Translations under genes and position numbers: made by a program
Shown: piece by piece, positions 1-64,000 of the stretch
How positions within the stretch are numbered: the first letter of the stretch is position 1
Layout of the letters: every line of letters starts with the position of its first letter
Source: Chelatococcus sp. HY11
GTDB lineage: Bacteria > Pseudomonadota > Alphaproteobacteria > Rhizobiales > Beijerinckiaceae
Length of the DNA stretch: 64,000 bases
Assembly: GCF_018398335.1 (NCBI RefSeq)
Contig: NZ_JAHBRX010000002.1
Coordinates: 496,001 to 560,000, forward strand
Reading direction: 5' to 3'
Notes under the pieces: generated by a model
Seen by the model: the letters and a program-made list of their open reading frames with translations, nothing else
Database searches by the model: none
What the model was told of the DNA's origin: nothing

Positions 1-810
1 CCCCACCAGCGCTCCACCCTCGCGGATGGCGAGCTCGGCCGCACCGAATGTCGGAAGCTTCTCCTTGAGGGCAGCCGGCACCACACGTTTGTACTGGGTT
101 CCGAGAAAGGTATCCGGCAGGAGGTAGAGCCAGTTCGCACCGGCCGCTTTGATCTCCGCGATCAATTCCTCGATGCCGTCAGCGATCGGCCGGCCAGCGG
201 AATCGACGCGGAACTGGCGTGGGATGAGCTCGAATTTCATCGACTGCTGGAGAGCCTTCACCTCCTCGACGATCGCGACCGAGTTCTGCTCCGTCTCCGT
301 ATAGAGCACACCGAGCTTCACGATCGGACGGTAGGAGCTCATGGCCCTCAGCTGGATCGCCGTTGGCACCACATGCACAGCGCCGGTCACATTGCGGCCG
401 GGCTCGGCAAGGCTCGGCACGATGCCGGCATTCACGGGAGCCGCGACGAGGGTAAACACGATCGGCGTGTTGGTGATGAAGGCCGCCTTGTCAGCCGCGT
501 CATAGCGCCCGGCCACGCCGAGCGTCACCGGCGTGCCCCAGGTGTAGACGAGATCCGGCTTCAGCTGCCGGATTTCCTCGACGAAATCGCTGAGCTTGGC
601 CCGGCCACGGTCCGCGTCCCGCTCGATGAAGGTTGCTTCGACGCGATTGGCCGCGAGATAATCGTCAAAACCGTCCTCGACCTCGGTGCGGCCACGATAG
701 GTAATGCGATAGATCTTGAACGGCCCGTTACGCGCCTGGGCAAAGGCGCCGCCTGCCGCGAGCGCGGCGGTACCGCCGGCGGCGAACTGCAGAAACGAAC
801 GACGACGCAT
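1..810 (-). CDS. ABC_sub_bind-family periplasmic binding protein (partial, C-terminus off the window)
   Basis: 270 codons are visible, with no stop before the window edge. The N-terminus MRRRSFLQFAAGG is a twin-arginine type signal ending near AFAQA, so the mature protein should be periplasmic. The body (KIYRITYRGRTEVEDGF, then LKPDLVYTWGTPVT, later FTLVAAPVNAGIV) resembles the ABC_sub_bind family of solute-binding proteins (Pfam PF04392), normally part of an ABC importer. The ATG at 810 has a strong ribosome site (GGAGGGGG about 6-10 bases upstream). It starts 22 bases after the stop of the MFS-sensor fusion gene, so the two are probably co-transcribed. No permease or ATPase lies on the visible side; genes left of the window could supply them. 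In this context it may present a ligand to the neighbouring membrane sensors, which is inference. Confidence 0.85.
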   Translation of the reverse strand, partial: MRRRSFLQFAAGGTAALAAGGAFAQARNGPFKIYRITYRGRTEVEDGFDDYLAANRVEATFIERDADRGRAKLSDFVEEIRQLKPDLVYTWGTPVTLGVAGRYDAADKAAFITNTPIVFTLVAAPVNAGIVPSLAEPGRNVTGAVHVVPTAIQLRAMSSYRPIVKLGVLYTETEQNSVAIVEEVKALQQSMKFELIPRQFRVDSAGRPIADGIEELIAEIKAAGANWLYLLPDTFLGTQYKRVVPAALKEKLPTFGAAELAIREGGALVG

Positions 811-832
811 CACACCCCCTCCACCCCGCCTC

Positions 833-2851
833 TTATTCAGCCTGCACGACCGTCGTATGACGCGACGATCGCCAGTAGGCAAATACGGCGACAAACACAG
901 CCGAAGCGAAGGCCATGCCAAGTCCGATGGTCACCACGGCTGAGGTAAATCCATACCGCCCCAAGAGAAAGCCCGCAAATGCGGGTCCAAGCGCATTGCC
1001 CGTGCGCTCGACGAGACGGAATATACCATAAAGTGAGCTCTCACTGATATCGCCCGAGAGCCCACGACCAAACTCGCCGACCAGCGCCGATTGCGGTGCG
1101 ATGCTGATGGCCTGCCCGATTCCAAACAGCCCGAGCATCAACGCGAGAACAAGCGGCTCCTCCGCGCTGATAAGCACACTGAGGCCGGAGAGCCCGGCCA
1201 CGATGCCTCCAAGCGCCACGAAGGGAGCACGCTGATTGAGCCGGCTCGCAAGCGCGGCGAAAGCCGGCACCAGGAGGACCATGGCGATCGGATAGACCAT
1301 CAGGAGCCGTCCGGTTGCCGCCTGCCCTGCCCCCAGCGCCTGCATGTGCAACGGCACGAGGAAGAAGCAGTAGGCCACCAGGATGATCTTGGCGGGCAGC
1401 GCGCATAGAAAAAACAGGCAGGCCAGCGGTGGCGAGGCGAGGATAGGGCCAAAGTCGCGCCAGCGGATGGTCGGCCCTTTGGGCGCGGAGCGGCGCTCAT
1501 CGCCGCGGCCGCCCGGCATGGCGATGAGCGCGAGAATGAGGCTCGCTCCAGCCACCAGGCCGGCGATCACGAAGGTCGCGCGTATCCCAAGACGATCAGC
1601 CAACATGCCGCCGATCGGCGGACCGCAGAGGCCCGCGACGAGGATCGCGCCGATGAACATCGCCATGCCGCTGGCGCGCTGGCGCAGATCCGTATGGTCG
1701 ATGACGAAGCCCTGGGCGCTGACGAACACGGCGGCGAAGCCAAGCCCAGATACCACGCGCGCGAGGGTCAGCATGACAAGGTCGGTTGCCATCGCGGACC
1801 CGATGTAGCCGACAAGGCCGAGGGCCGCGCCTATGATAAGGCTTGTGCGCCGGCCGAGCCGGTCCGTCACACCGCCAAGGATGGGCTGGGACAATGCGAC
1901 GACGGCGAGGAAAGCTACCATCGGCAGACTGGCGACCATATCCGGCGAAAGCCCGGGGATCGGCGCGGCGAGATCCTTGATATAGATCGGCAGGAAAGGT
2001 CGTGTGAGCTCTTCGGCCAGCATGAAGATGAAGAGCGGCGCGCGAACTGCGATGACCGAAACCGGTGCCTCGCTTGAGCCTTCGCCGAGCTTGAACTCCT
2101 TGCGCAGCCCTTCGACGATGGCTTGACGCAGAGCCTCGCCCTGCGCGGCGAGGCGAGCGACGAGGACCGCGTAGCGACCGTGCAGATCGGCGAGACGCCG
2201 GTCTATCCGCGCGGCGAGGCGGCCGAATTCACTGCCGCCGTCGACTGCCGCATGCAGACGCAGATCATCACGGGCGATCGTGTCGAGCCGCGTCTCCACG
2301 CCTTCGATGGCGCCATAGAGCCCGGCGCCGAAGGCGATATGCATTAGTTCGAGCGCGACCAGCGCTGTGACGATCATGATGATGGCAAGATCGATCCAGA
2401 GTTCCGACACCACCTTGCGCGCGAAGGCCGGATCAAGCCCAACCGTCAGCACCGCCGGGCTCGCGGAACCGCTGCGGACCGCGACAGACAGCGCCGATTG
2501 CGCGCGATTAAGGCCTAGAGCCGGTGGGGGCACCTCGGCGGGTATGTCTCCCGCCGCGTGCAAGACCTTCCCGCCTGGAATGCGGAGCAGGACATAGGCG
2601 ATGTCCGGATTGCTCGTGACGGTCCGCTCCAGATAGGGGCGGACGCCCTCCAGGCTGTCGAGCGGAATGCCGAGCTCAAGCGCGCGGCCCATCAGGCTCG
2701 CGACCGAATCGGCAACTGTCGCGGCCTTTGCCTCAAGTTCCGGCAGCAACACCTTTTCCGCACGGCCCGCCGTACGCCAGCTGAAGGCAGCCAAGCCAAG
2801 GACAAGCACGAGAACCAGTACGGCCGATAGCTGTATCCGGACGCTCTTCAC
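833..2851 (-). CDS. Periplasmic sensor domain fused to an MFS transporter body (672 aa)
   Basis: One membrane helix at about residues 7-26 and a second at 152-174 bracket an extracytoplasmic domain of about 125 residues carrying the motif ALELGIPLDSL (57-67). A polar HAMP-like linker (180-260) follows, then a full MFS body (about 265-660). MFS motif A is intact (GGVTDRLGRR, 326-335). Ordinary MFS carriers are about 400-450 residues, so the first 260 residues are an added sensory module. Such a fusion suggests a transporter-receptor (transceptor) or a ligand-gated exporter; the substrate is unknown. The start is GTG at 2851, overlapping the stop of the upstream sensor gene by four bases (GTGA). 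The binding-protein gene follows 22 bases downstream. Gene structure is certain; function is inferred. Confidence 0.85.
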   Translation of the reverse strand: MKSVRIQLSAVLVLVLVLGLAAFSWRTAGRAEKVLLPELEAKAATVADSVASLMGRALELGIPLDSLEGVRPYLERTVTSNPDIAYVLLRIPGGKVLHAAGDIPAEVPPPALGLNRAQSALSVAVRSGSASPAVLTVGLDPAFARKVVSELWIDLAIIMIVTALVALELMHIAFGAGLYGAIEGVETRLDTIARDDLRLHAAVDGGSEFGRLAARIDRRLADLHGRYAVLVARLAAQGEALRQAIVEGLRKEFKLGEGSSEAPVSVIAVRAPLFIFMLAEELTRPFLPIYIKDLAAPIPGLSPDMVASLPMVAFLAVVALSQPILGGVTDRLGRRTSLIIGAALGLVGYIGSAMATDLVMLTLARVVSGLGFAAVFVSAQGFVIDHTDLRQRASGMAMFIGAILVAGLCGPPIGGMLADRLGIRATFVIAGLVAGASLILALIAMPGGRGDERRSAPKGPTIRWRDFGPILASPPLACLFFLCALPAKIILVAYCFFLVPLHMQALGAGQAATGRLLMVYPIAMVLLVPAFAALASRLNQRAPFVALGGIVAGLSGLSVLISAEEPLVLALMLGLFGIGQAISIAPQSALVGEFGRGLSGDISESSLYGIFRLVERTGNALGPAFAGFLLGRYGFTSAVVTIGLGMAFASAVFVAVFAYWRSSRHTTVVQAE

Positions 2852-3507
2852 CGGAGATGCTCCATAGCGGTGTTATCCTGATGGAGTTGCTCCAGAGCAG
2901 CGTCGGCACGGGCAAAGGGATTACCTTCGTTGCGGATTTCCACGACGGCGCGGGCTCGCGCGAGAAGATGCCGCAGCACGAGAAAACAGCCGAAGCTGCC
3001 AGCCAGAACGGCCGCGAGGCCGATCGGCAACGCATCCTGCACCGCCGCGGCGCGAATCGTCGCCAGCCCGCGTGCCACGGCGGCACCATCAAATCGGATG
3101 GCCACATTGCCGACAGGCGCACCAAAATCGTTGACCAGGGGCTGGTCGAACCGGAAGGCCTTGAGATCATCGGTCCGCCCGTCCGGATGCCCGGCACGGG
3201 TGGGGTTGCTGCTGAACAGCACCACCCCGTCGACATCGCTGACATCAATGGACATCGTGAGGGGATCGGCCGTGGCCTGGCGGGAGAGCAGTGCCGGCAG
3301 GGTCATCTGTTCGGGCAGGCGCAGGCCCAAGGCGAGCGCACTGTTGATATCGTTCGCGATATCCTGCGCCACCATCGCCATGCGCGAGCGGATAAGGTCG
3401 CGGTAGGCGGTGCTGACGCCGGAGATTGTCATGAAAGCCGCCAGCGCCATCGCGAGGCCGATGATGATCGCAAACAGCGGCAAGGTCCGAAGTGACAGCC
3501 TGATCAT
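2848..3507 (-). CDS. Stand-alone membrane sensor protein (219 aa)
   Basis: Two hydrophobic segments (about 10-30 and 158-180) flank an extracytoplasmic domain, followed by a short cytoplasmic tail of about 38 residues with no recognisable output domain. The domain has the motif ALALGLRL (57-64) and the stretch NDFGAPVGNVA (126-136), nearly identical to NDFGEPVGYVA in the divergent sensor gene. I therefore read it as a paralogue of the sensor domains in the three neighbouring genes. I chose the ATG at 3507, which sits just before the first helix with a G-rich site upstream, over an in-frame start 105 bases earlier. That longer start would add a charged segment unlike the family. It probably senses a ligand and signals through contact with the MFS fusion encoded by the overlapping next gene. 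No family name can be given. Confidence 0.75.
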   Translation of the reverse strand: MIRLSLRTLPLFAIIIGLAMALAAFMTISGVSTAYRDLIRSRMAMVAQDIANDINSALALGLRLPEQMTLPALLSRQATADPLTMSIDVSDVDGVVLFSSNPTRAGHPDGRTDDLKAFRFDQPLVNDFGAPVGNVAIRFDGAAVARGLATIRAAAVQDALPIGLAAVLAGSFGCFLVLRHLLARARAVVEIRNEGNPFARADAALEQLHQDNTAMEHLR

Positions 3508-3703
3508 CTCGTGCCCCCCGGCACCCCTCATCCACGCCAAACCGGCAACGGCGCACCAGCGTCGAACCGCCCTTCTGAAAGACATAGCATAACCGCAAGA
3601 AATCAACGGCAAATATAGCGCGCGCGGTGACAGTGGCTCACAGTTCCGATACCTTCTGCTTCATCTGCATCTCGCCTGATCCCCCGATTGTGTCGCCTTG
3701 CGC
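3508..3703. promoter_or_regulatory. Divergent control region of the sensor/MFS/phosphatase module
   Basis: This 196-base gap lies between two divergent sensor genes and must hold promoters for both arms. It is richer in A+T around 3595-3620 than the coding DNA either side. I see no convincing consensus -35/-10 pair or strong dyad, so no exact sites are assigned. Confidence 0.45.
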
Positions 3704-4504
3704 ATGTCTCCCGCTGTCCGAACGATTCTGGCCCTCCTCGGCCTCACCGGCGCCGGAATTCTTCTGGCGAGCGCCCTGATATTCGGCGGCCTGGACAGGT
3801 TGCGGCTCCGGGTCGTCGAAGCCAACATCGACTTCGTCCTGACGCAGTTGCGCGATTCCATCGAAGCCAATGTCAGCCTGGGTCTTCCGCTGCAGGATCT
3901 GCGTGTCGTGCAGGATCTCCTGGAGCGGTCGCGAATCGGAAATCCGAGCCTCCTCGCCGTGGAGGTTTTTTCGCCCGCCGGGATTTCCCTGTTCAACACG
4001 GATCGCGGGAGTATTGGCGAAGAGATAACGTCAACCTGGCGAGAGGGTGTACGCCACGCAGGTAACGCTGATCGCTGGCGCGTGGAAGAGTTTGGCAATC
4101 TGATCGTTGGTCAGGCCATCCGCAATGATTTCGGCGAACCAGTGGGCTATGTCGCGGTCACGGTTGCCGGCCCGATGGAACAGTCTCCGGTTGCCTCCAT
4201 CATCGTCGCCAGCGGCTGGCGTCTTGCCATTGTCCTGCCGCTGTGCCTTCTCGGTGTGGGCATCGTCGTCTGGTCAATGCTGCGATGGCGTTCGCGAGAG
4301 ATCATGGACGTGACCGCCCGGCTGGTCATGCAGGCGCCAACGCCCGCAGCAACGCCCCCTGTGGACAAGGATCTCGTGAGCCTCGCCGATCAGGTCGGCG
4401 CTGCCGTCGATACCGCGGTGAATGAACTCGATCAGACCACGGCGACCGTGTTGAAACTCGACGACGACAGCATGAAGGATAGCTTGCGCGATGCCGCGGC
4501 CTGA
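3704..4504 (+). CDS. Stand-alone membrane sensor protein, divergent paralogue (266 aa)
   Basis: The architecture matches the minus-strand 219-residue sensor: a helix at about 7-29, an extracytoplasmic domain of about 140 residues, a second helix at about 172-192 and a cytoplasmic tail of about 75 residues. Shared marks are the motif SLGLPLQDL (58-66) and NDFGEPVGYVA (141-151). The tail ends in an acidic, possibly coiled segment (VNELDQTTATVLKLDDDS) but has no kinase or cyclase domain. The ATG at 3704 was preferred to a TTG two codons upstream. Neither has a clear ribosome site. The 3' end overlaps the next gene by 14 bases, so translation is likely coupled. It is likely the sensor subunit for the MFS-fused partner and the phosphatase downstream; this is inference from order. 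Confidence 0.75.
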   Translation: MSPAVRTILALLGLTGAGILLASALIFGGLDRLRLRVVEANIDFVLTQLRDSIEANVSLGLPLQDLRVVQDLLERSRIGNPSLLAVEVFSPAGISLFNTDRGSIGEEITSTWREGVRHAGNADRWRVEEFGNLIVGQAIRNDFGEPVGYVAVTVAGPMEQSPVASIIVASGWRLAIVLPLCLLGVGIVVWSMLRWRSREIMDVTARLVMQAPTPAATPPVDKDLVSLADQVGAAVDTAVNELDQTTATVLKLDDDSMKDSLRDAAA

Positions 4505-6353
4505 GGCGCGATCCCTGCGCGACCGATTGGCGGCGATCATCATCGCGCTCGCGGTCGCGGCCGCCATCGCGGCAGGTGGCTGGCGCGTGCTCGATGCGGC
4601 TTGGACGGAAAGCGCGCCGGCGCTCGACGAGGCAACGCGGCTTGGGGCTGCCGCCGTCGGGCGGGCGCTGAGCGGCCAGATCGAACACGCGCTATCCCTT
4701 GGCATCCCGCTCGACAAGCTGGTGCGTGTGGAAGACTACCTGAAGACCGTGGTCGCTTCGGCCCCTCAGGTCGACGCCGTCGCGCTTCTCGACGATGCAG
4801 GCCGACCTGTCTTCGCGACGCGTGAGGGCGTGACGGGCCTCACCTTCCCCGTCAACGGCGGCGGACAACGCGCGACGCTCGTTCTATCCATGGAATCGCC
4901 CTTTCTGAGCGCCGCTACGGTTCGGCTGGAGCTCCTTCTTGGCGCCGCCGCCCTCCTTGGCGGCATAATCGCTTTCCTCATCGCCAGCCTCTTTCTCGAG
5001 ATGCATCTCGCGCCGGCGCGAGGCCGACTCGCCTTGGCGCTCGCCCGGGCAGCGCGGGGTGATTTCGCGATCACGATCCCGACCACCGGTCGCGGGCGGA
5101 CGAGCGCTGCTTTCCGGGCCCTCGCCCAACGGATCGAGCCTGTGCATGCGGCAGCGCGACGCTTGGCGGACAGTGTGGCGACCGTGCGAGCCATCGACTT
5201 CGATGGCAGCCTCAGTAAAAGGCTCGAGCCGCTGCTCGCACCAGTCGCCGACACCCGCGGTCTCGCCGATATCGACCCCGGCGACACGCCGCGCTCGACC
5301 GCGCACAGCCTGGCCGCCGTCTGCAGCCGGGCACTCCTTCTCATGTCACTCTACGCTGCAGCCTGGCCGGTGGTCGCCAATTTCGCGATCGATCGCGGCT
5401 CGGACGTGATACCCGCGCCGTTATGGCCCATCCCGCCCCTCTTCGCTGAAACTCTTGCCGCGCTCTTCGCCGCGATGATCTCCCATCACGTGCCGGCGCC
5501 GGTAGCCCGTATGGTCGCGGCCCTGGGCACGGTGCTGACCGGTCTCGCCTTCGCCGCCGTCTTCTGGTGCCGATCCTATGAACTCTTTGTCGTGTTGAGG
5601 ATCTGTGCCGGCTTTGGTCTCGGTCTCGCTGTCACCCCGCTGCTACGCGACCCGCGCCTCGGCGCACATCCACGCGCTCTGGTCGCGCTCATCGGCATTG
5701 CATGCCTGGTGATAGGCCCGCTGTTCGGTGGACTGGTGGCGGAAGCAATCGGCCGAAGGGGCGCTTTTCTTCTGCTCGGCATCGCTTTGCTGGCCAATGC
5801 GCCAATCACGACGGCGATGCCCGCGATCGTGGCGCCGGATGCGGCGCGACGGTTGAAAGCCTCCGGCCTGGCGACGCGTATTCTCATACCCCTCGTGCTC
5901 GCGCCACCCAGCGCGCTGGCGCTCGTGATCATCCCGGCGGGACCGGGATTCGACAATTATGCTGAAGGCGGGGGGCTGATCGCAGCCGCTGGCCTTGCCG
6001 TGACCCTGGCGCCGTCGATGCGGACCGCGTTTGGCGGCCTGCTGGTCGCCATCGCGGGATCGCTGTGGCTGCTACCCACGTTCGGCATGGAAATTCCCGA
6101 AGCCTGGCTGTGGCCCGCGAGCAGCCTGCTGGTCGGGCTTGGTTCTGGCAGCCTCATGAAAGCGCATGCTTCTGCCGTGCTCAGACATGTCGCGCTCGTC
6201 GTCGCCGGGCTCTTGCTCGGCGTCATGGCCGCTGCTCTCGCGGTCATCATGGGCTTCGCCGCGATGAGCCTTATGCTGCCCGTCGGTCTGCTTGTCGTGG
6301 CCGTCACCATGGCCGCCGGGTTGTTCGTGCGCGAAACGGGCTCCGCGCGATGA
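4491..6353 (+). CDS. Periplasmic sensor fused to a degenerate MFS-like membrane body (620 aa)
   Basis: The N-terminal helix (13-31), an extracytoplasmic domain with ALSLGIPLDKL (67-77), a second helix (about 145-170) and a polar linker (175-265) repeat the plan of the minus-strand MFS fusion. The C-terminal part (about 275-615) is a chain of hydrophobic helices that lines up with an MFS body. However, the motif A loop, which reads GGVTDRLGRR in the divergent paralogue, here reads roughly AAMISHHVPAPVAR (328-340), so the conserved Asp and Arg residues are gone. A second-half remnant, GGLVAEAIGRRGAF, survives. The domain may have lost transport and kept a sensing role. The ATG at 4491 has AAGGA about 10 bases upstream. 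The phosphatase gene starts 10 bases after the stop. Confidence 0.75.
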   Translation: MPRPEARSLRDRLAAIIIALAVAAAIAAGGWRVLDAAWTESAPALDEATRLGAAAVGRALSGQIEHALSLGIPLDKLVRVEDYLKTVVASAPQVDAVALLDDAGRPVFATREGVTGLTFPVNGGGQRATLVLSMESPFLSAATVRLELLLGAAALLGGIIAFLIASLFLEMHLAPARGRLALALARAARGDFAITIPTTGRGRTSAAFRALAQRIEPVHAAARRLADSVATVRAIDFDGSLSKRLEPLLAPVADTRGLADIDPGDTPRSTAHSLAAVCSRALLLMSLYAAAWPVVANFAIDRGSDVIPAPLWPIPPLFAETLAALFAAMISHHVPAPVARMVAALGTVLTGLAFAAVFWCRSYELFVVLRICAGFGLGLAVTPLLRDPRLGAHPRALVALIGIACLVIGPLFGGLVAEAIGRRGAFLLLGIALLANAPITTAMPAIVAPDAARRLKASGLATRILIPLVLAPPSALALVIIPAGPGFDNYAEGGGLIAAAGLAVTLAPSMRTAFGGLLVAIAGSLWLLPTFGMEIPEAWLWPASSLLVGLGSGSLMKAHASAVLRHVALVVAGLLLGVMAAALAVIMGFAAMSLMLPVGLLVVAVTMAAGLFVRETGSAR

Positions 6354-6363
6354 GGGGGCGCCG

Positions 6364-8502
6364 ATGTTTCTGAGAACCCGCGTCGCGCTTCTCGTCTCAA
6401 TTGTTCTCGTCATTGCGATCGGCGCGGTGGTCGTGCTCGGCCTGCAGCGCGAAAACCTCGCGGCCCGGCCCTATACAACGATTGCTATCACCGGGCAGGA
6501 CGCATTGTGGCGCGAGATCCTCGCGTCGCAGACGGCCGAGCTCAACGGGACGGTGAGCACGATAGCCGGCGACGAGCGTCTCCGGGCCGCGTTGCTTGGC
6601 GGCGACCTGCCGCGCGTGCGCTCGCTCCTTTTCAATTTCGCAAGCCTCGATCCGACCTCCGAGGACCAGACCGAGCTGCAGATCATAGATCGTCAAGGCC
6701 GGGTGGTGGCGACGAGCTCCCTCGTGCCGGAGCCGCCTCGGCTGCTTGACATCAGCACGGTCGAGGCGGTTCTTGATGGACAAAGGCCGGCAGGTATTCG
6801 CCAGGTGGGATCGGATCAGTTCCGCGTGCTCGCCACATCGGTTCTGACCGTGCCGTCGGGTGATCGCTGGGTCATCATCGCAGCCGCCCCCACCACGCGC
6901 CCGTTGACGCGCTTTTCGACAGCCATGGGCGGCGAGGCCTTCATGCTGTCGACGCGAGGGCGGCTGATCGACGGCACCGATAACGATCTCTGGCGCCGCC
7001 TCGCCCTTGAACTGCCACAGCGCACGGCGACCGTCACCCAGGCGGAACTCAACGACCGTCTGTTCGCAGTCACCGCCGTGCCGCTCACGGACCTCTCGGC
7101 CGGCTTTGCCGGGTTGCTCGTGGTTGTCCAGGATGCAACGGCGAGCCTCAGCGCCGTGCGCATGCTGACACGCCTTGGCCTGGTCATGGCGGCTTGCGTG
7201 CTCCTGCTCACCCTTGGCGGATTCTACCTCTACCTGCGCCGCAGCTTCGCCCCTCTCGAACAGGCTGTCGATGTGCTTGACGCGCTTGGCCGCGGTGACA
7301 CCTCGGTCAGGTTGAGCGGTGGCGGAAATGACGAGATCGGGCGTATCGCCCGGGCGGTGGCGGAGCTGCGCCGCAGCCTTGTCACGCTCGACCAGACCCG
7401 TCGGCAGCGTGAGCTTCAGCGCCGCAGGCAGGAGCGTTTCGTCCGCCGGCAGATGGAAGAGCTGGCGGGCACGCTGGAGCCCGGCGCACGCGAGGAGGTT
7501 CTTGGTGATCTCGGCCGGATTGTCGCCGCGACATCGACCACGGGCAACAATGCCGGCCAGTCCACAGACCCCATCGCGCAGCTCATCCGCCATGACGACC
7601 AGCTCGGGCCCCTGGCAGCGGTGCTGCAGCAGATGTCGGGGCGCGTCGTCGAACAGCATCGGCGACTCTCCGAGCTCGTTGCTCGTCTCCGCGAAGCCCT
7701 GGTGCGCGAGACCCAGCTCGCGACTTTGCAGCAGGAACTCGCGATCGCGCATGACCTGCAACAATCGGTCATCCCCGACGACTTCCCCGACCGACCGCAC
7801 TTTTCAATTTCCGGCTTCATGGAATCGGCCCGCGAAGTCGGTGGCGACTTCTACGACTTCTTCGAGCGCGCCGACGGCAAGCTCGTCTTCGTTATCGCCG
7901 ACGTGTCGGGCAAAGGCATACCCGCCGCCTTCTTCATGGCGATCTCACGGACCTTGCTGAAGGCCATCGCGCTGTTTGAAAACGATCCGGGCGTCTGTGT
8001 CCGGCAGCTCAACGAACTCCTCGCTGCCGACAATGACCAGATGATGTTTGTCACTTTGTTCTTCGGCGTCCTCGACCCTGAGACTGGCCATCTGGACTAT
8101 GTGAATGCCGGACACGGGCCGCCGGTGCGCATCCGCGCAAACGGTGAGATCTCCATGTTGCCCATTACAGACGACATGGCTGTCGCCATCATGGAGTCCG
8201 TTCCGTTCACCACGCGCTCGATAGACCTCTCACCGGGCGACACGCTCGTTCTCTACACGGATGGCGTGACCGAGGCCTTCAACGCGGCCGGTGAGCAGTA
8301 TGGCGAACAGCGCCTTTTGGATATCCTCGACGAGGTGCCCGCTGACGCCGAGGCCAGCGCACTCTCGTCGGCGGTTGCCCTGGATGTGGCGACCTTCGAG
8401 GCCGGCTGCGACCGCTCTGACGACATCACTCTGGTCGTGCTACGATACAAGGGCGAACCAGCCCTGGCGGCGCTGCCTCAGCGAACAGCCCACGCCCTGT
8501 AG
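6364..8502 (+). CDS. HAMP-SpoIIE (PP2C-type) serine phosphatase with periplasmic sensor region (712 aa)
   Basis: A first helix (about 5-27), an extracytoplasmic region of about 240 residues, a second helix (about 271-292), a HAMP domain ending in NDEIGRIARAVAEL, a coiled linker and a C-terminal SpoIIE/PP2C domain are visible. Metal-binding aspartates are present: GGDFYD (Asp495 and Asp498), ADVSGKG (Asp513) and SDDITLVVL (Asp686/687). The enzyme should dephosphorylate phosphoserine on an anti-sigma-factor antagonist (STAS) or a similar protein, in response to an external signal. No STAS protein or anti-sigma kinase lies in the window. The start at 6364 follows a GAGGGGG ribosome site; a start 72 bases earlier would lie inside the preceding gene. 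The gene is the last of the right arm, and its 3' end overlaps the convergent DUF1612 gene by 25 bases. Confidence 0.92.
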   Translation: MFLRTRVALLVSIVLVIAIGAVVVLGLQRENLAARPYTTIAITGQDALWREILASQTAELNGTVSTIAGDERLRAALLGGDLPRVRSLLFNFASLDPTSEDQTELQIIDRQGRVVATSSLVPEPPRLLDISTVEAVLDGQRPAGIRQVGSDQFRVLATSVLTVPSGDRWVIIAAAPTTRPLTRFSTAMGGEAFMLSTRGRLIDGTDNDLWRRLALELPQRTATVTQAELNDRLFAVTAVPLTDLSAGFAGLLVVVQDATASLSAVRMLTRLGLVMAACVLLLTLGGFYLYLRRSFAPLEQAVDVLDALGRGDTSVRLSGGGNDEIGRIARAVAELRRSLVTLDQTRRQRELQRRRQERFVRRQMEELAGTLEPGAREEVLGDLGRIVAATSTTGNNAGQSTDPIAQLIRHDDQLGPLAAVLQQMSGRVVEQHRRLSELVARLREALVRETQLATLQQELAIAHDLQQSVIPDDFPDRPHFSISGFMESAREVGGDFYDFFERADGKLVFVIADVSGKGIPAAFFMAISRTLLKAIALFENDPGVCVRQLNELLAADNDQMMFVTLFFGVLDPETGHLDYVNAGHGPPVRIRANGEISMLPITDDMAVAIMESVPFTTRSIDLSPGDTLVLYTDGVTEAFNAAGEQYGEQRLLDILDEVPADAEASALSSAVALDVATFEAGCDRSDDITLVVLRYKGEPALAALPQRTAHAL

Positions 8503-9596
8503 CGTCCCCGGCCCGTCACCTCCTTCAACGTCGGGCTTAAAGCGCCGATCAGATCGAGCGCGCCTCTCGCCGTCACCTTGAGTTCCTTGGCGACGAGTTG
8601 CGGCGTGACGAGGGGCTTCGCGAGGACCAGATCGACAAGGCCGGGCAAGCGCGAATGAGAGCGCCGATTGGTCAGAAACCGCTCCAGCTGCGTGCGCGCG
8701 AGCATCAGCCGGTCGTGCTCCTGCAGGCCCGCTTCGGCGGCGGCCTTGATCGCGTTGAGCATGGCCACCTTCGGCGGCGCCATCGCATAACCGTGTAACG
8801 TGGAGCCGCCCTTGGCCCGACGCGCTTCGCGAAGGCCAAGACTGACACAGGCGAGATGGTGCTGCGTCTTGCCTCCCGCCCGCAAGACGGCCGCGACCAG
8901 AAGAGGCCCGAGCCAGGACATGGTCTGCAGCGGCGCCAGATCGACCCAGGCCTCCCAGGCATCAAGCGCCGCAAGAACCGGTGGTCGCTCCAGATCGATC
9001 CGCTCCCGCCAGCGCGCGAGCAACTCCTCGTCGTTCCGCTCGGAATCATAGAGCCCTAAGTCCGCCAGACCCGAAAGCCGCCCCGGCGCGGGCGAACGCG
9101 CATCGGCGATGGCCCTGTTGGAACGGGCTAAAAGCGCATCGATATCGGCGAATGCTTGCTCGGCTTCGGCCTCAGCTTCGGCGCCAACAAGTTCCTCCAC
9201 CCGTTGCGAGGACTGGGCGGCGTCATCATCAAGCCACGACGCGTTGCGGCCGCTCAGGGCGTTGAGGCCCGTCGCGCTCAAGGCCCAGCCCGGCGCATGG
9301 CTGGCGATGCCGCGATGGGCCCGCAACACCGCGGAAGCGCGGGTCAGCTCATGGGTCGGCGTGCGAATGTCCATGGCCGCGTCGTTCAGCACGAGATCCT
9401 CGAGATGAACGAGATCGCCGGCGATCCAACGGGCCGCGCAGGCTTCATGGAAGTGGCTGCGGCTGACCCAGGCTTCACGGACAGGACTTGCCCGCAAGCG
9501 CTCGTCGAGACGCGCCACCGCATCCTCCGCCAGGAGAAGCGGACCAACAAGGCTCTCCGACAGAGCCGCCACACTACGCTTGCGAATCATACTCAT
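8478..9596 (-). CDS. DUF1612 / RHE_PE00001-family HTH protein (372 aa)
   Basis: The protein resembles the DUF1612 family with a C-terminal helix-turn-helix (residues near LVLAKPLVTPQLVAKELKVT). This family is common on chromosomes and plasmids of rhizobia; its role is unproven but it is expected to bind DNA. The central part includes an acidic repeat (EAEAEAEQAF) and a long helical region. The start could be the ATG at 9596 or the one two codons later (9590). It is transcribed towards the phosphatase gene and their ends overlap by 25 bases, so it is unlikely to belong to the sensor module. No operon partner is seen. Confidence 0.75.
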   Translation of the reverse strand: MSMIRKRSVAALSESLVGPLLLAEDAVARLDERLRASPVREAWVSRSHFHEACAARWIAGDLVHLEDLVLNDAAMDIRTPTHELTRASAVLRAHRGIASHAPGWALSATGLNALSGRNASWLDDDAAQSSQRVEELVGAEAEAEAEQAFADIDALLARSNRAIADARSPAPGRLSGLADLGLYDSERNDEELLARWRERIDLERPPVLAALDAWEAWVDLAPLQTMSWLGPLLVAAVLRAGGKTQHHLACVSLGLREARRAKGGSTLHGYAMAPPKVAMLNAIKAAAEAGLQEHDRLMLARTQLERFLTNRRSHSRLPGLVDLVLAKPLVTPQLVAKELKVTARGALDLIGALSPTLKEVTGRGRYRAWAVR

Positions 9597-9928
9597 TTCA
9601 CAACATCTTGCACGATCAGCGCCATGACGTCAGCATGGCAACGGCGACCAACGCGCTAGTATTGGAAATGCTCCTCGATCGAATCAGTCTTCGCACATGG
9701 GGGAAGACTTTAGATCGACAGGAGTGAGGCCGGATTGTGTCTATCTTCCCCGCTCACAGCGACACAAGAATCCTCATTACACGCATCTTCTGACGCGCTG
9801 CGGGCCCGTACTTTGTCGTACTGATCAAGCGAGAAGGCCCCGGCCGGAAAACGCGGTGCGCCGCTATGTGGAAGAGGCATCGGCCTTTAACCGATGCCTC
9901 TGTGCATGGAACCGATTGATTGCGCAGG
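9597..9928. other. Intergenic region between the DUF1612 gene and the polyamine-type ABC operon
   Basis: About 330 bases hold no convincing gene. The left part should contain the promoter of the DUF1612 gene. The right part contains the terminator-like hairpin listed separately. Short open frames here lack ribosome sites and recognisable similarity. Confidence 0.6.
9873..9901 (-). terminator. Perfect hairpin, probable terminator of the polyamine-type ABC operon
   Basis: An 11-base-pair perfect stem (AGAGGCATCGG and its complement) encloses a 7-base loop at 9884-9890. It lies 28 bases past the stop of the last permease gene on the minus strand. The T-run after it is short (CTTCC), so termination may be weak. 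Confidence 0.6.
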
Positions 9929-10738
9929 TCAGCGTTGCATGACCCGCCGCAAGCCCGCCATACGGTCGATGACGACCATGGCCACGCCGGAGATGATGAT
10001 GAGCGAACTGGCGAGCGCCGCGCCGACGGCGTCATACTGAAACTTGATATAGGAAAACAACTCCACCGGAAGCGGCGTCCAGCCGGGCGGAGCCAGGAAG
10101 ACCGAAATCGGAAAGTCGTTCCAGGACAGCACGAAGCACAGCACGAAGCTCGAGATAAGGCCGGTCTTGATGACGGGCAGCGTGATCGACATCATCGTGC
10201 GCAGCGGCCCGGCACCGACATTGCGCGCTGCCTCTTCGAGCGACGTGTCAAAGTTCTGCATGCTCGCCGTGAGGATGCGAACCGCGAAAGGCAGCACGTG
10301 AATGGAATGTCCAATGATAAGTGCCGGAATGCCCGCGCCAAAACCGAGCCGCGCGAAGAAGACGTAAAGCGCCAGGCTGAAAATCGTCGTCGGGATCAAC
10401 AGGGGCGACATGATGAGAAGATTGATGAATGCTTTGCCCTTGAAATCGTAGCGTACCATCGCAAGCACGGCCAGAAAGGCCAATGTATTTGCTATGATGG
10501 AGGCGACGAGGCCGAGTGAAAGACTGACGCCCATGGCGCGCACGAAGGTATCCGAAGTCCAGGCGGCCTTGAACCACTCCAGCGTGAAGCCCGACGGTGG
10601 CAGAATGAACTCTCGTGGATTCACCGAGACGAGCAAAGTAATCAGGATGGGGAAGAACAGGAAGGCCATCGCGATATAAGTGAAGACGCGAAGGGCGAGT
10701 GTTCCCATGTCTGGCATACGCATCGACGAGGTCCTCAT
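9929..10738 (-). CDS. ABC transporter permease, PotC-like (269 aa)
   Basis: About six membrane helices and the EAA loop (EEAARNVGAGPLRTMMSITLP, near residues 175-195) mark an inner-membrane permease of the spermidine/putrescine/iron family (PotC type). It should pair with the adjacent PotB-like permease to form the channel. Its start overlaps the stop of that gene by four bases. It is the last gene of the minus-strand operon from the aldehyde dehydrogenase at 17.3 kb and is followed by a hairpin terminator. The substrate is not shown by the sequence; polyamines, amines or small organic acids are all possible in this family. Confidence 0.9.
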   Translation of the reverse strand: MRTSSMRMPDMGTLALRVFTYIAMAFLFFPILITLLVSVNPREFILPPSGFTLEWFKAAWTSDTFVRAMGVSLSLGLVASIIANTLAFLAVLAMVRYDFKGKAFINLLIMSPLLIPTTIFSLALYVFFARLGFGAGIPALIIGHSIHVLPFAVRILTASMQNFDTSLEEAARNVGAGPLRTMMSITLPVIKTGLISSFVLCFVLSWNDFPISVFLAPPGWTPLPVELFSYIKFQYDAVGAALASSLIIISGVAMVVIDRMAGLRRVMQR

Positions 10739-11598
10739 CGTTTGACCTCCAATCGGTTGAGAATGAGCTTGCCGAATACAAAGGCCATGCCCGTGAGAAT
10801 GGTGGCATTGGCCGCGATCATGATCACCGAGAGGCTGGACGCAAAGGGCAGATCGTTATTGAGCAGCGCCTCGCGATAAATCACCAGACCGATCATCTGC
10901 GTATCGTTGGCGCCGACCATCAACGGCACCGCGAAAGCGGAGAAATTCAAGGTGAAGACAATGACGAGGCCGGCATAGAGGCCAGGCAGCGTCAACGGAA
11001 ACGTGATGCTCCAGAATGCTTTCCACCGGTTGGCCCCGACGTTGCGGGCCGCCTCGACGAATGACGGATTAAGGCGCTCGATGGAATCGAGCAGCGACAG
11101 CACGATATAGGGCATCCCGATATAGACGAGCAGGATGATGACGCCCTTCAAATCCCACATGTACCGCACGGGTTCGTCATAGACCCGCAGGGCGATCATC
11201 AGGGAATTCAGGAGGCCGCCGCCACGAAAGATCACGATCCAGCCATAGACGAGCGTGACGAGGCCTATCAACAGCGGCGAAAGCACCATCGTCACGAGCA
11301 CGCTGCGCTGAAGCCCCCGCGTCTGGGCGATATAAAGAGCGACCGGATAGCCTAGCAACACAGAAATCAAAGTCGTGATCACGGCGATACGGATCGAGAA
11401 CCATAAGGTATTGATGAGATACCAGCTGGACCCGAGAAAGCGCGTATAGTTTTCAAAGGTGAACGCCGACACCATGTAGGCGCCGTCGACCGTCTGGTTG
11501 AAGCTGGTGCGGACGACCCAGAGCAACGGCAACACCACGAAGATGGTGAGCGCGATGACCGCGGGAGCAAGAAGAGTGACGGCGCCGCGGGATTTCAT
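10735..11598 (-). CDS. ABC transporter permease, PotB-like (287 aa)
   Basis: This inner-membrane permease has an N-terminal helix (LLAPAVIALTIFVVLPLLWV), about six helices in total and the EAA loop (VEAARNVGANRWKAFWSITFP). It belongs to the PotB/binding-protein-dependent transport family. It overlaps the ATPase gene before it (ATGA at 11595-11598) and the second permease after it, so the subunits are translationally coupled. It works with the 9929-10738 permease, the ATPase at 11595 and the binding protein at 12849. Confidence 0.9.
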   Translation of the reverse strand: MKSRGAVTLLAPAVIALTIFVVLPLLWVVRTSFNQTVDGAYMVSAFTFENYTRFLGSSWYLINTLWFSIRIAVITTLISVLLGYPVALYIAQTRGLQRSVLVTMVLSPLLIGLVTLVYGWIVIFRGGGLLNSLMIALRVYDEPVRYMWDLKGVIILLVYIGMPYIVLSLLDSIERLNPSFVEAARNVGANRWKAFWSITFPLTLPGLYAGLVIVFTLNFSAFAVPLMVGANDTQMIGLVIYREALLNNDLPFASSLSVIMIAANATILTGMAFVFGKLILNRLEVKR

Positions 11599-12695
11599 GA
11601 CGCCCGCCGAGCCTGTGCGTCAATCAGACGAAAATGATGCGGCTCAATGCTCAGCCAAACGTTTTCTCCAATCTCGGCAGCGCGATTGACGTTGTGGGTT
11701 TCGATATACAAGCTCTCGCCGGTTTCGAGCTGAGCCGTATAGCGAATCGTCGGTCCGAAATACTCCACGAAATCGATCCGTGCCTTTAATACGTTGGCGC
11801 CCTCCTGCGGCCCTGCCAGGATGCGAACCCGCTCCGGGCGCAGCAGAACGCGCACCTCAGCACCTTTCGCCAACTGGATGTCACGCCCGACGTGGAGCAC
11901 CAGAGAGGGACCGACGCGGACCGCCGCAATCCCGTCAGCGATCTCCGCGACCCTCCCGTCGAAGAAATTCGTGGTGCCGACGAAGTCGGCGACAAATTCT
12001 GATTGCGGGTCCTCATAGACCTCAAATGGGCGCGCTATGCGAGCGATTTCGCCGCCGCTCATGATGACGACGCGGTCGGACATGGACAGCGCCTCTTCCT
12101 GGTCATGGGTCACATAGAGTGTCGTCATATTCAGGCGCTTCTGGAGCTGCTTGAGCTCACGTCGCATGGCGACACGCAATGCCCTGTCGAGGTTGCTGAG
12201 CGGCTCATCCATGAGAAGCAACTGCGGTTCCAGCGCCAGCGCGCGCGCCAGCGCCACTCTCTGCTGCTGGCCGCCCGAGAGTTGGCGCGGCAGACGGTCC
12301 TCGTAGCCGGACAGGCCGGTGACCGCCAGCGATTCCTCGATCTTGCGCTTGATGAAGGCTTTGTCATGCTTGCGCAGTTTCAAGCCGAAAGCGACATTTT
12401 CCGCGACCGTCATATGAGGCCAAAGCGCGTAATTCTGAAAGACGAAGCCGACCTGGCGCTTCTCCGGCGGCAGATGCGTGACCTCGCGACCGTTGACGCG
12501 AATTGCGCCATCGGATGCCATGATGAAACCCGCGATCATGCGCAAGGTCGTTGTCTTGCCGCAGCCGCTCGGCCCCAGCAGCGAGACAAACTCGCCGTGA
12601 TGAACGTCGAACGACACGTTGTTCACGGCCGCGACCTGACCATAGCGCTTGTAGACGCTCTCAACCTGGATGGCTTTGTCGGCGACACTCTTCAT
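11595..12695 (-). CDS. ABC transporter ATP-binding protein, PotA-like (366 aa)
   Basis: Walker A (GPSGCGKTT), the Q-loop (FQNYALWPH), signature LSGGQQQR, Walker B (LLLMDEP) and the switch histidine (YVTHDQEEA) are all present. The C-terminal 120 residues form a TOBE-type domain, as in PotA and UgpC. It energises the adjacent importer. I chose ATG 12695, preceded by GGAGAG about nine bases upstream, over an open-frame extension of 30 residues that has no family match. The 153-base gap to the binding-protein gene contains two hairpins, which may lower expression of this and later genes relative to the binding protein. Confidence 0.92.
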   Translation of the reverse strand: MKSVADKAIQVESVYKRYGQVAAVNNVSFDVHHGEFVSLLGPSGCGKTTTLRMIAGFIMASDGAIRVNGREVTHLPPEKRQVGFVFQNYALWPHMTVAENVAFGLKLRKHDKAFIKRKIEESLAVTGLSGYEDRLPRQLSGGQQQRVALARALALEPQLLLMDEPLSNLDRALRVAMRRELKQLQKRLNMTTLYVTHDQEEALSMSDRVVIMSGGEIARIARPFEVYEDPQSEFVADFVGTTNFFDGRVAEIADGIAAVRVGPSLVLHVGRDIQLAKGAEVRVLLRPERVRILAGPQEGANVLKARIDFVEYFGPTIRYTAQLETGESLYIETHNVNRAAEIGENVWLSIEPHHFRLIDAQARRAS

Positions 12696-12748
12696 TTTGA
12701 AACGCTCTCCAGGATACATCTGGCATAGATCATGCGCTACGGCCACAG

Positions 12749-12767
12749 ACGGCGGCAAAGCCGCCGT
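12749..12767 (-). other. Hairpin in the leader of the PotA-like gene
   Basis: A perfect 8-base-pair stem (ACGGCGGC with GCCGCCGT) and a 3-base AAA loop lie about 55 bases upstream of the ATPase start. No T-run follows, so it more likely slows polymerase or exonucleases than acts as a full terminator. Confidence 0.5.
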
Positions 12768-12805
12768 GCTGCACGGATATCTCAAGCATAGGGATAAAGC
12801 GGCAT

Positions 12806-12833
12806 AGCCGGGAAGCCCCCATTCCCCCCGGCT
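12806..12833 (-). other. Hairpin just downstream of the binding-protein gene
   Basis: The arms AGCCGGG and CCCGGCT enclose a 14-base C-rich loop, starting 15 bases after the binding-protein stop codon. Such hairpins commonly protect the 3' end of highly expressed binding-protein mRNA in ABC operons. Confidence 0.45.
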
Positions 12834-12848
12834 TTCCGCGTCAGAATC

Positions 12849-13874
12849 TCACTTGCTCGTCATCTTGTTGAGTTCGTTCTGCCACTTCGCCTTGTTGGCC
12901 GTGATCTTCTCCTGATCCGGGAGGAAGAGACGCTTGAACTGCTCGTTCTGAACCAGCAGATCCTTGTAGACGAAATCGGCTGGGATCGTGACGTTCTGCA
13001 CCGTCGGCGCATAGAGATTACGCGTCGCGAAGGCGAGCTGCACCTCAGGGCTCAGGATATAGTTGACGAACGCCTGCGCCTTCTCCGGGTTCTTTGCCGC
13101 TTTGGTGATATTCACGCTGGTGATCAGCGGAAACGTTCCCTCTTCCGGCCGGGCGAACTTGACGTTCTTGGCACCCTTTTCAAGAAGCTCCTTCATGCGC
13201 CCTGTCGCCAGCATGCCGAGCCACGCGTCTTCGGTCTGGAAAAGCGAGACCATCTGGCTTTCCACATCGAGCGAACCGATCAGATTTCCGCTCTTCACAA
13301 GTGCGGCCATCTTGTCGAGCCCAGGCTGGATATTGTCGATGCTGCCGCCGTTCTTCTGGGCCTGCAGCACTGTCAGGCTGAGCGTCGGAATGTGCTCAAA
13401 GCCATAGATGACAACATGGTTCTTGTAGTCTGGCTTCCAGAGCTCGTCCCAGGATGTCGGCGCCGCCTTCACCTTGTCCGTGTTGTAGGCGAGCACGTAG
13501 TCGCCGACATTTGCGAAAACGGTATAGGGCGAATATATTGCGTTGCTGTATAGATTGGCCATGTTCGGGATCTTGCTCTTATCGAGCTCCATCCACAGGC
13601 CTTCCTTCTCACCGGCAATCGAGTTCAACAGCGTGTTTGTCGCGACATCGACCTGACCAAGGCGCGACTTGACGAGATGGTCGGGGCTTGCGCCCACCAC
13701 CCATTCGATCTTGCACTTCTCGGCTTCCTCGAAGGCCTTGGCAACAGATTCATAGGTCTTCTGATAGCTGCCGCCCCAGGTCGTGACGCGCAGGGTGCAA
13801 TCCTGAGCGAAGGCCGGCGATGCGAATACACCAAGAGCTCCCGCAAGGAGCAACGCTGACATTGATTTCTTCAT
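12849..13874 (-). CDS. ABC transporter substrate-binding protein, PotD-like (341 aa)
   Basis: A Sec signal peptide (MKKSMSALLLAGALGVFASPAFA) precedes a mature protein starting QDCTLRVTTWGGSYQKTY, typical of family 1/PotD-type extracellular binding proteins. It should deliver a ligand in the periplasm to the PotB/PotC/PotA-like importer encoded just downstream. I chose ATG 13874 because AAGGGGA lies directly upstream and the signal peptide begins there. The upstream 28-codon extension would bury the signal. Its position behind an aldehyde dehydrogenase and a ThDP enzyme suggests that the imported compound, or a product of it, passes through an aldehyde. Confidence 0.92.
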   Translation of the reverse strand: MKKSMSALLLAGALGVFASPAFAQDCTLRVTTWGGSYQKTYESVAKAFEEAEKCKIEWVVGASPDHLVKSRLGQVDVATNTLLNSIAGEKEGLWMELDKSKIPNMANLYSNAIYSPYTVFANVGDYVLAYNTDKVKAAPTSWDELWKPDYKNHVVIYGFEHIPTLSLTVLQAQKNGGSIDNIQPGLDKMAALVKSGNLIGSLDVESQMVSLFQTEDAWLGMLATGRMKELLEKGAKNVKFARPEEGTFPLITSVNITKAAKNPEKAQAFVNYILSPEVQLAFATRNLYAPTVQNVTIPADFVYKDLLVQNEQFKRLFLPDQEKITANKAKWQNELNKMTSK

Positions 13875-13977
13875 GTCCAAATCCCCTTTGGATTGCGATG
13901 GGCCGTTTCGGTCCCTGTTACCTATGCCTCTCTTCTGGCGGAGAGGTTGAATAACCAACGGGTAATCTGCCGAGGGA

Positions 13978-14001
13978 CACCGTTCACGTGTCGTGACGGT
14001 G
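13978..14001 (-). other. Hairpin after the ThDP-enzyme gene
   Basis: CACCGTTCACG (13978-13988) pairs with CGTGACGGTG (13992-14001) except for one bulged base. It starts within four bases of the ThDP-enzyme stop codon. No T-run follows on the minus strand. It may separate expression of the enzymes from that of the transporter. Confidence 0.4.
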
Positions 14002-14004
14002 CGA

Positions 14005-15699
14005 TCAGTGTTTCGCCTTTCGGCGATTCCTGAGATCGGTCAGGGAATAGCGTGAGTGGATCGCCTCCTGGTCGACACACATTTCGATCAGGGCCGGCTT
14101 GCCAGCGTCCAGGCAACGCTCGAACGCCGGCGCGAAATCATCAGTCACTGTCACGCGTTCCGCGTGCGCACCATAGGCTTTCGCGAGCGCGTAGAAATCC
14201 GGATTGACGAGCTGCGTACCGTTGACCCGCCCTTCGAGGCGGTTTTCCTCGTGAATACGGATAGTGCCGTACATGTTATTATTGAACAGAACGACGATGA
14301 CGTTGGCGCCATACTGCACGGCGGTCGCCAGTTCTTCCGAGCTCATCTGGTAACAGCCGTCGCCGACGAAATCGACGACAACGCGCCCGGGATATAGGAG
14401 CTTGGCCGAGATCGCCGCGGGCAGACTGTAGCCCATGGAGCCGCTGATGGGGCCTAGCTGGGTATGGAGCCGGTAATGGGCGAAATAGCGCTGGCTCCAG
14501 GTTGCATAGGCGCCCACGCCATTGGTGACGATGGCGTCTTCTGGCAGTCGCTGGCGCAGCCACTTCATGATCTGCGGCAAATCGATGGCGCCGGGGCATG
14601 GTCCCGGCCGCGTTTCGATTTCAAAGGTCTCGCGGAGCGCGGCCGTCCATCCGGCCCAGACTTCGTGGGCTACAGGGGCATGCGCGGCGAGCGCAGCCGT
14701 GAAGCCGTCGTTGTCGGCGAGCAGCGCAAGATCGACCTGGAACACGCGGTTCAGCTCCGCGAAGCTGCTCGTCACATGCACGACCTTCTGCTTCGGAACC
14801 GGAATATTGAAGAGCGTAAATCCCTCCATATAACCGGCGCCAATCGTGTTCACGTCACTCAGCGAGTCGTTGCACATGATCACGAAGTCGGCGCTCCTGA
14901 TATGCGCCAGCAATGCCGGATTGGAGCCGATGCCGATTTCGCCGACGTAGCACGGCAGACGGTGGTCGATGATATCGCGGCGGCGGAATGTCGTGACGAC
15001 CGGCACATTGTTCGCGGTCGCGAAGGCCTGAACATTATCGCGCGCGGCCTCGGTCCAGCCCGAACCGCCGACAATGAGCAAGGGCCGCTCTGCCTCGGCC
15101 AGCATGCCGAAAATGCTCTCAAGCCGTTCCGGTGATGGGTTCCCGGCGGATGCGGGCACGCTCGGCTTGCCGGGCGGCACCGACGCCTCATCCTCCAGGA
15201 CGTCCTCGGGAATGACCAAGACCACCGGCCCCATCCGGCCCGTCATCGCGGTCTGGTAGGCGCGCTGGATGAACTCGGGGATACGCGCGGCATCGTCGAT
15301 CTGGGCAACCCATTTGGTCATGGGCGCAAACATCGTGCGGAAATCGTAGGCCATGAACGCCTCGCGCTCCATCAGCCCGCGCTTGACCTGCCCCACGATG
15401 AGGATCATCGGGGAGGAATCCTGGTAAGCCGTGTGGACGGCATTCACCGCATTGGTCGCGCCGGGACTGCGCGTGACGAAGGCGATCCCGGGCCGGCCAG
15501 TCAGCTTGCCATAGGCTTCCGCCATCTGCGCCGCGCCGTTTTCATGACGACAACTGATGGCCCGGATGTCGGGGTGACGGACGCCGAGCGCATCGAGCGC
15601 GCAGAGGAAGCTCTCGCCCGGGACGTGGTAGACGAGATCCGCCCCGTTCAACTTGAGCTCATCGGCGAGGATTTCACTGCCTTTGCGCTTCTCGACCAT
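14005..15699 (-). CDS. Thiamine-diphosphate-dependent enzyme, acetolactate-synthase-like (564 aa)
   Basis: The three-domain ThDP fold is visible. An N-terminal pyrimidine-binding domain carries the catalytic glutamate in RHENGAAQMAEAYG, then comes a central domain, and a C-terminal domain has the ThDP/Mg site GDGCYQMSSEELATA followed by LFNNNMYG. Members decarboxylate 2-oxo acids to aldehydes or transfer the resulting two-carbon unit (acetolactate synthase, benzoylformate decarboxylase, glyoxylate carboligase and others). Sequence alone does not fix the reaction. With an aldehyde dehydrogenase directly upstream, a 2-oxo-acid decarboxylase giving an aldehyde for oxidation is an attractive reading, but this is inference. 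ATG 15699 was chosen; a GTG six codons earlier is also possible. Confidence 0.85.
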   Translation of the reverse strand: MVEKRKGSEILADELKLNGADLVYHVPGESFLCALDALGVRHPDIRAISCRHENGAAQMAEAYGKLTGRPGIAFVTRSPGATNAVNAVHTAYQDSSPMILIVGQVKRGLMEREAFMAYDFRTMFAPMTKWVAQIDDAARIPEFIQRAYQTAMTGRMGPVVLVIPEDVLEDEASVPPGKPSVPASAGNPSPERLESIFGMLAEAERPLLIVGGSGWTEAARDNVQAFATANNVPVVTTFRRRDIIDHRLPCYVGEIGIGSNPALLAHIRSADFVIMCNDSLSDVNTIGAGYMEGFTLFNIPVPKQKVVHVTSSFAELNRVFQVDLALLADNDGFTAALAAHAPVAHEVWAGWTAALRETFEIETRPGPCPGAIDLPQIMKWLRQRLPEDAIVTNGVGAYATWSQRYFAHYRLHTQLGPISGSMGYSLPAAISAKLLYPGRVVVDFVGDGCYQMSSEELATAVQYGANVIVVLFNNNMYGTIRIHEENRLEGRVNGTQLVNPDFYALAKAYGAHAERVTVTDDFAPAFERCLDAGKPALIEMCVDQEAIHSRYSLTDLRNRRKAKH

Positions 15700-15769
15700 C
15701 ACTACGCGTCCCTGCACCTGACTTCTCGGGAAAGAGGTGAGCGCTAAGGGCGCTCACCGGGTTATTTCA

Positions 15770-17266
15770 TCAGCCGATGACAAAGGGGTTCTCGATTTCC
15801 TCGGCGGTTGATAGCCAAACCGCCTTGGTTTGCAGATATTCCTTGATGCCTTCGATGCCATTCTCTCGGCCGATGCCGCTCTTCTTATAGCCACCGAAGG
15901 GGGTGGTGTAGGAGATGTCGCGATAGGTGTTCACCCACACGCTTCCCGCTTCAAGCATCTCGGACATGCGCAGAGCCTGGCGCATGTTCGCCGTCCAGAC
16001 GCCAGCGGCGAGGCCGAACTCGCTGTCATTGGCAATGTCGACGGCCTCTTCCATCTCATCGAAAATGATTGTGGAGAGAACGGGGCCGAAAACCTCCTCA
16101 CGCGCGATGCGCATCTGGTTGTTGACGCCCGTAAAGATCGTCGGCTCGATGAAGAAGCCTTCGGCGCATTCGGCAACGTCCGGGCGCTTGCCGCCCAGTA
16201 CCAGTTCAGCGCCTTCCTGCCGGGCGATATCGATATAGCCGAGCACCTTGTCATACTGCATGCGATTGGCGATCGGCCCGATCTGCGTGGCGATATCGCG
16301 CGGATTGCCGATGCGGGCGGACTTCGAGAACGCGGCGAGCTTGTCCACGAACTGATCGTGGATGGCGCGCTGGATGAGGAGCCTGGAGCCCGCGATGCAG
16401 GTCTGGCCGACGGCGCCGAAAATGCCGCCGACCACGCCGCGCACAGCGTTGTCGATGTCGGCGTCGTTGAAAACGATGTTGGGCGACTTGCCGCCGAGCT
16501 CGAGGCTTGCGCGCTTCACATCCTTCGCCGCCAGCGAATAGAGATAGGCCCCCGTCGCCGTCGATCCTGTGAAGCCCAGATGCCGTGTCAGCGGATGCGT
16601 GACGAGCGGCTCGCCGGCTTCCTTGCCATAACCTGTCACCACATTGATGACACCCGGCGGGAAGCCCGCCATCTCCACGAGCTCCATCAGCTTGAGCGCC
16701 GTGGCAGAGGTGTATTCGGCGGGCTTCATGACAATGGTGTTGCCCGCCGCCAAAGCTGGTGCGGCCTTGAGCGAAAGCAGAAGCAGCGGCGCGTTCCAGG
16801 GGACGATGCCGACACAGACGCCGAGCGGCTCGGGGCGAGAAAAGCTCAGCGCCGGCTTGTCGCAGGGATGGACCACGCCTTCGATTTTATCGGCGAGGCC
16901 CGCGTAATAGTAAAACCACTTCGGAATGTAGCGTATCTGATGCTGCATCTCGGCGAGCAGACGGCCGTTGTCGCGCACCTCGATTTCCGCGAGTGCATCC
17001 GCGTGCTCCTCGATGAGTTGGCCGAGACGATAGATCAGTTTCCCGCGCTCGGATGGATGCATCCGCCCCCAGGGGCCTTTCTTGAAAGCCTGGTGGGCGG
17101 CCTGGATGGCCCTGTCGGCATCGGCCGCGCCACCACGGGCGACCATCGCCCACGGGCGCGCCGTGAAGGGATCCACTGTCTCAAAATACTCTCCCGACGC
17201 CGGCTCCACCCATTCGCCGCCAATATACATCTTCAACTTCGGCAGCTCACCGGTCTGCGATGTCAT
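15770..17266 (-). CDS. NAD(P)-dependent aldehyde dehydrogenase (498 aa)
   Basis: This is a standard aldehyde dehydrogenase of family length. Cofactor binding is seen in VPWNAP and in GFTGSTATG, with the general base in ELGGKSPN (Glu256) and the nucleophile in GQTCIAGSR (Cys290). It oxidises an aldehyde to the carboxylic acid in the cytoplasm. ATG 17266 has GGGAG eight bases upstream. An ATG five codons earlier has its purine run too close. It is the first gene of the minus-strand operon with the ThDP enzyme and the PotABCD-like importer. Its promoter lies in the 250-base region shared with the divergent GntR gene, so that regulator may control both sides. Confidence 0.9.
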   Translation of the reverse strand: MTSQTGELPKLKMYIGGEWVEPASGEYFETVDPFTARPWAMVARGGAADADRAIQAAHQAFKKGPWGRMHPSERGKLIYRLGQLIEEHADALAEIEVRDNGRLLAEMQHQIRYIPKWFYYYAGLADKIEGVVHPCDKPALSFSRPEPLGVCVGIVPWNAPLLLLSLKAAPALAAGNTIVMKPAEYTSATALKLMELVEMAGFPPGVINVVTGYGKEAGEPLVTHPLTRHLGFTGSTATGAYLYSLAAKDVKRASLELGGKSPNIVFNDADIDNAVRGVVGGIFGAVGQTCIAGSRLLIQRAIHDQFVDKLAAFSKSARIGNPRDIATQIGPIANRMQYDKVLGYIDIARQEGAELVLGGKRPDVAECAEGFFIEPTIFTGVNNQMRIAREEVFGPVLSTIIFDEMEEAVDIANDSEFGLAAGVWTANMRQALRMSEMLEAGSVWVNTYRDISYTTPFGGYKKSGIGRENGIEGIKEYLQTKAVWLSTAEEIENPFVIG

Positions 17267-17363
17267 CCTGAAGTCTCCCATTACCCTCTACAGCAGGCGA
17301 CACAGCCGCCGTTGTTCGCTCGCCAAAACACCGCAGGCGCGCCAAAATTCGCTTTTTGAGATC

Positions 17364-17399
17364 ATTTTGATATCTATTTCGAGAATAGTGATATCATTA
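17364..17399. promoter_or_regulatory. Dyad operator candidate between the dehydrogenase and GntR operons
   Basis: Two GATATC cores (17369-17374 and 17390-17395) flank a near-palindrome centred on TCGA, giving arms TGATATC-TATT and AATA-GTGATATCA. The right half contains AGTGATATCATTA, a 13-mer found again exactly inside the GntR gene. The site lies between two divergent operons and near a GntR/UTRA regulator, which makes it the likely operator. Confidence 0.55.
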
Positions 17400-17483
17400 G
17401 AAACACCCTGTCAACCCGATTTTCACGCAAGTATGGCCCGGATCAGGGTGGACATTTTGTGATTCAGCGGTTTATCGTGCAAA

Positions 17484-17494
17484 TAATGATATAC
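17484..17494. promoter_or_regulatory. Second candidate GntR operator half-site
   Basis: TAATGATATAC matches the complement of the 13-mer in the upstream dyad (TAATGATATCACT) at 10 of 11 bases. It lies 24 bases before the GntR start codon, where binding would block transcription of the GntR-UbiD operon. Confidence 0.45.
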
Positions 17495-17517
17495 ATTTCA
17501 AGCGCGCTGGAGGGCGC

Positions 17518-18306
17518 ATGAGCGAGCAGCCTCCCCTTACGCAGCCTCTCTACGGCCAGATCAAAACCGCGATCGCCAGGCGCATCCGTGCGGCCGAGTG
17601 GCCCGCGGATTTTCAGGTTCCGCGTGAGGAGGATCTTGCCGAAGAGTTCGGAGCGTCGCGGCTGACCGTCCGCCGGGCCTTGCGTGAGTTGCAGATGGAG
17701 GGCTTGCTGGTTCGCGTGCAGGGCCGTGGGACGTTCGTCATCGGACCGCATATGCAATGCGCGATCTTCGAACTCCCCGACGTCTCGGAAGAGATCGAGG
17801 ATGGCGGCGGGATCCATCAAAGCGAAGTGATATCATTATGCGCTCTCCCACCTGACAGCGCGCTCGCCAATCTCCTCGCCCTGCCGCACGACGGCGTCGT
17901 GTTCCATTCCCGCATCCTGCACAAGGAGGACGGAACGCCGATCCAGTTGGAGGATCGCTTCGTCAACGCGGAGGAAGCCCCTGGATATCTCGACCAGGAT
18001 TTCACGCGTATCACGCCGCACGCCTATCTTCTGCGCGAGACCGAGGTCACCTACGTGGACAACACGATCCGCGCCATCCGTCCGGACGAGGAAAGCCGCA
18101 TCGCGTTGCATATCGAGGGAAGCCAGCCCTGCCTGCTTCTCGATCGTCGCACCTGGCGCGGCGACATCCCCGTCACACGCAGCCGCTTTCTCTATCCCGG
18201 AGATCGCTACCGCCTGCGCAGCGCCCACGAGGCAACCTCAAGCAGCGCGCGGCCCCAAGCCACATCGTCCACAACATCAAATCTATCGCCCCGGAGAATT
18301 CGATGA
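17518..18306 (+). CDS. GntR-family regulator with UTRA (HutC-type) ligand domain (262 aa)
   Basis: An N-terminal winged helix (about 5-75, with EEDLAEEFGASRLTVRRALRELQ and the wing GRGTFV) is followed by a UTRA-like effector domain (about 85-240, HSRILHKEDGTPIQLEDRFVN). HutC-type regulators usually repress catabolic operons until an intermediate binds. The stop overlaps the UbiD start by four bases, so it regulates its own operon. Copies of a TAATGATATCACT-like motif lie upstream and one lies inside the gene at 17826. The last 25 residues are Ser/Thr/Arg-rich and may be disordered. Confidence 0.9.
   Translation: MSEQPPLTQPLYGQIKTAIARRIRAAEWPADFQVPREEDLAEEFGASRLTVRRALRELQMEGLLVRVQGRGTFVIGPHMQCAIFELPDVSEEIEDGGGIHQSEVISLCALPPDSALANLLALPHDGVVFHSRILHKEDGTPIQLEDRFVNAEEAPGYLDQDFTRITPHAYLLRETEVTYVDNTIRAIRPDEESRIALHIEGSQPCLLLDRRTWRGDIPVTRSRFLYPGDRYRLRSAHEATSSSARPQATSSTTSNLSPRRIR
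17826..17838. promoter_or_regulatory. Intragenic copy of the candidate GntR operator
   Basis: AGTGATATCATTA is an exact 13-base match to 17387-17399, inside the coding sequence of the regulator itself. An A+T-rich 13-mer repeated 439 bases apart in GC-rich DNA is unlikely to be chance. It could act as an auxiliary operator or roadblock. Confidence 0.45.
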
Positions 18307-19628
18307 GGGATTACATAGCGCGTCTGCGCGAGCGCGGCGAATTACTTGTCGTCGACAAGGAAATCGACCCGTTTCACGAGCTCGCGGCCGTGACGCATGC
18401 GGCGCAGAAGCGCTGGGGCAAGCCTATCCTGTTCAACAAGGTCAAGGGAACACGCTTTCCCGTCGTCACGAACATCTACGGCTCGCGCGAGCGGCTCGCC
18501 GAGGTCATCGGCATCGATGCCAAGGACTTTTGCCGCCAGTGGAGCAATCTGGCAAATCTCGGCAAAGGCACCAACGGCGCCGAGCCATTCGTTGCCGTTG
18601 AAGACAACGACCTCATCGAATGCAAGCTCTCCGATCTTCCCCTGATCACCTATTCGGACAGGGACGCGGCGCCCTATTTCACCTCGGCGATGTTCATCGC
18701 CAAGGATCCCGAGACCGGCGTCGGCAATCTCTCCTACCACCGCTCGATGTATGTCAGCGACAACGAGCTGCGCTGCCGCCTCGCTCCGCGCCATCACCTC
18801 ACCATCTATCACGAGAAGGCGGAGAAGATGGGCAAGCCGCTGGAAGCGGCGATGCTCATCGGCGCGCCGGCGACGTCCTTCCTGACGGCCGCCGCCCCCC
18901 TGCCCTATGACGTCGACGAGCTCGAGGTCGCAGCGCGCCTCAAGGGCGCGCCGATCCCCATGCGCAAGTGCAAGCACATCGATCTCGAGGTCCCCGCGGA
19001 TACCGAGATCGTCATCGAAGGCCGCTTCCTGCCGAACGAGCGCCGCGCCGAGGGCCCTTTCGGCGAGTTCATGGGCTATTACGTGCCCGAAGGCCCCAAC
19101 GCCGTCTTCGAAGTGCTCGGCGTCACCGTACGCCGCGATGCCGTTTTCCACAGCATCCTGTGCGGATCCGCGGAGGAGGTGCTGACGCTCGAACTGTCAG
19201 TCTCGGCGAATATCTACCAGCGCCTGAGTGCCGCGTTGCCCGGGATCCTCGATGTCACCTGCCAGCCCTTCGTGACGCATGCCATTATCAAGATCGATCC
19301 GCAGTTCGAGGGACATGCCCGTCAGGTCATGTTGGCGACCATCGGCGCCGAGCCGATCTGGGCCAAGGTGATCACTGTCGTCGATGAGGACGTGAACATC
19401 TACGACATGGACGACGTCATGTGGGCGATCCTCACCCGCTGTCGCCCGGACAAGGACATGATCATCATCCCGGAGACACCGTCCTTCTATCGGGATGAAG
19501 CCAAAGACCATTGGGGCCGCCTCCTGATCGACGCCACCAAGCCCTTCCACCGGCGTGAGGAATTCGAGCGCAAGAAGATAAGACTTGCCGACGCGGTCGA
19601 TCTGGCGGACTGGTTCCCGAACGCCTGA
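18303..19628 (+). CDS. UbiD-family prenylated-FMN (de)carboxylase, copy A (441 aa)
   Basis: The UbiD active-site set is present: an arginine in NLSYHRSMYV (Arg147) and two glutamates in EGPFGE (Glu250 and Glu255), matching the Arg173-Glu277-Glu282 triad of fungal Fdc1. The enzyme should use prenylated FMN to decarboxylate, or reversibly carboxylate, an aromatic, heteroaromatic or alpha,beta-unsaturated acid in the cytoplasm. Its prenyl-FMN supplier, a UbiX homologue, is the next gene, with ATG overlapping this stop codon. Length is shorter than E. coli UbiD (about 497) and typical of catabolic members. The linked regulator and racemase-like and oxidase genes point to catabolism, not ubiquinone synthesis. 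The substrate is unknown. Confidence 0.9.
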   Translation: MRDYIARLRERGELLVVDKEIDPFHELAAVTHAAQKRWGKPILFNKVKGTRFPVVTNIYGSRERLAEVIGIDAKDFCRQWSNLANLGKGTNGAEPFVAVEDNDLIECKLSDLPLITYSDRDAAPYFTSAMFIAKDPETGVGNLSYHRSMYVSDNELRCRLAPRHHLTIYHEKAEKMGKPLEAAMLIGAPATSFLTAAAPLPYDVDELEVAARLKGAPIPMRKCKHIDLEVPADTEIVIEGRFLPNERRAEGPFGEFMGYYVPEGPNAVFEVLGVTVRRDAVFHSILCGSAEEVLTLELSVSANIYQRLSAALPGILDVTCQPFVTHAIIKIDPQFEGHARQVMLATIGAEPIWAKVITVVDEDVNIYDMDDVMWAILTRCRPDKDMIIIPETPSFYRDEAKDHWGRLLIDATKPFHRREEFERKKIRLADAVDLADWFPNA

Positions 19629-20248
19629 TGGGACATGAGATGACAGGGGCAAAACCACAACGCATCATCGTCGGGATCAGCGGCGCGTCCGGGGCCATCT
19701 ATGGCGTCCGCGCCCTTGACCTGTTGAGGGCGGCCGGGGTGGAAACGCATCTTGTCGTCACGCGCTCGGCTCATCTCACACTGTCGCAGGAGCTCGGTTT
19801 GACGCAAGCCGCGCTCGCCGAGAAGGCGACAGTCGTGCACAACGTGGCCGATGTCGGCGCGTCGATTTCCAGCGGTTCTTTCCGCACCCTCGGGATGCTG
19901 ATAGCGCCCTGTTCGGTGCGCACAATGTCCGAGATCGCGACAGGTGTCACGTCGAGCCTCATGAGCCGTGCCGCGGACGTTGTCTTGAAGGAGCGGCGCA
20001 AACTCGTGCTGATGGTACGCGAGACGCCGCTCCATCTCGGGCATCTGCGCACCATGACGGCGCTCAGCGAGATGGGCGCGATTATCGTGCCGCCGGTGCC
20101 GGCCTTCTACGCCCTGCCCGCATCCTTGATGGACATGGTTGACCATTCTGTCGGGCGTGCCCTTGATCTCTTCGACATCGAGACGGGATCGGTCCGGCGC
20201 TGGGCGGGCATGGCGGCCGCCCGCAGGGGCGATTCCGGCTCGCCTTGA
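19628..20248 (+). CDS. UbiX-family flavin prenyltransferase, copy A (206 aa)
   Basis: GISGASGAIYG near the N-terminus (FMN/phosphate binding), SSGSFRTLGM, APCSVRTMSEIA and LVLMVRETPLHLGHL are UbiX hallmarks. The enzyme joins a dimethylallyl group to reduced FMN to make the prenylated cofactor needed by UbiD. Its start overlaps the UbiD stop (TGATG), so the two are coupled; an ATG four codons later is possible. By eye it is roughly two thirds identical to the second UbiX at 32483, suggesting a common origin of the two islands. Confidence 0.92.
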   Translation: MGHEMTGAKPQRIIVGISGASGAIYGVRALDLLRAAGVETHLVVTRSAHLTLSQELGLTQAALAEKATVVHNVADVGASISSGSFRTLGMLIAPCSVRTMSEIATGVTSSLMSRAADVVLKERRKLVLMVRETPLHLGHLRTMTALSEMGAIIVPPVPAFYALPASLMDMVDHSVGRALDLFDIETGSVRRWAGMAAARRGDSGSP

Positions 20249-20272
20249 AAGCTTGTGTGGAGAACCCGCGTC

Positions 20273-21019
20273 ATGACCTCGCCATCCACCCGCATTCCGC
20301 GTCCACGGCCCGTGCACGGCACGACGGTCGGCATCATGGTGCTGGATACACGCTTCCACCGCCTGCCCGGTGACATAGCGAACGCCGAGACTTGGCCGTT
20401 TCCCGTCCAGTTTCGTGTCGTCCGGGGTGTGCGTCCGCAAGACGTCATCGAGGGGAACCCGGCCGACGCGTTGGCCCGTTTTTACGAGGCGATCGATGAC
20501 CTCGTCGCCACGGGCGTGGACGGCATCACGACGAGTTGCGGTTTCCTGGCTGCCGTGCATCCGGAGCTGCGCCGGCACAGCCCGGTGCCGATCGCCACAT
20601 CGAGCCTGATGCAGATCCCGCTCGCCTTGAGCCTCCTGCCCGAGGGGCAGACCATCGGCGTCATCGTGTCGGACAAGGCCGCGCTCAAGGATGCGCATTT
20701 TCTCAATATCGGCGCGCCGCTCGGCCTCCCGATGGGCGAGTTGCCCTTCGATGGCCCGATCCGGTCTCACATGCGCAACAACGCGCCGCGCGCCGACCAC
20801 ACCGCCCAGGAGCGCGAGGTGCTGGAGGTCGTGGACCGGATGCTGACGGAAACGCCGACGATCGGCGCGATCGTTTCCGAATGCGCCAACCTGCCCCCGT
20901 TTTCCGCCGCCATTCGGCGCATCTTCGGCCTGCCGGTTTATGACATCGTCTCGCTGGTCGAATGGATGTATGCCGGCCTCAGGCCGCGCCACTTCGACGA
21001 TGCCGCGCGAGCCCGCTGA
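20273..21019 (+). CDS. Asp/Glu racemase-superfamily protein, copy A (248 aa)
   Basis: The protein belongs to the aspartate/glutamate/hydantoin racemase and maleate isomerase superfamily. Two cysteines sit where the catalytic pair is expected: TTSCG (Cys89) and SECANLP (Cys204). Members racemise alpha-amino acids, isomerise maleate or cleave malonates. The exact activity cannot be read from the sequence. ATG 20273 has GGAGA about 10 bases upstream; the upstream in-frame start was rejected. The stop overlaps the following flavoenzyme start (TGATG). Confidence 0.8.
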   Translation: MTSPSTRIPRPRPVHGTTVGIMVLDTRFHRLPGDIANAETWPFPVQFRVVRGVRPQDVIEGNPADALARFYEAIDDLVATGVDGITTSCGFLAAVHPELRRHSPVPIATSSLMQIPLALSLLPEGQTIGVIVSDKAALKDAHFLNIGAPLGLPMGELPFDGPIRSHMRNNAPRADHTAQEREVLEVVDRMLTETPTIGAIVSECANLPPFSAAIRRIFGLPVYDIVSLVEWMYAGLRPRHFDDAARAR

Positions 21020-22134
21020 TGCCAGCGACGTCAACCCACGACCTCGTCGTCGTCGGGGGCGGGCTGATCGGCTCCGCCATTGCCTGGGGCGCCAGCCGAT
21101 CCGGGGCGGATGTCATCCTTCTAGATGAGGGCGACGTCGCCTTCCGTGCGGCGCGGGGCAATTTCGGCCTGGTCTGGTTGCAGGGCAAGGGGGTAGGCAA
21201 GCCGCCCTATATGCGCTGGTCACTCCAGGCGGGCCATCTCTGGCGTGAATTCGCGAGCCTGCTCGTTGAGGAAACGGGGATCGATATCGGCTGGAGCCAG
21301 CCGGGCGGCCTGCAATTCTGCTTCTCCGAGGCCGATCTCGAGAAATGCCGCCGCGTGGAAGCCCAGACGAGGGCGGACGGTGGCGATATCACCATCACGG
21401 TGCTGGACCGTGCCGCCGTCAAAGCGCTCGTTCCTGCCATAGGCCCGGATGTCGTCGGCGGCTCCTATTCGACGCTCGACTCGCATGTGAGCCCACTCTA
21501 TCTGCTGCGCGCCCTGCAACAGGGCTTGCTTTCCCGCGGTGGCCACTACTGGTCGGCGGCCGCAGCCACCGCGATCCGCCACGACCAGGGCGCTTTCAGG
21601 GTCGATACACCCCGTGGACAGGTCACGGGCAAGCGCATCGTCATCGCGGCGGGGCTTGGCGCGACCGTGCTCGCGCCCCAGGTCGGCCTGTCCATGCCGG
21701 TGCGCCCCGAGCGGGGGCAGATCGTCGTGACCGAACGGGTGAAGCCATTCTTTTCCTATGTCGGCTCCGGCGTGCGGCAAACCGTGGAAGGCTCCTTCCT
21801 CATCGGCAGCAGCCACGAGGAGGCCGGCTTCAGCGAGGGGACGGACGTCAGCACGGCAGCGTCGCTCTGCGCGTCCGCCATCCGCGCTTTTCCCCAGCTC
21901 GCGGAGGTTGGCGTGGTGCGCACTTGGGGGTCGCTCAGGGTGATGACGCCCGACGGCATGCCGATCTATGAAGAATCAGAGCGCTGCCCGGGGGCATACA
22001 GCGCCACCTGCCACAGCGGCGTCACCCTTTGCAGCGCCCATGCCCTCATCCTCGGCCCGGCGCTCGCCGCCGGCACGGTGCCCGAGGCCGTTTCCACCTT
22101 CAGGAGTGATCGGTTCCATGTTCAAGCGCATTGA
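21019..22134 (+). CDS. FAD-dependent amine/D-amino-acid oxidase subunit, HcnC/DadA-like (371 aa)
   Basis: An N-terminal Rossmann motif (VVVGGGLIGSAIA, about 9-21) and a DAO fold place it with glycine/D-amino-acid oxidases. The next two genes encode a small [2Fe-2S] protein and a second FAD protein. This trio is the arrangement of hydrogen cyanide synthase HcnABC, opine oxidases and related proline or amine dehydrogenases. This is the subunit expected to oxidise the amine substrate. It overlaps the preceding gene by one base and the following one by 17 bases. Cyanide production is unlikely to be the role in this catabolic context. Confidence 0.85.
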   Translation: MPATSTHDLVVVGGGLIGSAIAWGASRSGADVILLDEGDVAFRAARGNFGLVWLQGKGVGKPPYMRWSLQAGHLWREFASLLVEETGIDIGWSQPGGLQFCFSEADLEKCRRVEAQTRADGGDITITVLDRAAVKALVPAIGPDVVGGSYSTLDSHVSPLYLLRALQQGLLSRGGHYWSAAAATAIRHDQGAFRVDTPRGQVTGKRIVIAAGLGATVLAPQVGLSMPVRPERGQIVVTERVKPFFSYVGSGVRQTVEGSFLIGSSHEEAGFSEGTDVSTAASLCASAIRAFPQLAEVGVVRTWGSLRVMTPDGMPIYEESERCPGAYSATCHSGVTLCSAHALILGPALAAGTVPEAVSTFRSDRFHVQAH

Positions 22135-22426
22135 CGGCGCGCGAACCCCGGCCGAGGGCGTCGTGACGTTCGATGGACGCGCTATCCCCTTCCGGCCGGG
22201 TGACAGCATCGCCGCGGCGCTGCTGGCGGCCGGCGTAGGCTCATTCCGCGACAGCCCGATCGACGGCTCGCAGCGCGCGCCCTACTGCATGATGGGCGTA
22301 TGTTTTGAGTGCCTTATCGAAGTTGACGGCCGGCAAAACCAGCAGGCCTGCATTCTGCCCGCCCGGGCAGGCATGCAGATCCGCCGGCAGGCCGGTGCGC
22401 GGCTCATCCCGGAGCAGAAGGGATGA
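22118..22426 (+). CDS. [2Fe-2S] ferredoxin-like subunit of the heterotrimeric oxidase, HcnA-like (102 aa)
   Basis: Cysteines 57, 62, 65 and 78 (C-x4-C-x2-C-x12-C) form a plant-type ferredoxin [2Fe-2S] motif in a protein of the usual small size. It should pass electrons between the two FAD subunits. The start at 22118 has AGGAG upstream and lies inside the 3' end of the DAO-like gene in another frame. The 3' end overlaps the next subunit (ATGA). A long in-frame extension upstream is non-coding in this frame. Confidence 0.88.
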   Translation: MFKRIDGARTPAEGVVTFDGRAIPFRPGDSIAAALLAAGVGSFRDSPIDGSQRAPYCMMGVCFECLIEVDGRQNQQACILPARAGMQIRRQAGARLIPEQKG

Positions 22427-23832
22427 GCCAATCCTATGACGTCATCGTCATCGGCGCAGGCCCCGCCGGCATGGCGTCGGCCGCCACCCTCGCCGAGGGC
22501 GGAGCGCGCACGCTCCTGGTGGACGAGCAACCTGAACTCGGCGGCCAGATCTACCGGGCCATCGAACGCAATCGCGCCGATCCGGCGCTCGCCCGGATCC
22601 TCGGTCCCGACTATCTCAAAGGCGCGACGCTGGTGGACCGGCTCCGGGGGAGCGCAGCGGAGCTTTCGCTCGGGACCCTGGCCTGGCGTATCGACGATGA
22701 TCTGACGGTCTGGACGCGGACAGGCGGCACGGTTGCCGCGACGAGAGCTGGCGCGATCATTGTCGCCACCGGCGCAATGGAACGGCCGGTGCCGACCGCC
22801 GGCTGGACCCTACCGGGGGTGATGACCATCGGCGCCCTGCAAATCCTGCTCAAGTCAGCACAGCTCATCCCCTCCGGGCGGCTCGTGCTGGCCGGCAGCG
22901 GCCCGCTTTTCTATCTCTTCGCGCGCCAGTGCGTGGCGGCGGGCGTCAAAGATCTCACCTTGCTCGACACGGCGCCGACGCGGCAGATGTGGAATGCACT
23001 GCCGCTCCTGCCGAGCGCGTTCGGCGGCGAGGGATGGCGCTATCTCACCAAGGGCGTGAAGCTATTGGCAGCCCTGCGCCTCGCGCGCGTGCCGATCCAT
23101 CGCAATGTACGGGATATCGCCATCGAAGGGAACGACCGCGCGGAGGCGATCCGCTTCACCGCAGGCGGGCGCGCTCATCGCCTGCCATGCGATACGGTTG
23201 GGCTGCATGAAGGCGTTATTCCGCACCAGCAGATGACACGCGGGCTTGGCGTCGACCATGACTTCGATGGCGGACAGCGCTATTTTCGGCCGCGGCATGA
23301 TGGCTCCGGTCGCACCTCGAAGCCCGGCATCTTCGTGGCTGGCGATGCCGGCGGCATCATCGGCGCGGAAGCGAGCGCCCAGGACGGCAAGATCGCGGCG
23401 CTCGCCGTCTTGCACGATCTCGGACGCTTGACGGCGGAGGAGCACGGCCGCCGCGGCGCGAAAGCAGAAGGGGTGCGGCGCGCGCATCTCACCGCCCGCC
23501 CCTTCCTCGACCGGCTTTATCAGCCCCCCGCCGCCATCCTCGATCCGCCCGATGTGGTCACCGTCTGCCGGTGCGAGGTGATCAGCGCGGCCGCGGTCCG
23601 AGACATCGCCAGCAAGGGCGTGCGCGGGCCGAACCAGGCGAAAGCTTTCCTGCGCTGCGGCATGGGCCCTTGCCAGGGCAGGCTGTGCGGCCCGACGGTC
23701 ACGGAGGTCATCGCCCAGACGGCCGGCCTCGACGCGGCTGAGGCCGGCTACTATCGCATCCGCAGCCCCCTGAAGCCGATCACTGTGGGTGAATTCGCCA
23801 CAGCGGCTGGCGCGACGGAGTTGACGCGGTAA
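22423..23832 (+). CDS. FAD/NAD(P)-binding subunit of the heterotrimeric oxidase, HcnB/opine-oxidase-A-like (469 aa)
   Basis: Two dinucleotide-binding regions (VIVIGAGPAGMASA at the N-terminus and RLVLAGSGPLFYL around 155) lie within a pyridine-nucleotide-disulphide-type fold. A C-terminal BFD-like [2Fe-2S] domain has C-R-C-E and C-G-M-G-P-C. This is the domain order of HcnB and OoxA/NoxA subunits. It should accept electrons from the DAO-like subunit via the small ferredoxin. The ATG at 22423 overlaps the preceding stop by four bases. It completes the oxidase; a 91-base gap follows before the next start region. Confidence 0.88.
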   Translation: MSQSYDVIVIGAGPAGMASAATLAEGGARTLLVDEQPELGGQIYRAIERNRADPALARILGPDYLKGATLVDRLRGSAAELSLGTLAWRIDDDLTVWTRTGGTVAATRAGAIIVATGAMERPVPTAGWTLPGVMTIGALQILLKSAQLIPSGRLVLAGSGPLFYLFARQCVAAGVKDLTLLDTAPTRQMWNALPLLPSAFGGEGWRYLTKGVKLLAALRLARVPIHRNVRDIAIEGNDRAEAIRFTAGGRAHRLPCDTVGLHEGVIPHQQMTRGLGVDHDFDGGQRYFRPRHDGSGRTSKPGIFVAGDAGGIIGAEASAQDGKIAALAVLHDLGRLTAEEHGRRGAKAEGVRRAHLTARPFLDRLYQPPAAILDPPDVVTVCRCEVISAAAVRDIASKGVRGPNQAKAFLRCGMGPCQGRLCGPTVTEVIAQTAGLDAAEAGYYRIRSPLKPITVGEFATAAGATELTR

Positions 23833-23923
23833 GATCCAAGGCTCTGATTCCCCTGTTTTCCGCATCGCCGACTGCGATAGCAGGGCAACTTCTAGAGACC
23901 TTGCTTCAAACCGGAGCCTTGCC

Positions 23924-23961
23924 ATGACCCCAGTTTCTCCATGATCTCAGTTTCTCCATGA
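23924..23961 (+). promoter_or_regulatory. Tandem 17-base start repeats forming two tiny upstream ORFs
   Basis: The unit ATGACCCCAGTTTCTCC at 23924 is repeated at 23941 as ATGATCTCAGTTTCTCC, then the true start ATG follows at 23958. Each unit gives a six-residue ORF (MTPVSP, then MISVSP) whose TGA overlaps the next ATG. The only good ribosome site (GGAG near 23913) is in front of the first unit. Start-site duplication therefore seems to have pushed the gene 34 bases from its ribosome site, with a chain of ATGA overlaps in between. Confidence 0.6.
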
Positions 23962-24467
23962 CCTCGCCCCTCAAGACACCGCTCTGGGATTTCGCGCTCA
24001 ACCTCTACGGTCGCCCGGGCGTTTCGCCGGCCTGCCTGACCCTGCAGGACGAGGCGGGCATCGACGTGATCCATCTGATCGTCGTTGCCTATGCCGACCA
24101 CGTCAACAAGCCGCTCGACGCGGACGACATCGCGGCGCTGCGCGAAGCCATGAAGGATTGGCGGGCGGGGGCGGTGCTCCCCTTGCGGGCGGCCCGCCGC
24201 TTCCTGAAGGCCCCGCTACCCGTTCTCGATGCTGACAAAGAGGCTCTGCGTGAAGCGGTTAAGGCGGCGGAACTCAAGGCCGAGCAGCTGCAGCTCGCGA
24301 TGGCCTATGGCTGGCTCACGGCGCGCGCGGAGAAGCCGGGCCTGCCGCTCGCGGAGGCCTTGAGCGATCTGGTGGCGTCGCCCCAGAGCCCGGCCATCAA
24401 GACCCCGGCGATCCAGCAAGCCCTCGCGACAATCATCACCGCGGTGAAGACCATCAATCAAGCCTGA
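23958..24467 (+). CDS. TIGR02444/DUF2390-family protein (169 aa)
   Basis: The N-terminal PLWDFALNLYGRPGVSPACLTLQDEAGIDV and a helical, charged remainder match the DUF2390 (TIGR02444) family of small cytoplasmic proteins of unknown function. It is preceded by two overlapping six-codon ORFs produced by a tandem duplication of the start region. It lies 125 bases past the oxidase operon and may be transcribed with it or alone. No link to the UbiD pathway is known. It converges on the IclR gene. Confidence 0.85.
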   Translation: MTSPLKTPLWDFALNLYGRPGVSPACLTLQDEAGIDVIHLIVVAYADHVNKPLDADDIAALREAMKDWRAGAVLPLRAARRFLKAPLPVLDADKEALREAVKAAELKAEQLQLAMAYGWLTARAEKPGLPLAEALSDLVASPQSPAIKTPAIQQALATIITAVKTINQA

Positions 24468-24712
24468 ACAGCTGGGGCCGCAGAGACACCGCAGTCATGA
24501 TCAGGCCATGCGCTCCGGCCTTGATTCGCCAGCGGAATCGTAATCCCGGCTGCCTTGCCTTGAGGAACGCACCTTCGACGAATATAGAAATTTTATATTT
24601 GCGTAATCGAAGTCAATAACAAATCATCTTCGTAAGAACAATCGTCATTTTTCGATCTATACTGATGTTAGCCTCCGTTATTAACGCATCCGAGCATCGC
24701 TTCTTCATGTCC
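24468..24712. other. A+T-rich convergent intergenic region
   Basis: 245 bases between the convergent DUF2390 and IclR genes contain a stretch (about 24575-24690) far richer in A+T than the surroundings, including ATAGAAATTTTATATTTGCG. No gene, tRNA or clear hairpin terminator was found. It may be a remnant of transferred DNA or a small RNA locus; neither can be shown. Confidence 0.4.
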
Positions 24713-25564
24713 TCACGGTCCGCGCTGAAGAAGCCCGTTCGGAAAGGCCGCGTTGCCCTGGCCTCGCTGATAGCCAAGTTGAGCTGAGATATCGGACGCG
24801 GTCACCTCGACCAACGCGAGCAGGTCGGTTTCGCGTTCGGGTGAGAAGCGATACATCGGCACTGTGATGGTAACCGCGGCCCGCGCCCGGCCATCCATAT
24901 CGCGTACGAGCGCGGCCACCGCGCCTACATCGCTCGCGAATTCGCCCCGGTTGATGGCGCGCCCTTCGGTGCGGATGCGTGGCAGCTCTGACGCCAAAAT
25001 CGCGGGATCAGTGCAGGTGTGCTCGGTATAACGCGTAAGCGGCTCAGCCAGGATGCGCTCGATCTCCACGTCAGAGGCAAAGGCAAGCAGCAATTTGCCA
25101 GAGGCCGTGCAATGGGCGGGGTTGCTTTGGCCAGGCGCCGCATAGTGGGTAATCGCGTTCGTCCCAAGCGCCTGGAAAACACTGACAGCCTGCCCACCGT
25201 CCCAGATGCTGAGGTTGACCGTCTCTCCGGAACGCTCGGCGAGCGTGGCGATCCGCGCGCGGGCCGCCTGCGGCAAGCCTGTACCGGACAGGAGTGGCGC
25301 GGCCAAGGCGACGAGCCCAAAGCCAAGCCGCACTCCGTCCGTCTGTGGGCTGCGTTCGAGAATATGTTCGGCCACAAGTGTCGCAATCAGCCGTGAGACC
25401 GAGCTCTTGTGCAAGCCGATCCGCCTCGCAACCTCCGAAATGGTGATCTCTGGCTGCGCCTGGGCAATGCACCGCAACAGCTCCACGGCGTGGCGCACCG
25501 CATGAACGGTTGGCTCGCGCTTGCTCACTTTTTGGGCGGAAGGTTGCTTATCTTTTACGCTCAT
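24713..25564 (-). CDS. IclR-family transcriptional regulator (283 aa)
   Basis: An N-terminal winged helix (about 20-80, ITISEVARRIGLHKSSVSRLIATL) and a C-terminal IclR effector domain (VNLSIWDGGQAVSV, then HCTASGKLLLAF) are typical. IclR proteins control aromatic and acid catabolic operons as activators or repressors. It is divergent from the second UbiD island. A perfect 19-base palindrome lies 52 bases upstream of its start. I chose ATG 25564; an open frame reaches 44 codons further upstream but would run across that palindrome and promoter region. Confidence 0.9.
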   Translation of the reverse strand: MSVKDKQPSAQKVSKREPTVHAVRHAVELLRCIAQAQPEITISEVARRIGLHKSSVSRLIATLVAEHILERSPQTDGVRLGFGLVALAAPLLSGTGLPQAARARIATLAERSGETVNLSIWDGGQAVSVFQALGTNAITHYAAPGQSNPAHCTASGKLLLAFASDVEIERILAEPLTRYTEHTCTDPAILASELPRIRTEGRAINRGEFASDVGAVAALVRDMDGRARAAVTITVPMYRFSPERETDLLALVEVTASDISAQLGYQRGQGNAAFPNGLLQRGP

Positions 25565-25580
25565 GTTCGCTAGCCAAACC

Positions 25581-25634
25581 TTGACTGAATTCGACGTGCC
25601 GTGGGAGTATAAATCTGCGCAACGTCGTTGCGCA
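25581..25634 (+). promoter_or_regulatory. Promoter and palindromic IclR operator of the second UbiD island
   Basis: TGCGCAACG-T-CGTTGCGCA at 25616-25634 is a perfect 9+1+9 palindrome in the 126-base region between the divergent IclR and UbiD genes. Directly upstream is TATAAA (25608-25613), with TTGACT at 25581, though their 21-base spacing is longer than ideal. A palindrome just past a -10 suits repression by the divergent IclR protein. Confidence 0.55.
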
Positions 25635-25690
25635 ATAGCCAACGCGTTAATAAAATCCGCAAAACGCGGCAGATCGATCGGTACGGTGGT

Positions 25691-27043
25691 ATGCAAGCGA
25701 TGGAAACGTTTCGCCAGTTGCTCGACTGGCTCGATGCGAGGGGCGATATTGCCAGGGTTTCACGCGAGGTCGATCCCAGGCATGAGCTGACGGCCGTGAT
25801 GCGGCACATGCAGAAGGGCAATAACAAGGCGCTTCTGTTCAAGAACGTTAGAGGTAGCGACATACCCGTCGCCACCAATGTGTTCGGCTTTCGCAGCACC
25901 GTGGCGGCTTCGCTCGGCCTTGAGGAAGGAAACCTGCTGCGCACCCTGGTCGCGCAGGAAAACCGCCGGCTGCCGGTCGATCGGGTCACGGACGCGCCCG
26001 TCCAGGAGATCGTCAAGATCGGCGGCGAGATCGACGTCGCGCGCGACCTTCCTCAGATCGTCTATGCCGAGCACGACGCCGGCGCCTATATCACGGCGGG
26101 CGTGCTGATCGCGCCGCATCCGGAGACTGGCGTATATAATGCCTCGTGGAATCGCTGCCAGCTCGTCGGCGACGACAAGCTGCGCGTGCGCATGATGCCA
26201 CCGCAGCATCTCGGCCGCTACCATGCCGAGGCTGAGGCGAAGGGTCAGAACCTTCCCTGCGCCATCGTCATCGGCGCCCCTCCCGGCCTCATGTTCTCGG
26301 CGGCGTCCAAGGTGCCCTACGAGGTGGACGAGCTCGAGGTCGCCGGGGCATGGCAGGGCAAGCCTTTGCGTGTCACCCGCTGCAAGACCATTCCGGTCGA
26401 TGTTCCGGCCGATGCGGAAATCGTCATCGAGGGTGAGGTCATCTGCGGCACGCGCGAGGACGAAGGCCCCTTCGGCGAATTCACCGACGGCTATGTGCCT
26501 GTCATGAAGAACCACGTGTTCAAGGTGAAGGCGATCACCCGTCGGCGCGATGCGGTCTATCACGCGATCCTCGCCGGCGGCACGGAAGATCTCAATCTGG
26601 TCGGCGTGCCGATCCAGACGGAAATCTACAAGAAGGTCTCGGCCTTCGTGCCGAAGATCAAGGACATCGCGACCCCTGGCTATGTCTTCGGTTGCGTCAT
26701 CGCAATCGAAAAGCAGAACGAGGACCAGCCGAAGAACGCGCTGCTCGCGGCGATCGGCGGCTATTCCTGGACGAAGGTCGTCGTCGTCGTCGATGAGGAC
26801 GTCGATCCCTTCAACGCCGCCGACGTCCTTTGGGCCATCCAGACGCGGTGCACGCCGGAAACCGGGGTCTATGTCGTGCCGCGCATACCGAGCTACACCC
26901 GTGAGGATGTGCGCGATGTCCATCGCGGCAAGGTCGGCATTGACGCCACCGTGCCGATCCCCCTTAAGGGACTGTTCGAGCGCAGGCGCTTCCCGGGGGA
27001 GGACACCGTTCGTCTGGAGGATTACATCGATGTCGGGCATTAG
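25691..27043 (+). CDS. UbiD-family prenylated-FMN (de)carboxylase, copy B (450 aa)
   Basis: The active-site set is complete: the arginine in ASWNRCQLVG (Arg155) and the pair in EGPFGE (Glu258 and Glu263). It should decarboxylate an aromatic, heteroaromatic or unsaturated acid with prenylated FMN. It shares the plan of copy A but is clearly diverged (for example FTDGYVPVMKN against FMGYYVPEGPN after EGPFGE), so a different or related substrate is likely. ATG 25691 is preferred; one three codons later is possible. The 3' end overlaps the DUF4392 gene by 14 bases. The matching UbiX is 5.4 kb downstream, at the end of the same operon. Confidence 0.9.
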   Translation: MQAMETFRQLLDWLDARGDIARVSREVDPRHELTAVMRHMQKGNNKALLFKNVRGSDIPVATNVFGFRSTVAASLGLEEGNLLRTLVAQENRRLPVDRVTDAPVQEIVKIGGEIDVARDLPQIVYAEHDAGAYITAGVLIAPHPETGVYNASWNRCQLVGDDKLRVRMMPPQHLGRYHAEAEAKGQNLPCAIVIGAPPGLMFSAASKVPYEVDELEVAGAWQGKPLRVTRCKTIPVDVPADAEIVIEGEVICGTREDEGPFGEFTDGYVPVMKNHVFKVKAITRRRDAVYHAILAGGTEDLNLVGVPIQTEIYKKVSAFVPKIKDIATPGYVFGCVIAIEKQNEDQPKNALLAAIGGYSWTKVVVVVDEDVDPFNAADVLWAIQTRCTPETGVYVVPRIPSYTREDVRDVHRGKVGIDATVPIPLKGLFERRRFPGEDTVRLEDYIDVGH

Positions 27044-28067
27044 TATTGAACGGATCGGCGAGGCCCTCGACCACCTCGTCACGGCACCGATGTCGAACTG
27101 GACGATCCTCAAGGGCATCCCGCTGCTCAAACTCTACGCCTCTGCCCGTGAGAAAGCCGGCGGCCAGCCGCTGACGCTCGCGGCCAGCCGGCTGCTCGCC
27201 GACAACGTCGGCGAAGGCGACACGGTGCTCATCCTCTCCGGCTTCATCATGCGCGGCTATGGCCGGCCGGAGACCGACGGGCCGATCGGCGCCGCCGTCA
27301 TCGCCAAGGCACTCGCCGTTGGCCTCGGGGCCATCCCTGTCGGCGTGTCCGAAGATTCGGTCGTGCCGTGCATGGAGGCCTGCTTTTCCACGACAGGGCT
27401 CATTCCGGCCTCTCTCGACGATATCCATTCCGGGCGCAATCGCTGCGCGCTGGTGGGCTTTCCGGTCGACGCGGCCGAAGCACAAGCGGCGGCCGTCGCC
27501 CTGCTCGATCGCCTGAAGCCGAAGGCCCTCGTCGCCGTGGAGCGGCCGGGCGCGGGCAGCGATGGCGAGTATCACGGCGGCGGCGGCTTCGAGATTTCAG
27601 CCTTCACGGCCAAGACCGACGTCCTGTTCGCGGAAGCGCGCAAGCGCGGCATTCCGACCATCGGCGTCGGCGATCTCGGCAACGAGCTCGGCATGGGCGT
27701 CGTCGCGGACGATGTCCGGCGCGAGGTGCCGCTCGGCGAGACCATCGCGGCTGTCCAGCCGGCGGATGTCGCCGTCATCGCCAATATCTCCAACTGGGGC
27801 GCCTACGGCATCGCCGCATGCCTCGCCGCGCTCACCGGCAATGACGCCGCCTTCCATGATGGCGCGGAGGAAGTCCGGCTGATCGAGGCCTGTGTACGCG
27901 CCGGCGCCATCGATCCGGTCGGCGGCCAGCTCCGCCTCTATGTGGACGGCACCGATGCCCGCACGAACGCCGCGCTGGTGGATCTCCTGCGCTCCCTCGT
28001 CGTGCTGAGCCAACGCGAAAGCGGCAATATCGCCGGCTACCAGACCTCCTGGCAGAAGCTGAAATGA
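27030..28067 (+). CDS. DUF4392 (glutamate cyclase-like) domain protein (345 aa)
   Basis: The sequence (TVLILSGFIMRGYGRPETDGPIG, then VAVERPGAGSDGEYHGGGG and TIGVGDLGNELGMG) resembles the DUF4392 domain. Its studied mammalian member is a D-glutamate cyclase that makes 5-oxo-D-proline. Glycine-rich conserved loops are intact. The start at 27030 lies inside the UbiD-B 3' end in another frame; the stop overlaps the next gene by four bases. Between a decarboxylase and a racemase-like protein it may carry out a lactam or lyase step on an amino-dicarboxylate intermediate. That role is inference. Confidence 0.7.
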   Translation: MSGISIERIGEALDHLVTAPMSNWTILKGIPLLKLYASAREKAGGQPLTLAASRLLADNVGEGDTVLILSGFIMRGYGRPETDGPIGAAVIAKALAVGLGAIPVGVSEDSVVPCMEACFSTTGLIPASLDDIHSGRNRCALVGFPVDAAEAQAAAVALLDRLKPKALVAVERPGAGSDGEYHGGGGFEISAFTAKTDVLFAEARKRGIPTIGVGDLGNELGMGVVADDVRREVPLGETIAAVQPADVAVIANISNWGAYGIAACLAALTGNDAAFHDGAEEVRLIEACVRAGAIDPVGGQLRLYVDGTDARTNAALVDLLRSLVVLSQRESGNIAGYQTSWQKLK

Positions 28068-28786
28068 AAACTGCGTTCGCGAGGCCTGACAGCGCGCGCC
28101 GGGTGGGGCTCATCATCCCCTCGGTCAATGCCGTCATCGAGCCCGACTGTGCCGCTGTCGCCCCAGTCGGCGTGACGTTCCACGCCACCCGCGTGATGCT
28201 GCGAGAGACGACGCCCGAGGGTTTGCGTGCGATGAATGAAGGTGTCGCCGCGGCGGCAGAACTCATCGCCTCCGTCTCTCCCGACGTTGTGGCCTTCGCC
28301 TGCACGAGCGGCAGCTTCATCGACGGTGAGGCGGGCCTCGCGCGGCAGCTCGAAACCATCGGCCAGGCGACCGGCTGCCCGGTTGTCTCGACGTCGCGCG
28401 CCATCATAGAGGCCTGCTCCGCCCTCGGGTTGCGCCGCCTTGCGCTCGCCACGCCCTATCTCGACGTGATCAACGAGGCGGAGAGCCGCTTCCTCGTGGG
28501 CCATGGCCTTGACGTCACCGCCGTGCGCGGCCTCGGACTGTCCGGCAAGGCGATCCGCGAGGTGCCTCCCGCGGAGGTCGCTGCCCTCGTGCGCGCCACC
28601 GACACGCCTGACAGCGAGGCGATCTTCGTGAGCTGCACGGATTTCCGCGCGCTGGAAGTGGCCGGCGCCCTGGAAGCGGAACTTGGCAAGCCTGTTCTGA
28701 CCAGCAACCAGGTCACGCTCTGGGGCATCTTCCGGGCGCTTGGCATCGCTCCAAAATTCCAGTGCTACGGGAGGCTGCTGGCGTGA
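28064..28786 (+). CDS. Maleate isomerase / arylmalonate decarboxylase-like Asp/Glu racemase superfamily protein (240 aa)
   Basis: The N-terminus VGLIIPSVNAVIEPD and two cysteines, FACTSGSF (Cys80) and VSCTDFR (Cys191), match the maleate cis-trans isomerase branch. That branch keeps both catalytic cysteines, whereas arylmalonate decarboxylase has glycine in place of the first. A maleate isomerase or a related isomerase of an unsaturated diacid is therefore the better guess. Overlaps of four bases on each side place it firmly in the operon. A second member of the superfamily serves island A at 20273. Confidence 0.8.
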   Translation: MKTAFARPDSARRVGLIIPSVNAVIEPDCAAVAPVGVTFHATRVMLRETTPEGLRAMNEGVAAAAELIASVSPDVVAFACTSGSFIDGEAGLARQLETIGQATGCPVVSTSRAIIEACSALGLRRLALATPYLDVINEAESRFLVGHGLDVTAVRGLGLSGKAIREVPPAEVAALVRATDTPDSEAIFVSCTDFRALEVAGALEAELGKPVLTSNQVTLWGIFRALGIAPKFQCYGRLLA

Positions 28787-29883
28787 CACTCAATCCGCGC
28801 AATGCCGAATTTGCCTCGGTCAGGCTCTATGAGGCAGAGACCTCGGTCGCGACCATCGCCGCCCGGCATGGCCTCGATCCCGCCGGGATTCTCGACTTCT
28901 CGCTGAACATCAACCCGTTCGGCCCGCCAAAGGGGGCGATCGCCGCCGCCCAGGCCGCGCTCGGCGCATGCCATCTCTATCCGGACCTCAGGTTCAGCCG
29001 GCTCAGGCAGGCGGTGGCGCTGCGGCATGACGTGCCGGAGGACATGCTCTTCTTCGGCGCCGGCCTCGACGATGTCATCAAGCTGCTGATTCATGCCTGG
29101 ACGAGCGAAGGCTGCACCGTGCTGGTGCATCTGCCGACCTTCCCGCGCTACGAACTCGAGGCCAACCTCCGTGGCTGCCGCGTGGTCGCCGTTGAAAGCC
29201 CGTCGCCGGAGAAAACGGACCTCGCGGCCTTCGATGCGGCGCTTGCGCGGGAGGCCGTCGCCCTCGCCTTCATCTGCTCGCCGAACAACCCGACCGGCGA
29301 ACGCTTCGCGATCGAGACCATCGCCGACCTCGCGACGCGCCACGCGGACACGATTTTCGCGGTCGACGAGGCCTTGATCAATCCCGCCGAAGACGGCGCG
29401 ATGGCCTTGCCGACGCGGCTCGCCAACGTCGTGGTGCTGCGCACCTTCTCAAAGTACTTCGGCCTGGCGGGGCTGCGCATCGGCTATGCGGTGGCCGATC
29501 CCCACCTTGTCGCCGTCGCCGAAGTCGGGCGCCCGCCTTTCAACCTCGCCGTCCCCTCGGTCGAGGCGGCGGTCGCGGCGCTTGCGGACGTCGACTTCCT
29601 TGCCCACTGCAAGACCACCTTCGCGGCGGAGAAGGACTTCTTCATCGCGGCCATGGAGGCGATCCCCGGCGTCTCCATCCGGGGTAGCAACGCGAACATG
29701 GTCCTTATGGACTTTACGAATCAGGCTCCGGCTGCTGTGGCCGAATCTCTTGCCGCCCAAGGCCTCGTCGTCGCCGATGCGACCTCGTTCCGCGGGCTGG
29801 AGCATTATCGCGCACTCAGGGTGTCGCTGCGTGGGCGGGCGGACAACGAAAGACTCGTTGCCGCCATCCGGACCGTCGCTTAG
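28783..29883 (+). CDS. PLP-dependent class I/II aminotransferase, CobD/HisC-like (366 aa)
   Basis: This is a fold-type I PLP enzyme with the substrate loop NINPFGPP, the NNPTG motif (about 168-172), VDEAL and the PLP lysine in TFSKYFGLAGLRIG (Lys224). The pattern is that of histidinol-phosphate aminotransferase and the cobalamin enzyme CobD (threonine-phosphate decarboxylase). No cobalamin genes are near, so a catabolic transaminase or decarboxylase is more likely. I chose GTG 28783, which overlaps the preceding stop as GTGA, over an ATG 21 bases earlier. Confidence 0.82.
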   Translation: MTLNPRNAEFASVRLYEAETSVATIAARHGLDPAGILDFSLNINPFGPPKGAIAAAQAALGACHLYPDLRFSRLRQAVALRHDVPEDMLFFGAGLDDVIKLLIHAWTSEGCTVLVHLPTFPRYELEANLRGCRVVAVESPSPEKTDLAAFDAALAREAVALAFICSPNNPTGERFAIETIADLATRHADTIFAVDEALINPAEDGAMALPTRLANVVVLRTFSKYFGLAGLRIGYAVADPHLVAVAEVGRPPFNLAVPSVEAAVAALADVDFLAHCKTTFAAEKDFFIAAMEAIPGVSIRGSNANMVLMDFTNQAPAAVAESLAAQGLVVADATSFRGLEHYRALRVSLRGRADNERLVAAIRTVA

Positions 29884-29900
29884 GAGGTCTTGGAGGCATC

Positions 29901-30683
29901 ATGGACCGTTTCCGCATTCCCCCTTCGCTCGATGGCCCCATCGTCGGCATTCTCATCCTCGTCCTGTGGGAAGCCGGCGTGCGGATTGGCGGCGTGCCGG
30001 CCTATCTCCTGCCGCCGCCGTCGGCCATCGCGGTGCGTCTCTTCACCGACTGGGACTCGATCCTCTACCATTTCGTCGCCACGACGATCGAAGTCGTCAT
30101 CGGCTTCCTGCTGGCGATCGTCGTCAGCATCCCGTTGGCAGCACTTCTCGCGCAGATCCGTATCGCGGAGCGGATGCTTTACCCCGTGCTCGTCGCCTCG
30201 CAGACCATCCCGAAGGTCGCCATCGCCCCGTTGCTCGTGGTGTGGTTCGGCTTCGGCCTGATGCCGAAGGTTCTCATCGCTTTTCTGATCTGCTTCTTCC
30301 CGATCGTCGTCGATTCCCTCGTCGGCTTCCGCTCCGCGCCGAAGGAGGTCAGCTGGCTTGCCCGCTCCATGGGCGCCTCGCGCTGGCAGACCTTCGTGAA
30401 TTTCCAGGTTCCGGCGGCGCTGCCGCATATCTTCGCAGGCGTCAAGGTCGCGAGCACGCTCGCCATCGTCGGCGCTATCGTCGGCGAGTTCGTGGCCGCT
30501 GACCGCGGCCTCGGCTACCAGCTCATCGTCGCCAACGGATCGCTCGACATCACCCTGTCCTTCACCGTGCTCGTGGTGCTGAGCCTCATGGGCGTCGCCT
30601 TGTTCGCGCTGGTCGATCGTGTCGAGCGCTGGGCACTGCCCTGGCACGTGTCGCAGCGACTGAAGCACGGAGGCGGCCAATGA
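29901..30683 (+). CDS. ABC transporter permease, SsuC/TauC-like (260 aa)
   Basis: About six helices and the EAA-type loop (WLARSMGASRWQTFVNFQVPAALP, about 150-173) place it in the nitrate/taurine/sulfonate permease family. It forms the channel of the importer completed by the next two genes. Its start is 17 bases after the aminotransferase stop; its stop overlaps the ATPase start by four bases. Such transporters often import aromatic sulfonates, aromatic acids or pyrimidine precursors, which fits a UbiD pathway for an imported acid. Confidence 0.9.
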   Translation: MDRFRIPPSLDGPIVGILILVLWEAGVRIGGVPAYLLPPPSAIAVRLFTDWDSILYHFVATTIEVVIGFLLAIVVSIPLAALLAQIRIAERMLYPVLVASQTIPKVAIAPLLVVWFGFGLMPKVLIAFLICFFPIVVDSLVGFRSAPKEVSWLARSMGASRWQTFVNFQVPAALPHIFAGVKVASTLAIVGAIVGEFVAADRGLGYQLIVANGSLDITLSFTVLVVLSLMGVALFALVDRVERWALPWHVSQRLKHGGGQ

Positions 30684-31459
30684 CCGCGCCAGCACTCGCG
30701 CTGACCGACGTCGGCAAGATCTATCGCACCGCAAGCGGACCGGTGCAGGCGCTGGACGGCATCGATTTCCGCATTGCCGAGGGCGAGTTTCTCTCCATTC
30801 TCGGACCAAGCGGCTGCGGCAAGAGTACGTTGCTGTCGCTCGCCTCAGGGCTCGAGTTTCCGACTTCCGGGACTGTCGAACAGGCAGGCCGGCGCATCGA
30901 TCGGCCCGTCACGGACATCGGCATCGTCTTCCAAACCGATGTCCTGCTCGACTGGCGGCGGGTGCTCGACAACGTGATGATCCAGCCGCAGATTCGCGGG
31001 CTCGATCTGAAGGTCCACGAGCAAAAGGCGCGTGACCTCCTGGCGCTCGTCGGCCTCGCCGGCTTCGAGGACAAATTCCCTTACGAGCTTTCCGGCGGCA
31101 TGCGCCAGCGGGTGTCCATCTGCCGGGCCCTCATCCATAACCCGCCGCTCCTTCTTATGGACGAGCCCTTTGGCGCGCTCGATGCCCTGACGCGCGAGCA
31201 GATGGTGATGGAACTCCATCAGCTCTGGCTCAAAGAGCGCAAGAGCGTGATGTTCGTCACGCACGACATCCAGGAGGCGATCCTGCTCGCCCAGCGGGTC
31301 CTGGTGATGACGCCGCGTCCCGGCCGGATCGCGGAGATCGTGGAGGTCGACCTGCCTTTCCCGCGCAGGCCCGAAACCATGGAGTCACGGCGTTTCGTAG
31401 AGATCGTGGCGCATGTGCGCCATCTCTTCGAGCGTCACGGCGTTCTTAAGAAATACTGA
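30680..31459 (+). CDS. ABC transporter ATP-binding protein, SsuB/TauB-like (259 aa)
   Basis: Walker A (GPSGCGKST), signature LSGGMRQRV, Walker B (LLLMDEP) and the switch histidine (FVTHDIQEA) are complete, and the length fits SsuB/TauB. It powers the permease encoded by the overlapping gene upstream. The binding protein follows 17 bases downstream. Confidence 0.93.
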   Translation: MTAPALALTDVGKIYRTASGPVQALDGIDFRIAEGEFLSILGPSGCGKSTLLSLASGLEFPTSGTVEQAGRRIDRPVTDIGIVFQTDVLLDWRRVLDNVMIQPQIRGLDLKVHEQKARDLLALVGLAGFEDKFPYELSGGMRQRVSICRALIHNPPLLLMDEPFGALDALTREQMVMELHQLWLKERKSVMFVTHDIQEAILLAQRVLVMTPRPGRIAEIVEVDLPFPRRPETMESRRFVEIVAHVRHLFERHGVLKKY

Positions 31460-31476
31460 CAGAGGGGTAAGAGATC

Positions 31477-32475
31477 ATGCTTTCAAGACGTTCATTACTT
31501 GCCGGAACGGCTGCTGCCGGCGCCTTCGGCCTCACCGGCGGCCTCGCCCGCGCGCAAGGGCTTACCAAGGCGACCGTGCGGCTTGCCTTCAACTACAACG
31601 GCCATCGTTCACCCTATCTCCTGGGCGTGGACAAGGGCTTCTACCGGGAGGAAGGGCTCGACGTCGAGGTGCTCGAGGGCAAGGGCGTCACCTCCTCCAT
31701 GCAGCTCGTCGCGAGCGGCCAGGACACCTTCACCATCGTCGATCCGCCCTCCCTGATGCTGGGGGCAGCGCAAGGCATGCCCGTGCGCACGGTCGCCCAG
31801 ATCTACCAGATCAGCCCCAATGCGCTGATCAGCTGGAAGGACCAGAACATCACCAAGCCGTCCGACCTCGTCGGCAAGGTGGTGGCGACGCTGCAGGGCG
31901 ACACGACCACGACGATGCTCTACGCGCTCCTCGCCAAGAACAACGTGCAGCGCAACGCCGTGCAGATCGTCGCGTCCGACGGCGGCACCCGCACCCAGAC
32001 GTTCCTGGCGAAGCGCGCGCAGGCGATCACCGGCTTCACCAACGATTCCTACATCGGGCTTGCCGCGACGACGAACAACGAGGTCCAGTGCTTCGCCTAT
32101 TCCGAGTTCGGTATCGATACCATGGGCGATGGCATTGCCGCGCACAAGGATACGATCGCGTCCTCACCGAAGGTGGTCGCGGGCTTCGTCAAGGCCAGCA
32201 TCCGGGCCTACCGCTACGCCATCGAAAATCCCGAGGAGGCCGTCGCCTCGCTGATCAAGCGCTCGCCCAGCCTCAAGGCCGAGGTCGAGGTGGCGAAGCT
32301 GAAGGCAACCGCGCCTTTGCTGGAGACCGCGGAAACCAAGGCTCATGGCATCGGCTATTCCAGCAAGCAGCGCTGGGAAGAAGCGCAGACCCTGATGAAG
32401 GACTTCGGCGGCCTTACGAAGACCGAGGCTGATGTCTCTGTCTTCTACACCAACGAATTCCTGCCGAAGGCGTGA
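31477..32475 (+). CDS. NMT1/SsuA-like substrate-binding protein (332 aa)
   Basis: A twin-arginine type leader (SRRSLLAGTAAAGAFG, cleaved near ARAQG) precedes a type-2 binding fold of the NMT1/THI5/SsuA family (YLLGVDKGFYREEGLDVEV). It should bind the pathway substrate in the periplasm. The spacing to the ATPase is 17 bases with GAGGGG upstream of the ATG. The second UbiX gene follows seven bases after the stop, so transport and cofactor synthesis share a transcript. Confidence 0.9.
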   Translation: MLSRRSLLAGTAAAGAFGLTGGLARAQGLTKATVRLAFNYNGHRSPYLLGVDKGFYREEGLDVEVLEGKGVTSSMQLVASGQDTFTIVDPPSLMLGAAQGMPVRTVAQIYQISPNALISWKDQNITKPSDLVGKVVATLQGDTTTTMLYALLAKNNVQRNAVQIVASDGGTRTQTFLAKRAQAITGFTNDSYIGLAATTNNEVQCFAYSEFGIDTMGDGIAAHKDTIASSPKVVAGFVKASIRAYRYAIENPEEAVASLIKRSPSLKAEVEVAKLKATAPLLETAETKAHGIGYSSKQRWEEAQTLMKDFGGLTKTEADVSVFYTNEFLPKA

Positions 32476-32482
32476 GGACACC

Positions 32483-33082
32483 ATGACGCGCGCAACGCAC
32501 GGCAGTGGGGCGCCGCGCCGGCTGATCGTCGGCATCAGCGGAGCCTCCGGCATCGTCTACGGTGTGCGTGCGCTCGAAATCCTGCGCCGGCTCGGCATCG
32601 AAACGCATCTCGTGATGACGCGTTCGGCGCAGATCACGCTCGCCCATGAAATGTCGCTGAAGGTGGCTGACGTTCATGCCCTGGCGAGCGTCGTGTACAA
32701 GGCGGAGGATATCGGCGCCCCGATATCCTCCGGCTCCTTCCGCACCATGGGCATGCTGGTCGCGCCCTGCTCGATCCGCAGTCTGTCGGAAATCGCCAGC
32801 GGCGTGACCTCGGGGTTGCTCAGCCGCGCAGCGGACGTCGTTCTCAAGGAGCGCCGGCGCCTCGTCCTCATGGTCCGCGAAACGCCGCTGCATCTCGGTC
32901 ATCTGCGCAGCATGACGCAGGTGACGGAGATGGGCGCCATCGTCATGCCACCTGTGCCCGCCTTCTACGCGCGGCCTGAGAGCCTCGACGAGATGGTCGC
33001 CCATAGCGTGGGGCGGGCTCTCGATCTCTTCGACATCGACGCCGGCACGGTCCGCCGCTGGGGCGAGCCGGCGTCCGACTAA
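32483..33082 (+). CDS. UbiX-family flavin prenyltransferase, copy B (199 aa)
   Basis: The hallmarks GISGASGIVYG, SSGSFRTMGM, APCSIRSLSEIA and LVLMVRETPLHLGHL are intact. It should make prenylated FMN for UbiD-B, although it is separated from it by six genes. ATG 32483 has AGGA seven bases upstream; the in-frame ORF extends 51 bases further without a ribosome site. The close match to copy A at 19628 means the cell could serve both UbiD enzymes with either gene. It is the last gene of the operon and converges on the thioesterase-like gene. Confidence 0.92.
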   Translation: MTRATHGSGAPRRLIVGISGASGIVYGVRALEILRRLGIETHLVMTRSAQITLAHEMSLKVADVHALASVVYKAEDIGAPISSGSFRTMGMLVAPCSIRSLSEIASGVTSGLLSRAADVVLKERRRLVLMVRETPLHLGHLRSMTQVTEMGAIVMPPVPAFYARPESLDEMVAHSVGRALDLFDIDAGTVRRWGEPASD

Positions 33083-33136
33083 AGCCCCACCTGCCCGGGC
33101 TGTTGCAAGCGCCGGGAAGAAATCACTCATCCATTG

Positions 33137-34444
33137 CTAAGCAGAGCCTGTCCGCGGCAGACGGACTTGCTCGAGGAAATCAAGCACGCCCCGCCAGGAG
33201 CCCTCGTCAGCCTTGGCGTTGCCTGATGGCGTACCTCCGCTTGTGAAGGGCACTTTCGATACGGGATGTTCTCGGCTGAGCTGAGTTGTCGGTACGAATG
33301 GCAGGTTGATCGAATGCCCCGCATCGTCGAAATCAAGGTGAATGACCGGCTGCCGATGCATATGGGTTCGCAAGGTCGCGACCACCATCCGGGAATAGAG
33401 ACTGGACGGCCATGCGCGATCATCGCGGCCCGAGATGAGCAATACCGGCCCGCTGATCCTTTCGACCGGAATGCGCGCGAGCGCGGCCAGCGCGCGGTCC
33501 TTAAGCCCTTCGAAAAAAACCGAGTGATGGCGGTCCGGTGGTGCGTCTCCCGCCCATGGGTGCCAGTGCACCGCCGCGTTGTCCTGCCAAAGATGGGGTA
33601 GCGGCACGCCGCCGCGTGTCCAGGTCACCCCCTTCCAACCGCCGCGGGCGGGATCGCCGGCGCCCTGGGCGCCATGCACCATCGCACCCGGCACATAGGC
33701 AATGACGGCCGAGACGAGATCTGGAAAAGTGGCTCCGAGGAGCAATGCCAGCTCGCCACCACGCGATTGGCCGCTGACGGCGACAAATCCGTCGCGCGGC
33801 ACAAGGTTCCGCCGCGCCCATCTTAAGCCGGCTTCGAAATACTCAAGCGGTGTCTCGGTGATATAAGGCGACAACCCCGGAGCCTTGAAATAGCCAAGCG
33901 CAAAGGCCTGGTAGCCATGGGAAGCATAAAGTGCCCCCCGTGGCTCGTTGATGCCGCCGCCGGAACCATTGAGAACGACGACAACCGGGTGTGGCCCGGG
34001 GCCGGCCGGTGTGAACAACGTACCGACAAGCCCCTCGTCCCGAATCTCCCGCCGCGCTACGCCCGCGCCCGCGAAGCGCTGCACGAGTTTCGCGCTGAGG
34101 CGCTGGTCGTCGCTGGTCACGGCCGTGAGTTCCGTGACCAGCGGCTCCATGACATCGTCAACGAACATGTCCTGGCTTGTGGTCGCGGGATACTGCGCCC
34201 ACAAAAGCCCCATCGCCGAGACTTCCGCGTAGTCCCCGCCTGCCGGCGCATCGCGGCTGAGATCGACAGTGCCGGCCGCGTCGGCCATGAAGGTCGCCTG
34301 ACTATCCCAGACGATCCCTTGCGCGCGCCGCGTGCGCGCCGAAATGGCGACGAGTTCATCCGGCTTGAGCCCGGTGACGAGGATCTGACGTGGAAGATCG
34401 ATCAGCCCATCCGCAGGGCTGACCGTGAGAACTGGAGCGGACAT
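33137..34444 (-). CDS. Acyl-CoA thioesterase/BAAT-family alpha/beta hydrolase (435 aa)
   Basis: An N-terminal beta-sandwich domain (1-125) and a C-terminal alpha/beta hydrolase domain (TPAGPGPHPVVVVLNGSGGG onwards) are the two-domain plan of acyl-CoA thioester hydrolases and bile-acid-CoA:amino acid N-acyltransferases. The nucleophile is serine (SGQSRGG, Ser227), with Asp in GRDDRAW and His in DDAGHSI completing the triad. True N-acyltransferases use cysteine, so hydrolysis is more likely. It is the last gene of the nine-gene minus-strand operon and may cleave a CoA thioester or an amide-like conjugate. Confidence 0.82.
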   Translation of the reverse strand: MSAPVLTVSPADGLIDLPRQILVTGLKPDELVAISARTRRAQGIVWDSQATFMADAAGTVDLSRDAPAGGDYAEVSAMGLLWAQYPATTSQDMFVDDVMEPLVTELTAVTSDDQRLSAKLVQRFAGAGVARREIRDEGLVGTLFTPAGPGPHPVVVVLNGSGGGINEPRGALYASHGYQAFALGYFKAPGLSPYITETPLEYFEAGLRWARRNLVPRDGFVAVSGQSRGGELALLLGATFPDLVSAVIAYVPGAMVHGAQGAGDPARGGWKGVTWTRGGVPLPHLWQDNAAVHWHPWAGDAPPDRHHSVFFEGLKDRALAALARIPVERISGPVLLISGRDDRAWPSSLYSRMVVATLRTHMHRQPVIHLDFDDAGHSINLPFVPTTQLSREHPVSKVPFTSGGTPSGNAKADEGSWRGVLDFLEQVRLPRTGSA

Positions 34445-34489
34445 GCGCGTTTCCTGGACGATGACAAATGAGGAAGGCCGTAGCGGAAA

Positions 34490-36079
34490 CTAGAACGCCA
34501 CCGCCTGCCCATCCTTGCGCGGATCGGAGCCGGCAACATAAGCCGACGGCCCATTGCGCAGGATGGCCTGCGCACCGCCGAATCCGAAGACTGCGTCCGG
34601 CGTTTCCACCACGACCTCATGGCCGAGCCGGCGCAACCCCTCGACGAGCGTGGGGTCAAAATTGGCCTCGACCGAAACCTTGCGCCCCTGCATGACGCGC
34701 CAGCGCGGCGCGTCGGCAGCCGCCTGCGGGTTCTGGCCGTAACGCAGGATGCGCAACGCCATCTGGAGATGCCCCTGCGCTTGCATGGGCCCGCCCATGA
34801 CGCCGAAAGCCATCAGGGGATTGCCGGCATGGTCTGTCGCGAAGCCCGGTATGATCGTGTGGAACGGGCGCTTGCGCGGCGCCACCACATTCGGATGGTT
34901 CGGTTCCAGGCTGAAGCCCTTGCCCCTGTTCTGCATGCTGATACCGGTTCCCGGCACGACGACGCCCGAACCGAAGCCGGCAAAATTGGACTGGATGAAC
35001 GAAACCATGCGGCCAGCGGAATCGGCTGCCGCGAGATAGACCGTGCCGCCCGGTCGCGGGGTTCCATGGCCGGGATCGCCCGCCTCGTTCCGATCGATCA
35101 GGGCAGCACGCGCCGCGATGTAGGCCGGGTCAAGCAAATCCTCCGGGCGCACCCGCATGGCATCGATATCCGCGACATGGACGGCTATATCGACCAGCGC
35201 CGATTTGGTCGCTTCGATCGAAAGGTGCAGCGTTTCGATGTCGTCGACAGGCTTGTCACCAACCCCGAGCGCGTCGAGTATTCCAAGGCCGATAAGGGTC
35301 GCGATCCCCTGGCCGTTCGGCGGGATCTCATGCACCGCCGCATCGGCGAAGCGCTGCGAGACAGTCCCGACCCAGTCGACCTTGTGCTCGGCGAGATCCG
35401 CCAGACTCATGACGCCGCCGTGGGCGGTACTATGCGCCACCATGCGCTTCGCGAGATCGCCCCGGTAGAAATCCTCACCCTTGCTCGCCACGATGGCCTC
35501 GAGCGTCCGCGCGTGATCGGGCAAGCGCACGATCTCACCGGCCTTGGGAACCGCCCCGCCGGGGATAAAGGCATCCGCGAAGCCCGGCCCCTTGCCGAGC
35601 CGCCTGGCTCCGAGTTCCCATTGCACGGCGATGATCGGGCTGAGGGGATAGCCGTCACGTGCATAACCGATTGCGGGAGCCGCGATCTCCGTGAGCGGGA
35701 GGCTGCCGAACCGCTCCCAGAGCGCGATCCAGGCCGAGACCGCGCCCGGCACGGTCACGCTGTCCCAGCCGAGTTCAGGCATGTGCTTGTGTTGCGCGAA
35801 ACGCTCCTTCGTCCACGCGGCAGGTGCACGACCGGACGCATTGAGACCATGTAGTTCCTTGCCATCCCACAGGATCGCGAAGGCATCGCTCCCGATGCCG
35901 CAACCGGTCGGCTCGACGACTGTCAGCACCATGGCGGCGGCGATGGCGGCATCGACCGCGTTACCGCCGCGCGCCAGCATGAGGAGGCCGGCCTGCGCAG
36001 CGAGCGGTTGCGAGGTCGCGACGATGTTCCGCCCGAGGACCGGCGAGCGTTGTGAGGAATATGGCAAGTCGTAGTCCAT
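34490..36079 (-). CDS. Gamma-glutamyltransferase-family Ntn hydrolase (529 aa)
   Basis: The sequence follows gamma-glutamyltransferase (NIVATSQPLAAQAGLLMLARGGNAVDAAIAAA near the N-terminus). The expected autoprocessing threonine is Thr346 in PGGTVYLAAAD, splitting it into two chains. There is no signal peptide, so it is cytoplasmic, like YwrD-type members and the oxamate amidohydrolase HpxW, which also belong here. It may hydrolyse a gamma-glutamyl or oxamate-like amide imported by the operon's transporter. Its start shares one base with the stop of the NTF2-like gene upstream. Confidence 0.88.
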   Translation of the reverse strand: MDYDLPYSSQRSPVLGRNIVATSQPLAAQAGLLMLARGGNAVDAAIAAAMVLTVVEPTGCGIGSDAFAILWDGKELHGLNASGRAPAAWTKERFAQHKHMPELGWDSVTVPGAVSAWIALWERFGSLPLTEIAAPAIGYARDGYPLSPIIAVQWELGARRLGKGPGFADAFIPGGAVPKAGEIVRLPDHARTLEAIVASKGEDFYRGDLAKRMVAHSTAHGGVMSLADLAEHKVDWVGTVSQRFADAAVHEIPPNGQGIATLIGLGILDALGVGDKPVDDIETLHLSIEATKSALVDIAVHVADIDAMRVRPEDLLDPAYIAARAALIDRNEAGDPGHGTPRPGGTVYLAAADSAGRMVSFIQSNFAGFGSGVVVPGTGISMQNRGKGFSLEPNHPNVVAPRKRPFHTIIPGFATDHAGNPLMAFGVMGGPMQAQGHLQMALRILRYGQNPQAAADAPRWRVMQGRKVSVEANFDPTLVEGLRRLGHEVVVETPDAVFGFGGAQAILRNGPSAYVAGSDPRKDGQAVAF

Positions 36080-36534
36080 CAGGCTTCCCTGTTACCGTGG
36101 GAGGAGGAGGGGGTGCCACGCATCAGCGACATATGGCTGTGGTTGGCCACCCAGGCATCGCCCACCTTGTCACGAACAAACGACACTGTCGCGCGTCCCT
36201 GCCGTGGAAACGGCGTCCCGTCCTCCCGAAAACCGGTTGAATCGAAGAAAGCGAGCCCAACCGCGAAGAGCCGGTCTGGTGAGATGAAGCCGTGGATTTC
36301 ATCGAGACGGATATGGAAATCCTTGATCGTCGACCAGACGTTGCGCCACTGGTTGCGCTCCGCATCGTCCTTGCCGACGAGAAAATCCGCAAATGTACCG
36401 AAGGCGACAAAATCATCGCTCACCCAGTCCCGCGCGCCGGTGAAGTCCAGAGCGTTGACCTGAATGTTCAGGCGCGCGAACCAATCACGGATCGCGGCGA
36501 TATCATCGGCATGTGGGGCAGGGGTAGTCGTCAT
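36079..36534 (-). CDS. NTF2/SnoaL-like protein (151 aa)
   Basis: The length and pattern (IRDWFARLNIQVNALDFTGARDWVSDDFVAFGTF, then VSFVRDKVGDAWVANHSHMS) fit the NTF2-like/SnoaL fold, which includes isomerases, dehydratases and ligand-binding proteins. The reaction is unknown. The ATG at 36534 overlaps the stop of the alpha/beta hydrolase gene (ATGA), and its own stop touches the start of the glutamyltransferase-family gene. Confidence 0.75.
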   Translation of the reverse strand: MTTTPAPHADDIAAIRDWFARLNIQVNALDFTGARDWVSDDFVAFGTFADFLVGKDDAERNQWRNVWSTIKDFHIRLDEIHGFISPDRLFAVGLAFFDSTGFREDGTPFPRQGRATVSFVRDKVGDAWVANHSHMSLMRGTPSSSHGNREA

Positions 36535-37070
36535 TCTTTGCACCGTTTCTGCAAGGCGTCAGCTAGTTCAAAGCCTAGGGGCCAGGGCCCGAAGCCGCTG
36601 TCGACGTTGATGTGCCCGGCGTCGTCGAGATCGACGACGCTGCTTCCTAGATCCCGGGCGAGCTCGGTCGAACGCGCGAAGCTCATGTGCGGATCCGTGC
36701 GGCTCAAGACCATCGTGGAAGGATATGGCAGAGGCGCGCGCGGCATGGGCGCAAAACTGGCTATCGGCGGATTGGCCGGCGCATGCAGGTCGGCATCGCC
36801 TGGCGCGACTAGCAGGGCGGCGCGCACCGGGGAAAGCGGCCGCGTCGCGGCATGGTGAGCAACGAGGATCACGCCAAGACTGTGCGCGATGAGCATGGCC
36901 TCGTTTGCGCCGGCGAGCGCTGCGTCGAGACGCGCCAGCCACGCCTCCCGGTCAGGATTGGCCCAGTCGTCCTGCTCCACGATCACAGCTGCCGGGTCGT
37001 GCTTCAGCCAGAGCCGCTGCCAATGCCCGGCGCCAGAGCCATGCCAGCCCGGCAGGATGAATCTCTGCAT
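36531..37070 (-). CDS. RBBP9/YdeN-family alpha/beta hydrolase (179 aa)
   Basis: The compact hydrolase has the start FILPGWHGSGAGHWQ, the nucleophile in IAHSLGV (Ser), and a late histidine in DDAGHINVDSGFGPWPLG. These are the marks of the RBBP9/YdeN serine hydrolases. It probably cleaves a small ester, thioester or amide in the cytoplasm. It lies five bases after the Ldh_2-family gene and overlaps the NTF2-like gene, so it is well embedded in the operon. Confidence 0.85.
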   Translation of the reverse strand: MQRFILPGWHGSGAGHWQRLWLKHDPAAVIVEQDDWANPDREAWLARLDAALAGANEAMLIAHSLGVILVAHHAATRPLSPVRAALLVAPGDADLHAPANPPIASFAPMPRAPLPYPSTMVLSRTDPHMSFARSTELARDLGSSVVDLDDAGHINVDSGFGPWPLGFELADALQKRCKE

Positions 37071-37075
37071 TCTAT

Positions 37076-37984
37076 TTATGCCTTCCCCGTGATGCGCGCG
37101 AGATGCTCCCCGAGCCTCTGTGCAAAGGCGTCGTCCAGTTCACCCGCGCCGGCTAGCCCGCCGCCACGCGGCCAATGGCCCCCAGCGTCCATCCACTCCG
37201 TCTTGAGGGACGCGAGCAACTCGCGCCAATGCCCGGTGTCTCCGCCGGCTTCGGGATCGATTGCCATGAGGAACACCCCACGCCCCCGGCTGTCGCCGCG
37301 CCCCTGCCCCGCAATGCCAGCCAGCAGTTCCACGACAAGACCGAGCAGGGAGCCAGCCCTCCCATCTCGCGGAAGAAGGGCGGCGACATCCGCCGCGATG
37401 CTCGTGGGCCGCCCCAGGTGATCAAGTGCCTTGCCGGCCGGCAACTTCCGGCCCGTTGCTCGGGCGTCGCGAACGTCAGCCATCGTCAGGCTCGCCGTGG
37501 CCAGATCGACCACAATGCGATCCTCACCCTGCCCGATTGCGAAAGCGAACGGATTGGTGCCGATAACAGCACTTCTGCCGTCGTATGGCGCGACAAATGG
37601 TGGCCCTTCGGCTCCGGCGATTCCGACAAGTCCCGCATCGGCAAGGCGTCGTACGAACGGGGCCAGGCGGCCGAAGCCTTTCACACCGCGCAGAAAGAAG
37701 GCAGCGACGCCATATTGCCGTGCGGCGAGCTCGATATCGAGGGTCGCATGGGCGACCGCCAAAGGGGCGAAGGAGGCCGAGCAGTCGCGCCACCGCAATG
37801 GGCCCTGGTCCGCGCATGCCTCCACTTCCTGTGCCCGGCCAGCCCACTCATCCAGCATGGCGATGCCGAACCGCGGCAGGCCAAGCGCATCGGCCTCGAC
37901 GAGAGCGGCCGCCGCCAGATCGGCGCCCGCACTGCCTCCCAGGGCGCGCGACAACCGTGCGATGGCCTCAGCGATGGTGATCAT
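37076..37984 (-). CDS. Ldh_2 (malate/L-lactate/ureidoglycolate dehydrogenase) family protein without the usual histidines (302 aa)
   Basis: The middle part (GLVGIAGAEGPPFVAPYDGRSAVIGTNPFAFAI) aligns well with the NAD(P)-binding Ldh_2 family of 2-hydroxyacid dehydrogenases. Two hallmark histidines are absent. The N-terminal SHG motif reads RFG (38-40), and the SNHFG motif reads VKGFG (101-105). The protein is also about 40 residues shorter than usual. It may use another proton donor, catalyse a different reaction or be a binding protein. Its start overlaps the GntR stop (ATGA) in the middle of the operon. A frameshift is not indicated because both flanks remain in one frame. Confidence 0.75.
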   Translation of the reverse strand: MITIAEAIARLSRALGGSAGADLAAAALVEADALGLPRFGIAMLDEWAGRAQEVEACADQGPLRWRDCSASFAPLAVAHATLDIELAARQYGVAAFFLRGVKGFGRLAPFVRRLADAGLVGIAGAEGPPFVAPYDGRSAVIGTNPFAFAIGQGEDRIVVDLATASLTMADVRDARATGRKLPAGKALDHLGRPTSIAADVAALLPRDGRAGSLLGLVVELLAGIAGQGRGDSRGRGVFLMAIDPEAGGDTGHWRELLASLKTEWMDAGGHWPRGGGLAGAGELDDAFAQRLGEHLARITGKA

Positions 37985-38697
37985 TCTGCCGCCCTCTCGA
38001 CCCGCGCTCCCTGCGCGAGCTCAACCTCGGAGAGATAGCCGAGCGTTATCAACCTCTCGATCAGGAACTGCCGGCTGCTCGCGATATGGCCCGCTTCGAT
38101 CTGCGCCGCGCGGTTGCCGTCGCCGGCTTCGATGGCATCCACGAGATCGGTATGCTCACCGGAATGTTCCCCCGCCTTGACCGTGAAATCGATGGCGAAA
38201 CGCAGGAGACGTTCGAGCTCGTCGAACAGGGCCTCCGTCAAGGCGACGACGCGCCTGTTGCGACTGCAGCGCGCGATCGCAACATGAAAACGCCGCGCGA
38301 CCTGCTGCATCGCACCGATATCGAGCGGCGCCGCATATTCGGCCACGATATGCCGGAGTTCATCGATGTCGGCGGATGTCGCATAGCGGGCCGCCTGGCG
38401 CGCGGCATGCGGGCCGATCGCGGCGCGCAGATCCAGGATTTCGTGCACGGCCTGAAAGGTGATGGGAGCGACACGATAGCCGCTGCGCGGCAAGATGATG
38501 ACCAACCCGTCCCCGGCGAGCTTCTGCATGGCATCGCGAACCGGCGTCTTGGACACGGCATAGCGTCTGGCAATGGCGGCCGCGTCCAGCGTCACGCCGG
38601 GCGCGATTTCGCAGCGCATGATGTCTTGCCGCAGCGAGAGATAGATGCGCTCTGATACCGGCACGTTGCTCGGCGCCTGGACGTCATCGGCAGTCAT
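37981..38697 (-). CDS. GntR-family regulator with FCD domain (238 aa)
   Basis: A winged helix (about 15-80, SLRQDIMRCEIAPGVTLDAAAIARRYAVSKTPVRDAMQKLAGDGLV) precedes an all-helical FCD effector domain with histidines and an aspartate suited to metal and acid binding. FadR/VanR-type proteins of this kind repress catabolic operons and sense carboxylic acids. It sits inside the operon between the transporter and enzyme genes and overlaps the Ldh_2 gene, so it likely autoregulates. Confidence 0.9.
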   Translation of the reverse strand: MTADDVQAPSNVPVSERIYLSLRQDIMRCEIAPGVTLDAAAIARRYAVSKTPVRDAMQKLAGDGLVIILPRSGYRVAPITFQAVHEILDLRAAIGPHAARQAARYATSADIDELRHIVAEYAAPLDIGAMQQVARRFHVAIARCSRNRRVVALTEALFDELERLLRFAIDFTVKAGEHSGEHTDLVDAIEAGDGNRAAQIEAGHIASSRQFLIERLITLGYLSEVELAQGARVERAAE

Positions 38698-38731
38698 ACC
38701 GTCATCCTTCCCGTGTTCCCGCCCTATGCCA

Positions 38732-39547
38732 CTAATGTTTCGCCCAGGGCACGAAGCGCCGCTCGAGGAATTCGAGCGCCAGGATAGTGAGATACCCCAT
38801 CGCGGAGATCACCACGATGCCGACGAACATGCGCGACACGGCGAAGGTCTGCCAGGATGCCCAGATGAAGAAGCCGACGCCGCTGCGCGCACCAAGAAAC
38901 TCTGCCGCGGCGATGATAATGTAGGAGGATCCAGCGGCGAGCTTCAGCCCGGTGAAGATGCTCGGAAGCGCGGCCGGAAAGGCGATGCGGCGGAAGACCT
39001 GGAAGCGCGTGGCACCAGCGTTTTTTGCGACATCCATGTAGATCTGCGGGGTCTGCATGACGCCGCCCATGGTATTGTAAAGCATGAGAAAGAAGACGCC
39101 GATGGCGATGACGACGAATTTCGAGGCGTCCCCAACGCCGAAGATCAGAAGGATCAACGGCAGGATGGCAATCTTCGGCACGGGGTAGAGCGCGGAGAAG
39201 ATCGGCCCGAGCACCCTGCGCACAGGACGGGAACGTCCGAGAATGAGCCCCATTACGACTCCCGGAACAGCGCCCATAACATAGCCCACAGCAACTCGCC
39301 GGAGGGTTGCGCCCATGTGATCGAACAGCTCAAAGCTGAGGATCATCCGCCAGGCGGTCTGCGCTATGGCGCTCGGCGCCGGGAAGAAACGGCGGTCAAT
39401 CAGGTTGAACTGCGCGGACAGCTCCCACAAAAGCAGCAAAAGGAGCGGGCTGAAATAGGAGAAGACGCGGAATATCCGCTCGCGACGCGCTGGCGCCTTC
39501 AAACGGTTGAGTTCATCGTCCGACAGTCTTGCGGGAATGGCACTCAT
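38732..39547 (-). CDS. ABC transporter permease, SsuC/TauC-like, second system (271 aa)
   Basis: Helices beginning YFSPLLLLLLWELSAQF and the cytoplasmic loop KNAGATRFQVFRRIAFPAALP identify a nitrate/sulfonate/taurine-type permease. ATG 39547 lies two bases after the ATPase stop; an in-frame start 36 bases upstream would lie within the ATPase gene. It works with the ATPase (39550) and binding protein (40353). It is not a close copy of the permease at 29901, so the substrates probably differ. Confidence 0.9.
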   Translation of the reverse strand: MSAIPARLSDDELNRLKAPARRERIFRVFSYFSPLLLLLLWELSAQFNLIDRRFFPAPSAIAQTAWRMILSFELFDHMGATLRRVAVGYVMGAVPGVVMGLILGRSRPVRRVLGPIFSALYPVPKIAILPLILLIFGVGDASKFVVIAIGVFFLMLYNTMGGVMQTPQIYMDVAKNAGATRFQVFRRIAFPAALPSIFTGLKLAAGSSYIIIAAAEFLGARSGVGFFIWASWQTFAVSRMFVGIVVISAMGYLTILALEFLERRFVPWAKH

Positions 39548-39549
39548 CT

Positions 39550-40352
<803 letters not shown>

Positions 40353-40356
<4 letters not shown>

Positions 40357-41372
40357 GGCTTGCTCGCGGCCAGCTCGTTGGCGCGCTTCAGAAGATCGGC
40401 GCGATAGACGGAGTCAATATTCGCCTGCCCCTGATATTCGAGGGCGCCTCGCTTGCGGAAGAACTCCTCCTGCTCGCGCACGGAGGCCATATCGATGGCG
40501 CCATCCTCCGATCGCACCGTGTAGGAAATACCCTGAAGCGTGTCACGTTCGGTGCCGGTGTATCTCGCCACGATGTCGAGGATCTTGTCGTCCTTCCAGC
40601 CGCCCTTGTCGAGAAGCCGGGCCGCCTTGAGATAGGCCGCCATGAAACGCACGACGGCGTCTTCATTCTTCTCCACAAACTCCTTGTTGAAGGCAATGAA
40701 GCCGAGTTCGGTGCCAAAGGTGTGATCTTCGACAAGGCGGCGGCCGAGACCTTGCTTCTCGAGCTGCAGGGCAAAGGGCTCTATGCTCCAGCCGGCTTCC
40801 AGCCCGCCATTGGCGAAGGCAGCCGCCGTTGCGGGCGGCGGCAGATAGACAGCCTCAACGTCGTCGACTGTAAGGCCGCCCTTTTCCAGCGCCTTGGCCA
40901 CGGAAAACATGCCGAAGCCGCCCGGGCCGGGAATGCCGACACGCTTGCCTTTCAGGTCCGCGACCTTGCGAATGCCCGCGTCCCAAGCCTTCTGCGACAC
41001 CATGAACGGTGAAGGCGACGGGACTGTGCCCGGCATCTTCGCCGAGGTCGCGATGATCGCAACCGTCGCGCCACGGTCGATCGCGTTGAAAAGACCAGCG
41101 CCCCAGGTTGCCGCCCCCGCCTCTACGTTGCCGGAGGCAAGAAGCTGGATCGTCTCCGCGGTGCCTCCCTTGGGCGATAGCGTCACATCAACGCCGAAGT
41201 CTTTGAAATAACCGAGCTCTTTGGCGACGAAGAAGGGCGCGTAGTCCGCGAAGGGTGAGTAGAGAAACTCGACCTTAGGTGTCTTCTGTGCCTCAGCGCC
41301 GGGGATTGCGCCCAGAAGAACGCCCGCTGCCAACGCTGATACGACAAAACCGCGACGATTCACTGAACGCAT
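40353..41372 (-). CDS. NMT1/SsuA-like substrate-binding protein, second system (339 aa)
   Basis: A twin-arginine type leader (NRRGFVVSALAAGVLLG, cleavage near GAEAQ) precedes a binding fold with FLYSPFADYAPFFVAKELGYFKDFGVDV, typical of NMT1/SsuA/TauA proteins. ATG 41372 is supported by an upstream GGGAG run and the leader. The open frame reaches 31 codons further without family match. It is the first gene of the nine-gene operon, whose promoter must lie in the 420-base region to the right. Confidence 0.9.
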
Positions 41373-41794
41373 GTCCCACGCTCCCGAGCACGCTACCGCG
41401 CCTGCCGGCCGGATTCCGGCCATGATTTCCCGACCTCTGCCCACCCCGTCTCCGAGGCCTCGCAATCTCGCGCATTTGACTTAGGTCAACTTGGGAATCA
41501 GATTGCAACTAATGCATCAGATTTGCAAACTGATATCTTCAAGAATCCGCATAATTTTGTGTTTTTTAATAAACAACGAAATTCTGCGTGGAATATGAGG
41601 CCGGGTTTTGCTAGTGTCCTGCTCGATAGCCGGCAAATTTCGCGCCGTTACAGCTAGGCTTGTCTCGTGGGAGAGACGTGGTAGCGGATGCCCGATGGAT
41701 AGTCGGATCAGCGCTCGAAAGAAGCACGGGCCTGCTGCAAATCGATCAGGCTGTAGGGTCGGACGCTTTGAGCTCCCGCACCTGTTATCGTATG
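41373..41794. promoter_or_regulatory. Divergent control region with repeats, between the second Ssu-type operon and a FadR-type gene
   Basis: About 420 bases without a gene. The core (41470-41600) is A+T rich. It holds a short dyad TTGAC-TTAG-GTCAA (41476-41489) and two near-identical direct repeats, CAGATTGCAACT (41499) and CAGATTTGCAAACT (41518). These are candidate sites for one of the two FCD-type GntR regulators that flank the region. No exact promoter can be assigned. Confidence 0.45.
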
Positions 41795-42640
41795 ATGAGC
41801 GAAATTAAACCGATCGGCCACGTTGTTCCTATGAAAGCTTCCACAATTCGGCCCGCGCGCAAGGAGCGCTTGGGGGAAATCATATACGGGCAGATTCTCG
41901 AGCAGATTCTGGCCGACAACTATGGCGAAGGCGACAAATTGCCGTCCGAGGCCGAGCTGTCATTGGCTTTCGAGGTATCGCGCCCTGTCATCCGGGAAGC
42001 CTTGATGCGCCTGCAGGCCGACGGACTCGTGCAGGCACGCCGGGGGATTGGCACATTTGTATCCCATCGCCCGTCCAGCCGCCTGCCGGAGCTGGTGAGC
42101 GCCAACGAACTTTCGGGCTATCTCAGAACGTTCGAGCCGCGCATCGTGCTGGAGGCGGAAGCCGCGCGGCTCGCGGCCGGCCGGCGGACAAACACCCAGC
42201 TCAAGCTCATGCGCGACACGATCGAGGCGCTGCGCGCCGCAATTCTGGCCGGCAATCTCGGAACGGAGGAGGATATCGCCTTCCACGAAACCATCGCGGA
42301 AGCGACCGGCAACGACTACTTCCCATCGCTCCTCAATGATCTGCGTCGCCCGGTCGTCAGCACCATGGCCATCGGCCTCGAACTTGCCCGCGAGCGTTCA
42401 CCCGCCCGGCGTCTCCGCGTCGTCGAGGAACATGGGAAGGTTTACGACGCCGTTGTCGCGCAGGACGGTGAATGCGCGGCCGCCTATATGCGCCACCATC
42501 TCTATCAGGCGCGCGCCGCAGTGACGGATGTGCACCACCTCGAACGCGAGACGTTCAATACCCCCGACAGCCTGCTGGATGATGTTGAAGGCTCAGTGCA
42601 TCACCCAGGAGAGAAACTCACGCGCACGGGGCGTCCGTGA
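41795..42640 (+). CDS. GntR-family regulator, FadR/FCD type (281 aa)
   Basis: A winged helix (GDKLPSEAELSLAFEVSRPVIREALMRLQADGLVQARRGIGTFV) is followed by an FCD effector domain (RIVLEAEAARLAAGR, then AFHETIAEATGND). It should repress a catabolic operon until an acid or sugar-acid effector binds. The start is uncertain: ATG 41795, an ATG three bases earlier and ATG 41831 (giving 269 residues) all lack good ribosome sites. It converges on the minus-strand kinase/aldolase/importer operon, overlapping its last gene by 48 bases. That operon is its likely target. Confidence 0.88.
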   Translation: MSEIKPIGHVVPMKASTIRPARKERLGEIIYGQILEQILADNYGEGDKLPSEAELSLAFEVSRPVIREALMRLQADGLVQARRGIGTFVSHRPSSRLPELVSANELSGYLRTFEPRIVLEAEAARLAAGRRTNTQLKLMRDTIEALRAAILAGNLGTEEDIAFHETIAEATGNDYFPSLLNDLRRPVVSTMAIGLELARERSPARRLRVVEEHGKVYDAVVAQDGECAAAYMRHHLYQARAAVTDVHHLERETFNTPDSLLDDVEGSVHHPGEKLTRTGRP

Positions 42641-43330
42641 ATTCGTAAAGAATTCCTCTGGCGGCGCGGTATCCACGATCGCGCCGGCATCCATGAAGAT
42701 GATACGGTCCGCGATCTTCCGCGCGAAGCCCATCTCGTGGGTCACGCAGATCATGGTAGTGCCTTCGTTCGCGATTTCGGTCATGGTGTCGAGCACCTCG
42801 CCCACCATCTCCGGATCGAGAGCGGACGTCGGCTCGTCGAACAGCATGACGTCGGGACTCATCGCGAGCGCGCGTGCGATCGCCACCCGCTGCTGCTGGC
42901 CACCCGAGAGCTGCGACGGATATTTGTTGATCTGATCCTCGACATGCACGCGACGCAGGTATTTCTCGGCGACGGCGCGCGCTTCGTCACGCTTCAGCCC
43001 CCTCACCCGCATCGGCGCGACCATGCAATTCTCGACGGCCGTCATATGCGGGAAGAGATTGAAGTTCTGGAACACCATGCCGGTGCGGCGACGCACGAGA
43101 TCAATCGACTTGCGTTTGTCCGTGAGTGCGATGCCGCACACCGACAGCTCACCGCCCTGATGCGGCTCCAGGCCGTTGAGGCAGCGGATCAGGGTAGATT
43201 TCCCTGATCCGGATGGTCCGCACAGCACGACCCGCTCACCGCTCTTCACCTGCAGGTCGATATTCCGCAGGACGTGAAAATTGGAGAAGTATTTGTTGAG
43301 GCCGACGGCCTCGATCATCGTCTGGGTCAT
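42593..43330 (-). CDS. Polar amino-acid-type ABC transporter ATP-binding protein, GlnQ-like (245 aa)
   Basis: GlnQ/HisP-type sequence: Walker A (GPSGSGKST), MVFQNFNLFPHMTA, signature LSGGQQQRVAIARALAM, Walker B (VMLFDEPTSALDPE) and VTHEMGFA. ATG 43330 was chosen where the family N-terminus (MIEAVGLNKYF) begins; the longer frame is unrelated sequence. It is the last gene of the operon, separated from its permeases and binding protein by the class II aldolase gene. Its 3' end overlaps the convergent FadR-type gene. Confidence 0.92.
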   Translation of the reverse strand: MTQTMIEAVGLNKYFSNFHVLRNIDLQVKSGERVVLCGPSGSGKSTLIRCLNGLEPHQGGELSVCGIALTDKRKSIDLVRRRTGMVFQNFNLFPHMTAVENCMVAPMRVRGLKRDEARAVAEKYLRRVHVEDQINKYPSQLSGGQQQRVAIARALAMSPDVMLFDEPTSALDPEMVGEVLDTMTEIANEGTTMICVTHEMGFARKIADRIIFMDAGAIVDTAPPEEFFTNSRTPRAREFLSWVMH

Positions 43331-43352
43331 GAAGTGCTCTGGTATTACGACG

Positions 43353-44375
43353 TCACTTGATCTTCGGATCCAACGCACCGGACGCGTAACGACGCGCCAT
43401 GTCGCCCATCGGGATGACCTTGATCTTGGACCCATGTCCCGCGGTGTTGAATTCCTCAAGCCGCTGGCGGCACAGCTTGGCGATGGCATCCATGCCTGGC
43501 TTCATCATGTTGCGGATGTCGAACTCGCCCGGGTCCTCCTGCATCACGCGGCGGATCTGGCCGATGAGCGCCATGCGGTTGTCGGTATCGATGTTGACCT
43601 TGCGCACGCCGTGGCGGATGCCGCGCTGGATCTCCTCGATCGGCACGCCCCAGGTCTGCGGGATATTCGCGCCGTACTTGTTCATGATGTCCTGCAGTTC
43701 CTGCGGAACCGACGAGGAACCGTGCATGACGAGATGCGTATCGGGCAGGCGGCGGTGAATGTCCTCCAGGCGGTCCATGGCGAGCACTTCGCCGTCGGGC
43801 TTGCGCGAGAACTTGTAGGCGCCGTGCGAGGTGCCCATGGCGATGGCGAGCGCATCGACCTTCGTTGCCCTGACGAATTCCACCGCCTGGTCCGGATCTG
43901 TCAGCAGCCGCTCATCGCGGCCATGTTCCAGCTTGCCGAGCACGCCGATCTCGCCCTCCACCGAGGCGCCCATGAAATGGGCGAACCGCGAGACAGACTC
44001 GGTGACACGCACGTTGTAGTCGAAATCGGACGGGGTCTTGCCGTCTTCCTGCAGCGAGCCGTCCATCATGACGGACGTGAACTTGCGCTGCAGAGCCGTC
44101 GCGCAGGTCGCTTCGCTGTTACCGTGATCCTGGTGAATGCAGAGCGGCACATGCGGATACATCTTGATGAGCGCCTCGAAGAGATGCTCGATCATGATAT
44201 CGCCCGCATAGGCGCGGGCCTTGGTGCCGACCTGCAGGATGACGGGCGCGTCAACGGCATCGGCCGCCGACATCACCGCCAGCATCTGCTCCATATTGGT
44301 CACGCTGAAAGCAGGAACGCCATACTGGTGCTCGGCGGCGTGATCAAGCAATTGACGGAGCGTGATGCGGGACAT
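43353..44375 (-). CDS. Class II fructose-bisphosphate aldolase family, CbbA-like (340 aa)
   Basis: The metal and active-site motifs of class II aldolases are present: IHQDHGNS, GASVEGEIGVLG, MGTSHGAYKF and MHGSSSVPQE. The N-terminus SRITLRQLLDHAAEHQYGVPAF resembles Calvin-cycle CbbA proteins. It cleaves or forms fructose-1,6-bisphosphate or a related ketose bisphosphate with zinc. ATG 44375 fits the family start. It lies between the binding-protein and ATPase genes of an importer operon that also encodes a LacD-like class I aldolase, so a catabolic role for a non-standard ketose phosphate is plausible. Confidence 0.9.
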   Translation of the reverse strand: MSRITLRQLLDHAAEHQYGVPAFSVTNMEQMLAVMSAADAVDAPVILQVGTKARAYAGDIMIEHLFEALIKMYPHVPLCIHQDHGNSEATCATALQRKFTSVMMDGSLQEDGKTPSDFDYNVRVTESVSRFAHFMGASVEGEIGVLGKLEHGRDERLLTDPDQAVEFVRATKVDALAIAMGTSHGAYKFSRKPDGEVLAMDRLEDIHRRLPDTHLVMHGSSSVPQELQDIMNKYGANIPQTWGVPIEEIQRGIRHGVRKVNIDTDNRMALIGQIRRVMQEDPGEFDIRNMMKPGMDAIAKLCRQRLEEFNTAGHGSKIKVIPMGDMARRYASGALDPKIK

Positions 44376-44428
44376 GTGAGCAAACCTTTCGGGAGAAGCG
44401 GCGGAGCCATCTCCGCCGCACAGGTCAA

Positions 44429-45253
44429 TCAGAAGCGCGGCAGGTTCTCGTTGACGACGCCGAGCCATTCCTTCTGGGCGGCCTGGATCTCACCTGAGTT
44501 CCAGAGCAGCATGATTTCGGTATTCAGCCACTGCAGCAGATCGAATTCGCCACGGCGCACGCCAACACCCATCGGCGACTGGCGGACGGCGAACTTGCGC
44601 TCGAACTCCTGCGTCTGCTTGTTGATGGCGTTGGCGGCCGCGACACCCGAGACGATGGCATCGACCTGGCCGGAGAAGAGCGCCTGGTTCGTCGCCGCGT
44701 CGTCGTCGAAGCGCTGGATATTGGTGCCCTTGACGGCCTTTTCGGTGATGATGGTGTCGTTCGTGGTCGAACGCGTCACGCCGACCCGCTTGCCGACAAG
44801 GTCCTCGAGCTTGGTGATAGCGGACTTCGCCGGGGCGATGACCATCTGCTCGTCGACATAAATGGCATTGGAATACATCACCGCCTTCGCGCGCTCGGCC
44901 GTGATGCCGAAAGACGAGACGAGGATGTCCACCTTGCCGCTCGTGAGGTTGGGAATGCGCGCCTGCGACACCTGATCAACAACCTCGAGCTCGACGCCGA
45001 GATCGCGCGCGAGGAGCTTGGCGATCGCCACGTCGAAGCCCGCCGGCTTCATGTTCGCATCGGTCATGCCATAAGGCGGCGTCGACAGCGAAATGCCGAC
45101 GATCAACTTGCCCCGCTTGATGATATCGTCAAAGGCCTTGCCGGTGGCATCAGCCGCCTGCGCCGCGCCAGCCGCGAGCCCCGTCACCATCATCGCGGCA
45201 GCACAGACGACAGCCGCCTTCTTGAGATAACCACCAATTGCAGACATGCCCAT
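44429..45253 (-). CDS. Polar amino-acid-type ABC binding protein (274 aa)
   Basis: A Sec signal peptide (KKAAVVCAAAMMVTGLAAGAAQA) precedes a family 3 binding fold (LIVGISLSTPPYGMTDANMKPAGFDVAIAKLLARDLG). ATG 45253 is preceded by AGGAGG at a six-base distance and is preferred to the ATG two codons later. Family 3 proteins bind amino acids, opines or Amadori compounds. Next to a PfkB kinase and aldolases, a sugar-amino-acid conjugate or other polyol-like ligand is possible; this is inference. Confidence 0.9.
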   Translation of the reverse strand: MGMSAIGGYLKKAAVVCAAAMMVTGLAAGAAQAADATGKAFDDIIKRGKLIVGISLSTPPYGMTDANMKPAGFDVAIAKLLARDLGVELEVVDQVSQARIPNLTSGKVDILVSSFGITAERAKAVMYSNAIYVDEQMVIAPAKSAITKLEDLVGKRVGVTRSTTNDTIITEKAVKGTNIQRFDDDAATNQALFSGQVDAIVSGVAAANAINKQTQEFERKFAVRQSPMGVGVRRGEFDLLQWLNTEIMLLWNSGEIQAAQKEWLGVVNENLPRF

Positions 45254-45269
45254 TGCATTCCTCCTGGAA

Positions 45270-45923
45270 CTACTTTGTTTGGGTACCGAGACGCCGCTCG
45301 AGATAACGACTGAGAAGAGTGAGCGGAAAGCAAACGACAAAATAGAACGTCGCAGCGGTCAGATAGACATCGAGCGGCTTGAAGGTGGCGTTGCTGACGA
45401 TCTGCGACGTGCGTGTGAGTTCGACGATGCCGACAACGGACGCCAGCGAGGTGTTCTTGATCAGCTGGACGAAGAACCCGACGGTCGGCGGCGTGGCGAT
45501 GCGGATCGCCTGCGGAACGATGATGAAGCGCATCGAATCCGCGTAGCTCAGGCCGAGCGCATGCGAACCTTCACGCTGTCCATTCGGCACGGATTCGATC
45601 GCGCCACGCCAGATCTCGCCGAGGAAGGCGGCCGCGTAGAAGGAAAAGGCGACCGCGATGGCGACAATCGGCGCGACATCGATGCCGAGCCAGCGCGCGC
45701 CGAAATAAGCGATGAACAAGGTCACGAGAAGCGGCGTGCCCTGGACCACGAAAATGTAGAAACGCGCCGTGTTCCGCAGCACCGGGTTGTGAGCCACCCG
45801 CACAAGGGCGAGCACGGAACCTGCTATCGAGCCGCCGACGAGCGCGATCGCGGCGAGCCAGATGGTCGTCCCAAGACCACCCAACATGAAGAACACATGG
45901 TTCCAGGTGTAGGGCTGGAACAT
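45270..45923 (-). CDS. Polar amino-acid-type ABC permease (217 aa)
   Basis: HisM/GlnP-type permease: an N-terminal periplasmic piece, about five helices and the EAA-type loop SHALGLSYADSMRFIIVPQAIRIATPP. It forms a heterodimeric channel with the permease encoded just upstream (two bases apart). It is followed 17 bases later by the binding-protein gene. Confidence 0.92.
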   Translation of the reverse strand: MFQPYTWNHVFFMLGGLGTTIWLAAIALVGGSIAGSVLALVRVAHNPVLRNTARFYIFVVQGTPLLVTLFIAYFGARWLGIDVAPIVAIAVAFSFYAAAFLGEIWRGAIESVPNGQREGSHALGLSYADSMRFIIVPQAIRIATPPTVGFFVQLIKNTSLASVVGIVELTRTSQIVSNATFKPLDVYLTAATFYFVVCFPLTLLSRYLERRLGTQTK

Positions 45924-45925
45924 CG

Positions 45926-46597
45926 TCAGCGACCAACGAACTTGTAGCCGAAGGCCCAGCGCTCGATGCCGAGCATCAGGCCGCGCAGGAGAGCGACGAG
46001 CGTCACATAGATGACCGCGATGACGAGATAGATCTCCATATTGCGCAGCGTCATGCCCTGGATGTCGTTACCAATGCTGGTCAGCTCCGGCACCGAGATG
46101 GCCGAGACAACGCTCGATGACAGAAGAAGCAGAATGAACTGCGCGGACAACGAAGGAAAAACAGCCGCCAGCGCCGGCTTGAGCACGACGTGGCGAAATG
46201 TGCGGTAGCCCGAAAGCCCCAAGGCCCTTGCCGCCTCGATCTGCCCCTTGTTGATGCCCTCGATGCCGGCGCGCACGATCTCGCTGATATAGGCGCCACC
46301 ATAAATGGACATCGCCGTGATCGCGGCGGTGATAGGATCGAACCGCAGACCGAGAGCCGGCAAACCGAAGTAGATCAGGAAGACCTGCACGATGAACGGC
46401 GTGTTGCGGATCGCCTCGATATAGGCCAGGACCACGATGCGAAGCACGCGGTTGCCGCTCAGGGTCAAGCACGCGGACAGAACGCCAATGACGAGACCAA
46501 TAGCCATGGAGATCAGCGAGATCTGCGCAGTCAGCAGCAAGCCCTTGGCGAGCAGGTCGCCTCTGGACAGAACACCGCTGAAATCGAGATAGTCCAA
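45926..46597 (-). CDS. Polar amino-acid-type ABC permease (223 aa)
   Basis: This is a second HisQ/GlnP-type permease with the conserved loop ARALGLSGYRTFRHVVLKPALAAVFP. I favour a TTG start at 46597 because GGGAGG lies seven bases upstream. An ATG at 46618 would contain that ribosome site within the gene. Its promoter appears to lie over the 3' end of the LacD-like aldolase gene (see the promoter entry), so the transporter can be expressed apart from the kinase and aldolase. Confidence 0.88.
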   Translation of the reverse strand: MDYLDFSGVLSRGDLLAKGLLLTAQISLISMAIGLVIGVLSACLTLSGNRVLRIVVLAYIEAIRNTPFIVQVFLIYFGLPALGLRFDPITAAITAMSIYGGAYISEIVRAGIEGINKGQIEAARALGLSGYRTFRHVVLKPALAAVFPSLSAQFILLLLSSSVVSAISVPELTSIGNDIQGMTLRNMEIYLVIAVIYVTLVALLRGLMLGIERWAFGYKFVGR

Positions 46598-46652
46598 TCC
46601 TCGTCCTCCCGGATGCAAGCCTGCGATGCCTGCTCCTTAGATCTTGTCTCGC

Positions 46653-46696
46653 ACTCTAGGGGCGCGCCAAACTTGTCGTCAATAAATATTACATGT
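46653..46696 (-). promoter_or_regulatory. Internal promoter/operator block for the importer genes
   Basis: On the minus strand TTGACG (-35, 46682-46677) and TAGAGT (-10, 46658-46653) are 18 bases apart, with ACATGTAATATTTA directly upstream. The block overlaps the last codons of the LacD-like aldolase gene. The same layout occurs before the sugar kinase gene, with 14 of 19 bases matching in the upstream element. Both are probably bound by the convergent FadR-type regulator. Confidence 0.55.
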
Positions 46697-47722
46697 CGAG
46701 AGATTGTCACCGCCGTAGGCCGCGACAAAATCGCGGCCGCTCGGGCTCATCTCCACCACGCTGGCCCAGCACTTATGCGCGTTCCAGGGCGCCGCCAGGC
46801 GATCGGTCAACGCGTTGAGCCGCTCCATGATGTCGGACTGCGCCAACCCCTCTTCCATGGCCTTCATATCGGGGAAATGACTGAAAGCGTCGGCCCAGAT
46901 AGCCCGGCCGGCGAGATAGCCGTTGGCGCCGGAGCGATAGGCATAGGTCAACAGCCTCTGGAAGTCGTCCGGGTTGGCGCCACCGCTCAACAGGACCCAT
47001 GGCCGCAGGATGCCCCGGGCGACGCGGTCAAAGGCGGCCTGCACGGCAGCCCCCTCTGGCCCGTCAGGGTCAGGGACATTATGCACCGCAACCGGCGGCT
47101 CCAGCTTGTAGAGATCAACGCCGGCCGGATTCATCACGTCGCTATCCGCCAGCGCCTCGAGAACGAGGGCAACGCGCCGCTCGGCGAAGACGTCAGCGCT
47201 TTCGCCGGGGAAGGGGTAGACGAGGAACTCCAGGACCAAGGCGATGTCATTGGCCTCGCAGGCTTTCCTGACGCTGTCGAGATAGGCGATCTGGTGGCTG
47301 CGGACATCCGCGCTGACGTCTGACCGGAACCACAGATTGATCTTGACCGCGTCACCACCGATGCGGCGGATGACGCCGGCATCCCAGCCCGGAACGTTGC
47401 GGGACTTACGGCCCGTTTCGGTGACTTCCCAGACCGCCCATTCGCTGCCGACGACGAGGCCGGTCCGCGCGGGAATGTCATTGATCGCGGCGGCATAGCC
47501 AAACGGCGGATCGAGCAGAACGGCGGAAGCATGTCTAGCGAGCTGGCGGGCAAGCATGGCCTTGACCGCGGCGATATCGGTATAGGGCGCCTGATCGAGA
47601 CCGCGCTTTTCCTTGATCGGATTGACGATGGGTCCCGTCTGGTCCATCGCCAGCATCTTGAAGCGGCCGTTGTCATCAGCGAGGCGCCGAAGGCCCCAGA
47701 GCTTGCCGGGCGAAATCTTCAT
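46679..47722 (-). CDS. LacD/YihT-like class I aldolase (347 aa)
   Basis: The sequence resembles tagatose-1,6-bisphosphate aldolase LacD and sulfofructose-phosphate aldolase YihT: LAMDQTGPI, LLDPPFGY, the probable Schiff-base lysine in DAVKINLWF (Lys127), VDLYKLEPP and LSGGANPDDF. It should split a ketose phosphate into dihydroxyacetone phosphate and an aldehyde. The ATG at 47722 overlaps the kinase stop by four bases, giving a kinase-aldolase pair as in the tagatose-6-phosphate and sulfoquinovose pathways. No isomerase gene is present, so the transported compound may already be a ketose. Confidence 0.82.
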   Translation of the reverse strand: MKISPGKLWGLRRLADDNGRFKMLAMDQTGPIVNPIKEKRGLDQAPYTDIAAVKAMLARQLARHASAVLLDPPFGYAAAINDIPARTGLVVGSEWAVWEVTETGRKSRNVPGWDAGVIRRIGGDAVKINLWFRSDVSADVRSHQIAYLDSVRKACEANDIALVLEFLVYPFPGESADVFAERRVALVLEALADSDVMNPAGVDLYKLEPPVAVHNVPDPDGPEGAAVQAAFDRVARGILRPWVLLSGGANPDDFQRLLTYAYRSGANGYLAGRAIWADAFSHFPDMKAMEEGLAQSDIMERLNALTDRLAAPWNAHKCWASVVEMSPSGRDFVAAYGGDNLSTCNIY

Positions 47723-48627
47723 GACACACCTTTCATGAGTAAGGCATCGACCGCCGCACGATCCGGGATGCTCTCCCAGCCGCTGCCGCGTGCGCATTTC
47801 AGCGCCGCTGTGGCGCTGGCCAGACGCGCGGCACCCTCGACATCCAGTCCCTCGGCGAGGCCAAGTGCATAGGCGCCGTGGAAGATATCCCCGGCCCCGT
47901 TCGTATCCACCGCCGTCACATCAAAGGTCGGAACGTGACGCGGCGTATCGCCGTCCAGCCACCAGAAACCCTTCTCACCGATCGTGACCGAGATGATGCC
48001 ACGGCAAAGTGGTGCGGCGCGGCGAAGTCCGAGGGCGATATCTGTCGTATCCGTGAGGCGCTCGAGACATGCGGCCGAGAAGACGATGTGATCCGGGAGC
48101 GGGAGCAGACGCTTGACCGCGTCCATGTCGCCGACATCGGCATCAAGCACGGTGGTGATGCCGCGCTTGCGCGCCTCCTGAAAGACCGCCGCGGCACCTT
48201 GCCACCAACTGTAGTCCGCCATCACGGCATCGACGCCCTCCAGGCCGTCGAGCGGAAGCCAATCGGCATCATCGCCGAGGTCCCGACCGATGAAGCCGAA
48301 GGCCATGCGCTCTCCGTTGGGCGATACGAGCACTGTACCGATGGGGCTCACGCCGCCTTCCACCCGGCGAACGTGATCCGTATGCACGCCCGCGACGCGC
48401 AGACGCGCCAGAATATCGTCGCCAGCAGCATCCTGACCAAGACGCCCCCAGTATTGGGTATCGGCGCCAAGCCGGGCTGTCGCGTAAGCCGCAGTCGCGG
48501 CGATACCCCCGCCCGTGCGCAGCACGTTATTGGCGCGAAATTTACAGGGTTCGGTCGGGAGGCGCGGCAAATAGACGATCGTATCGAGGAAGGCGTTTCC
48601 AAGAGTGACGATACGTTTTGCTGCCAT
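47719..48627 (-). CDS. PfkB-family sugar kinase (302 aa)
   Basis: PfkB marks are present: the N-terminal RTGGGIAATAAYATARLGAD with GRLGQDAAGDD, and the C-terminal catalytic motif DTNGAGDIFHGAYA. It phosphorylates a sugar or ketose, possibly one imported by the downstream ABC system, before cleavage by the overlapping aldolase. ATG 48627 is preceded by GGGAAG; an ATG five codons earlier is also possible. It is the first gene of the operon and sits about 70 bases after a good promoter at 48694-48723. Confidence 0.88.
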   Translation of the reverse strand: MAAKRIVTLGNAFLDTIVYLPRLPTEPCKFRANNVLRTGGGIAATAAYATARLGADTQYWGRLGQDAAGDDILARLRVAGVHTDHVRRVEGGVSPIGTVLVSPNGERMAFGFIGRDLGDDADWLPLDGLEGVDAVMADYSWWQGAAAVFQEARKRGITTVLDADVGDMDAVKRLLPLPDHIVFSAACLERLTDTTDIALGLRRAAPLCRGIISVTIGEKGFWWLDGDTPRHVPTFDVTAVDTNGAGDIFHGAYALGLAEGLDVEGAARLASATAALKCARGSGWESIPDRAAVDALLMKGVS

Positions 48628-48693
48628 CGCGCTTCTTCCCATAGCATTCTCTGTCCCGCTCGCCGTTCGTCGGGCACTCGTGATTGCGCGAGC

Positions 48694-48737
48694 GTTTTAG
48701 CGGCGCCCGCAACATGTAGTCAACATTTATTACAAGA
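48694..48737 (-). promoter_or_regulatory. Promoter/operator block of the kinase-aldolase-importer operon
   Basis: On the minus strand TTGACT (48723-48718) and TAAAAC (48699-48694) are 18 bases apart, with CTTGTAATAAATG immediately upstream. The arrangement repeats that at 46653-46696, including GTAATA-N-N-T-N-T before TTGAC and an ACA after it. Two such blocks in one operon point to shared regulator binding. Confidence 0.6.
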
Positions 48738-48976
48738 TATCCCACGGTGCTCCGATGACCCGCTGGCACCACATGGGAGACTCACTCCGTCCGCGAAACG
48801 ACGGCCCGACACCGCCCTTCCAGCATGCGCCGCCAATCGTTACCGCAGTTTGCTCGGGATACTCGCGTGACAGCGGTTCTTCGATGATTGCCACGTTTTG
48901 GTACCACGGCTGTGCCAATCAGCCGGCATCGCGCGGCCACTTCGAACACACGGGTCGCTGCGGAAGACAGGCCCCA
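48738..48976. other. Intergenic region between the kinase operon promoter and the LysR gene
   Basis: About 240 bases between the kinase promoter block and the 3' end of the LysR gene. Open frames on both strands lack ribosome sites and recognisable products. I see no RNA gene and no strong terminator. Confidence 0.4.
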
Positions 48977-49933
48977 TCAATGCGTGCTCATCACGTCGGC
49001 CAGCTCGCCAATCAGCCACTGTAGCCCCTCGTCACGATCGCCTCGTTGGTGCCAAATAACCTCGGCCGCAGCCTCGAGGGGCTTGTAGGGCAGCTCCAGG
49101 ATTTCATGGGTGCCGGCGTCCACAAGCCTGCGCGCCATGCGCTCGGGAAGTGTTGCGATCATGTCCGTCGCCGAAAGAATTCCCGGAACAGCGGCGTAGT
49201 GCGGCAGAGAGACTGCCACATGCGCGACCGCATCTTCGTCCGTGGTCTCAATGAGCAGTCGGTCGATCCAGACACGGCGCCAGACCCCGCGCTCGTCGAT
49301 GAACCCCTCTGCCGCCCGCTCGCCACTCCCGCTGAGCTCCACGACGACGAAGGGATAGGAGAACAGCAGGTCACGATCGATAGATTGCCCGACAAGGGGA
49401 TGTCCCCGACGCGCCACGACCGCTTCCCGATCGACCAGCAGGCTGGTCCGCCGCATGTGGTCCGGCATCTCGCTGAACCAACCGATGACAAGGTCGAGGC
49501 GGCCTTCATCGAGATGCCGGATCACGTCCATCCGGCTATAGGGGAAGATACGCAGCTCCAGTTGCGGTGCTGTCCTGGCAAGCCGCTCGATGAGAGGGGT
49601 CAGAATGATGGCAGTCCCGAAGTCCGTCGCGGACACCCGGAACGTGCGCGCCGTATTGGAGGGCTCGAACGGCTTGGTCTTGATGGCCTCCTCGAAGCGC
49701 TCCAACCCATCGAGGATTACCGGCGCGATCGCGAGCGCGCGGGGTGTCGGTTCCATCCCGTTCTCGCCATACATGAACAGTTCGTCACCGACGGCCTGTC
49801 GCAAACGGCCAAGTGCATGGCTGACCGCAGACGCTGTGACGCCCAGTTCCTTGGCGGCGGTGCTGACGCTTCTTGTCTGCAAGACCGCCTCGAACACCCT
49901 GAACAGATTCAGGTCAACTCTACGGATGGACAT
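48977..49933 (-). CDS. LysR-family transcriptional regulator, NodD/NahR-like (318 aa)
   Basis: An N-terminal winged helix (DLNLFRVFEAVLQTRSVSTAAKELGVTASAVSHALGRLR) and an effector domain (FRVSATDFGTAIILTPLIERL) are typical. The effector region resembles the NodD/NahR/LinR group that senses aromatic compounds. ATG 49933 has AGGAGGGGG immediately upstream; the longer frame (50 codons) is spurious. A candidate binding dyad lies 28-46 bases before the start. The target may be its own gene and the divergent AraC-type gene. Confidence 0.92.
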   Translation of the reverse strand: MSIRRVDLNLFRVFEAVLQTRSVSTAAKELGVTASAVSHALGRLRQAVGDELFMYGENGMEPTPRALAIAPVILDGLERFEEAIKTKPFEPSNTARTFRVSATDFGTAIILTPLIERLARTAPQLELRIFPYSRMDVIRHLDEGRLDLVIGWFSEMPDHMRRTSLLVDREAVVARRGHPLVGQSIDRDLLFSYPFVVVELSGSGERAAEGFIDERGVWRRVWIDRLLIETTDEDAVAHVAVSLPHYAAVPGILSATDMIATLPERMARRLVDAGTHEILELPYKPLEAAAEVIWHQRGDRDEGLQWLIGELADVMSTH

Positions 49934-49960
49934 ACCCCCTCCTGAATTCAACTCATACGA

Positions 49961-49979
49961 CGCTGCAGTAACTTCAGCG
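49961..49979. promoter_or_regulatory. Candidate LysR-binding dyad
   Basis: CGCTGCAG-TAA-CTTCAGCG matches its own complement at 7 of 8 positions per arm and lies between the divergent LysR and AraC genes. Position and size fit an autoregulatory LysR site. Confidence 0.4.
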
Positions 49980-50246
49980 TTTACGTGATGCCGCGATCTC
50001 GGCATTGTCCATCGTCGACTGGATAACCCGGACGCTCCGGGGATTTCACGCAGAAGAAAATCTTGGCATGCAACTTCTCGCAAAAGAATAGCGAAGCATC
50101 GCTGGCATGGCCTGAACTTACGTCACATGCCGAGCCGGTTCACGCAAGCGCCATTGGCGAAGGCCGCGGCTGGGCATGCCACGCGCGCCATGAGCCGAGA
50201 CATTTACCCACGAGATCGAAAGAAGGCACGTCGCTTTTCCGCGCCC

Positions 50247-51302
50247 ATGAACAGAACGCAAAAGCCTGAAGCAGCGGGCGTGGAGTCCGATGCCCCCGTG
50301 AGACCAACGGAATTCACCACAGCTGGTCTTCCTCTCCCAACGCAGTTCAGCGCTTTCAGAGGAGCCTATCGTGGGGTGTTCGATATGCATTTGGAGCGTG
50401 TCAGTGCCGGAGGCTTCCCGGTGCGGCAAGACGTGTGGAATCTCGGCAGAGTAATTCTCGTCAGCGCGCATTTACCTGGCCCCCAACATGTATTCGGCTT
50501 GTGTCATAGCAGAAGCACGACGCTCGACCACTGGTATGCGCTCGTCAAATGCGGTGACGCCAGCCCGGAAGCCCCCGCAGAGCCAATTCACTTGAGCTTC
50601 CACTGTCTCGCCGACCCCTTTCAAACCGAAATTGGGGCAAGCCGCCTATTGGTTGCGTTCATACCGCGGGACATCTTCCCTTTTGGCTTCGATTTCGAGG
50701 CAATTCGTGATCGTCCGCTTGACAGTGGCGCGGGTCTCCTGCTGATGGATTTTCTGGTCATCCTCAATCGCCGACTACCTCGATTACGCCTCTCCGAGCT
50801 TGCGGGCCTGCCAAGCGCGGTGCGCGGACTGCTCGCACTGCATGGCACGTCTCCGCCCGCGCACCAAGGTGCTGCGCGTAATGCGATCGACGTGAGATTG
50901 CTTGAACGCGCTAAGCGACTGATCGACCGGAAGATCGAGGCACCTGACCTTTCGCCCGGCTCCCTGGCTGAGGAGCTTTTCGTCTCCCGATCGCGTCTCT
51001 ACCGCGCCTTTGAGGCGTTTGGCGGTGTGTCGGTCTATATCAGGCGCCAACGGTTGCTTCGCACGCGCGAGGCTCTCGCTGACGCGTCCGACACGCGCTC
51101 TATCCTTCGCATCGCGGAACAATGGGGCTTCGCCGATGCCTCCGTCTTCAGCCGGGCCTTCCGGAGCGAGTTCGGCGTGTCCCCCAGCGCGGTCCGCAGG
51201 GCGGGGTGGATGGGCGGCGACCATCAGCGTGAGAGGAACGCCATCGTCGAGCGATCTCAAGAGGCAAGCCTCGAGCAACTGTTGCGCCAACTCCGCTCGT
51301 GA
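50247..51302 (+). CDS. AraC-family transcriptional regulator (351 aa)
   Basis: The C-terminal 110 residues hold two helix-turn-helix motifs (LSPGSLAEELFVSRSRLYRAFEAFGGVSVYIRR and ILRIAEQWGFADASVFSRAFRSEFGVSPS). The N-terminal part resembles the AraC-binding-like (ArbA/FeaR type) sensing domain. The start is uncertain: ATG 50247 gives 351 residues, and ATGs at 50190 and 50127 would add 19 or 40 residues. None has a strong ribosome site. The effector and target are unknown. Confidence 0.85.
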   Translation: MNRTQKPEAAGVESDAPVRPTEFTTAGLPLPTQFSAFRGAYRGVFDMHLERVSAGGFPVRQDVWNLGRVILVSAHLPGPQHVFGLCHSRSTTLDHWYALVKCGDASPEAPAEPIHLSFHCLADPFQTEIGASRLLVAFIPRDIFPFGFDFEAIRDRPLDSGAGLLLMDFLVILNRRLPRLRLSELAGLPSAVRGLLALHGTSPPAHQGAARNAIDVRLLERAKRLIDRKIEAPDLSPGSLAEELFVSRSRLYRAFEAFGGVSVYIRRQRLLRTREALADASDTRSILRIAEQWGFADASVFSRAFRSEFGVSPSAVRRAGWMGGDHQRERNAIVERSQEASLEQLLRQLRS

Positions 51303-51443
51303 CCACAAGGCCCGAGCAGCCCAAAACCGTGATGTCCGACGCATTCGCGGCAGGTATAGCTCCAGCAGAGGCCAACCGCAGCTCTGAACTCGGATTGATG
51401 ACGGAGCCTCCGGCAACGCGCGGCAACCCGCCGTGCCCCACCA

Positions 51444-51845
51444 CTAGTCCGGAAAATGCTCGACATGGGTTTCCGCCGTACGGCCGACATAGAGCGCCCG
51501 GCGCCCAATGAACGAGACGATATAGCCGACACAGCCCGCGGCAACGGCCTTATTGCAGAAGCCCTTATAGGTATAGCCAGGGACGAGACGCTGGGCTTCG
51601 CTTATGGCTTTCCGCACGAGGCCGGTGTCAAATGCCTCCGCGATCGGGAGGCCGATCCGATGGGTCGGCAACTCGACCGATGCGCCATCGGGAAGGTAGT
51701 AAGTCGCAGTTGCCCGCCGAAAATCGACAGCATAGCTCTCGAATCCAGCGTCCATCAACTTTCCGACAATTTGCGGAAAGGTCATCGTGTTCGTCTCCGC
51801 GCCCTCCAGGCAGGCCTGGGCGATCATCTTCTGTTCGTCATTCAT
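51444..51845 (-). CDS. DUF1398-family protein (133 aa)
   Basis: This small cytoplasmic protein (MTFPQIVGKLMDAGFESYAVDFRRATATYYLPDG) resembles the DUF1398 family, whose function is unknown. It lies 30 bases downstream of the MarR gene in the same direction, so the two probably form an operon controlled by the MarR operator. It converges on the AraC gene. Confidence 0.78.
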   Translation of the reverse strand: MNDEQKMIAQACLEGAETNTMTFPQIVGKLMDAGFESYAVDFRRATATYYLPDGASVELPTHRIGLPIAEAFDTGLVRKAISEAQRLVPGYTYKGFCNKAVAAGCVGYIVSFIGRRALYVGRTAETHVEHFPD

Positions 51846-51875
51846 GGCGTCTTCCCGATAGAGGCAGAATTGATA

Positions 51876-52337
51876 CTATTCGACAGGCGTCGCGCCGAGC
51901 CGGTGGTGTTCGACCATGCGCATCAGGAGGCGCTCCAGAAGCGCCCGCTCGGCACCGGTCAGACATTCGAAGAATTCCGCGTCGTTGCCATCAGCAAGGG
52001 CTGCCAGCTTCGGAACGAGAGCGGCACCCCGCACCGTCAGGACGAGCGTTTGCGCGCGGCCGTCGTTTGCGTTCGCCGCGCGCGTGACAAGCGACTTGGC
52101 AATGAGCCTGTCGGCGAGCTTCGTGATGGCCCCCTTCGTCATGCCCATAGCCTCCGCGAGGCGGCTTGGCGGCGTGGGCTCCCGGCCGTAGAGAGCGCGC
52201 ATGAAGCTCCATTCAGCGACAGTGACATCCTCGCCGGCGAGCTTGACCGCGAAAGCGTGAGAAACGTGATTGGAGACCATGCGCAGCCAATAGCCGAGAT
52301 GGGATGTGAGATCCGAAACAGATGGGCTTGCCGGCAT
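51876..52337 (-). CDS. MarR-family transcriptional regulator (153 aa)
   Basis: The typical MarR length and winged helix (PTPPSRLAEAMGMTKGAITKLADRLIAKSLVTRAANANDGRAQTLVLT) are present. It should repress its own gene and the DUF1398 gene. A perfect 13-base inverted repeat with a promoter buried in it lies just upstream (52351-52390), a classic MarR operator position. The inducer is unknown. Confidence 0.93.
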   Translation of the reverse strand: MPASPSVSDLTSHLGYWLRMVSNHVSHAFAVKLAGEDVTVAEWSFMRALYGREPTPPSRLAEAMGMTKGAITKLADRLIAKSLVTRAANANDGRAQTLVLTVRGAALVPKLAALADGNDAEFFECLTGAERALLERLLMRMVEHHRLGATPVE

Positions 52338-52350
52338 GCCGCCTCCAATG

Positions 52351-52390
52351 GTTGACTAGGAAATTACATGAAGATTGTTTCCTAGTCAAC
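52351..52390 (-). promoter_or_regulatory. MarR promoter embedded in a perfect 13-base inverted repeat
   Basis: GTTGACTAGGAAA (52351-52363) is repeated exactly in reverse complement at 52378-52390, with a 14-base centre. On the minus strand TTGACT (52389-52384) and TAATTT (52366-52361) are 17 bases apart, so both promoter hexamers overlap the arms. MarR bound to the arms would occlude RNA polymerase. The right-pointing copy of TTGACT could also serve the divergent flavoenzyme gene. Confidence 0.75.
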
Positions 52391-52655
52391 AATCCGTGCG
52401 ACGGCAGGCGGGCGCAGCCGGACCATCAGGCTGTGGATACAGGCGAAATGGACCGCCTCGTCCTGAACCGGCCGGCAGCATCACGAGCGGCGAGACGTGC
52501 CCCGTGTTCCGCCCGCACCTCGGACAGATGGCTGGCCTGCTCAAGCGGGCAGCTGAAGCTCTCGACGAGGACAATGGAGCTGCACGATCTTGCCTGGAAC
52601 CAACGTGTTCTCGCCACGTTTAAGCTTTGCGCAAAGTATCCCTGTGGAGCATTGG

Positions 52656-53879
52656 GTGACAAAACAGACGGTTACAGCCAACCGTGATCTCCGCGAGAAC
52701 CGCCCGTTATGGGCAGATACATCGCGCATTTCGGTGATAACGCGCCAAACTCCGCGCGAGCGCTTCTACGACGTGGTCATTGTCGGCGCCGGCATCAGCG
52801 GCGCGCTCATGGCCAATGCTCTTGCCGACGGGAGGCGTTCCATCCTGGTGGTCGACCGGCGTGGGCCCGTCAAGGGGTCCAGTATGGCCAGCACGGCGAT
52901 GATCCAGCATGAAATCGACGTGCCGCTGTTCAAGCTCGCGCAAACCATTGGCGGGCCACGGGCCGCGCGCGTATGGCAACGGTCGGCCCAGGCCGTCGAA
53001 GGATTGAAGGCGCTGGTGCAAGGCCTCCGCATCCCCTGTCAGTTCGAGGCGAGACAGACGCTTTACCTCGCCGGCGAGGCCTATGGCGCCCGCGCGCTCA
53101 AAGAGGAAAGCAAGGCGCGGGCTCAGGCTGGCCTTGAAGCGCGCTTTCTCGACGCAGATGAGCTCGAGCAGCAATTCGGTATCGATCGCCCCGCCGCCAT
53201 CGTCAGCAAGATGTCGGCATCGGCCAACCCCGCGCAGATGACCGCCGGCCTCCTGCGAGACGCGCGCAGGCACGGCTGTGAGATCGTCGCCGGCCTGGAG
53301 ATCACGGATCTCCACGCGGGCGAACCTGTCGTGCTCGCCACATCGAGCGGCCAGCTTCTCCTGGCGAGCCATGTGGTCTTCTGCACCGGATACGAATTCC
53401 TGAAGCCGCTGGCCAACAGACAGCATCGCATCATCTCGACCTGGGCCATCGCCAGCAAACCCGGGCTGAAATTACCTCCGTGGCTCTCGGAAGCACTGGT
53501 TTGGGAGGGGGCGGATCCGTATGTCTATTTTCGCACGACCCCGGATGGGCGATTGATCGCCGGCGGCGAGGATGAGGACAGTTCCGAGGCCTATCTGTCG
53601 GAAGCCAAGCTGAAAACCAAGGGCCGCACAATCGCCGAGAAGGTCGGCGACCTGCTGCATTGTGCGATCGGCTCGCCCGACTATGTCTGGTCAGCGGGCT
53701 TCGGAAGCACACCGACCGGCCTGCCGATGATGGGCGAAGTGCCCGGCTTGAAGAACGTCTATGCCGTCATGGGCTATGGCGGCAACGGCTTTACTTTCAG
53801 CAAGATCGGCGCCGAAATCATCGCGGCCATGATCGGGAAGAAACGGGATCCTGACGCCGAGCTGTTCAGTTTCCGTTGA
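52656..53879 (+). CDS. FAD-dependent oxidoreductase, DAO family (407 aa)
   Basis: A Rossmann FAD motif (DVVIVGAGISGALMANALADG) starts near residue 39, and the C-terminal FAD-contact region is GFGSTPTGLPMMGEVPGLKNVYAVMGYGGNGFTFS. This is the plan of DAO-type enzymes that oxidise amines, amino acids or hydroxy acids. The start is uncertain. No in-frame ATG precedes the FAD motif; GTG 52656 has GGAG six bases upstream, while TTG 52590 and GTG 52737 are alternatives. It diverges from the MarR gene, with which it may share control. Confidence 0.82.
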   Translation: MTKQTVTANRDLRENRPLWADTSRISVITRQTPRERFYDVVIVGAGISGALMANALADGRRSILVVDRRGPVKGSSMASTAMIQHEIDVPLFKLAQTIGGPRAARVWQRSAQAVEGLKALVQGLRIPCQFEARQTLYLAGEAYGARALKEESKARAQAGLEARFLDADELEQQFGIDRPAAIVSKMSASANPAQMTAGLLRDARRHGCEIVAGLEITDLHAGEPVVLATSSGQLLLASHVVFCTGYEFLKPLANRQHRIISTWAIASKPGLKLPPWLSEALVWEGADPYVYFRTTPDGRLIAGGEDEDSSEAYLSEAKLKTKGRTIAEKVGDLLHCAIGSPDYVWSAGFGSTPTGLPMMGEVPGLKNVYAVMGYGGNGFTFSKIGAEIIAAMIGKKRDPDAELFSFR

Positions 53880-54359
53880 GCCAGAATGCTTGCTGACACC
53901 ACTGCCGGCTGGCCTGCCGATCGCTGGATTTAAGCCCGATCGGACAGTTCGCGCTTGACTGAACGACACCCCGACGCTTGCGCCGACCTCACAAAGCCGC
54001 CGGGCCATACCGGCGTGAAAACTTGACGGCCATAAGGATATCGGCTATCGAACAGCAATGGATAGCGTTATCCAAGAGGGAAAGACGCGCGATCTGCGAG
54101 CGATTTGGAGCAGTGATTTTCGCGCAATCGGAGCGCGAGGAAAAGCTGGTGCAATTTTTGCGATGGATGGACAGCGCTGTCCATACCTATAGGGTCGAGA
54201 AACCGGGTCACGCCAAGACGCGGATCTCGGGGACGGATATGACCAAGATCCCCGCTCATGGGATCCTCGGTCCCGGCGCGACGCCATGTGGGGGCTTCGG
54301 CTCGAGTTAGACTATCTCAATACACAAAAATACAGAATACGAAGTGGAGGGAAACGCGA
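53880..54359. other. 480-base intergenic region upstream of the TctCBA operon
   Basis: No convincing gene. A 110-codon open frame on the plus strand (53978-54310) starts without a ribosome site, has biased composition and matches nothing I recognise, and antisense frames overlap it. The region must hold the tctCBA promoter and contains a perfect 18-base palindrome at 54167. A sequence of A+T-rich bases (54317-54340) lies just before the TctC-type gene. Confidence 0.5.
54167..54184. promoter_or_regulatory. Perfect 18-base palindrome, candidate operator
   Basis: ATGGACAGC and GCTGTCCAT join without a spacer. It lies about 175 bases before the TctC-type start codon, with no gene around it. Such a site suits a dimeric repressor or activator; no regulator gene is adjacent to the transporter. 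Confidence 0.4.
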
Positions 54360-55304
54360 ATGAAGTTGACGGCAGGTGTTATTGTTGTGGCTTTTCTTGG
54401 ATCGACAACAGCGCCACTCGCACAGGACAAGTTTCCTGCAAAGCCTATCACGGTCGTCATTCCCGCCGGCCCCGGCTCATCGACCGACACCAATGCACGA
54501 CTTGTTCTCAACAAGATCGAAAAGCAGGGGTCGTTGGGCCAGCCTGCGGTCGTGGTCAACCAGACCAGCGCCCCGATTGCGGCCACGCGCGTCAAGGATG
54601 CGCGCCCGGATGGTCACGAACTGCTCGTCTATCATCTTGGTCTGATGGGGACCCAGGCCGTGGGCAAGATCGGCTTTGGCGCGGAAGCCTTCAAGCCCAT
54701 CGCGCAGACCGGCAGCACCGCCTTCCTCATCGTCGCCGCGGAAAAGGGCCCCTATCCCGATCTGAAGTCGCTCGTGGAAGCTGCGAAGGCTGCGCCCTCG
54801 AAGATCACCGAGGCGAACAGCATCGGCGGCGCCAGTCACATCGCGACACTGGCGCTTGCGCAATCGGCCGGGTACACGCCCCGTGTCGTCCATGTGGGCG
54901 ACGGTCCCTCGCGCCTGCAGTCCGTCCTCGGCGGTCACTCCGCCTATACGGTCGTCTCGCCTCCAGAATACAAGGGTTTCGCGGGCACGGGCATCAAGGC
55001 GCTGGCCGTGCTGGGATCTCAGCGCAGCCCGGATTGGCCCGACGTCCCATCGACCGCCGAACTGGGATACCCCGTCGACGTCTCTGTCGATGTCTGGTGG
55101 CTTGCGCCGTCTGATACGCCCCCCGCCGTCGTGGAGACGCTCGCGAGTGCGGTCGAAAAGGCGATGGGCGACGCCGAGCTCCAGGAGGCCTTCAAGAAAC
55201 AGGGCATCAATCCCGTGTTTCTCCGCGGCGCGCCACTCGCCGACAAGCTGTCGAATATTACAGCGCTTGTGAAGCCGATGGGCGCGGCGCTCGGCGGACA
55301 ATAG
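54360..55304 (+). CDS. tctC: TctC-family periplasmic binding protein (314 aa)
   Basis: A signal peptide (MKLTAGVIVVAFLGSTTAPLAQD) and the body KPITVVIPAGPGSSTDTNAR, with a later DVPSTAELGYPVDV, identify the Bug/TctC family. These proteins capture carboxylates such as citrate or aromatic acids for tripartite tricarboxylate transporters. ATG 54360 is preceded by GGAGG nine bases upstream; the longer frame is not a coding extension. The two membrane subunits follow. The name reflects family, not a proven citrate substrate. Confidence 0.9.
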   Translation: MKLTAGVIVVAFLGSTTAPLAQDKFPAKPITVVIPAGPGSSTDTNARLVLNKIEKQGSLGQPAVVVNQTSAPIAATRVKDARPDGHELLVYHLGLMGTQAVGKIGFGAEAFKPIAQTGSTAFLIVAAEKGPYPDLKSLVEAAKAAPSKITEANSIGGASHIATLALAQSAGYTPRVVHVGDGPSRLQSVLGGHSAYTVVSPPEYKGFAGTGIKALAVLGSQRSPDWPDVPSTAELGYPVDVSVDVWWLAPSDTPPAVVETLASAVEKAMGDAELQEAFKKQGINPVFLRGAPLADKLSNITALVKPMGAALGGQ

Positions 55305-55357
55305 GCATCATCTGAGACAGGATGCTCCCATGCGTGGCGGGGAGAGAGGTATTGACC

Positions 55358-55858
55358 ATGTCATCCCCGGCCAGGGAACGGCGAGCTGACCTTGCCTTCA
55401 TGATCATCGTCTTTGTCGTCAGCGCGGCTGTGCTGGTGGAAGCCAGCCGCCTGCCGGCATCCCGGTTCGATCCCCTGGGGCCCGGCGCCTTTCCGCTCGG
55501 CATATGCGTCCTGCTCCTTGTCCTCACGGCCGTCGGCATCGTGAAGGCGCTTATGGGCCACTCGCTTGGGCGGGCGGAGACGTCCCTGCTGACCGGCGTC
55601 GGGCAGGAGACGGACTACAGGCAGCACCCGTGGCTCGCCGTCGCGCTCTATCTCTCGACTGTCATCTATGTGTGTGTTCTCCAGTTTGCGCCTCTCCATT
55701 TCACCTGGCCGACCGCGGCCTACGTCATCGCCGCCTCTCTGCTGTTGAGCCGCAGCCTGGCCAGGCGCACCCTGCTCGCGGCGCTTGTCGTTGGCGCCAG
55801 CGCCAGCGCGATCCTCACCTATATCTTCGCGCATATCCTCGTTGTCGCGCTGCCTTAA
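55358..55858 (+). CDS. tctB: TctB-family small membrane subunit (166 aa)
   Basis: Four hydrophobic segments, the pattern RLPASRFDPLGPGAFPLGI after the first helix and the length match TctB, the poorly conserved small subunit of tripartite tricarboxylate transporters. The start at 55358 follows GAGAGG. The large subunit gene starts 19 bases after its stop. Confidence 0.88.
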   Translation: MSSPARERRADLAFMIIVFVVSAAVLVEASRLPASRFDPLGPGAFPLGICVLLLVLTAVGIVKALMGHSLGRAETSLLTGVGQETDYRQHPWLAVALYLSTVIYVCVLQFAPLHFTWPTAAYVIAASLLLSRSLARRTLLAALVVGASASAILTYIFAHILVVALP

Positions 55859-55877
55859 GGCACCAGGGGCGTCCTGA

Positions 55878-57359
55878 ATGCTTGTCGATGCATTTGTTCA
55901 TCTCCTTTCGCCATCCATGTTGCTGATGATGTGCGGCGGAGTTCTTCTCGGGATCGCCATCGGTGTCCTGCCCGGCATCAACACCGGCGCACTCATGGTG
56001 CTGGTGCTCCCCTTCACCTTTTCGATGAACAGTGTTGATGCAGTTGTGCTGCTGATCTCCCTGTTCGTGGGCGGTGTCAGCGGCGGTCTCGTAACCGCGA
56101 CATTGATGCGAATTCCGGGCGAGCCCAACGCCATCATGACCTGCATGGACGGCTATCCCCTCGCCAAGGCGGGATTTGCCGGGCGCGCGCTTGGCCTCGG
56201 CAACGCCTCATCGATCGTGGGCGGGGCCCTATCCTGGGTGGCGCTGGTGGTGCTGACGCCTCCGCTCGCGCGCGTCGCCGTCGTCTTCGGCCCCTGGGAG
56301 ATTTTCGCGGTTGTCTGCATGGCGCTGGTGCTGATCGCCTCGCTCAGCCGCGGCTCGTTGCTGAAGGGCCTGATTTCGGCCCTCCTCGGCATGTTGGTGG
56401 CGATGCCGGGCCTCGATCCGTCATCGGGCGCGAACAGGTTGACGTTCGGCTGGATCGAGCTGACGGGCGGCCTCGATCTTCTCCCCGTCATTCTCGGCAT
56501 TTTCGCCATCAGCCAGTTGATGTCCGATACCGTGAACATCGAGGAGGAGAACGCGGGCCGGCTGAAGGTCACGATGAAGGGCGTGCTGATTTCGGTGCGG
56601 GACTACATCACCCACGGCTGGAACATGATACGCTCCGCGTTGATAGGCATAGGCATCGGCATTTTGCCGGGCGTCGGCGCGACGATCGCCTCGGTGGTCT
56701 CCTACACCACCGCCAAGAATGTATCACGCCATCCGGAACAATTCGGTCAGGGCAGCGAGGAAGCGATCGTTGCCGCTGAATCCGCCAACAACGCCACCAC
56801 GGGCGGCACGCTCATTCCGCTCCTGGCGCTCGGCATACCCGGTGGCCTCGCCGATGCGGTGTTGCTCGGCGCGCTGATGATCCACAATCTTGCGCCGGGG
56901 CCCATGCTCTATGTTCACAATCCGGAAATCGTGAACGCCATCATGGCCGCCCATCTCGTGGCCCATGTGCTGATGTTCATATTCATGACAGCGGGCGTCA
57001 TTCTCTTCGCGCAACTGATGAAGATATCGCGCGTCTGGATATTTCCGATCGTCCTGGTGATCTGCATCATCGGCGCCTATACCGTCAACGGGCGCATGTT
57101 TGATGTCTGGGTGATGCTTGCCTTCGGGGTTGTCGGCTATGCGCTCGAATACTGCAAGGTTCCGATCGCCCCCCTCGTCGTCGGGCTCGTCCTTGGTCCC
57201 CTCGCGGAGCAGCATCTGCGGACCGGCCTGATGGCGTCCGGCGGGGAGATCGGCGTCCTTCTCGATCGTCCGATCGCGATGACCTTCCTGGCTGTCACGC
57301 TGCTCGCCCTGCTCTGGCCCCTGGCGCGCAAACAATTCAGAAGGCCCCTTCCCGCCTAG
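55878..57359 (+). CDS. tctA: TctA-family large membrane subunit (493 aa)
   Basis: About 11-12 helices, the N-terminal signature GVLLGIAIGVLPGINTGALMVLVLPFTF and the central repeat GIGIGILPGVGATIASVVSYTTAKNVS are diagnostic for TctA. It forms the ion-coupled channel fed by the TctC-type protein. The order C-B-A on the plus strand is the usual operon order. About 150 bases separate it from the next operon. Confidence 0.93.
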   Translation: MLVDAFVHLLSPSMLLMMCGGVLLGIAIGVLPGINTGALMVLVLPFTFSMNSVDAVVLLISLFVGGVSGGLVTATLMRIPGEPNAIMTCMDGYPLAKAGFAGRALGLGNASSIVGGALSWVALVVLTPPLARVAVVFGPWEIFAVVCMALVLIASLSRGSLLKGLISALLGMLVAMPGLDPSSGANRLTFGWIELTGGLDLLPVILGIFAISQLMSDTVNIEEENAGRLKVTMKGVLISVRDYITHGWNMIRSALIGIGIGILPGVGATIASVVSYTTAKNVSRHPEQFGQGSEEAIVAAESANNATTGGTLIPLLALGIPGGLADAVLLGALMIHNLAPGPMLYVHNPEIVNAIMAAHLVAHVLMFIFMTAGVILFAQLMKISRVWIFPIVLVICIIGAYTVNGRMFDVWVMLAFGVVGYALEYCKVPIAPLVVGLVLGPLAEQHLRTGLMASGGEIGVLLDRPIAMTFLAVTLLALLWPLARKQFRRPLPA

Positions 57360-57417
57360 CCATTGAGAGGCGGCATCCCTTTGAAATCGCGGCGGGAAAG
57401 CGCGCCGCCGGAGCCTG

Positions 57418-57451
57418 TGTGCAAAATCACAGAACCGTTACAAATGTGCAA
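57418..57451. promoter_or_regulatory. Candidate SorC-type operator upstream of the sugar/G3P-type importer
   Basis: A TGTG-CAAAAT-CACA dyad (57418-57431) and a repeat of TGTGCAA at 57445 lie 60-90 bases before the binding-protein start. The SorC-family gene at the end of the operon is the likely binder. Promoter hexamers were not clear. Confidence 0.4.
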
Positions 57452-57509
57452 GATGGCTGACATGCAGCGTCGCTAGCGTCCGTCGCGTCGCCCCGTGACA
57501 GGAGTTCGC

Positions 57510-58760
57510 ATGCGCCGTCTTCTCGCCCCTATGGCAGCCCTCGCCCTCTTCGCCGTCGGCCAGGCCCAGGCCGCCGATCCCGTGACCATCAATTTCTGGC
57601 ACTATCAGACGTCCAACCGTGAAGATCTGACGAGAACAATCAACGACTTCATGGTAAAGAACCCGGACATCAAAGTCCGTGAGCAGTTCAAGGACAACAA
57701 CAATCTGGCCACCGAAGTCCAGGCGGCAGCCCTTGCCGGCCGCGCGCCGGATGTCGCCCAGCTGCTGAGCCGCCTGACGATCGGCCTCGTGATGAACACG
57801 AAGCCCGTCGCCCTCGACAGCGGCCCGGACAAGGGCGCCTTCCTCAAGAATGTAGCCCCGAATTTCCTCACCATCGGCACCTACCAGGGCCATCCTTACG
57901 CCGTGCCGCACTCCTTCGGCACGCCGATCGTGTACTACAACAAGGACCTGTTCCGCGCCGCCGGGCTCGACCCGCAGAAGCCGCCGCGGACCTGGCAGGA
58001 GATGCGCGAGCTCGCGCGGCAGATCAAGACGAACACGGGCAAGCACGGCCTGTTCGTCTCCACCGGTGGTCGCGACGTCGGCCCGCAGCAGATGATCGTC
58101 AATACCGGCGCCGACATGCTGTCCGCCGACTTCAGCCGCGCCACCTTCGCGACGCCTGATGCCATTGCCTCCATGCAGCTCTGGCAGGACATGGCCGTCA
58201 CCGACAAGTCGCTCGCCGTCTTCACCGAGCGTGAGAACACGTCGCTCTTCATGGCCGGGCAGATCGGCATGATGGTGACATCGGTCGCCAGCTTCCAGGG
58301 CGCCAAGCGCAGCACCGAGGGCGTCTTCGAGCTCGGCATCGGCCATTATCCGACGTGGAACGACAAGCCGCGGCGCGTCCCGAATTCCGGCGCGGCGCTG
58401 ATGGTGTTCTCCCAGGACGAGAAGCGCCGTGAAGCGACATTCCGCTTCCTCGCCTATCTGATGCAGCCGGAGGTCAGCAACCGCTGGGCCGTTGAATCCG
58501 GCTATCTGCCGATCGCCCCTGGCGCCCAGCAGGCCGAGGTCATCAAGCAGGCCGTCGCCAAGGAGCCGCGCTGGGGCGTTGCCGTCGCGCAGATGGATGA
58601 CCTTGTCGCCACGGCCCGTTGGCCCGGCAGTCGCGTTGTCGAGATTCAGATCGTTCTCGAGAACATGGTCCAGGCGCTATGGCAGGGCAAGGCTCCGGCA
58701 TCGGAACTGGTGCCGGCAGCGGAAGCGGAGATCTCCCGGCTGATCGCCCAAGGTAGCTAA
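57510..58760 (+). CDS. Extracellular family 1 substrate-binding protein, UgpB-like (416 aa)
   Basis: A signal peptide (RRLLAPMAALALFAVGQAQA) and VTINFWHYQTSNREDLTRTINDFMVKNPDIKV identify family 1 binding proteins of sugars, glycerol-3-phosphate or glycerophosphodiesters. ATG 57510 has CAGGAG seven bases upstream. A REP-like hairpin separates it from the first permease gene, which would favour higher levels of this protein. Downstream phosphatases suggest a phosphorylated ligand such as glycerol-3-phosphate or a diester. Confidence 0.9.
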   Translation: MRRLLAPMAALALFAVGQAQAADPVTINFWHYQTSNREDLTRTINDFMVKNPDIKVREQFKDNNNLATEVQAAALAGRAPDVAQLLSRLTIGLVMNTKPVALDSGPDKGAFLKNVAPNFLTIGTYQGHPYAVPHSFGTPIVYYNKDLFRAAGLDPQKPPRTWQEMRELARQIKTNTGKHGLFVSTGGRDVGPQQMIVNTGADMLSADFSRATFATPDAIASMQLWQDMAVTDKSLAVFTERENTSLFMAGQIGMMVTSVASFQGAKRSTEGVFELGIGHYPTWNDKPRRVPNSGAALMVFSQDEKRREATFRFLAYLMQPEVSNRWAVESGYLPIAPGAQQAEVIKQAVAKEPRWGVAVAQMDDLVATARWPGSRVVEIQIVLENMVQALWQGKAPASELVPAAEAEISRLIAQGS

Positions 58761-58807
58761 AAGGCAGCTAAGACACTGATGTCTGCTGCACCCTGAACAA
58801 CTGAAGC

Positions 58808-58850
58808 CGTCATTCCGGGGCCTCGCGTCAGCGAGGAGCCCGGAAAGACG
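58808..58850. repeat. REP-like palindromic element between the UgpB-like and UgpA-like genes
   Basis: Nested complementary arms are CGTC/GACG at the ends, TTCCGGG/CCCGGAA inside them, and CCTCGC/GCGAGG around a GTCA loop. Sequences of the type CGTCATTCCGGG with a GCGAGGAG arm recur as dispersed intergenic repeats in alphaproteobacteria. Here it lies 48 bases after the binding-protein stop and may stabilise that mRNA or reduce read-through. Confidence 0.65.
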
Positions 58851-58911
58851 ATGTGCCCCTCTGCGAAATCGACATGCGCCGGCTCCATCCCGCCCTCCCC
58901 AGGAATGTCTC

Positions 58912-59838
58912 ATGACTGACGCGATTGACAGTGCACCTGTCGCTCTTCAAGGATCGGCACGACGCCGTCGACGGCTCGACATCCGGCCTGCCGCCTTTCT
59001 CGCGCCCTTCATCGTTCTGCTCGGGGTGTTCACCTATTGGCCCCTGGTCGACACGGTCTATCTGAGCTTCATGAAGCTCAACACCAATGCACCCGCGAGC
59101 TTTGTCGGAGTGAACAACTTCCGGGGTGTTCTCGACAACAGCCAGTTTCACGACGCCGCGATCAATTCATTGATCTACGTATTCGTGTCGATTCCGTTGA
59201 AGGTTCTTCTGCCCATTCCTCTGGCGGTCTTCATCTGGACTATCGGTGAACGTGCGGCGAACATCTACAAATCGCTTCTGTTCCTGCCGACCCTGCTGAG
59301 CTTCGTCGTCGTTTCCATCGTCTGGATATGGCTGCTCAATCCGGTGATGGGCTTGTTCCAGTCGCTCATCCGTCCGTTCGGCCTGCAGATGCCCGCCCTG
59401 TTGTCCGATGTCGGCACCGCGATCTACGTCATCATCGGCGTCGGCGCCTGGAAGCTCATCGGCTTCAACGTGCTGCTCTACCTGGCGGGTCTGTCGAGCA
59501 TCGGCCGGGACTATATCGAGGCCATGCGGCTCGACGGCGCGGGCGACTGGACCCTGCTGCGGCGGCTCATCATTCCCCTCCTCTCGCCGACCATCTTTTT
59601 CGTGTTGATCTCGACCGTGGTCTTCACCATCCAGCAGGTCTTCACACCCATCGATGTCATGACGGAGGGCGGCCCGCTGAATGCGACCACCAACCTGTTC
59701 TATGTCGTCTACCAATACATGTTCCAGAGCTTCAATGTCGGCTACTCCGCCGCCGGAACAGTCATTCTATTCGTATTCCTCGGCGCGTTGACCGTATTCA
59801 AGGTCCTTGTGATCGAGAAGCGTGTGCACTATTCCTGA
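58912..59838 (+). CDS. ABC transporter permease, UgpA/MalF-like (308 aa)
   Basis: Six helices and the EAA loop (IEAMRLDGAGDWTLLRRLIIPLLSPT) fit the sugar/glycerol-3-phosphate permease family. The N-terminal 30 residues are basic and cytoplasmic. ATG 58912 has AGGA about nine bases upstream. The partner permease starts 10 bases after its stop. Confidence 0.92.
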   Translation: MTDAIDSAPVALQGSARRRRRLDIRPAAFLAPFIVLLGVFTYWPLVDTVYLSFMKLNTNAPASFVGVNNFRGVLDNSQFHDAAINSLIYVFVSIPLKVLLPIPLAVFIWTIGERAANIYKSLLFLPTLLSFVVVSIVWIWLLNPVMGLFQSLIRPFGLQMPALLSDVGTAIYVIIGVGAWKLIGFNVLLYLAGLSSIGRDYIEAMRLDGAGDWTLLRRLIIPLLSPTIFFVLISTVVFTIQQVFTPIDVMTEGGPLNATTNLFYVVYQYMFQSFNVGYSAAGTVILFVFLGALTVFKVLVIEKRVHYS

Positions 59839-59848
59839 GGTCATCCCC

Positions 59849-60673
59849 ATGATGAAATTGTCGCGGCCCTGGGCCGCCACCGGGCAGATCATCCTTTTCA
59901 TCACGGGGCTGTCCATCGCTATTCCGCTGCTGCTTGTGCTTGGGACATCATTCAAGCCCGCGAACGAGATCTACGCGGGCTATCCCTGGCCGCTCAATCC
60001 GACCTTTGAAAACTACCGCGAGGTGTTCGACAAGCTCCCCTTCGGCGCTTATCTCCTCAACAGCGCCGCGACCACCGCCCTGCGCGTCACCGGCCAGCTC
60101 ATCATCGCGCTGCTCGCCGCCTATGCCTTCGCGCGCTACCGATTCCGCGGCCGGGCCTTCGTCTTCGCGCTGGTGCTGGGCGCGATGATGATCCCGCACC
60201 AGCTGACCTTCCTGCCCGTCTACCTGCTCGTCAACAAGCTAGGCTGGTTCGACAGCTGGGCGGCGCTGATCGTGCCGAACCTCGCCATGCCGCTCGCCGT
60301 CTTCCTGCTCCGCCAGCATCTCCTCTCATTTCCCCGCGAGCTCTACGACGCCGCTTCCATGGATGGGGCCGGCGAATTGCGCACCCTGTGGTCCATCGTC
60401 CTGCCCAACATCAAGCCGGTGATGGCGGCACTGACCATCGTGCTATTCGTCGACTGCTGGAACGAATACTTCTGGCCGTTGGTCGTGACGGAGACCGAGA
60501 ACGCCATGACCGCGCAGATCGGCGTGCGCCGCTTCCTCGACGCGGAACGCGGCGACGACCTCGGGCCCCTCATGGCGGCCGTCACGCTGATCAGCCTGCC
60601 GGCGGTCGCCGTTTTCGTCCTCTTCCAGCGCCAGATCATCAACACCTTCGTCTCTGTCGGCATCAAAGGATAA
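59849..60673 (+). CDS. ABC transporter permease, UgpE/MalG-like (274 aa)
   Basis: Six helices and the EAA loop (YDAASMDGAGELRTLWSIVLPNIKP) with the C-terminal QRQIINTFVSVGIKG are typical of MalG/UgpE proteins. I chose ATG 59849, with GAGG upstream, over an alternative GTG 27 bases earlier that lies inside the preceding gene. It forms the channel with the UgpA-like subunit. The ATPase gene begins three bases after its stop. Confidence 0.92.
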   Translation: MMKLSRPWAATGQIILFITGLSIAIPLLLVLGTSFKPANEIYAGYPWPLNPTFENYREVFDKLPFGAYLLNSAATTALRVTGQLIIALLAAYAFARYRFRGRAFVFALVLGAMMIPHQLTFLPVYLLVNKLGWFDSWAALIVPNLAMPLAVFLLRQHLLSFPRELYDAASMDGAGELRTLWSIVLPNIKPVMAALTIVLFVDCWNEYFWPLVVTETENAMTAQIGVRRFLDAERGDDLGPLMAAVTLISLPAVAVFVLFQRQIINTFVSVGIKG

Positions 60674-60676
60674 GCC

Positions 60677-61747
60677 ATGGCCTCCATCAGATTTGCGGGC
60701 GTCCGCAAGGTCTTCGACGACTTCGTCGCGGTCGAGAGGCTTGATCTCACCGTTGCCGACGGCGAGTTCGTGGTCTTCGTCGGCCCTTCCGGCTGCGGGA
60801 AGACAACCTCCCTGCGTATGCTCGCCGGCCTCGAGGACGTAACCGACGGCCATATCTGGGTCGGCCCGCGCGATGTCACCGCAGACCCGCCGAAGGCGCG
60901 TGACATGGCCATGGTTTTCCAGAACTACGCGCTCTATCCGCATATGACCGTCGCGGAAAACATCGGCTTCTCCCTTGGGCTGCGGGGTGTGCCCAAGGCG
61001 GAGCTCGCCCAGCGTGTCAGGGCTTCGGCGGAGATGATGGATATCGTGCATCTGCTTGAGCGCCGCCCCCGGGAACTTTCGGGCGGGCAGCGCCAGCGCG
61101 TCGCGGTATGCCGGGCCATCATTCGCAATCCGAGCGTTTTCCTGTTCGACGAGCCCCTCTCGAATCTGGACCCGCAATTACGTACTTCGGCGCGCGGCGA
61201 GATCCGCGCCCTCCAGCGCCGGTTGGGCGTCACCTCCGTCTATGTCACGCATGACCAGATCGAGGCGATGACCATGGCGGACCGCATCGTGGTGATGCGG
61301 GATGGCCGCGTCCAGCAGATCGGCACGCCGGAGGAGTTGTTTGAACGGCCGCAGACGATATTCGTCGCCTCCTTCATCGGCGCGCCACCCATGAATATCG
61401 TCAGCGGAACGGTCGAGAACGGCCGGGCCTTTGCCCTCGGCCGCCTGGTCGATGCGGGCTCGCCGGCCAAGGGCCTCAAGGTCGGGGTTCGGCCGGAGGA
61501 CATCAGCTTTCGCGAACTCAACGGAAACGACGGGGCGGCCTTTCGGGTCGACCAGGTCGAGATGATCGGCTCGGAATCCTTGGTGCACGGCGAAGTCGGC
61601 ATTGAGCGCCTTGTCGCACGCGTCGCGCGACACCTCGCGCCACGCGCCGGCGAAAGCGTCGGATTCGACTGGCCGATCGGCCAGACCCACATGTTCGACC
61701 CGACGACGGGGAACAGGATCGCCTCCAGCATGGAACTTGCCGCATGA
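60677..61747 (+). CDS. ABC transporter ATP-binding protein, UgpC/MalK-like (356 aa)
   Basis: Walker A (GPSGCGKTT), MVFQNYALYPHMTV, signature LSGGQRQRVAVCRAI, Walker B (VFLFDEPLSNLD) and VTHDQIEA are intact, with a C-terminal OB/TOBE domain from about 240 (GVRPEDISF). It powers the UgpABE-like importer. Its stop overlaps the histidine-phosphatase start by four bases, so that enzyme is a genuine operon member. Confidence 0.93.
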   Translation: MASIRFAGVRKVFDDFVAVERLDLTVADGEFVVFVGPSGCGKTTSLRMLAGLEDVTDGHIWVGPRDVTADPPKARDMAMVFQNYALYPHMTVAENIGFSLGLRGVPKAELAQRVRASAEMMDIVHLLERRPRELSGGQRQRVAVCRAIIRNPSVFLFDEPLSNLDPQLRTSARGEIRALQRRLGVTSVYVTHDQIEAMTMADRIVVMRDGRVQQIGTPEELFERPQTIFVASFIGAPPMNIVSGTVENGRAFALGRLVDAGSPAKGLKVGVRPEDISFRELNGNDGAAFRVDQVEMIGSESLVHGEVGIERLVARVARHLAPRAGESVGFDWPIGQTHMFDPTTGNRIASSMELAA

Positions 61748-62352
61748 ACGTATTAGCCCCTCCTTCCGTCCGCCGGCTGGACCTTGATCCGTCAATCACG
61801 CGGTTTCTGTTCCTGCGCCACGGTCGCACCGCCTACAACCTGCAGCGCATCGTTCAGGGCCACACCGATATTCCGCTGGATGCCGTGGGCCGTGAGCAGG
61901 CCGTCGCCGCCGCCGAACTGCTCGCCGGCCGTGGCGGAATCGCCCGTATCGTGTCGAGTGATCTGTCGCGGGCGAGCGCGACGGCGCAGGCCGTGGCGAG
62001 CCGCCTTGCCCTGCCGCTCCTGCTCGATCCGGATCTGCGAGAACGCGGCTTTGGCCCGTTTGAGGGCGGGCCGGCGATCCCGGGGCTCTGGTCGAGGGAC
62101 GCGGAGGACATGGAAACCCTCGAGGCGTTCTCGGGACGTATCGCGCGCGCCCTCTCGCGTCATCTCGACACGTCCTCATCCCTCCTGGTCGCCCATGGCG
62201 GTGTCCTGCGCGTGCTCGGCCTCATGCTCGGCGTGACGATTTCCGACGACCTCGTGCGAAACGCCGCGCCGCTGGCCTTCAGCCGGACCGACGCGGATTG
62301 GCAGGTGACGGATTGGCAGGTGACGGACTTGTCCGTCGCGATCAATCTCTGA
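61744..62352 (+). CDS. Histidine phosphatase (phosphoglycerate mutase-like) (202 aa)
   Basis: The catalytic RHG motif (FLRHGRTAYNLQRIVQGHTDIPLD) and a later catalytic histidine (LLVAHGGVLRV) mark the histidine phosphatase branch 1. It may dephosphorylate an imported sugar or glycerol phosphate in the cytoplasm. The extreme C-terminus carries DWQVT twice, from a 15-base tandem repeat (62296-62325) that looks like a recent slippage event. Start and stop are tightly packed against neighbours. Confidence 0.9.
   Translation: MNVLAPPSVRRLDLDPSITRFLFLRHGRTAYNLQRIVQGHTDIPLDAVGREQAVAAAELLAGRGGIARIVSSDLSRASATAQAVASRLALPLLLDPDLRERGFGPFEGGPAIPGLWSRDAEDMETLEAFSGRIARALSRHLDTSSSLLVAHGGVLRVLGLMLGVTISDDLVRNAAPLAFSRTDADWQVTDWQVTDLSVAINL
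62296..62325 (+). repeat. 15-base perfect tandem repeat in the phosphatase C-terminus
   Basis: GATTGGCAGGTGACG occurs twice without spacer, in frame, adding DWQVT to the end of the histidine phosphatase. In-frame length means the protein stays intact. Confidence 0.85.
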
Positions 62353-62354
62353 CA

Positions 62355-63233
62355 ATGGATTTGGCAAGCATGGCACAGGATTTTCGTATCGTTCAGGTCT
62401 CGGATCTGCACCTGAGCGGCACACGCGCGCGCTATCAGGACAACTGGGAGATCACGCTGGAGTGGATCGAAGCCGAGAAACCTGATCTCGTCGTGGTCAG
62501 TGGCGATGTCGCTTTGTCGGACCCCGATGTGGTCGACGATCTCGTTTTCGCGCGGCGCCAGCTCGACCGCATCAACGTGCCCTGGCGGGTCATCCCGGGC
62601 AACCACGATATCGGCGACAACGTCGTGTCGGGCGGAATGGCCAAGTCGGTCGACGTCGAGCGACGGCAGCGCTGGCTTGACCTCTTCGGACCCGACTACT
62701 GGCATGAGGCCTGCGGTCAGTGGACGGCGATCGGCGTCAATGCCCAGATCCTGAACTCCGATGGTTTGTCCGCCGAGGAGGAGCAAAGCGAATGGCTGGC
62801 GCGGACATTGGCCGGGATCCCGCGCGAGCGGCCGATCGCGCTCTTCGTCCACAAGCCGCTGTTCATGGATCATCCCTCGGAGGCGAGCGTCACCTCGGAT
62901 TGCCTAGATCCCGAGGCGCGCCAACGCCTGCTGCGCCCCTTTGCCGACAAATCGTTGAAGCTCGTCGCTTGCGGTCACAAGCACCAGTACCGCTCCTTTG
63001 GCATCAACGGCGTCGTCCACATCTGGGCGCCCGCCACGAGCGCCGTCAATCACCCTCCGGAGGTGAAAATGTGGGGCCTGCGCGAGGTGGGCTTTGTGGA
63101 CATTCGCCTGAGCGAGCACGGCATTCGGCAACGGCTCGTCGGACGCGACATGCTGTTCCGCCACGAGTCCTACATCTACGCCAATGAATATGGCTCGGCG
63201 GCGGCAGGACCGGAGCAGCCGGTCTCCCGATGA
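62355..63233 (+). CDS. Calcineurin-like metallophosphoesterase, CpdA/GpdQ-like (292 aa)
   Basis: The five metallophosphoesterase blocks are visible: VSDLHLSG, VVSGDVALSD, IPGNHDIGDN, ALFVHKPLF and ACGHKHQYR. The core resembles cyclic-nucleotide or glycerophosphodiester phosphodiesterases (CpdA, GpdQ). With a UgpABCE-like importer it could cleave imported glycerophosphodiesters, taking the place of UgpQ. No signal peptide is seen. The start may be ATG 62355 or ATG 62370; the stop overlaps the regulator start by four bases. Confidence 0.88.
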   Translation: MDLASMAQDFRIVQVSDLHLSGTRARYQDNWEITLEWIEAEKPDLVVVSGDVALSDPDVVDDLVFARRQLDRINVPWRVIPGNHDIGDNVVSGGMAKSVDVERRQRWLDLFGPDYWHEACGQWTAIGVNAQILNSDGLSAEEEQSEWLARTLAGIPRERPIALFVHKPLFMDHPSEASVTSDCLDPEARQRLLRPFADKSLKLVACGHKHQYRSFGINGVVHIWAPATSAVNHPPEVKMWGLREVGFVDIRLSEHGIRQRLVGRDMLFRHESYIYANEYGSAAAGPEQPVSR

Positions 63234-64000
63234 CACCTCCGGATAAGGACAATCATGAGCCCGCCCGCGGGGAAGCGCTGCCTCTTGGCGGCGGCGAGGA
63301 AAGCCGGCTGCAGCTCGCCACCCGCGTCGCCTGGATGTATTTCATCGAGGGATTGAAGCAGGAGGATATCGCTGTCGCCCTGGGCATCAGCCGCATGCGC
63401 GTCAATCGCCTGCTCGCGGCGGCGCGGGACGAGGGCCTGGTGCGCATCGACATCACCTCTCCCTTTCGCAGCAGCGCCGACTGCGAGGGGCGCCTGCGGG
63501 CCGCCTTCGGCCTGCGCGAGGTGGTGTTGGCGCCGACCGCGTCGAAGCCGGACCAGATCGACGTGGTCGTCGGCCACGCGCTCGGCAGCTACCTCAACGG
63601 ACGGCTCGCCAACGGCATGACCGTGGGCGTGCATCATGGGCGCTCGCCACACGCCATGTTCCAGGGGCTCAAGCCCGCCGTGATGCCGGATACCGCCATC
63701 GTCGCCCTGAAGGGCAGCCTGTCGGCGGAAGGCCGGATGGCGCCCTATGAGACGGTCGCGCGGCTTGCCCTGACGCTGCAGGCCAGTTGCTACCAGCTCG
63801 CGGCGCCGAGTTACGCCCGCACGACTCAGGAACATGAGCTGTTCACGCGCCTGCCGATGGTCGAGGCCGTCATGCGCCGCGCCGCGGCCTGCGACCTCGC
63901 GATCCTCACCGCGAGCCGTATCACCGACGACGGCGGTCTGGTCGGCTATGGCTACATCAGTCCTGCCGAAGCGAAGGCCCTGCGCGAACGCGGCGCGGTC
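63230..64000 (+). CDS. SorC/DeoR-family sugar-binding regulator (partial, C-terminus off the window)
   Basis: 257 codons are visible with no stop before the window end. An N-terminal helix-turn-helix (ATRVAWMYFIEGLKQEDIAVALGISRMRVNRLLAAARDEGLVRIDI) is followed by a sugar-phosphate-binding SorC domain (LREVVLAP, then LALTLQASCYQLAAPSYA). SorC proteins respond to phosphorylated sugars or polyols. The ATG at 63230 overlaps the phosphoesterase stop (ATGA), so it is co-transcribed with the importer and probably regulates it through the TGTGCAA sites near 57.4 kb. Confidence 0.9.
   Translation, partial: MTPPDKDNHEPARGEALPLGGGEESRLQLATRVAWMYFIEGLKQEDIAVALGISRMRVNRLLAAARDEGLVRIDITSPFRSSADCEGRLRAAFGLREVVLAPTASKPDQIDVVVGHALGSYLNGRLANGMTVGVHHGRSPHAMFQGLKPAVMPDTAIVALKGSLSAEGRMAPYETVARLALTLQASCYQLAAPSYARTTQEHELFTRLPMVEAVMRRAAACDLAILTASRITDDGGLVGYGYISPAEAKALRERGAV

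Follow-up and report, generated by a model that had tools for sequence, protein, structure and literature searches.

The closest described systems couple either a phosphatase switch to an output enzyme or a transporter-like protein to a signalling enzyme. SiaABCD of Pseudomonas comprises the PP2C phosphatase SiaA, the kinase SiaB, the STAS-like protein SiaC, and the diguanylate cyclase SiaD, in the portions of the two reports available to us (PMC7647112, PMC8457831). UhpC of the UhpABC system is an MFS receptor that, according to the accessible part of its description, detects a ligand outside the cell and in response stimulates the membrane-bound signalling kinase UhpB (PMC7607045). The CbrA-type and S-component/5TMR transceptors also join a transporter-like membrane domain to signalling, and one published case places SpoIIE on a 5TMR fold; in the excerpts available, they use other transporter folds, SLC5 and the ECF S-component (PMC8871633, PMC11109136), and the term MFS has zero occurrences in the main text of the S-component paper. 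RbaVWY of Rhodobacter capsulatus is a STAS/HATPase/PP2C switch for which no sigma factor had been identified, as stated in the accessible part of its report (PMC3999984). These few transporter-fold receptors (UhpC, CbrA, and the S-component family) are the bacterial ones described in the literature searched.

The locus considered here lies at the left end of a 64,000-nucleotide stretch of DNA from Chelatococcus sp. HY11 (hereafter, the window), and positions are counted from its first nucleotide. It resembles SiaABCD, as far as the available portions of those reports go, in that there a STAS-like protein controls a nucleotide cyclase and has its phosphorylation set by a kinase and a PP2C-type phosphatase (PMC7647112, PMC8457831). 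However, the kinase domain here shares a polypeptide with a class III cyclase, with no diguanylate cyclase pairing, and a binding-protein/MFS/Cache input is present; the SiaA equivalog model NF038263 gave the locus phosphatase 53 bits against a cut-off of 700. Unlike in UhpABC, the MFS body is fused to a Cache-HAMP-like sensor and is accompanied by a binding protein and by a second sensor that stands alone as its partner, and the enzyme linked to it is SpoIIE, a cyclase, a Ser/Thr kinase, or a hybrid kinase; no histidine kinase adjoining an MFS protein was found among the scanned Chelatococcus block proteins. RbaVWY is likewise an alphaproteobacterial STAS/HATPase/PP2C switch, but RbaY has a receiver domain and no membrane sensor, and the accessible text on RbaVWY does not mention MFS proteins, a Cache pair, or a binding protein (PMC3999984). 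No published description of the sensor/MFS-fusion/binding-protein architecture was found in the titles and abstract openings of the open PMC literature, and the block appears to be a bacterial receptor of a kind not yet described.

Organization of the locus

The gene content, order, conservation, folds, catalytic residues, enzyme exchange, and fusions reported below were established by computation. Two divergent arms are separated by an intergenic region (3508..3703), a promoter scan of which gave no match to a sigma-70-type promoter. Arm 1, on the minus strand, comprises the stand-alone membrane sensor 1 (219 aa, 2848..3507), MFS fusion 1 (833..2851), ordered as TM, sensor, TM/HAMP-like segment, and MFS body, and an ABC_sub_bind (PF04392) periplasmic binding protein with a twin-arginine-like signal (1..810). 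The last of these is truncated by the window edge; the whole gene occupies L003:15803-16810, with the longest ORF extending to 16921, and matches PF04392 at E 6.4e-28. Arm 2, on the plus strand, comprises the stand-alone membrane sensor 2 (266 aa, 3704..4504), MFS fusion 2 (4491..6353), ordered as TM, Cache-like domain, TM, HAMP-like segment, and MFS body, and a sensor-HAMP-SpoIIE phosphatase of the PP2C type (6364..8502; Pfam SpoIIE E 2.4e-51, HAMP E 2.7e-9). By ORF coordinates, the sensor 1 and MFS1 genes overlap by 4 bases, and those of sensor 2 and MFS2 by 14 bases.

ORFs and Pfam matches thus agree with an earlier note on this DNA, which had described two divergent arms, each with a stand-alone sensor and an overlapping sensor::MFS fusion, the second arm running into a HAMP-SpoIIE phosphatase. 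Its further statement that arm 1 ends in the binding protein was correct insofar as the arm reaches that gene, but the arm does not stop there: overlapping genes for a GNAT-like protein and then an alanine racemase continue it. The block is more than a chance arrangement, as SpoIIE (PF07228) matches once in the entire 6.95 Mb genome, and the gene order is kept in all four Chelatococcus genomes and, at protein identities of 31-72%, in two further families of the same order.

Conservation and exchange of output enzymes

The census comprised 80 named loci carrying a relative of the MFS fusion, and a full-flank subset, the 54 loci for which each side extended 9 kb or more. A partner sensor is beside or fused to MFS1 in 79/80 loci, and an ABC_sub_bind gene is directly downstream in 73/80 and somewhere in the locus in 77/80; the co-localization in other genomes on which the earlier note had staked its reading was therefore found. 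A SpoIIE with its catalytic domain is present in 33/54 full-flank loci, 30 of which also have the HATPase and 27 the STAS protein, whereas the 21 without a catalytic SpoIIE contain no HATPase and a single STAS protein; the profiles were built iteratively from system members, and a distant HATPase or STAS may escape them. The SpoIIE profile alone mislabelled three proteins, which were corrected by a check for the catalytic part. Seventeen of the 23 known two-armed genomes were searched: the best SpoIIE match of the genome was the locus copy in all 17, and in 12 it was the only one.

Among the 80 named loci, the linked output is SpoIIE in 43, a Ser/Thr kinase carrying dCache-HAMP in nine, and a hybrid histidine kinase in ten, and no two of the three were found in one locus. 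The hybrid kinase is orthologous across its ten named loci, which are of betaproteobacterial type. A dCache-HAMP-cyclase occupies the SpoIIE position in two two-armed loci (L090 and L091), where the catalytic PP2C part is unmatched and neither HATPase nor STAS was found. Sixteen of the 54 full-flank loci have neither SpoIIE nor Ser/Thr kinase within 10 kb; one of these (L170) has a phosphatase-less output protein, six have the hybrid kinase, and nine are without a nameable linked output, although among the nine are two from Azospirillum (L175 and L180) with a different, 7TM hybrid kinase ~4-5 kb downstream. Several candidates were removed: L170 as a SpoIIE locus (44 became 43) for having no PP2C catalytic match, L178 as a Ser/Thr-kinase locus for a match that was generic, and cyclase matches in L129, L130, and L184 for scoring under 32 bits. 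The cyclase of the HATPase operon is not a universal output, and was ruled out as such, because it is found in only 9/80 named loci.

Fusions also vary. Sensor and sensor::MFS are joined in a single frame in L143, L158, L165, L186, L106, and L108, and sensor-SpoIIE fusions occur in L103, L104, and L158. MFS2 is not essential, because 16 Xanthobacteraceae-type loci have an arm 2 that lacks the MFS body; in 14 of these, SpoIIE is followed downstream by a separate MFS gene, which was considered as a split MFS2 and discounted at 21-58 bits. When unannotated frames were compared all against all, high-GC shadow frames swamped the result, and frames from L150, L164, L171, and L175, which matched no Pfam family, are probably of this kind.

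Sensors, MFS bodies, and binding protein

The two stand-alone sensors are related (tblastn of sensor 2 against sensor 1, E 2.7e-6). Neither has a Pfam Cache match, and sensor 1 matches no Pfam family at all, but the AlphaFold2 model of sensor 2 (pLDDT 89.9) contains a single Cache/PDC fold between two TM helices, as expected of a Cache/PDC sensor; the best Foldseek matches were WalK, DcuS, DctB, and CitA. Sensor 1 is Cache-like by its homology to sensor 2. Both MFS bodies belong to the MFS, MFS1 by PF07690 (MFS_1, E 1.5e-37) and MFS2 by its fold: fusion 2 has no Pfam match up to E 0.1, its profile matches VMAT2 at E 1.8e-7, and its AlphaFold2 model found VMAT2 and NorA in Foldseek (E 7e-7 to 2e-6, TM up to 0.71 by target). 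Stand-alone and MFS-fused sensors split in the tree with support of 100/99; the arm-2 stand-alone group has only 83/89, and rows S1, M1, and M2 of L090 lie outside their own groups. The tree suggests that an old sensor/sensor::MFS pair was duplicated as a whole, which would be the reason for the mirror-image layout.

The binding protein is flanked by the GNAT-like gene and MFS fusion 1, and no ABC permease or ATPase gene adjoins it; an ordinary ABC importer, the case that the earlier note had named as fatal to its proposal, is excluded on that ground. The nearest permease-like ORFs, recognized by eye at L003:2765-4542, lie at a distance of over 9 kb, next to an SBP_bac_5 gene distinct from it. 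Structural relatives from the ABC_sub_bind family are 3LKV, 3LFT, and 6HNI (phmmer E 1.4e-15 to 1.8e-18). These have an Asp preceding a conserved Pro, whereas only 17/121 rows have an Asp there, and Arg39, Glu259, and Arg274 are conserved instead, unlike the pattern in 3LKV, 3LFT, and 6HNI. Because the site Asp is mostly absent and these three residues are conserved in its place, the ligand probably differs from theirs; an aromatic amino acid, which the structural relatives had brought up, is unsupported, as the site aspartate is not conserved.

The foremost alternative to a receptor is a transport operon, in which the binding protein feeds MFS1 as a secondary transporter and the sensors and phosphatase merely regulate its use. 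MFS1 could simply be a transporter: besides its MFS_1 match, motif-A-like residues are kept, and charged E281 and R284 occur in at least 90% of 21 rows. The binding protein accompanies it in 77/80 loci, and metabolic genes travel along (GNAT-like, alanine racemase, and an alpha/beta hydrolase, the last in 18 named loci). However, the MFS body is covalently tied to a sensor whose partner is itself conserved (79/80), and the conserved adjoining enzymes are signalling enzymes, swapped among lineages. We regard an operon that serves transport first as unlikely, even as the best of the alternatives, although transport and sensing may occur together.

Partner-switch proteins

The earlier note had proposed a search left of the window for STAS and HATPase_c anti-sigma genes; both are present, with motifs intact. 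They lie 2.3-4.4 kb outside the window, and their products are a STAS protein and a fusion of an anti-sigma-type HATPase with a class III cyclase. The STAS gene (PF01740 E 2.2e-14) is 2.3 kb away, and the HATPase_c_2 domain matches PF13581 at E 7.5e-24. Scanning ten left-flank proteins gave no GGDEF match at E 0.01; the class III cyclase is there instead. Using matches covering >80% of the model, SpoIIE D495, D498, D513, D633, D686, and D687 are kept in 60/60 rows, STAS Ser69 in 54/54, and HATPase E484, N488, D519, G544, G545, and G547 in 55/55. We take Ser69 to be the phosphosite, after the RsbV/SpoIIAA family, and the HATPase residues make up the N, G1, and G2 boxes. Cyclase Asp241, Asp283, and Arg354 are kept in 13/13 rows, and Asn350 nearly so. 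The locus thus has the parts of a partner-switching module of the RsbU/V/W or SpoIIE/AA/AB kind, namely a PP2C/SpoIIE phosphatase with metal-binding aspartates, a STAS protein with its serine, and an HATPase_c_2 kinase, but it has no linked sigma factor of the Sigma70_r2 family (none within 20 kb), in which it is like some known switches.

Sigma factors are frequent targets of partner switches, and the HATPase domain is RsbW/SpoIIAB-like (RsbW 6m36 E 8.7e-10; SpoIIAB chains 7e-7 to 2e-6). It could therefore act, Bacillus-style, as an anti-sigma factor whose sigma factor is encoded elsewhere, with the cyclase as an accessory. Against this, PF04542 (Sigma70_r2), a profile for sigma-70-type factors and not for sigma-54, has no match within 20 kb of the locus in 8/8 genomes, although two genomes from a single genus have one at ~23 kb, and the cyclase in the SpoIIE position of L090 and L091 points to cyclic nucleotides. 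According to the accessible part of its report, alphaproteobacterial RbaVW also yielded no sigma factor despite a search (PMC3999984). A sigma-factor target is, in our judgement, improbable, and slightly more so than a transport operon. That the locus is an accidental juxtaposition of a transport/alanine-racemase operon with an unrelated stress partner switch is very improbable: PrkA-DUF444-SpoVR and alanine racemase do adjoin the block in some lineages only, but the order is shared at 31-72% identity with two other families, HATPase/STAS presence tracks that of SpoIIE, and sensor-phosphatase fusions exist.

Proposed mechanism

The interpretation as a signalling module is supported, and we consider it likely that the locus encodes a modular binding-protein/MFS/Cache membrane receptor feeding a phospho-partner switch. 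In what follows, every contact, the way in which control runs, the part played by a ligand, and control of the cyclase are inferred. Arm 1 (sensor 1, sensor::MFS1, the Tat-like exported binding protein, the GNAT-like enzyme, and alanine racemase) would be the ligand-reading side, the binding protein passing a small molecule on to the paired Cache domains and to the body of MFS1. The stand-alone Cache proteins would each associate 1:1 with the Cache domain carried by their own MFS fusion, and binding or transport by the MFS would alter the sensor pair. Arm 2 (sensor 2, sensor::MFS2, and SpoIIE) would relay the signal to the sensor-HAMP-SpoIIE phosphatase, which would in this way be set by a ligand bound by the binding protein or the MFS. 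The phosphatase would dephosphorylate the STAS protein of the locus, and unphosphorylated STAS would bind the HATPase domain and shift the state of the fused nucleotide cyclase, which the partner switch may thus control. Other lineages have these input genes next to a Cache-HAMP cyclase in the SpoIIE position, a dCache-HAMP Ser/Thr kinase, or a hybrid histidine kinase.

We judge the case evenly balanced for a new receptor class, defined by an obligate Cache pair, one member with an MFS body, a dedicated binding protein, and interchangeable outputs (PP2C switch, membrane nucleotide cyclase, Ser/Thr kinase, or hybrid histidine kinase). A cassette found near four kinds of signalling enzyme would exemplify both transport-signalling coupling and natural output exchange; it is a concrete candidate input for the SpoIIE/STAS switches of Alphaproteobacteria, and points to another way, in addition to that of SiaABCD, in which a partner switch may control a nucleotide cyclase. 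If the proposal is true, MFS-based transceptors with a binding protein would be a widespread bacterial signalling principle, the Chelatococcus chain running from nutrient through MFS/Cache, PP2C, and STAS to nucleotide cyclase, and relatives placing a cyclase directly at the phosphatase position. PrkA-DUF444-SpoVR, for which the accessible text of the literature searched gave no tie of PrkA/SpoVR to a partner switch, lies within the Chelatococcus gene run that carries the HATPase-cyclase and STAS genes.

Gene content of the block and its left flank

The two arms diverge from a 196-base intergenic region (3508-3703) in the window (G000:C2:496001-560000 of the 6.95 Mb genome). Arm 1, on the minus strand, comprises sensor 1 (2848-3507), MFS fusion 1 (MFS1; 833-2851), which overlaps it by 4 bases, and the ABC_sub_bind gene, which starts at 810 and continues past the window edge; arm 2, on the plus strand, comprises sensor 2 (3704-4504), MFS fusion 2 (MFS2; 4491-6353, a 14-base overlap), and the HAMP-SpoIIE gene (6364-8502). 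The next gene (8478-9596, minus strand) encodes an RHE_PE00001 family member with DUF1612 and HTH_13; of the loci compared by tblastn, only those of the four Chelatococcus genomes have it beside the block. Beyond it, ORFs at 9929-12785 (minus strand) resemble by eye an ordinary spermidine/putrescine-type ABC transporter with two permeases and one ATPase.

In L003, the stretch of the same genome reaching left of the window (window coordinate plus 16000), the binding protein gene is whole (15803-16810) and shares the minus strand with genes for a GNAT-like protein (15063-15803) and alanine racemase (13900-15066). The GNAT-like protein had no Pfam match at E 0.01, and a profile of 33 relatives matched structures of GNAT acetyltransferases, the best at E 1.8e-5. 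Farther left, on the plus strand, are genes for PrkA kinase (6816-8759), DUF444 (8780-10090), SpoVR (10087-11640), a protein with class III nucleotide cyclase and HATPase_c_2 domains (ORF 11606-13360), and a STAS protein (ORF 13326-13709) whose gene stops 2.3 kb short of the window. The earlier note had pointed to this flank as the place for STAS and anti-sigma-type HATPase genes, and both are present; its worry that the binding protein might belong to an ordinary ABC importer is not borne out, as no ABC permease adjoins it.

Conservation of the block

The PF07228 (SpoIIE) match is the only one in the whole genome, the best HATPase_c_2 match (of 14 in the search, two over the cut-off) sits 10.5 kb from it, and the gene order is kept in relatives; the grouping is thus not chance. 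By tblastn with each protein, three other Chelatococcus genomes share this order, their main matches being 72-99% identical, and so do G039 (42-72%) and G052 (31-53%); in G052 the HATPase stands alone, the cyclase being absent from the match, and alanine racemase gave no match. Fusion 2 was matched in 6 of 60 genomes, and at the level of the order and the class the sensor 1 profile picked out 26/397 and 22/385 genomes, respectively, each count including the genome itself. Neighborhood maps gave several one-armed loci and 23 two-armed loci, 21 with SpoIIE and two (L090 and L091) with a cyclase in its place. The locus SpoIIE was the best SpoIIE match of its genome in all 17 two-armed genomes searched (of 23), and the sole match in 12 of these.

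Searching named genomes with an alignment of 21 MFS1 fusions gave 224 relatives; the top 80 were retained, and local profiles were used to map them. These named loci are counted alone, although some share genomes with the other mapped loci, and their class labels are our reading of record titles. A sensor lies directly upstream of MFS1, or is fused to it, in 79/80, the exception (L166) being at a contig end. ABC_sub_bind follows MFS1 directly in 73/80 and occurs anywhere in the locus in 77/80, two of the three loci without it (L121 and L179) being at contig ends. An MFS2 body is present in 19/80. SpoIIE was assigned by profile mapping to 43/80, 44 before L170 was dropped for having no PP2C match with a catalytic-part profile; the gene is cut by the contig end in L121 and lies in two frames in L148. 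Among the 54 loci flanked by 9 kb or more on each side (full-flank loci), HATPase and STAS accompany 30 and 27, respectively, of the 33 with SpoIIE, and 0 and 1 of the 21 without, in counts that distant HATPase or STAS proteins could escape because the profiles were built from system members.

The partner switch and its putative targets

Counting only matches covering over 80% of the model, the SpoIIE aspartates are kept in 60/60 rows, STAS Ser69 in 54/54, and HATPase E484, N488, D519, G544, G545, and G547 in 55/55. On the usual assignment of roles to these positions, all 13 aligned cyclases keep both metal-binding Asp and the Arg, and almost all keep the Asn; in our reading of the alignment the two base-selecting positions differ from the usual Lys/Asp, so sequence does not fix the substrate. 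Residues 1-230 of the cyclase-HATPase (L003:11606-12300) form a conserved domain without a Pfam match, by eye a candidate relative of nucleotide-sensing SLOG-like domains.

Some genomes encode cyclase and HATPase as a fusion; others (L110, L112, L115, and L116) have them as neighboring genes. Because a HATPase-linked cyclase occurs in only 9/80 named loci, the switch must act on other targets elsewhere. In 8/8 genomes, PF04542 gave no match closer than 20 kb to the locus; two genomes of one genus have one ~23 kb away.

PrkA-DUF444-SpoVR runs directly into cyclase-HATPase and STAS (L003:6816-13709) in 4/4 Chelatococcus genomes, and in none outside Chelatococcus among the loci mapped; a link between a partner switch and PrkA is possible. 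In Rhizobium etli, prkA induction occurs in stationary phase and requires (p)ppGpp and RpoN1, and a prkA mutant showed no clear stress phenotype (PMC3188799).

Exchange of the output enzyme

The SpoIIE position in L090 (4760-6946) and L091 (12973-15159) is occupied by dCache-HAMP followed by a class III Guanylate_cyc domain (Pfam, E 3e-19 to 4e-19), with no PP2C, and neither HATPase nor STAS was found in their neighborhood maps. In Beta- and Gammaproteobacteria, the triad of stand-alone sensor, MFS fusion, and binding protein is divergent to a Pkinase, dCache, and HAMP protein (three Pfam-tested). A Ser/Thr kinase profile matched 10/80 named loci, and nine were retained, including L137 (a contig fragment) and L147 (the sensor half alone); L178 was dropped as a generic match. 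The L147 record bears the title Bordetella parapertussis, the sole source of that name; it is a metagenome bin, and the name looks doubtful given its scan neighbors. Ten loci of Rubrivivax-like and other betaproteobacterial type carry an orthologous PAS hybrid histidine kinase with an Hpt domain (three Pfam-tested), upstream of the triad on the opposite strand and at the same position, and split over two frames in L150. Each of the 80 named loci has at most one of SpoIIE, Ser/Thr kinase, and PAS hybrid kinase.

Sixteen full-flank loci have neither SpoIIE nor Ser/Thr kinase: one is L170, six carry the hybrid kinase, and in the remaining nine we found no output that could be tied to the triad. 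Some 4-5 kb downstream, two of the nine (Azospirillum L175 and L180) encode another kind of hybrid kinase that includes a 7TM domain and scores 178-192 bits against the profile. A HAMP-MCP chemoreceptor at L183:1734-3560, ~5.6 kb from a triad with no other output in view, may be a further output or chance. At L065:12358-14000, a one-armed triad and GNAT gene, with no SpoIIE in view, lie beside a non-ribosomal peptide synthetase-like gene (Condensation domain).

Every part of the cassette is of a known kind. The closest known systems in principle, as far as the available parts of the sources go, are UhpC-UhpB, CbrA, S-component receptors, SiaABCD, and RbaVWY; an open-access literature search found no description of the combined cassette. 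We consider it quite probable that the cassette is a modular binding-protein/MFS/Cache receptor feeding a partner switch, a reading that gained somewhat from the finding that L090 and L091 have a cyclase where SpoIIE would be. The chances that experiments would show a new receptor class seem to us even.

Origin and roles of the arms

In a midpoint-rooted maximum-likelihood tree (86 sensor domains, 28 loci), all stand-alone sensors separate from all MFS-fused ones (support 100/99). One group holds the arm-2 stand-alone sensors (83/89, not starred), and another holds 14/15 arm-2 fused sensors (99/94). L090 rows S1, M1, and M2 are exceptions, falling outside their groups; the tree carries a long-branch warning for L065 and L090_M2. 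On the simplest reading, an old sensor/sensor::MFS pair would have been duplicated as a unit, giving the mirror image.

Sensor and sensor::MFS form one polypeptide in four named loci (L143, L158, L165, and L186), and also in L106 and L108. In L103, L104, and L158, the SpoIIE protein carries a directly fused sensor, and in 16 Xanthobacteraceae-type loci arm 2 consists of two sensors and SpoIIE without an MFS body; these arrangements suggest that arm 2 connects to the output enzyme and that arm 1 reads the ligand.

The AlphaFold2 model of sensor 2 (48 aligned sensors, pLDDT 89.9) has as its nearest solved structures the extracytoplasmic Cache/PAS domains of WalK, DcuS, DctB, and CitA. That of fusion 2 (27 aligned sequences, pLDDT 86.1) is laid out as a TM helix, Cache-like domain, TM helix, HAMP-like region, and a many-helix body that most resembles VMAT2 and NorA (TM up to 0.71 by target).

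Ligand of the binding protein

Phe, Trp, or Tyr is the ligand of those binding-protein relatives whose structures are solved (PMC6816091). Their Asp-Pro is here mostly Ala-Pro or Ser-Pro (Ala 65, Ser 16, and Asp 17 of 121 rows), and Arg39, His146, Glu259, and Arg274 are conserved instead; a different ligand is therefore likely. The GNAT-like gene occurs in 44/53 alphaproteobacterial named loci; where those mostly carry it, Beta- and Gammaproteobacteria have an alpha/beta hydrolase with the triad, found by phmmer in 18 named loci of the Ser/Thr-kinase and hybrid-kinase kinds (including L129:5297-6424 and L134:5175-6359; two Pfam-tested). Either enzyme may act on the ligand. Ahead of the binding-protein domain, 75/120 proteins have a twin-arginine-like motif, versus 18 after one shuffle.
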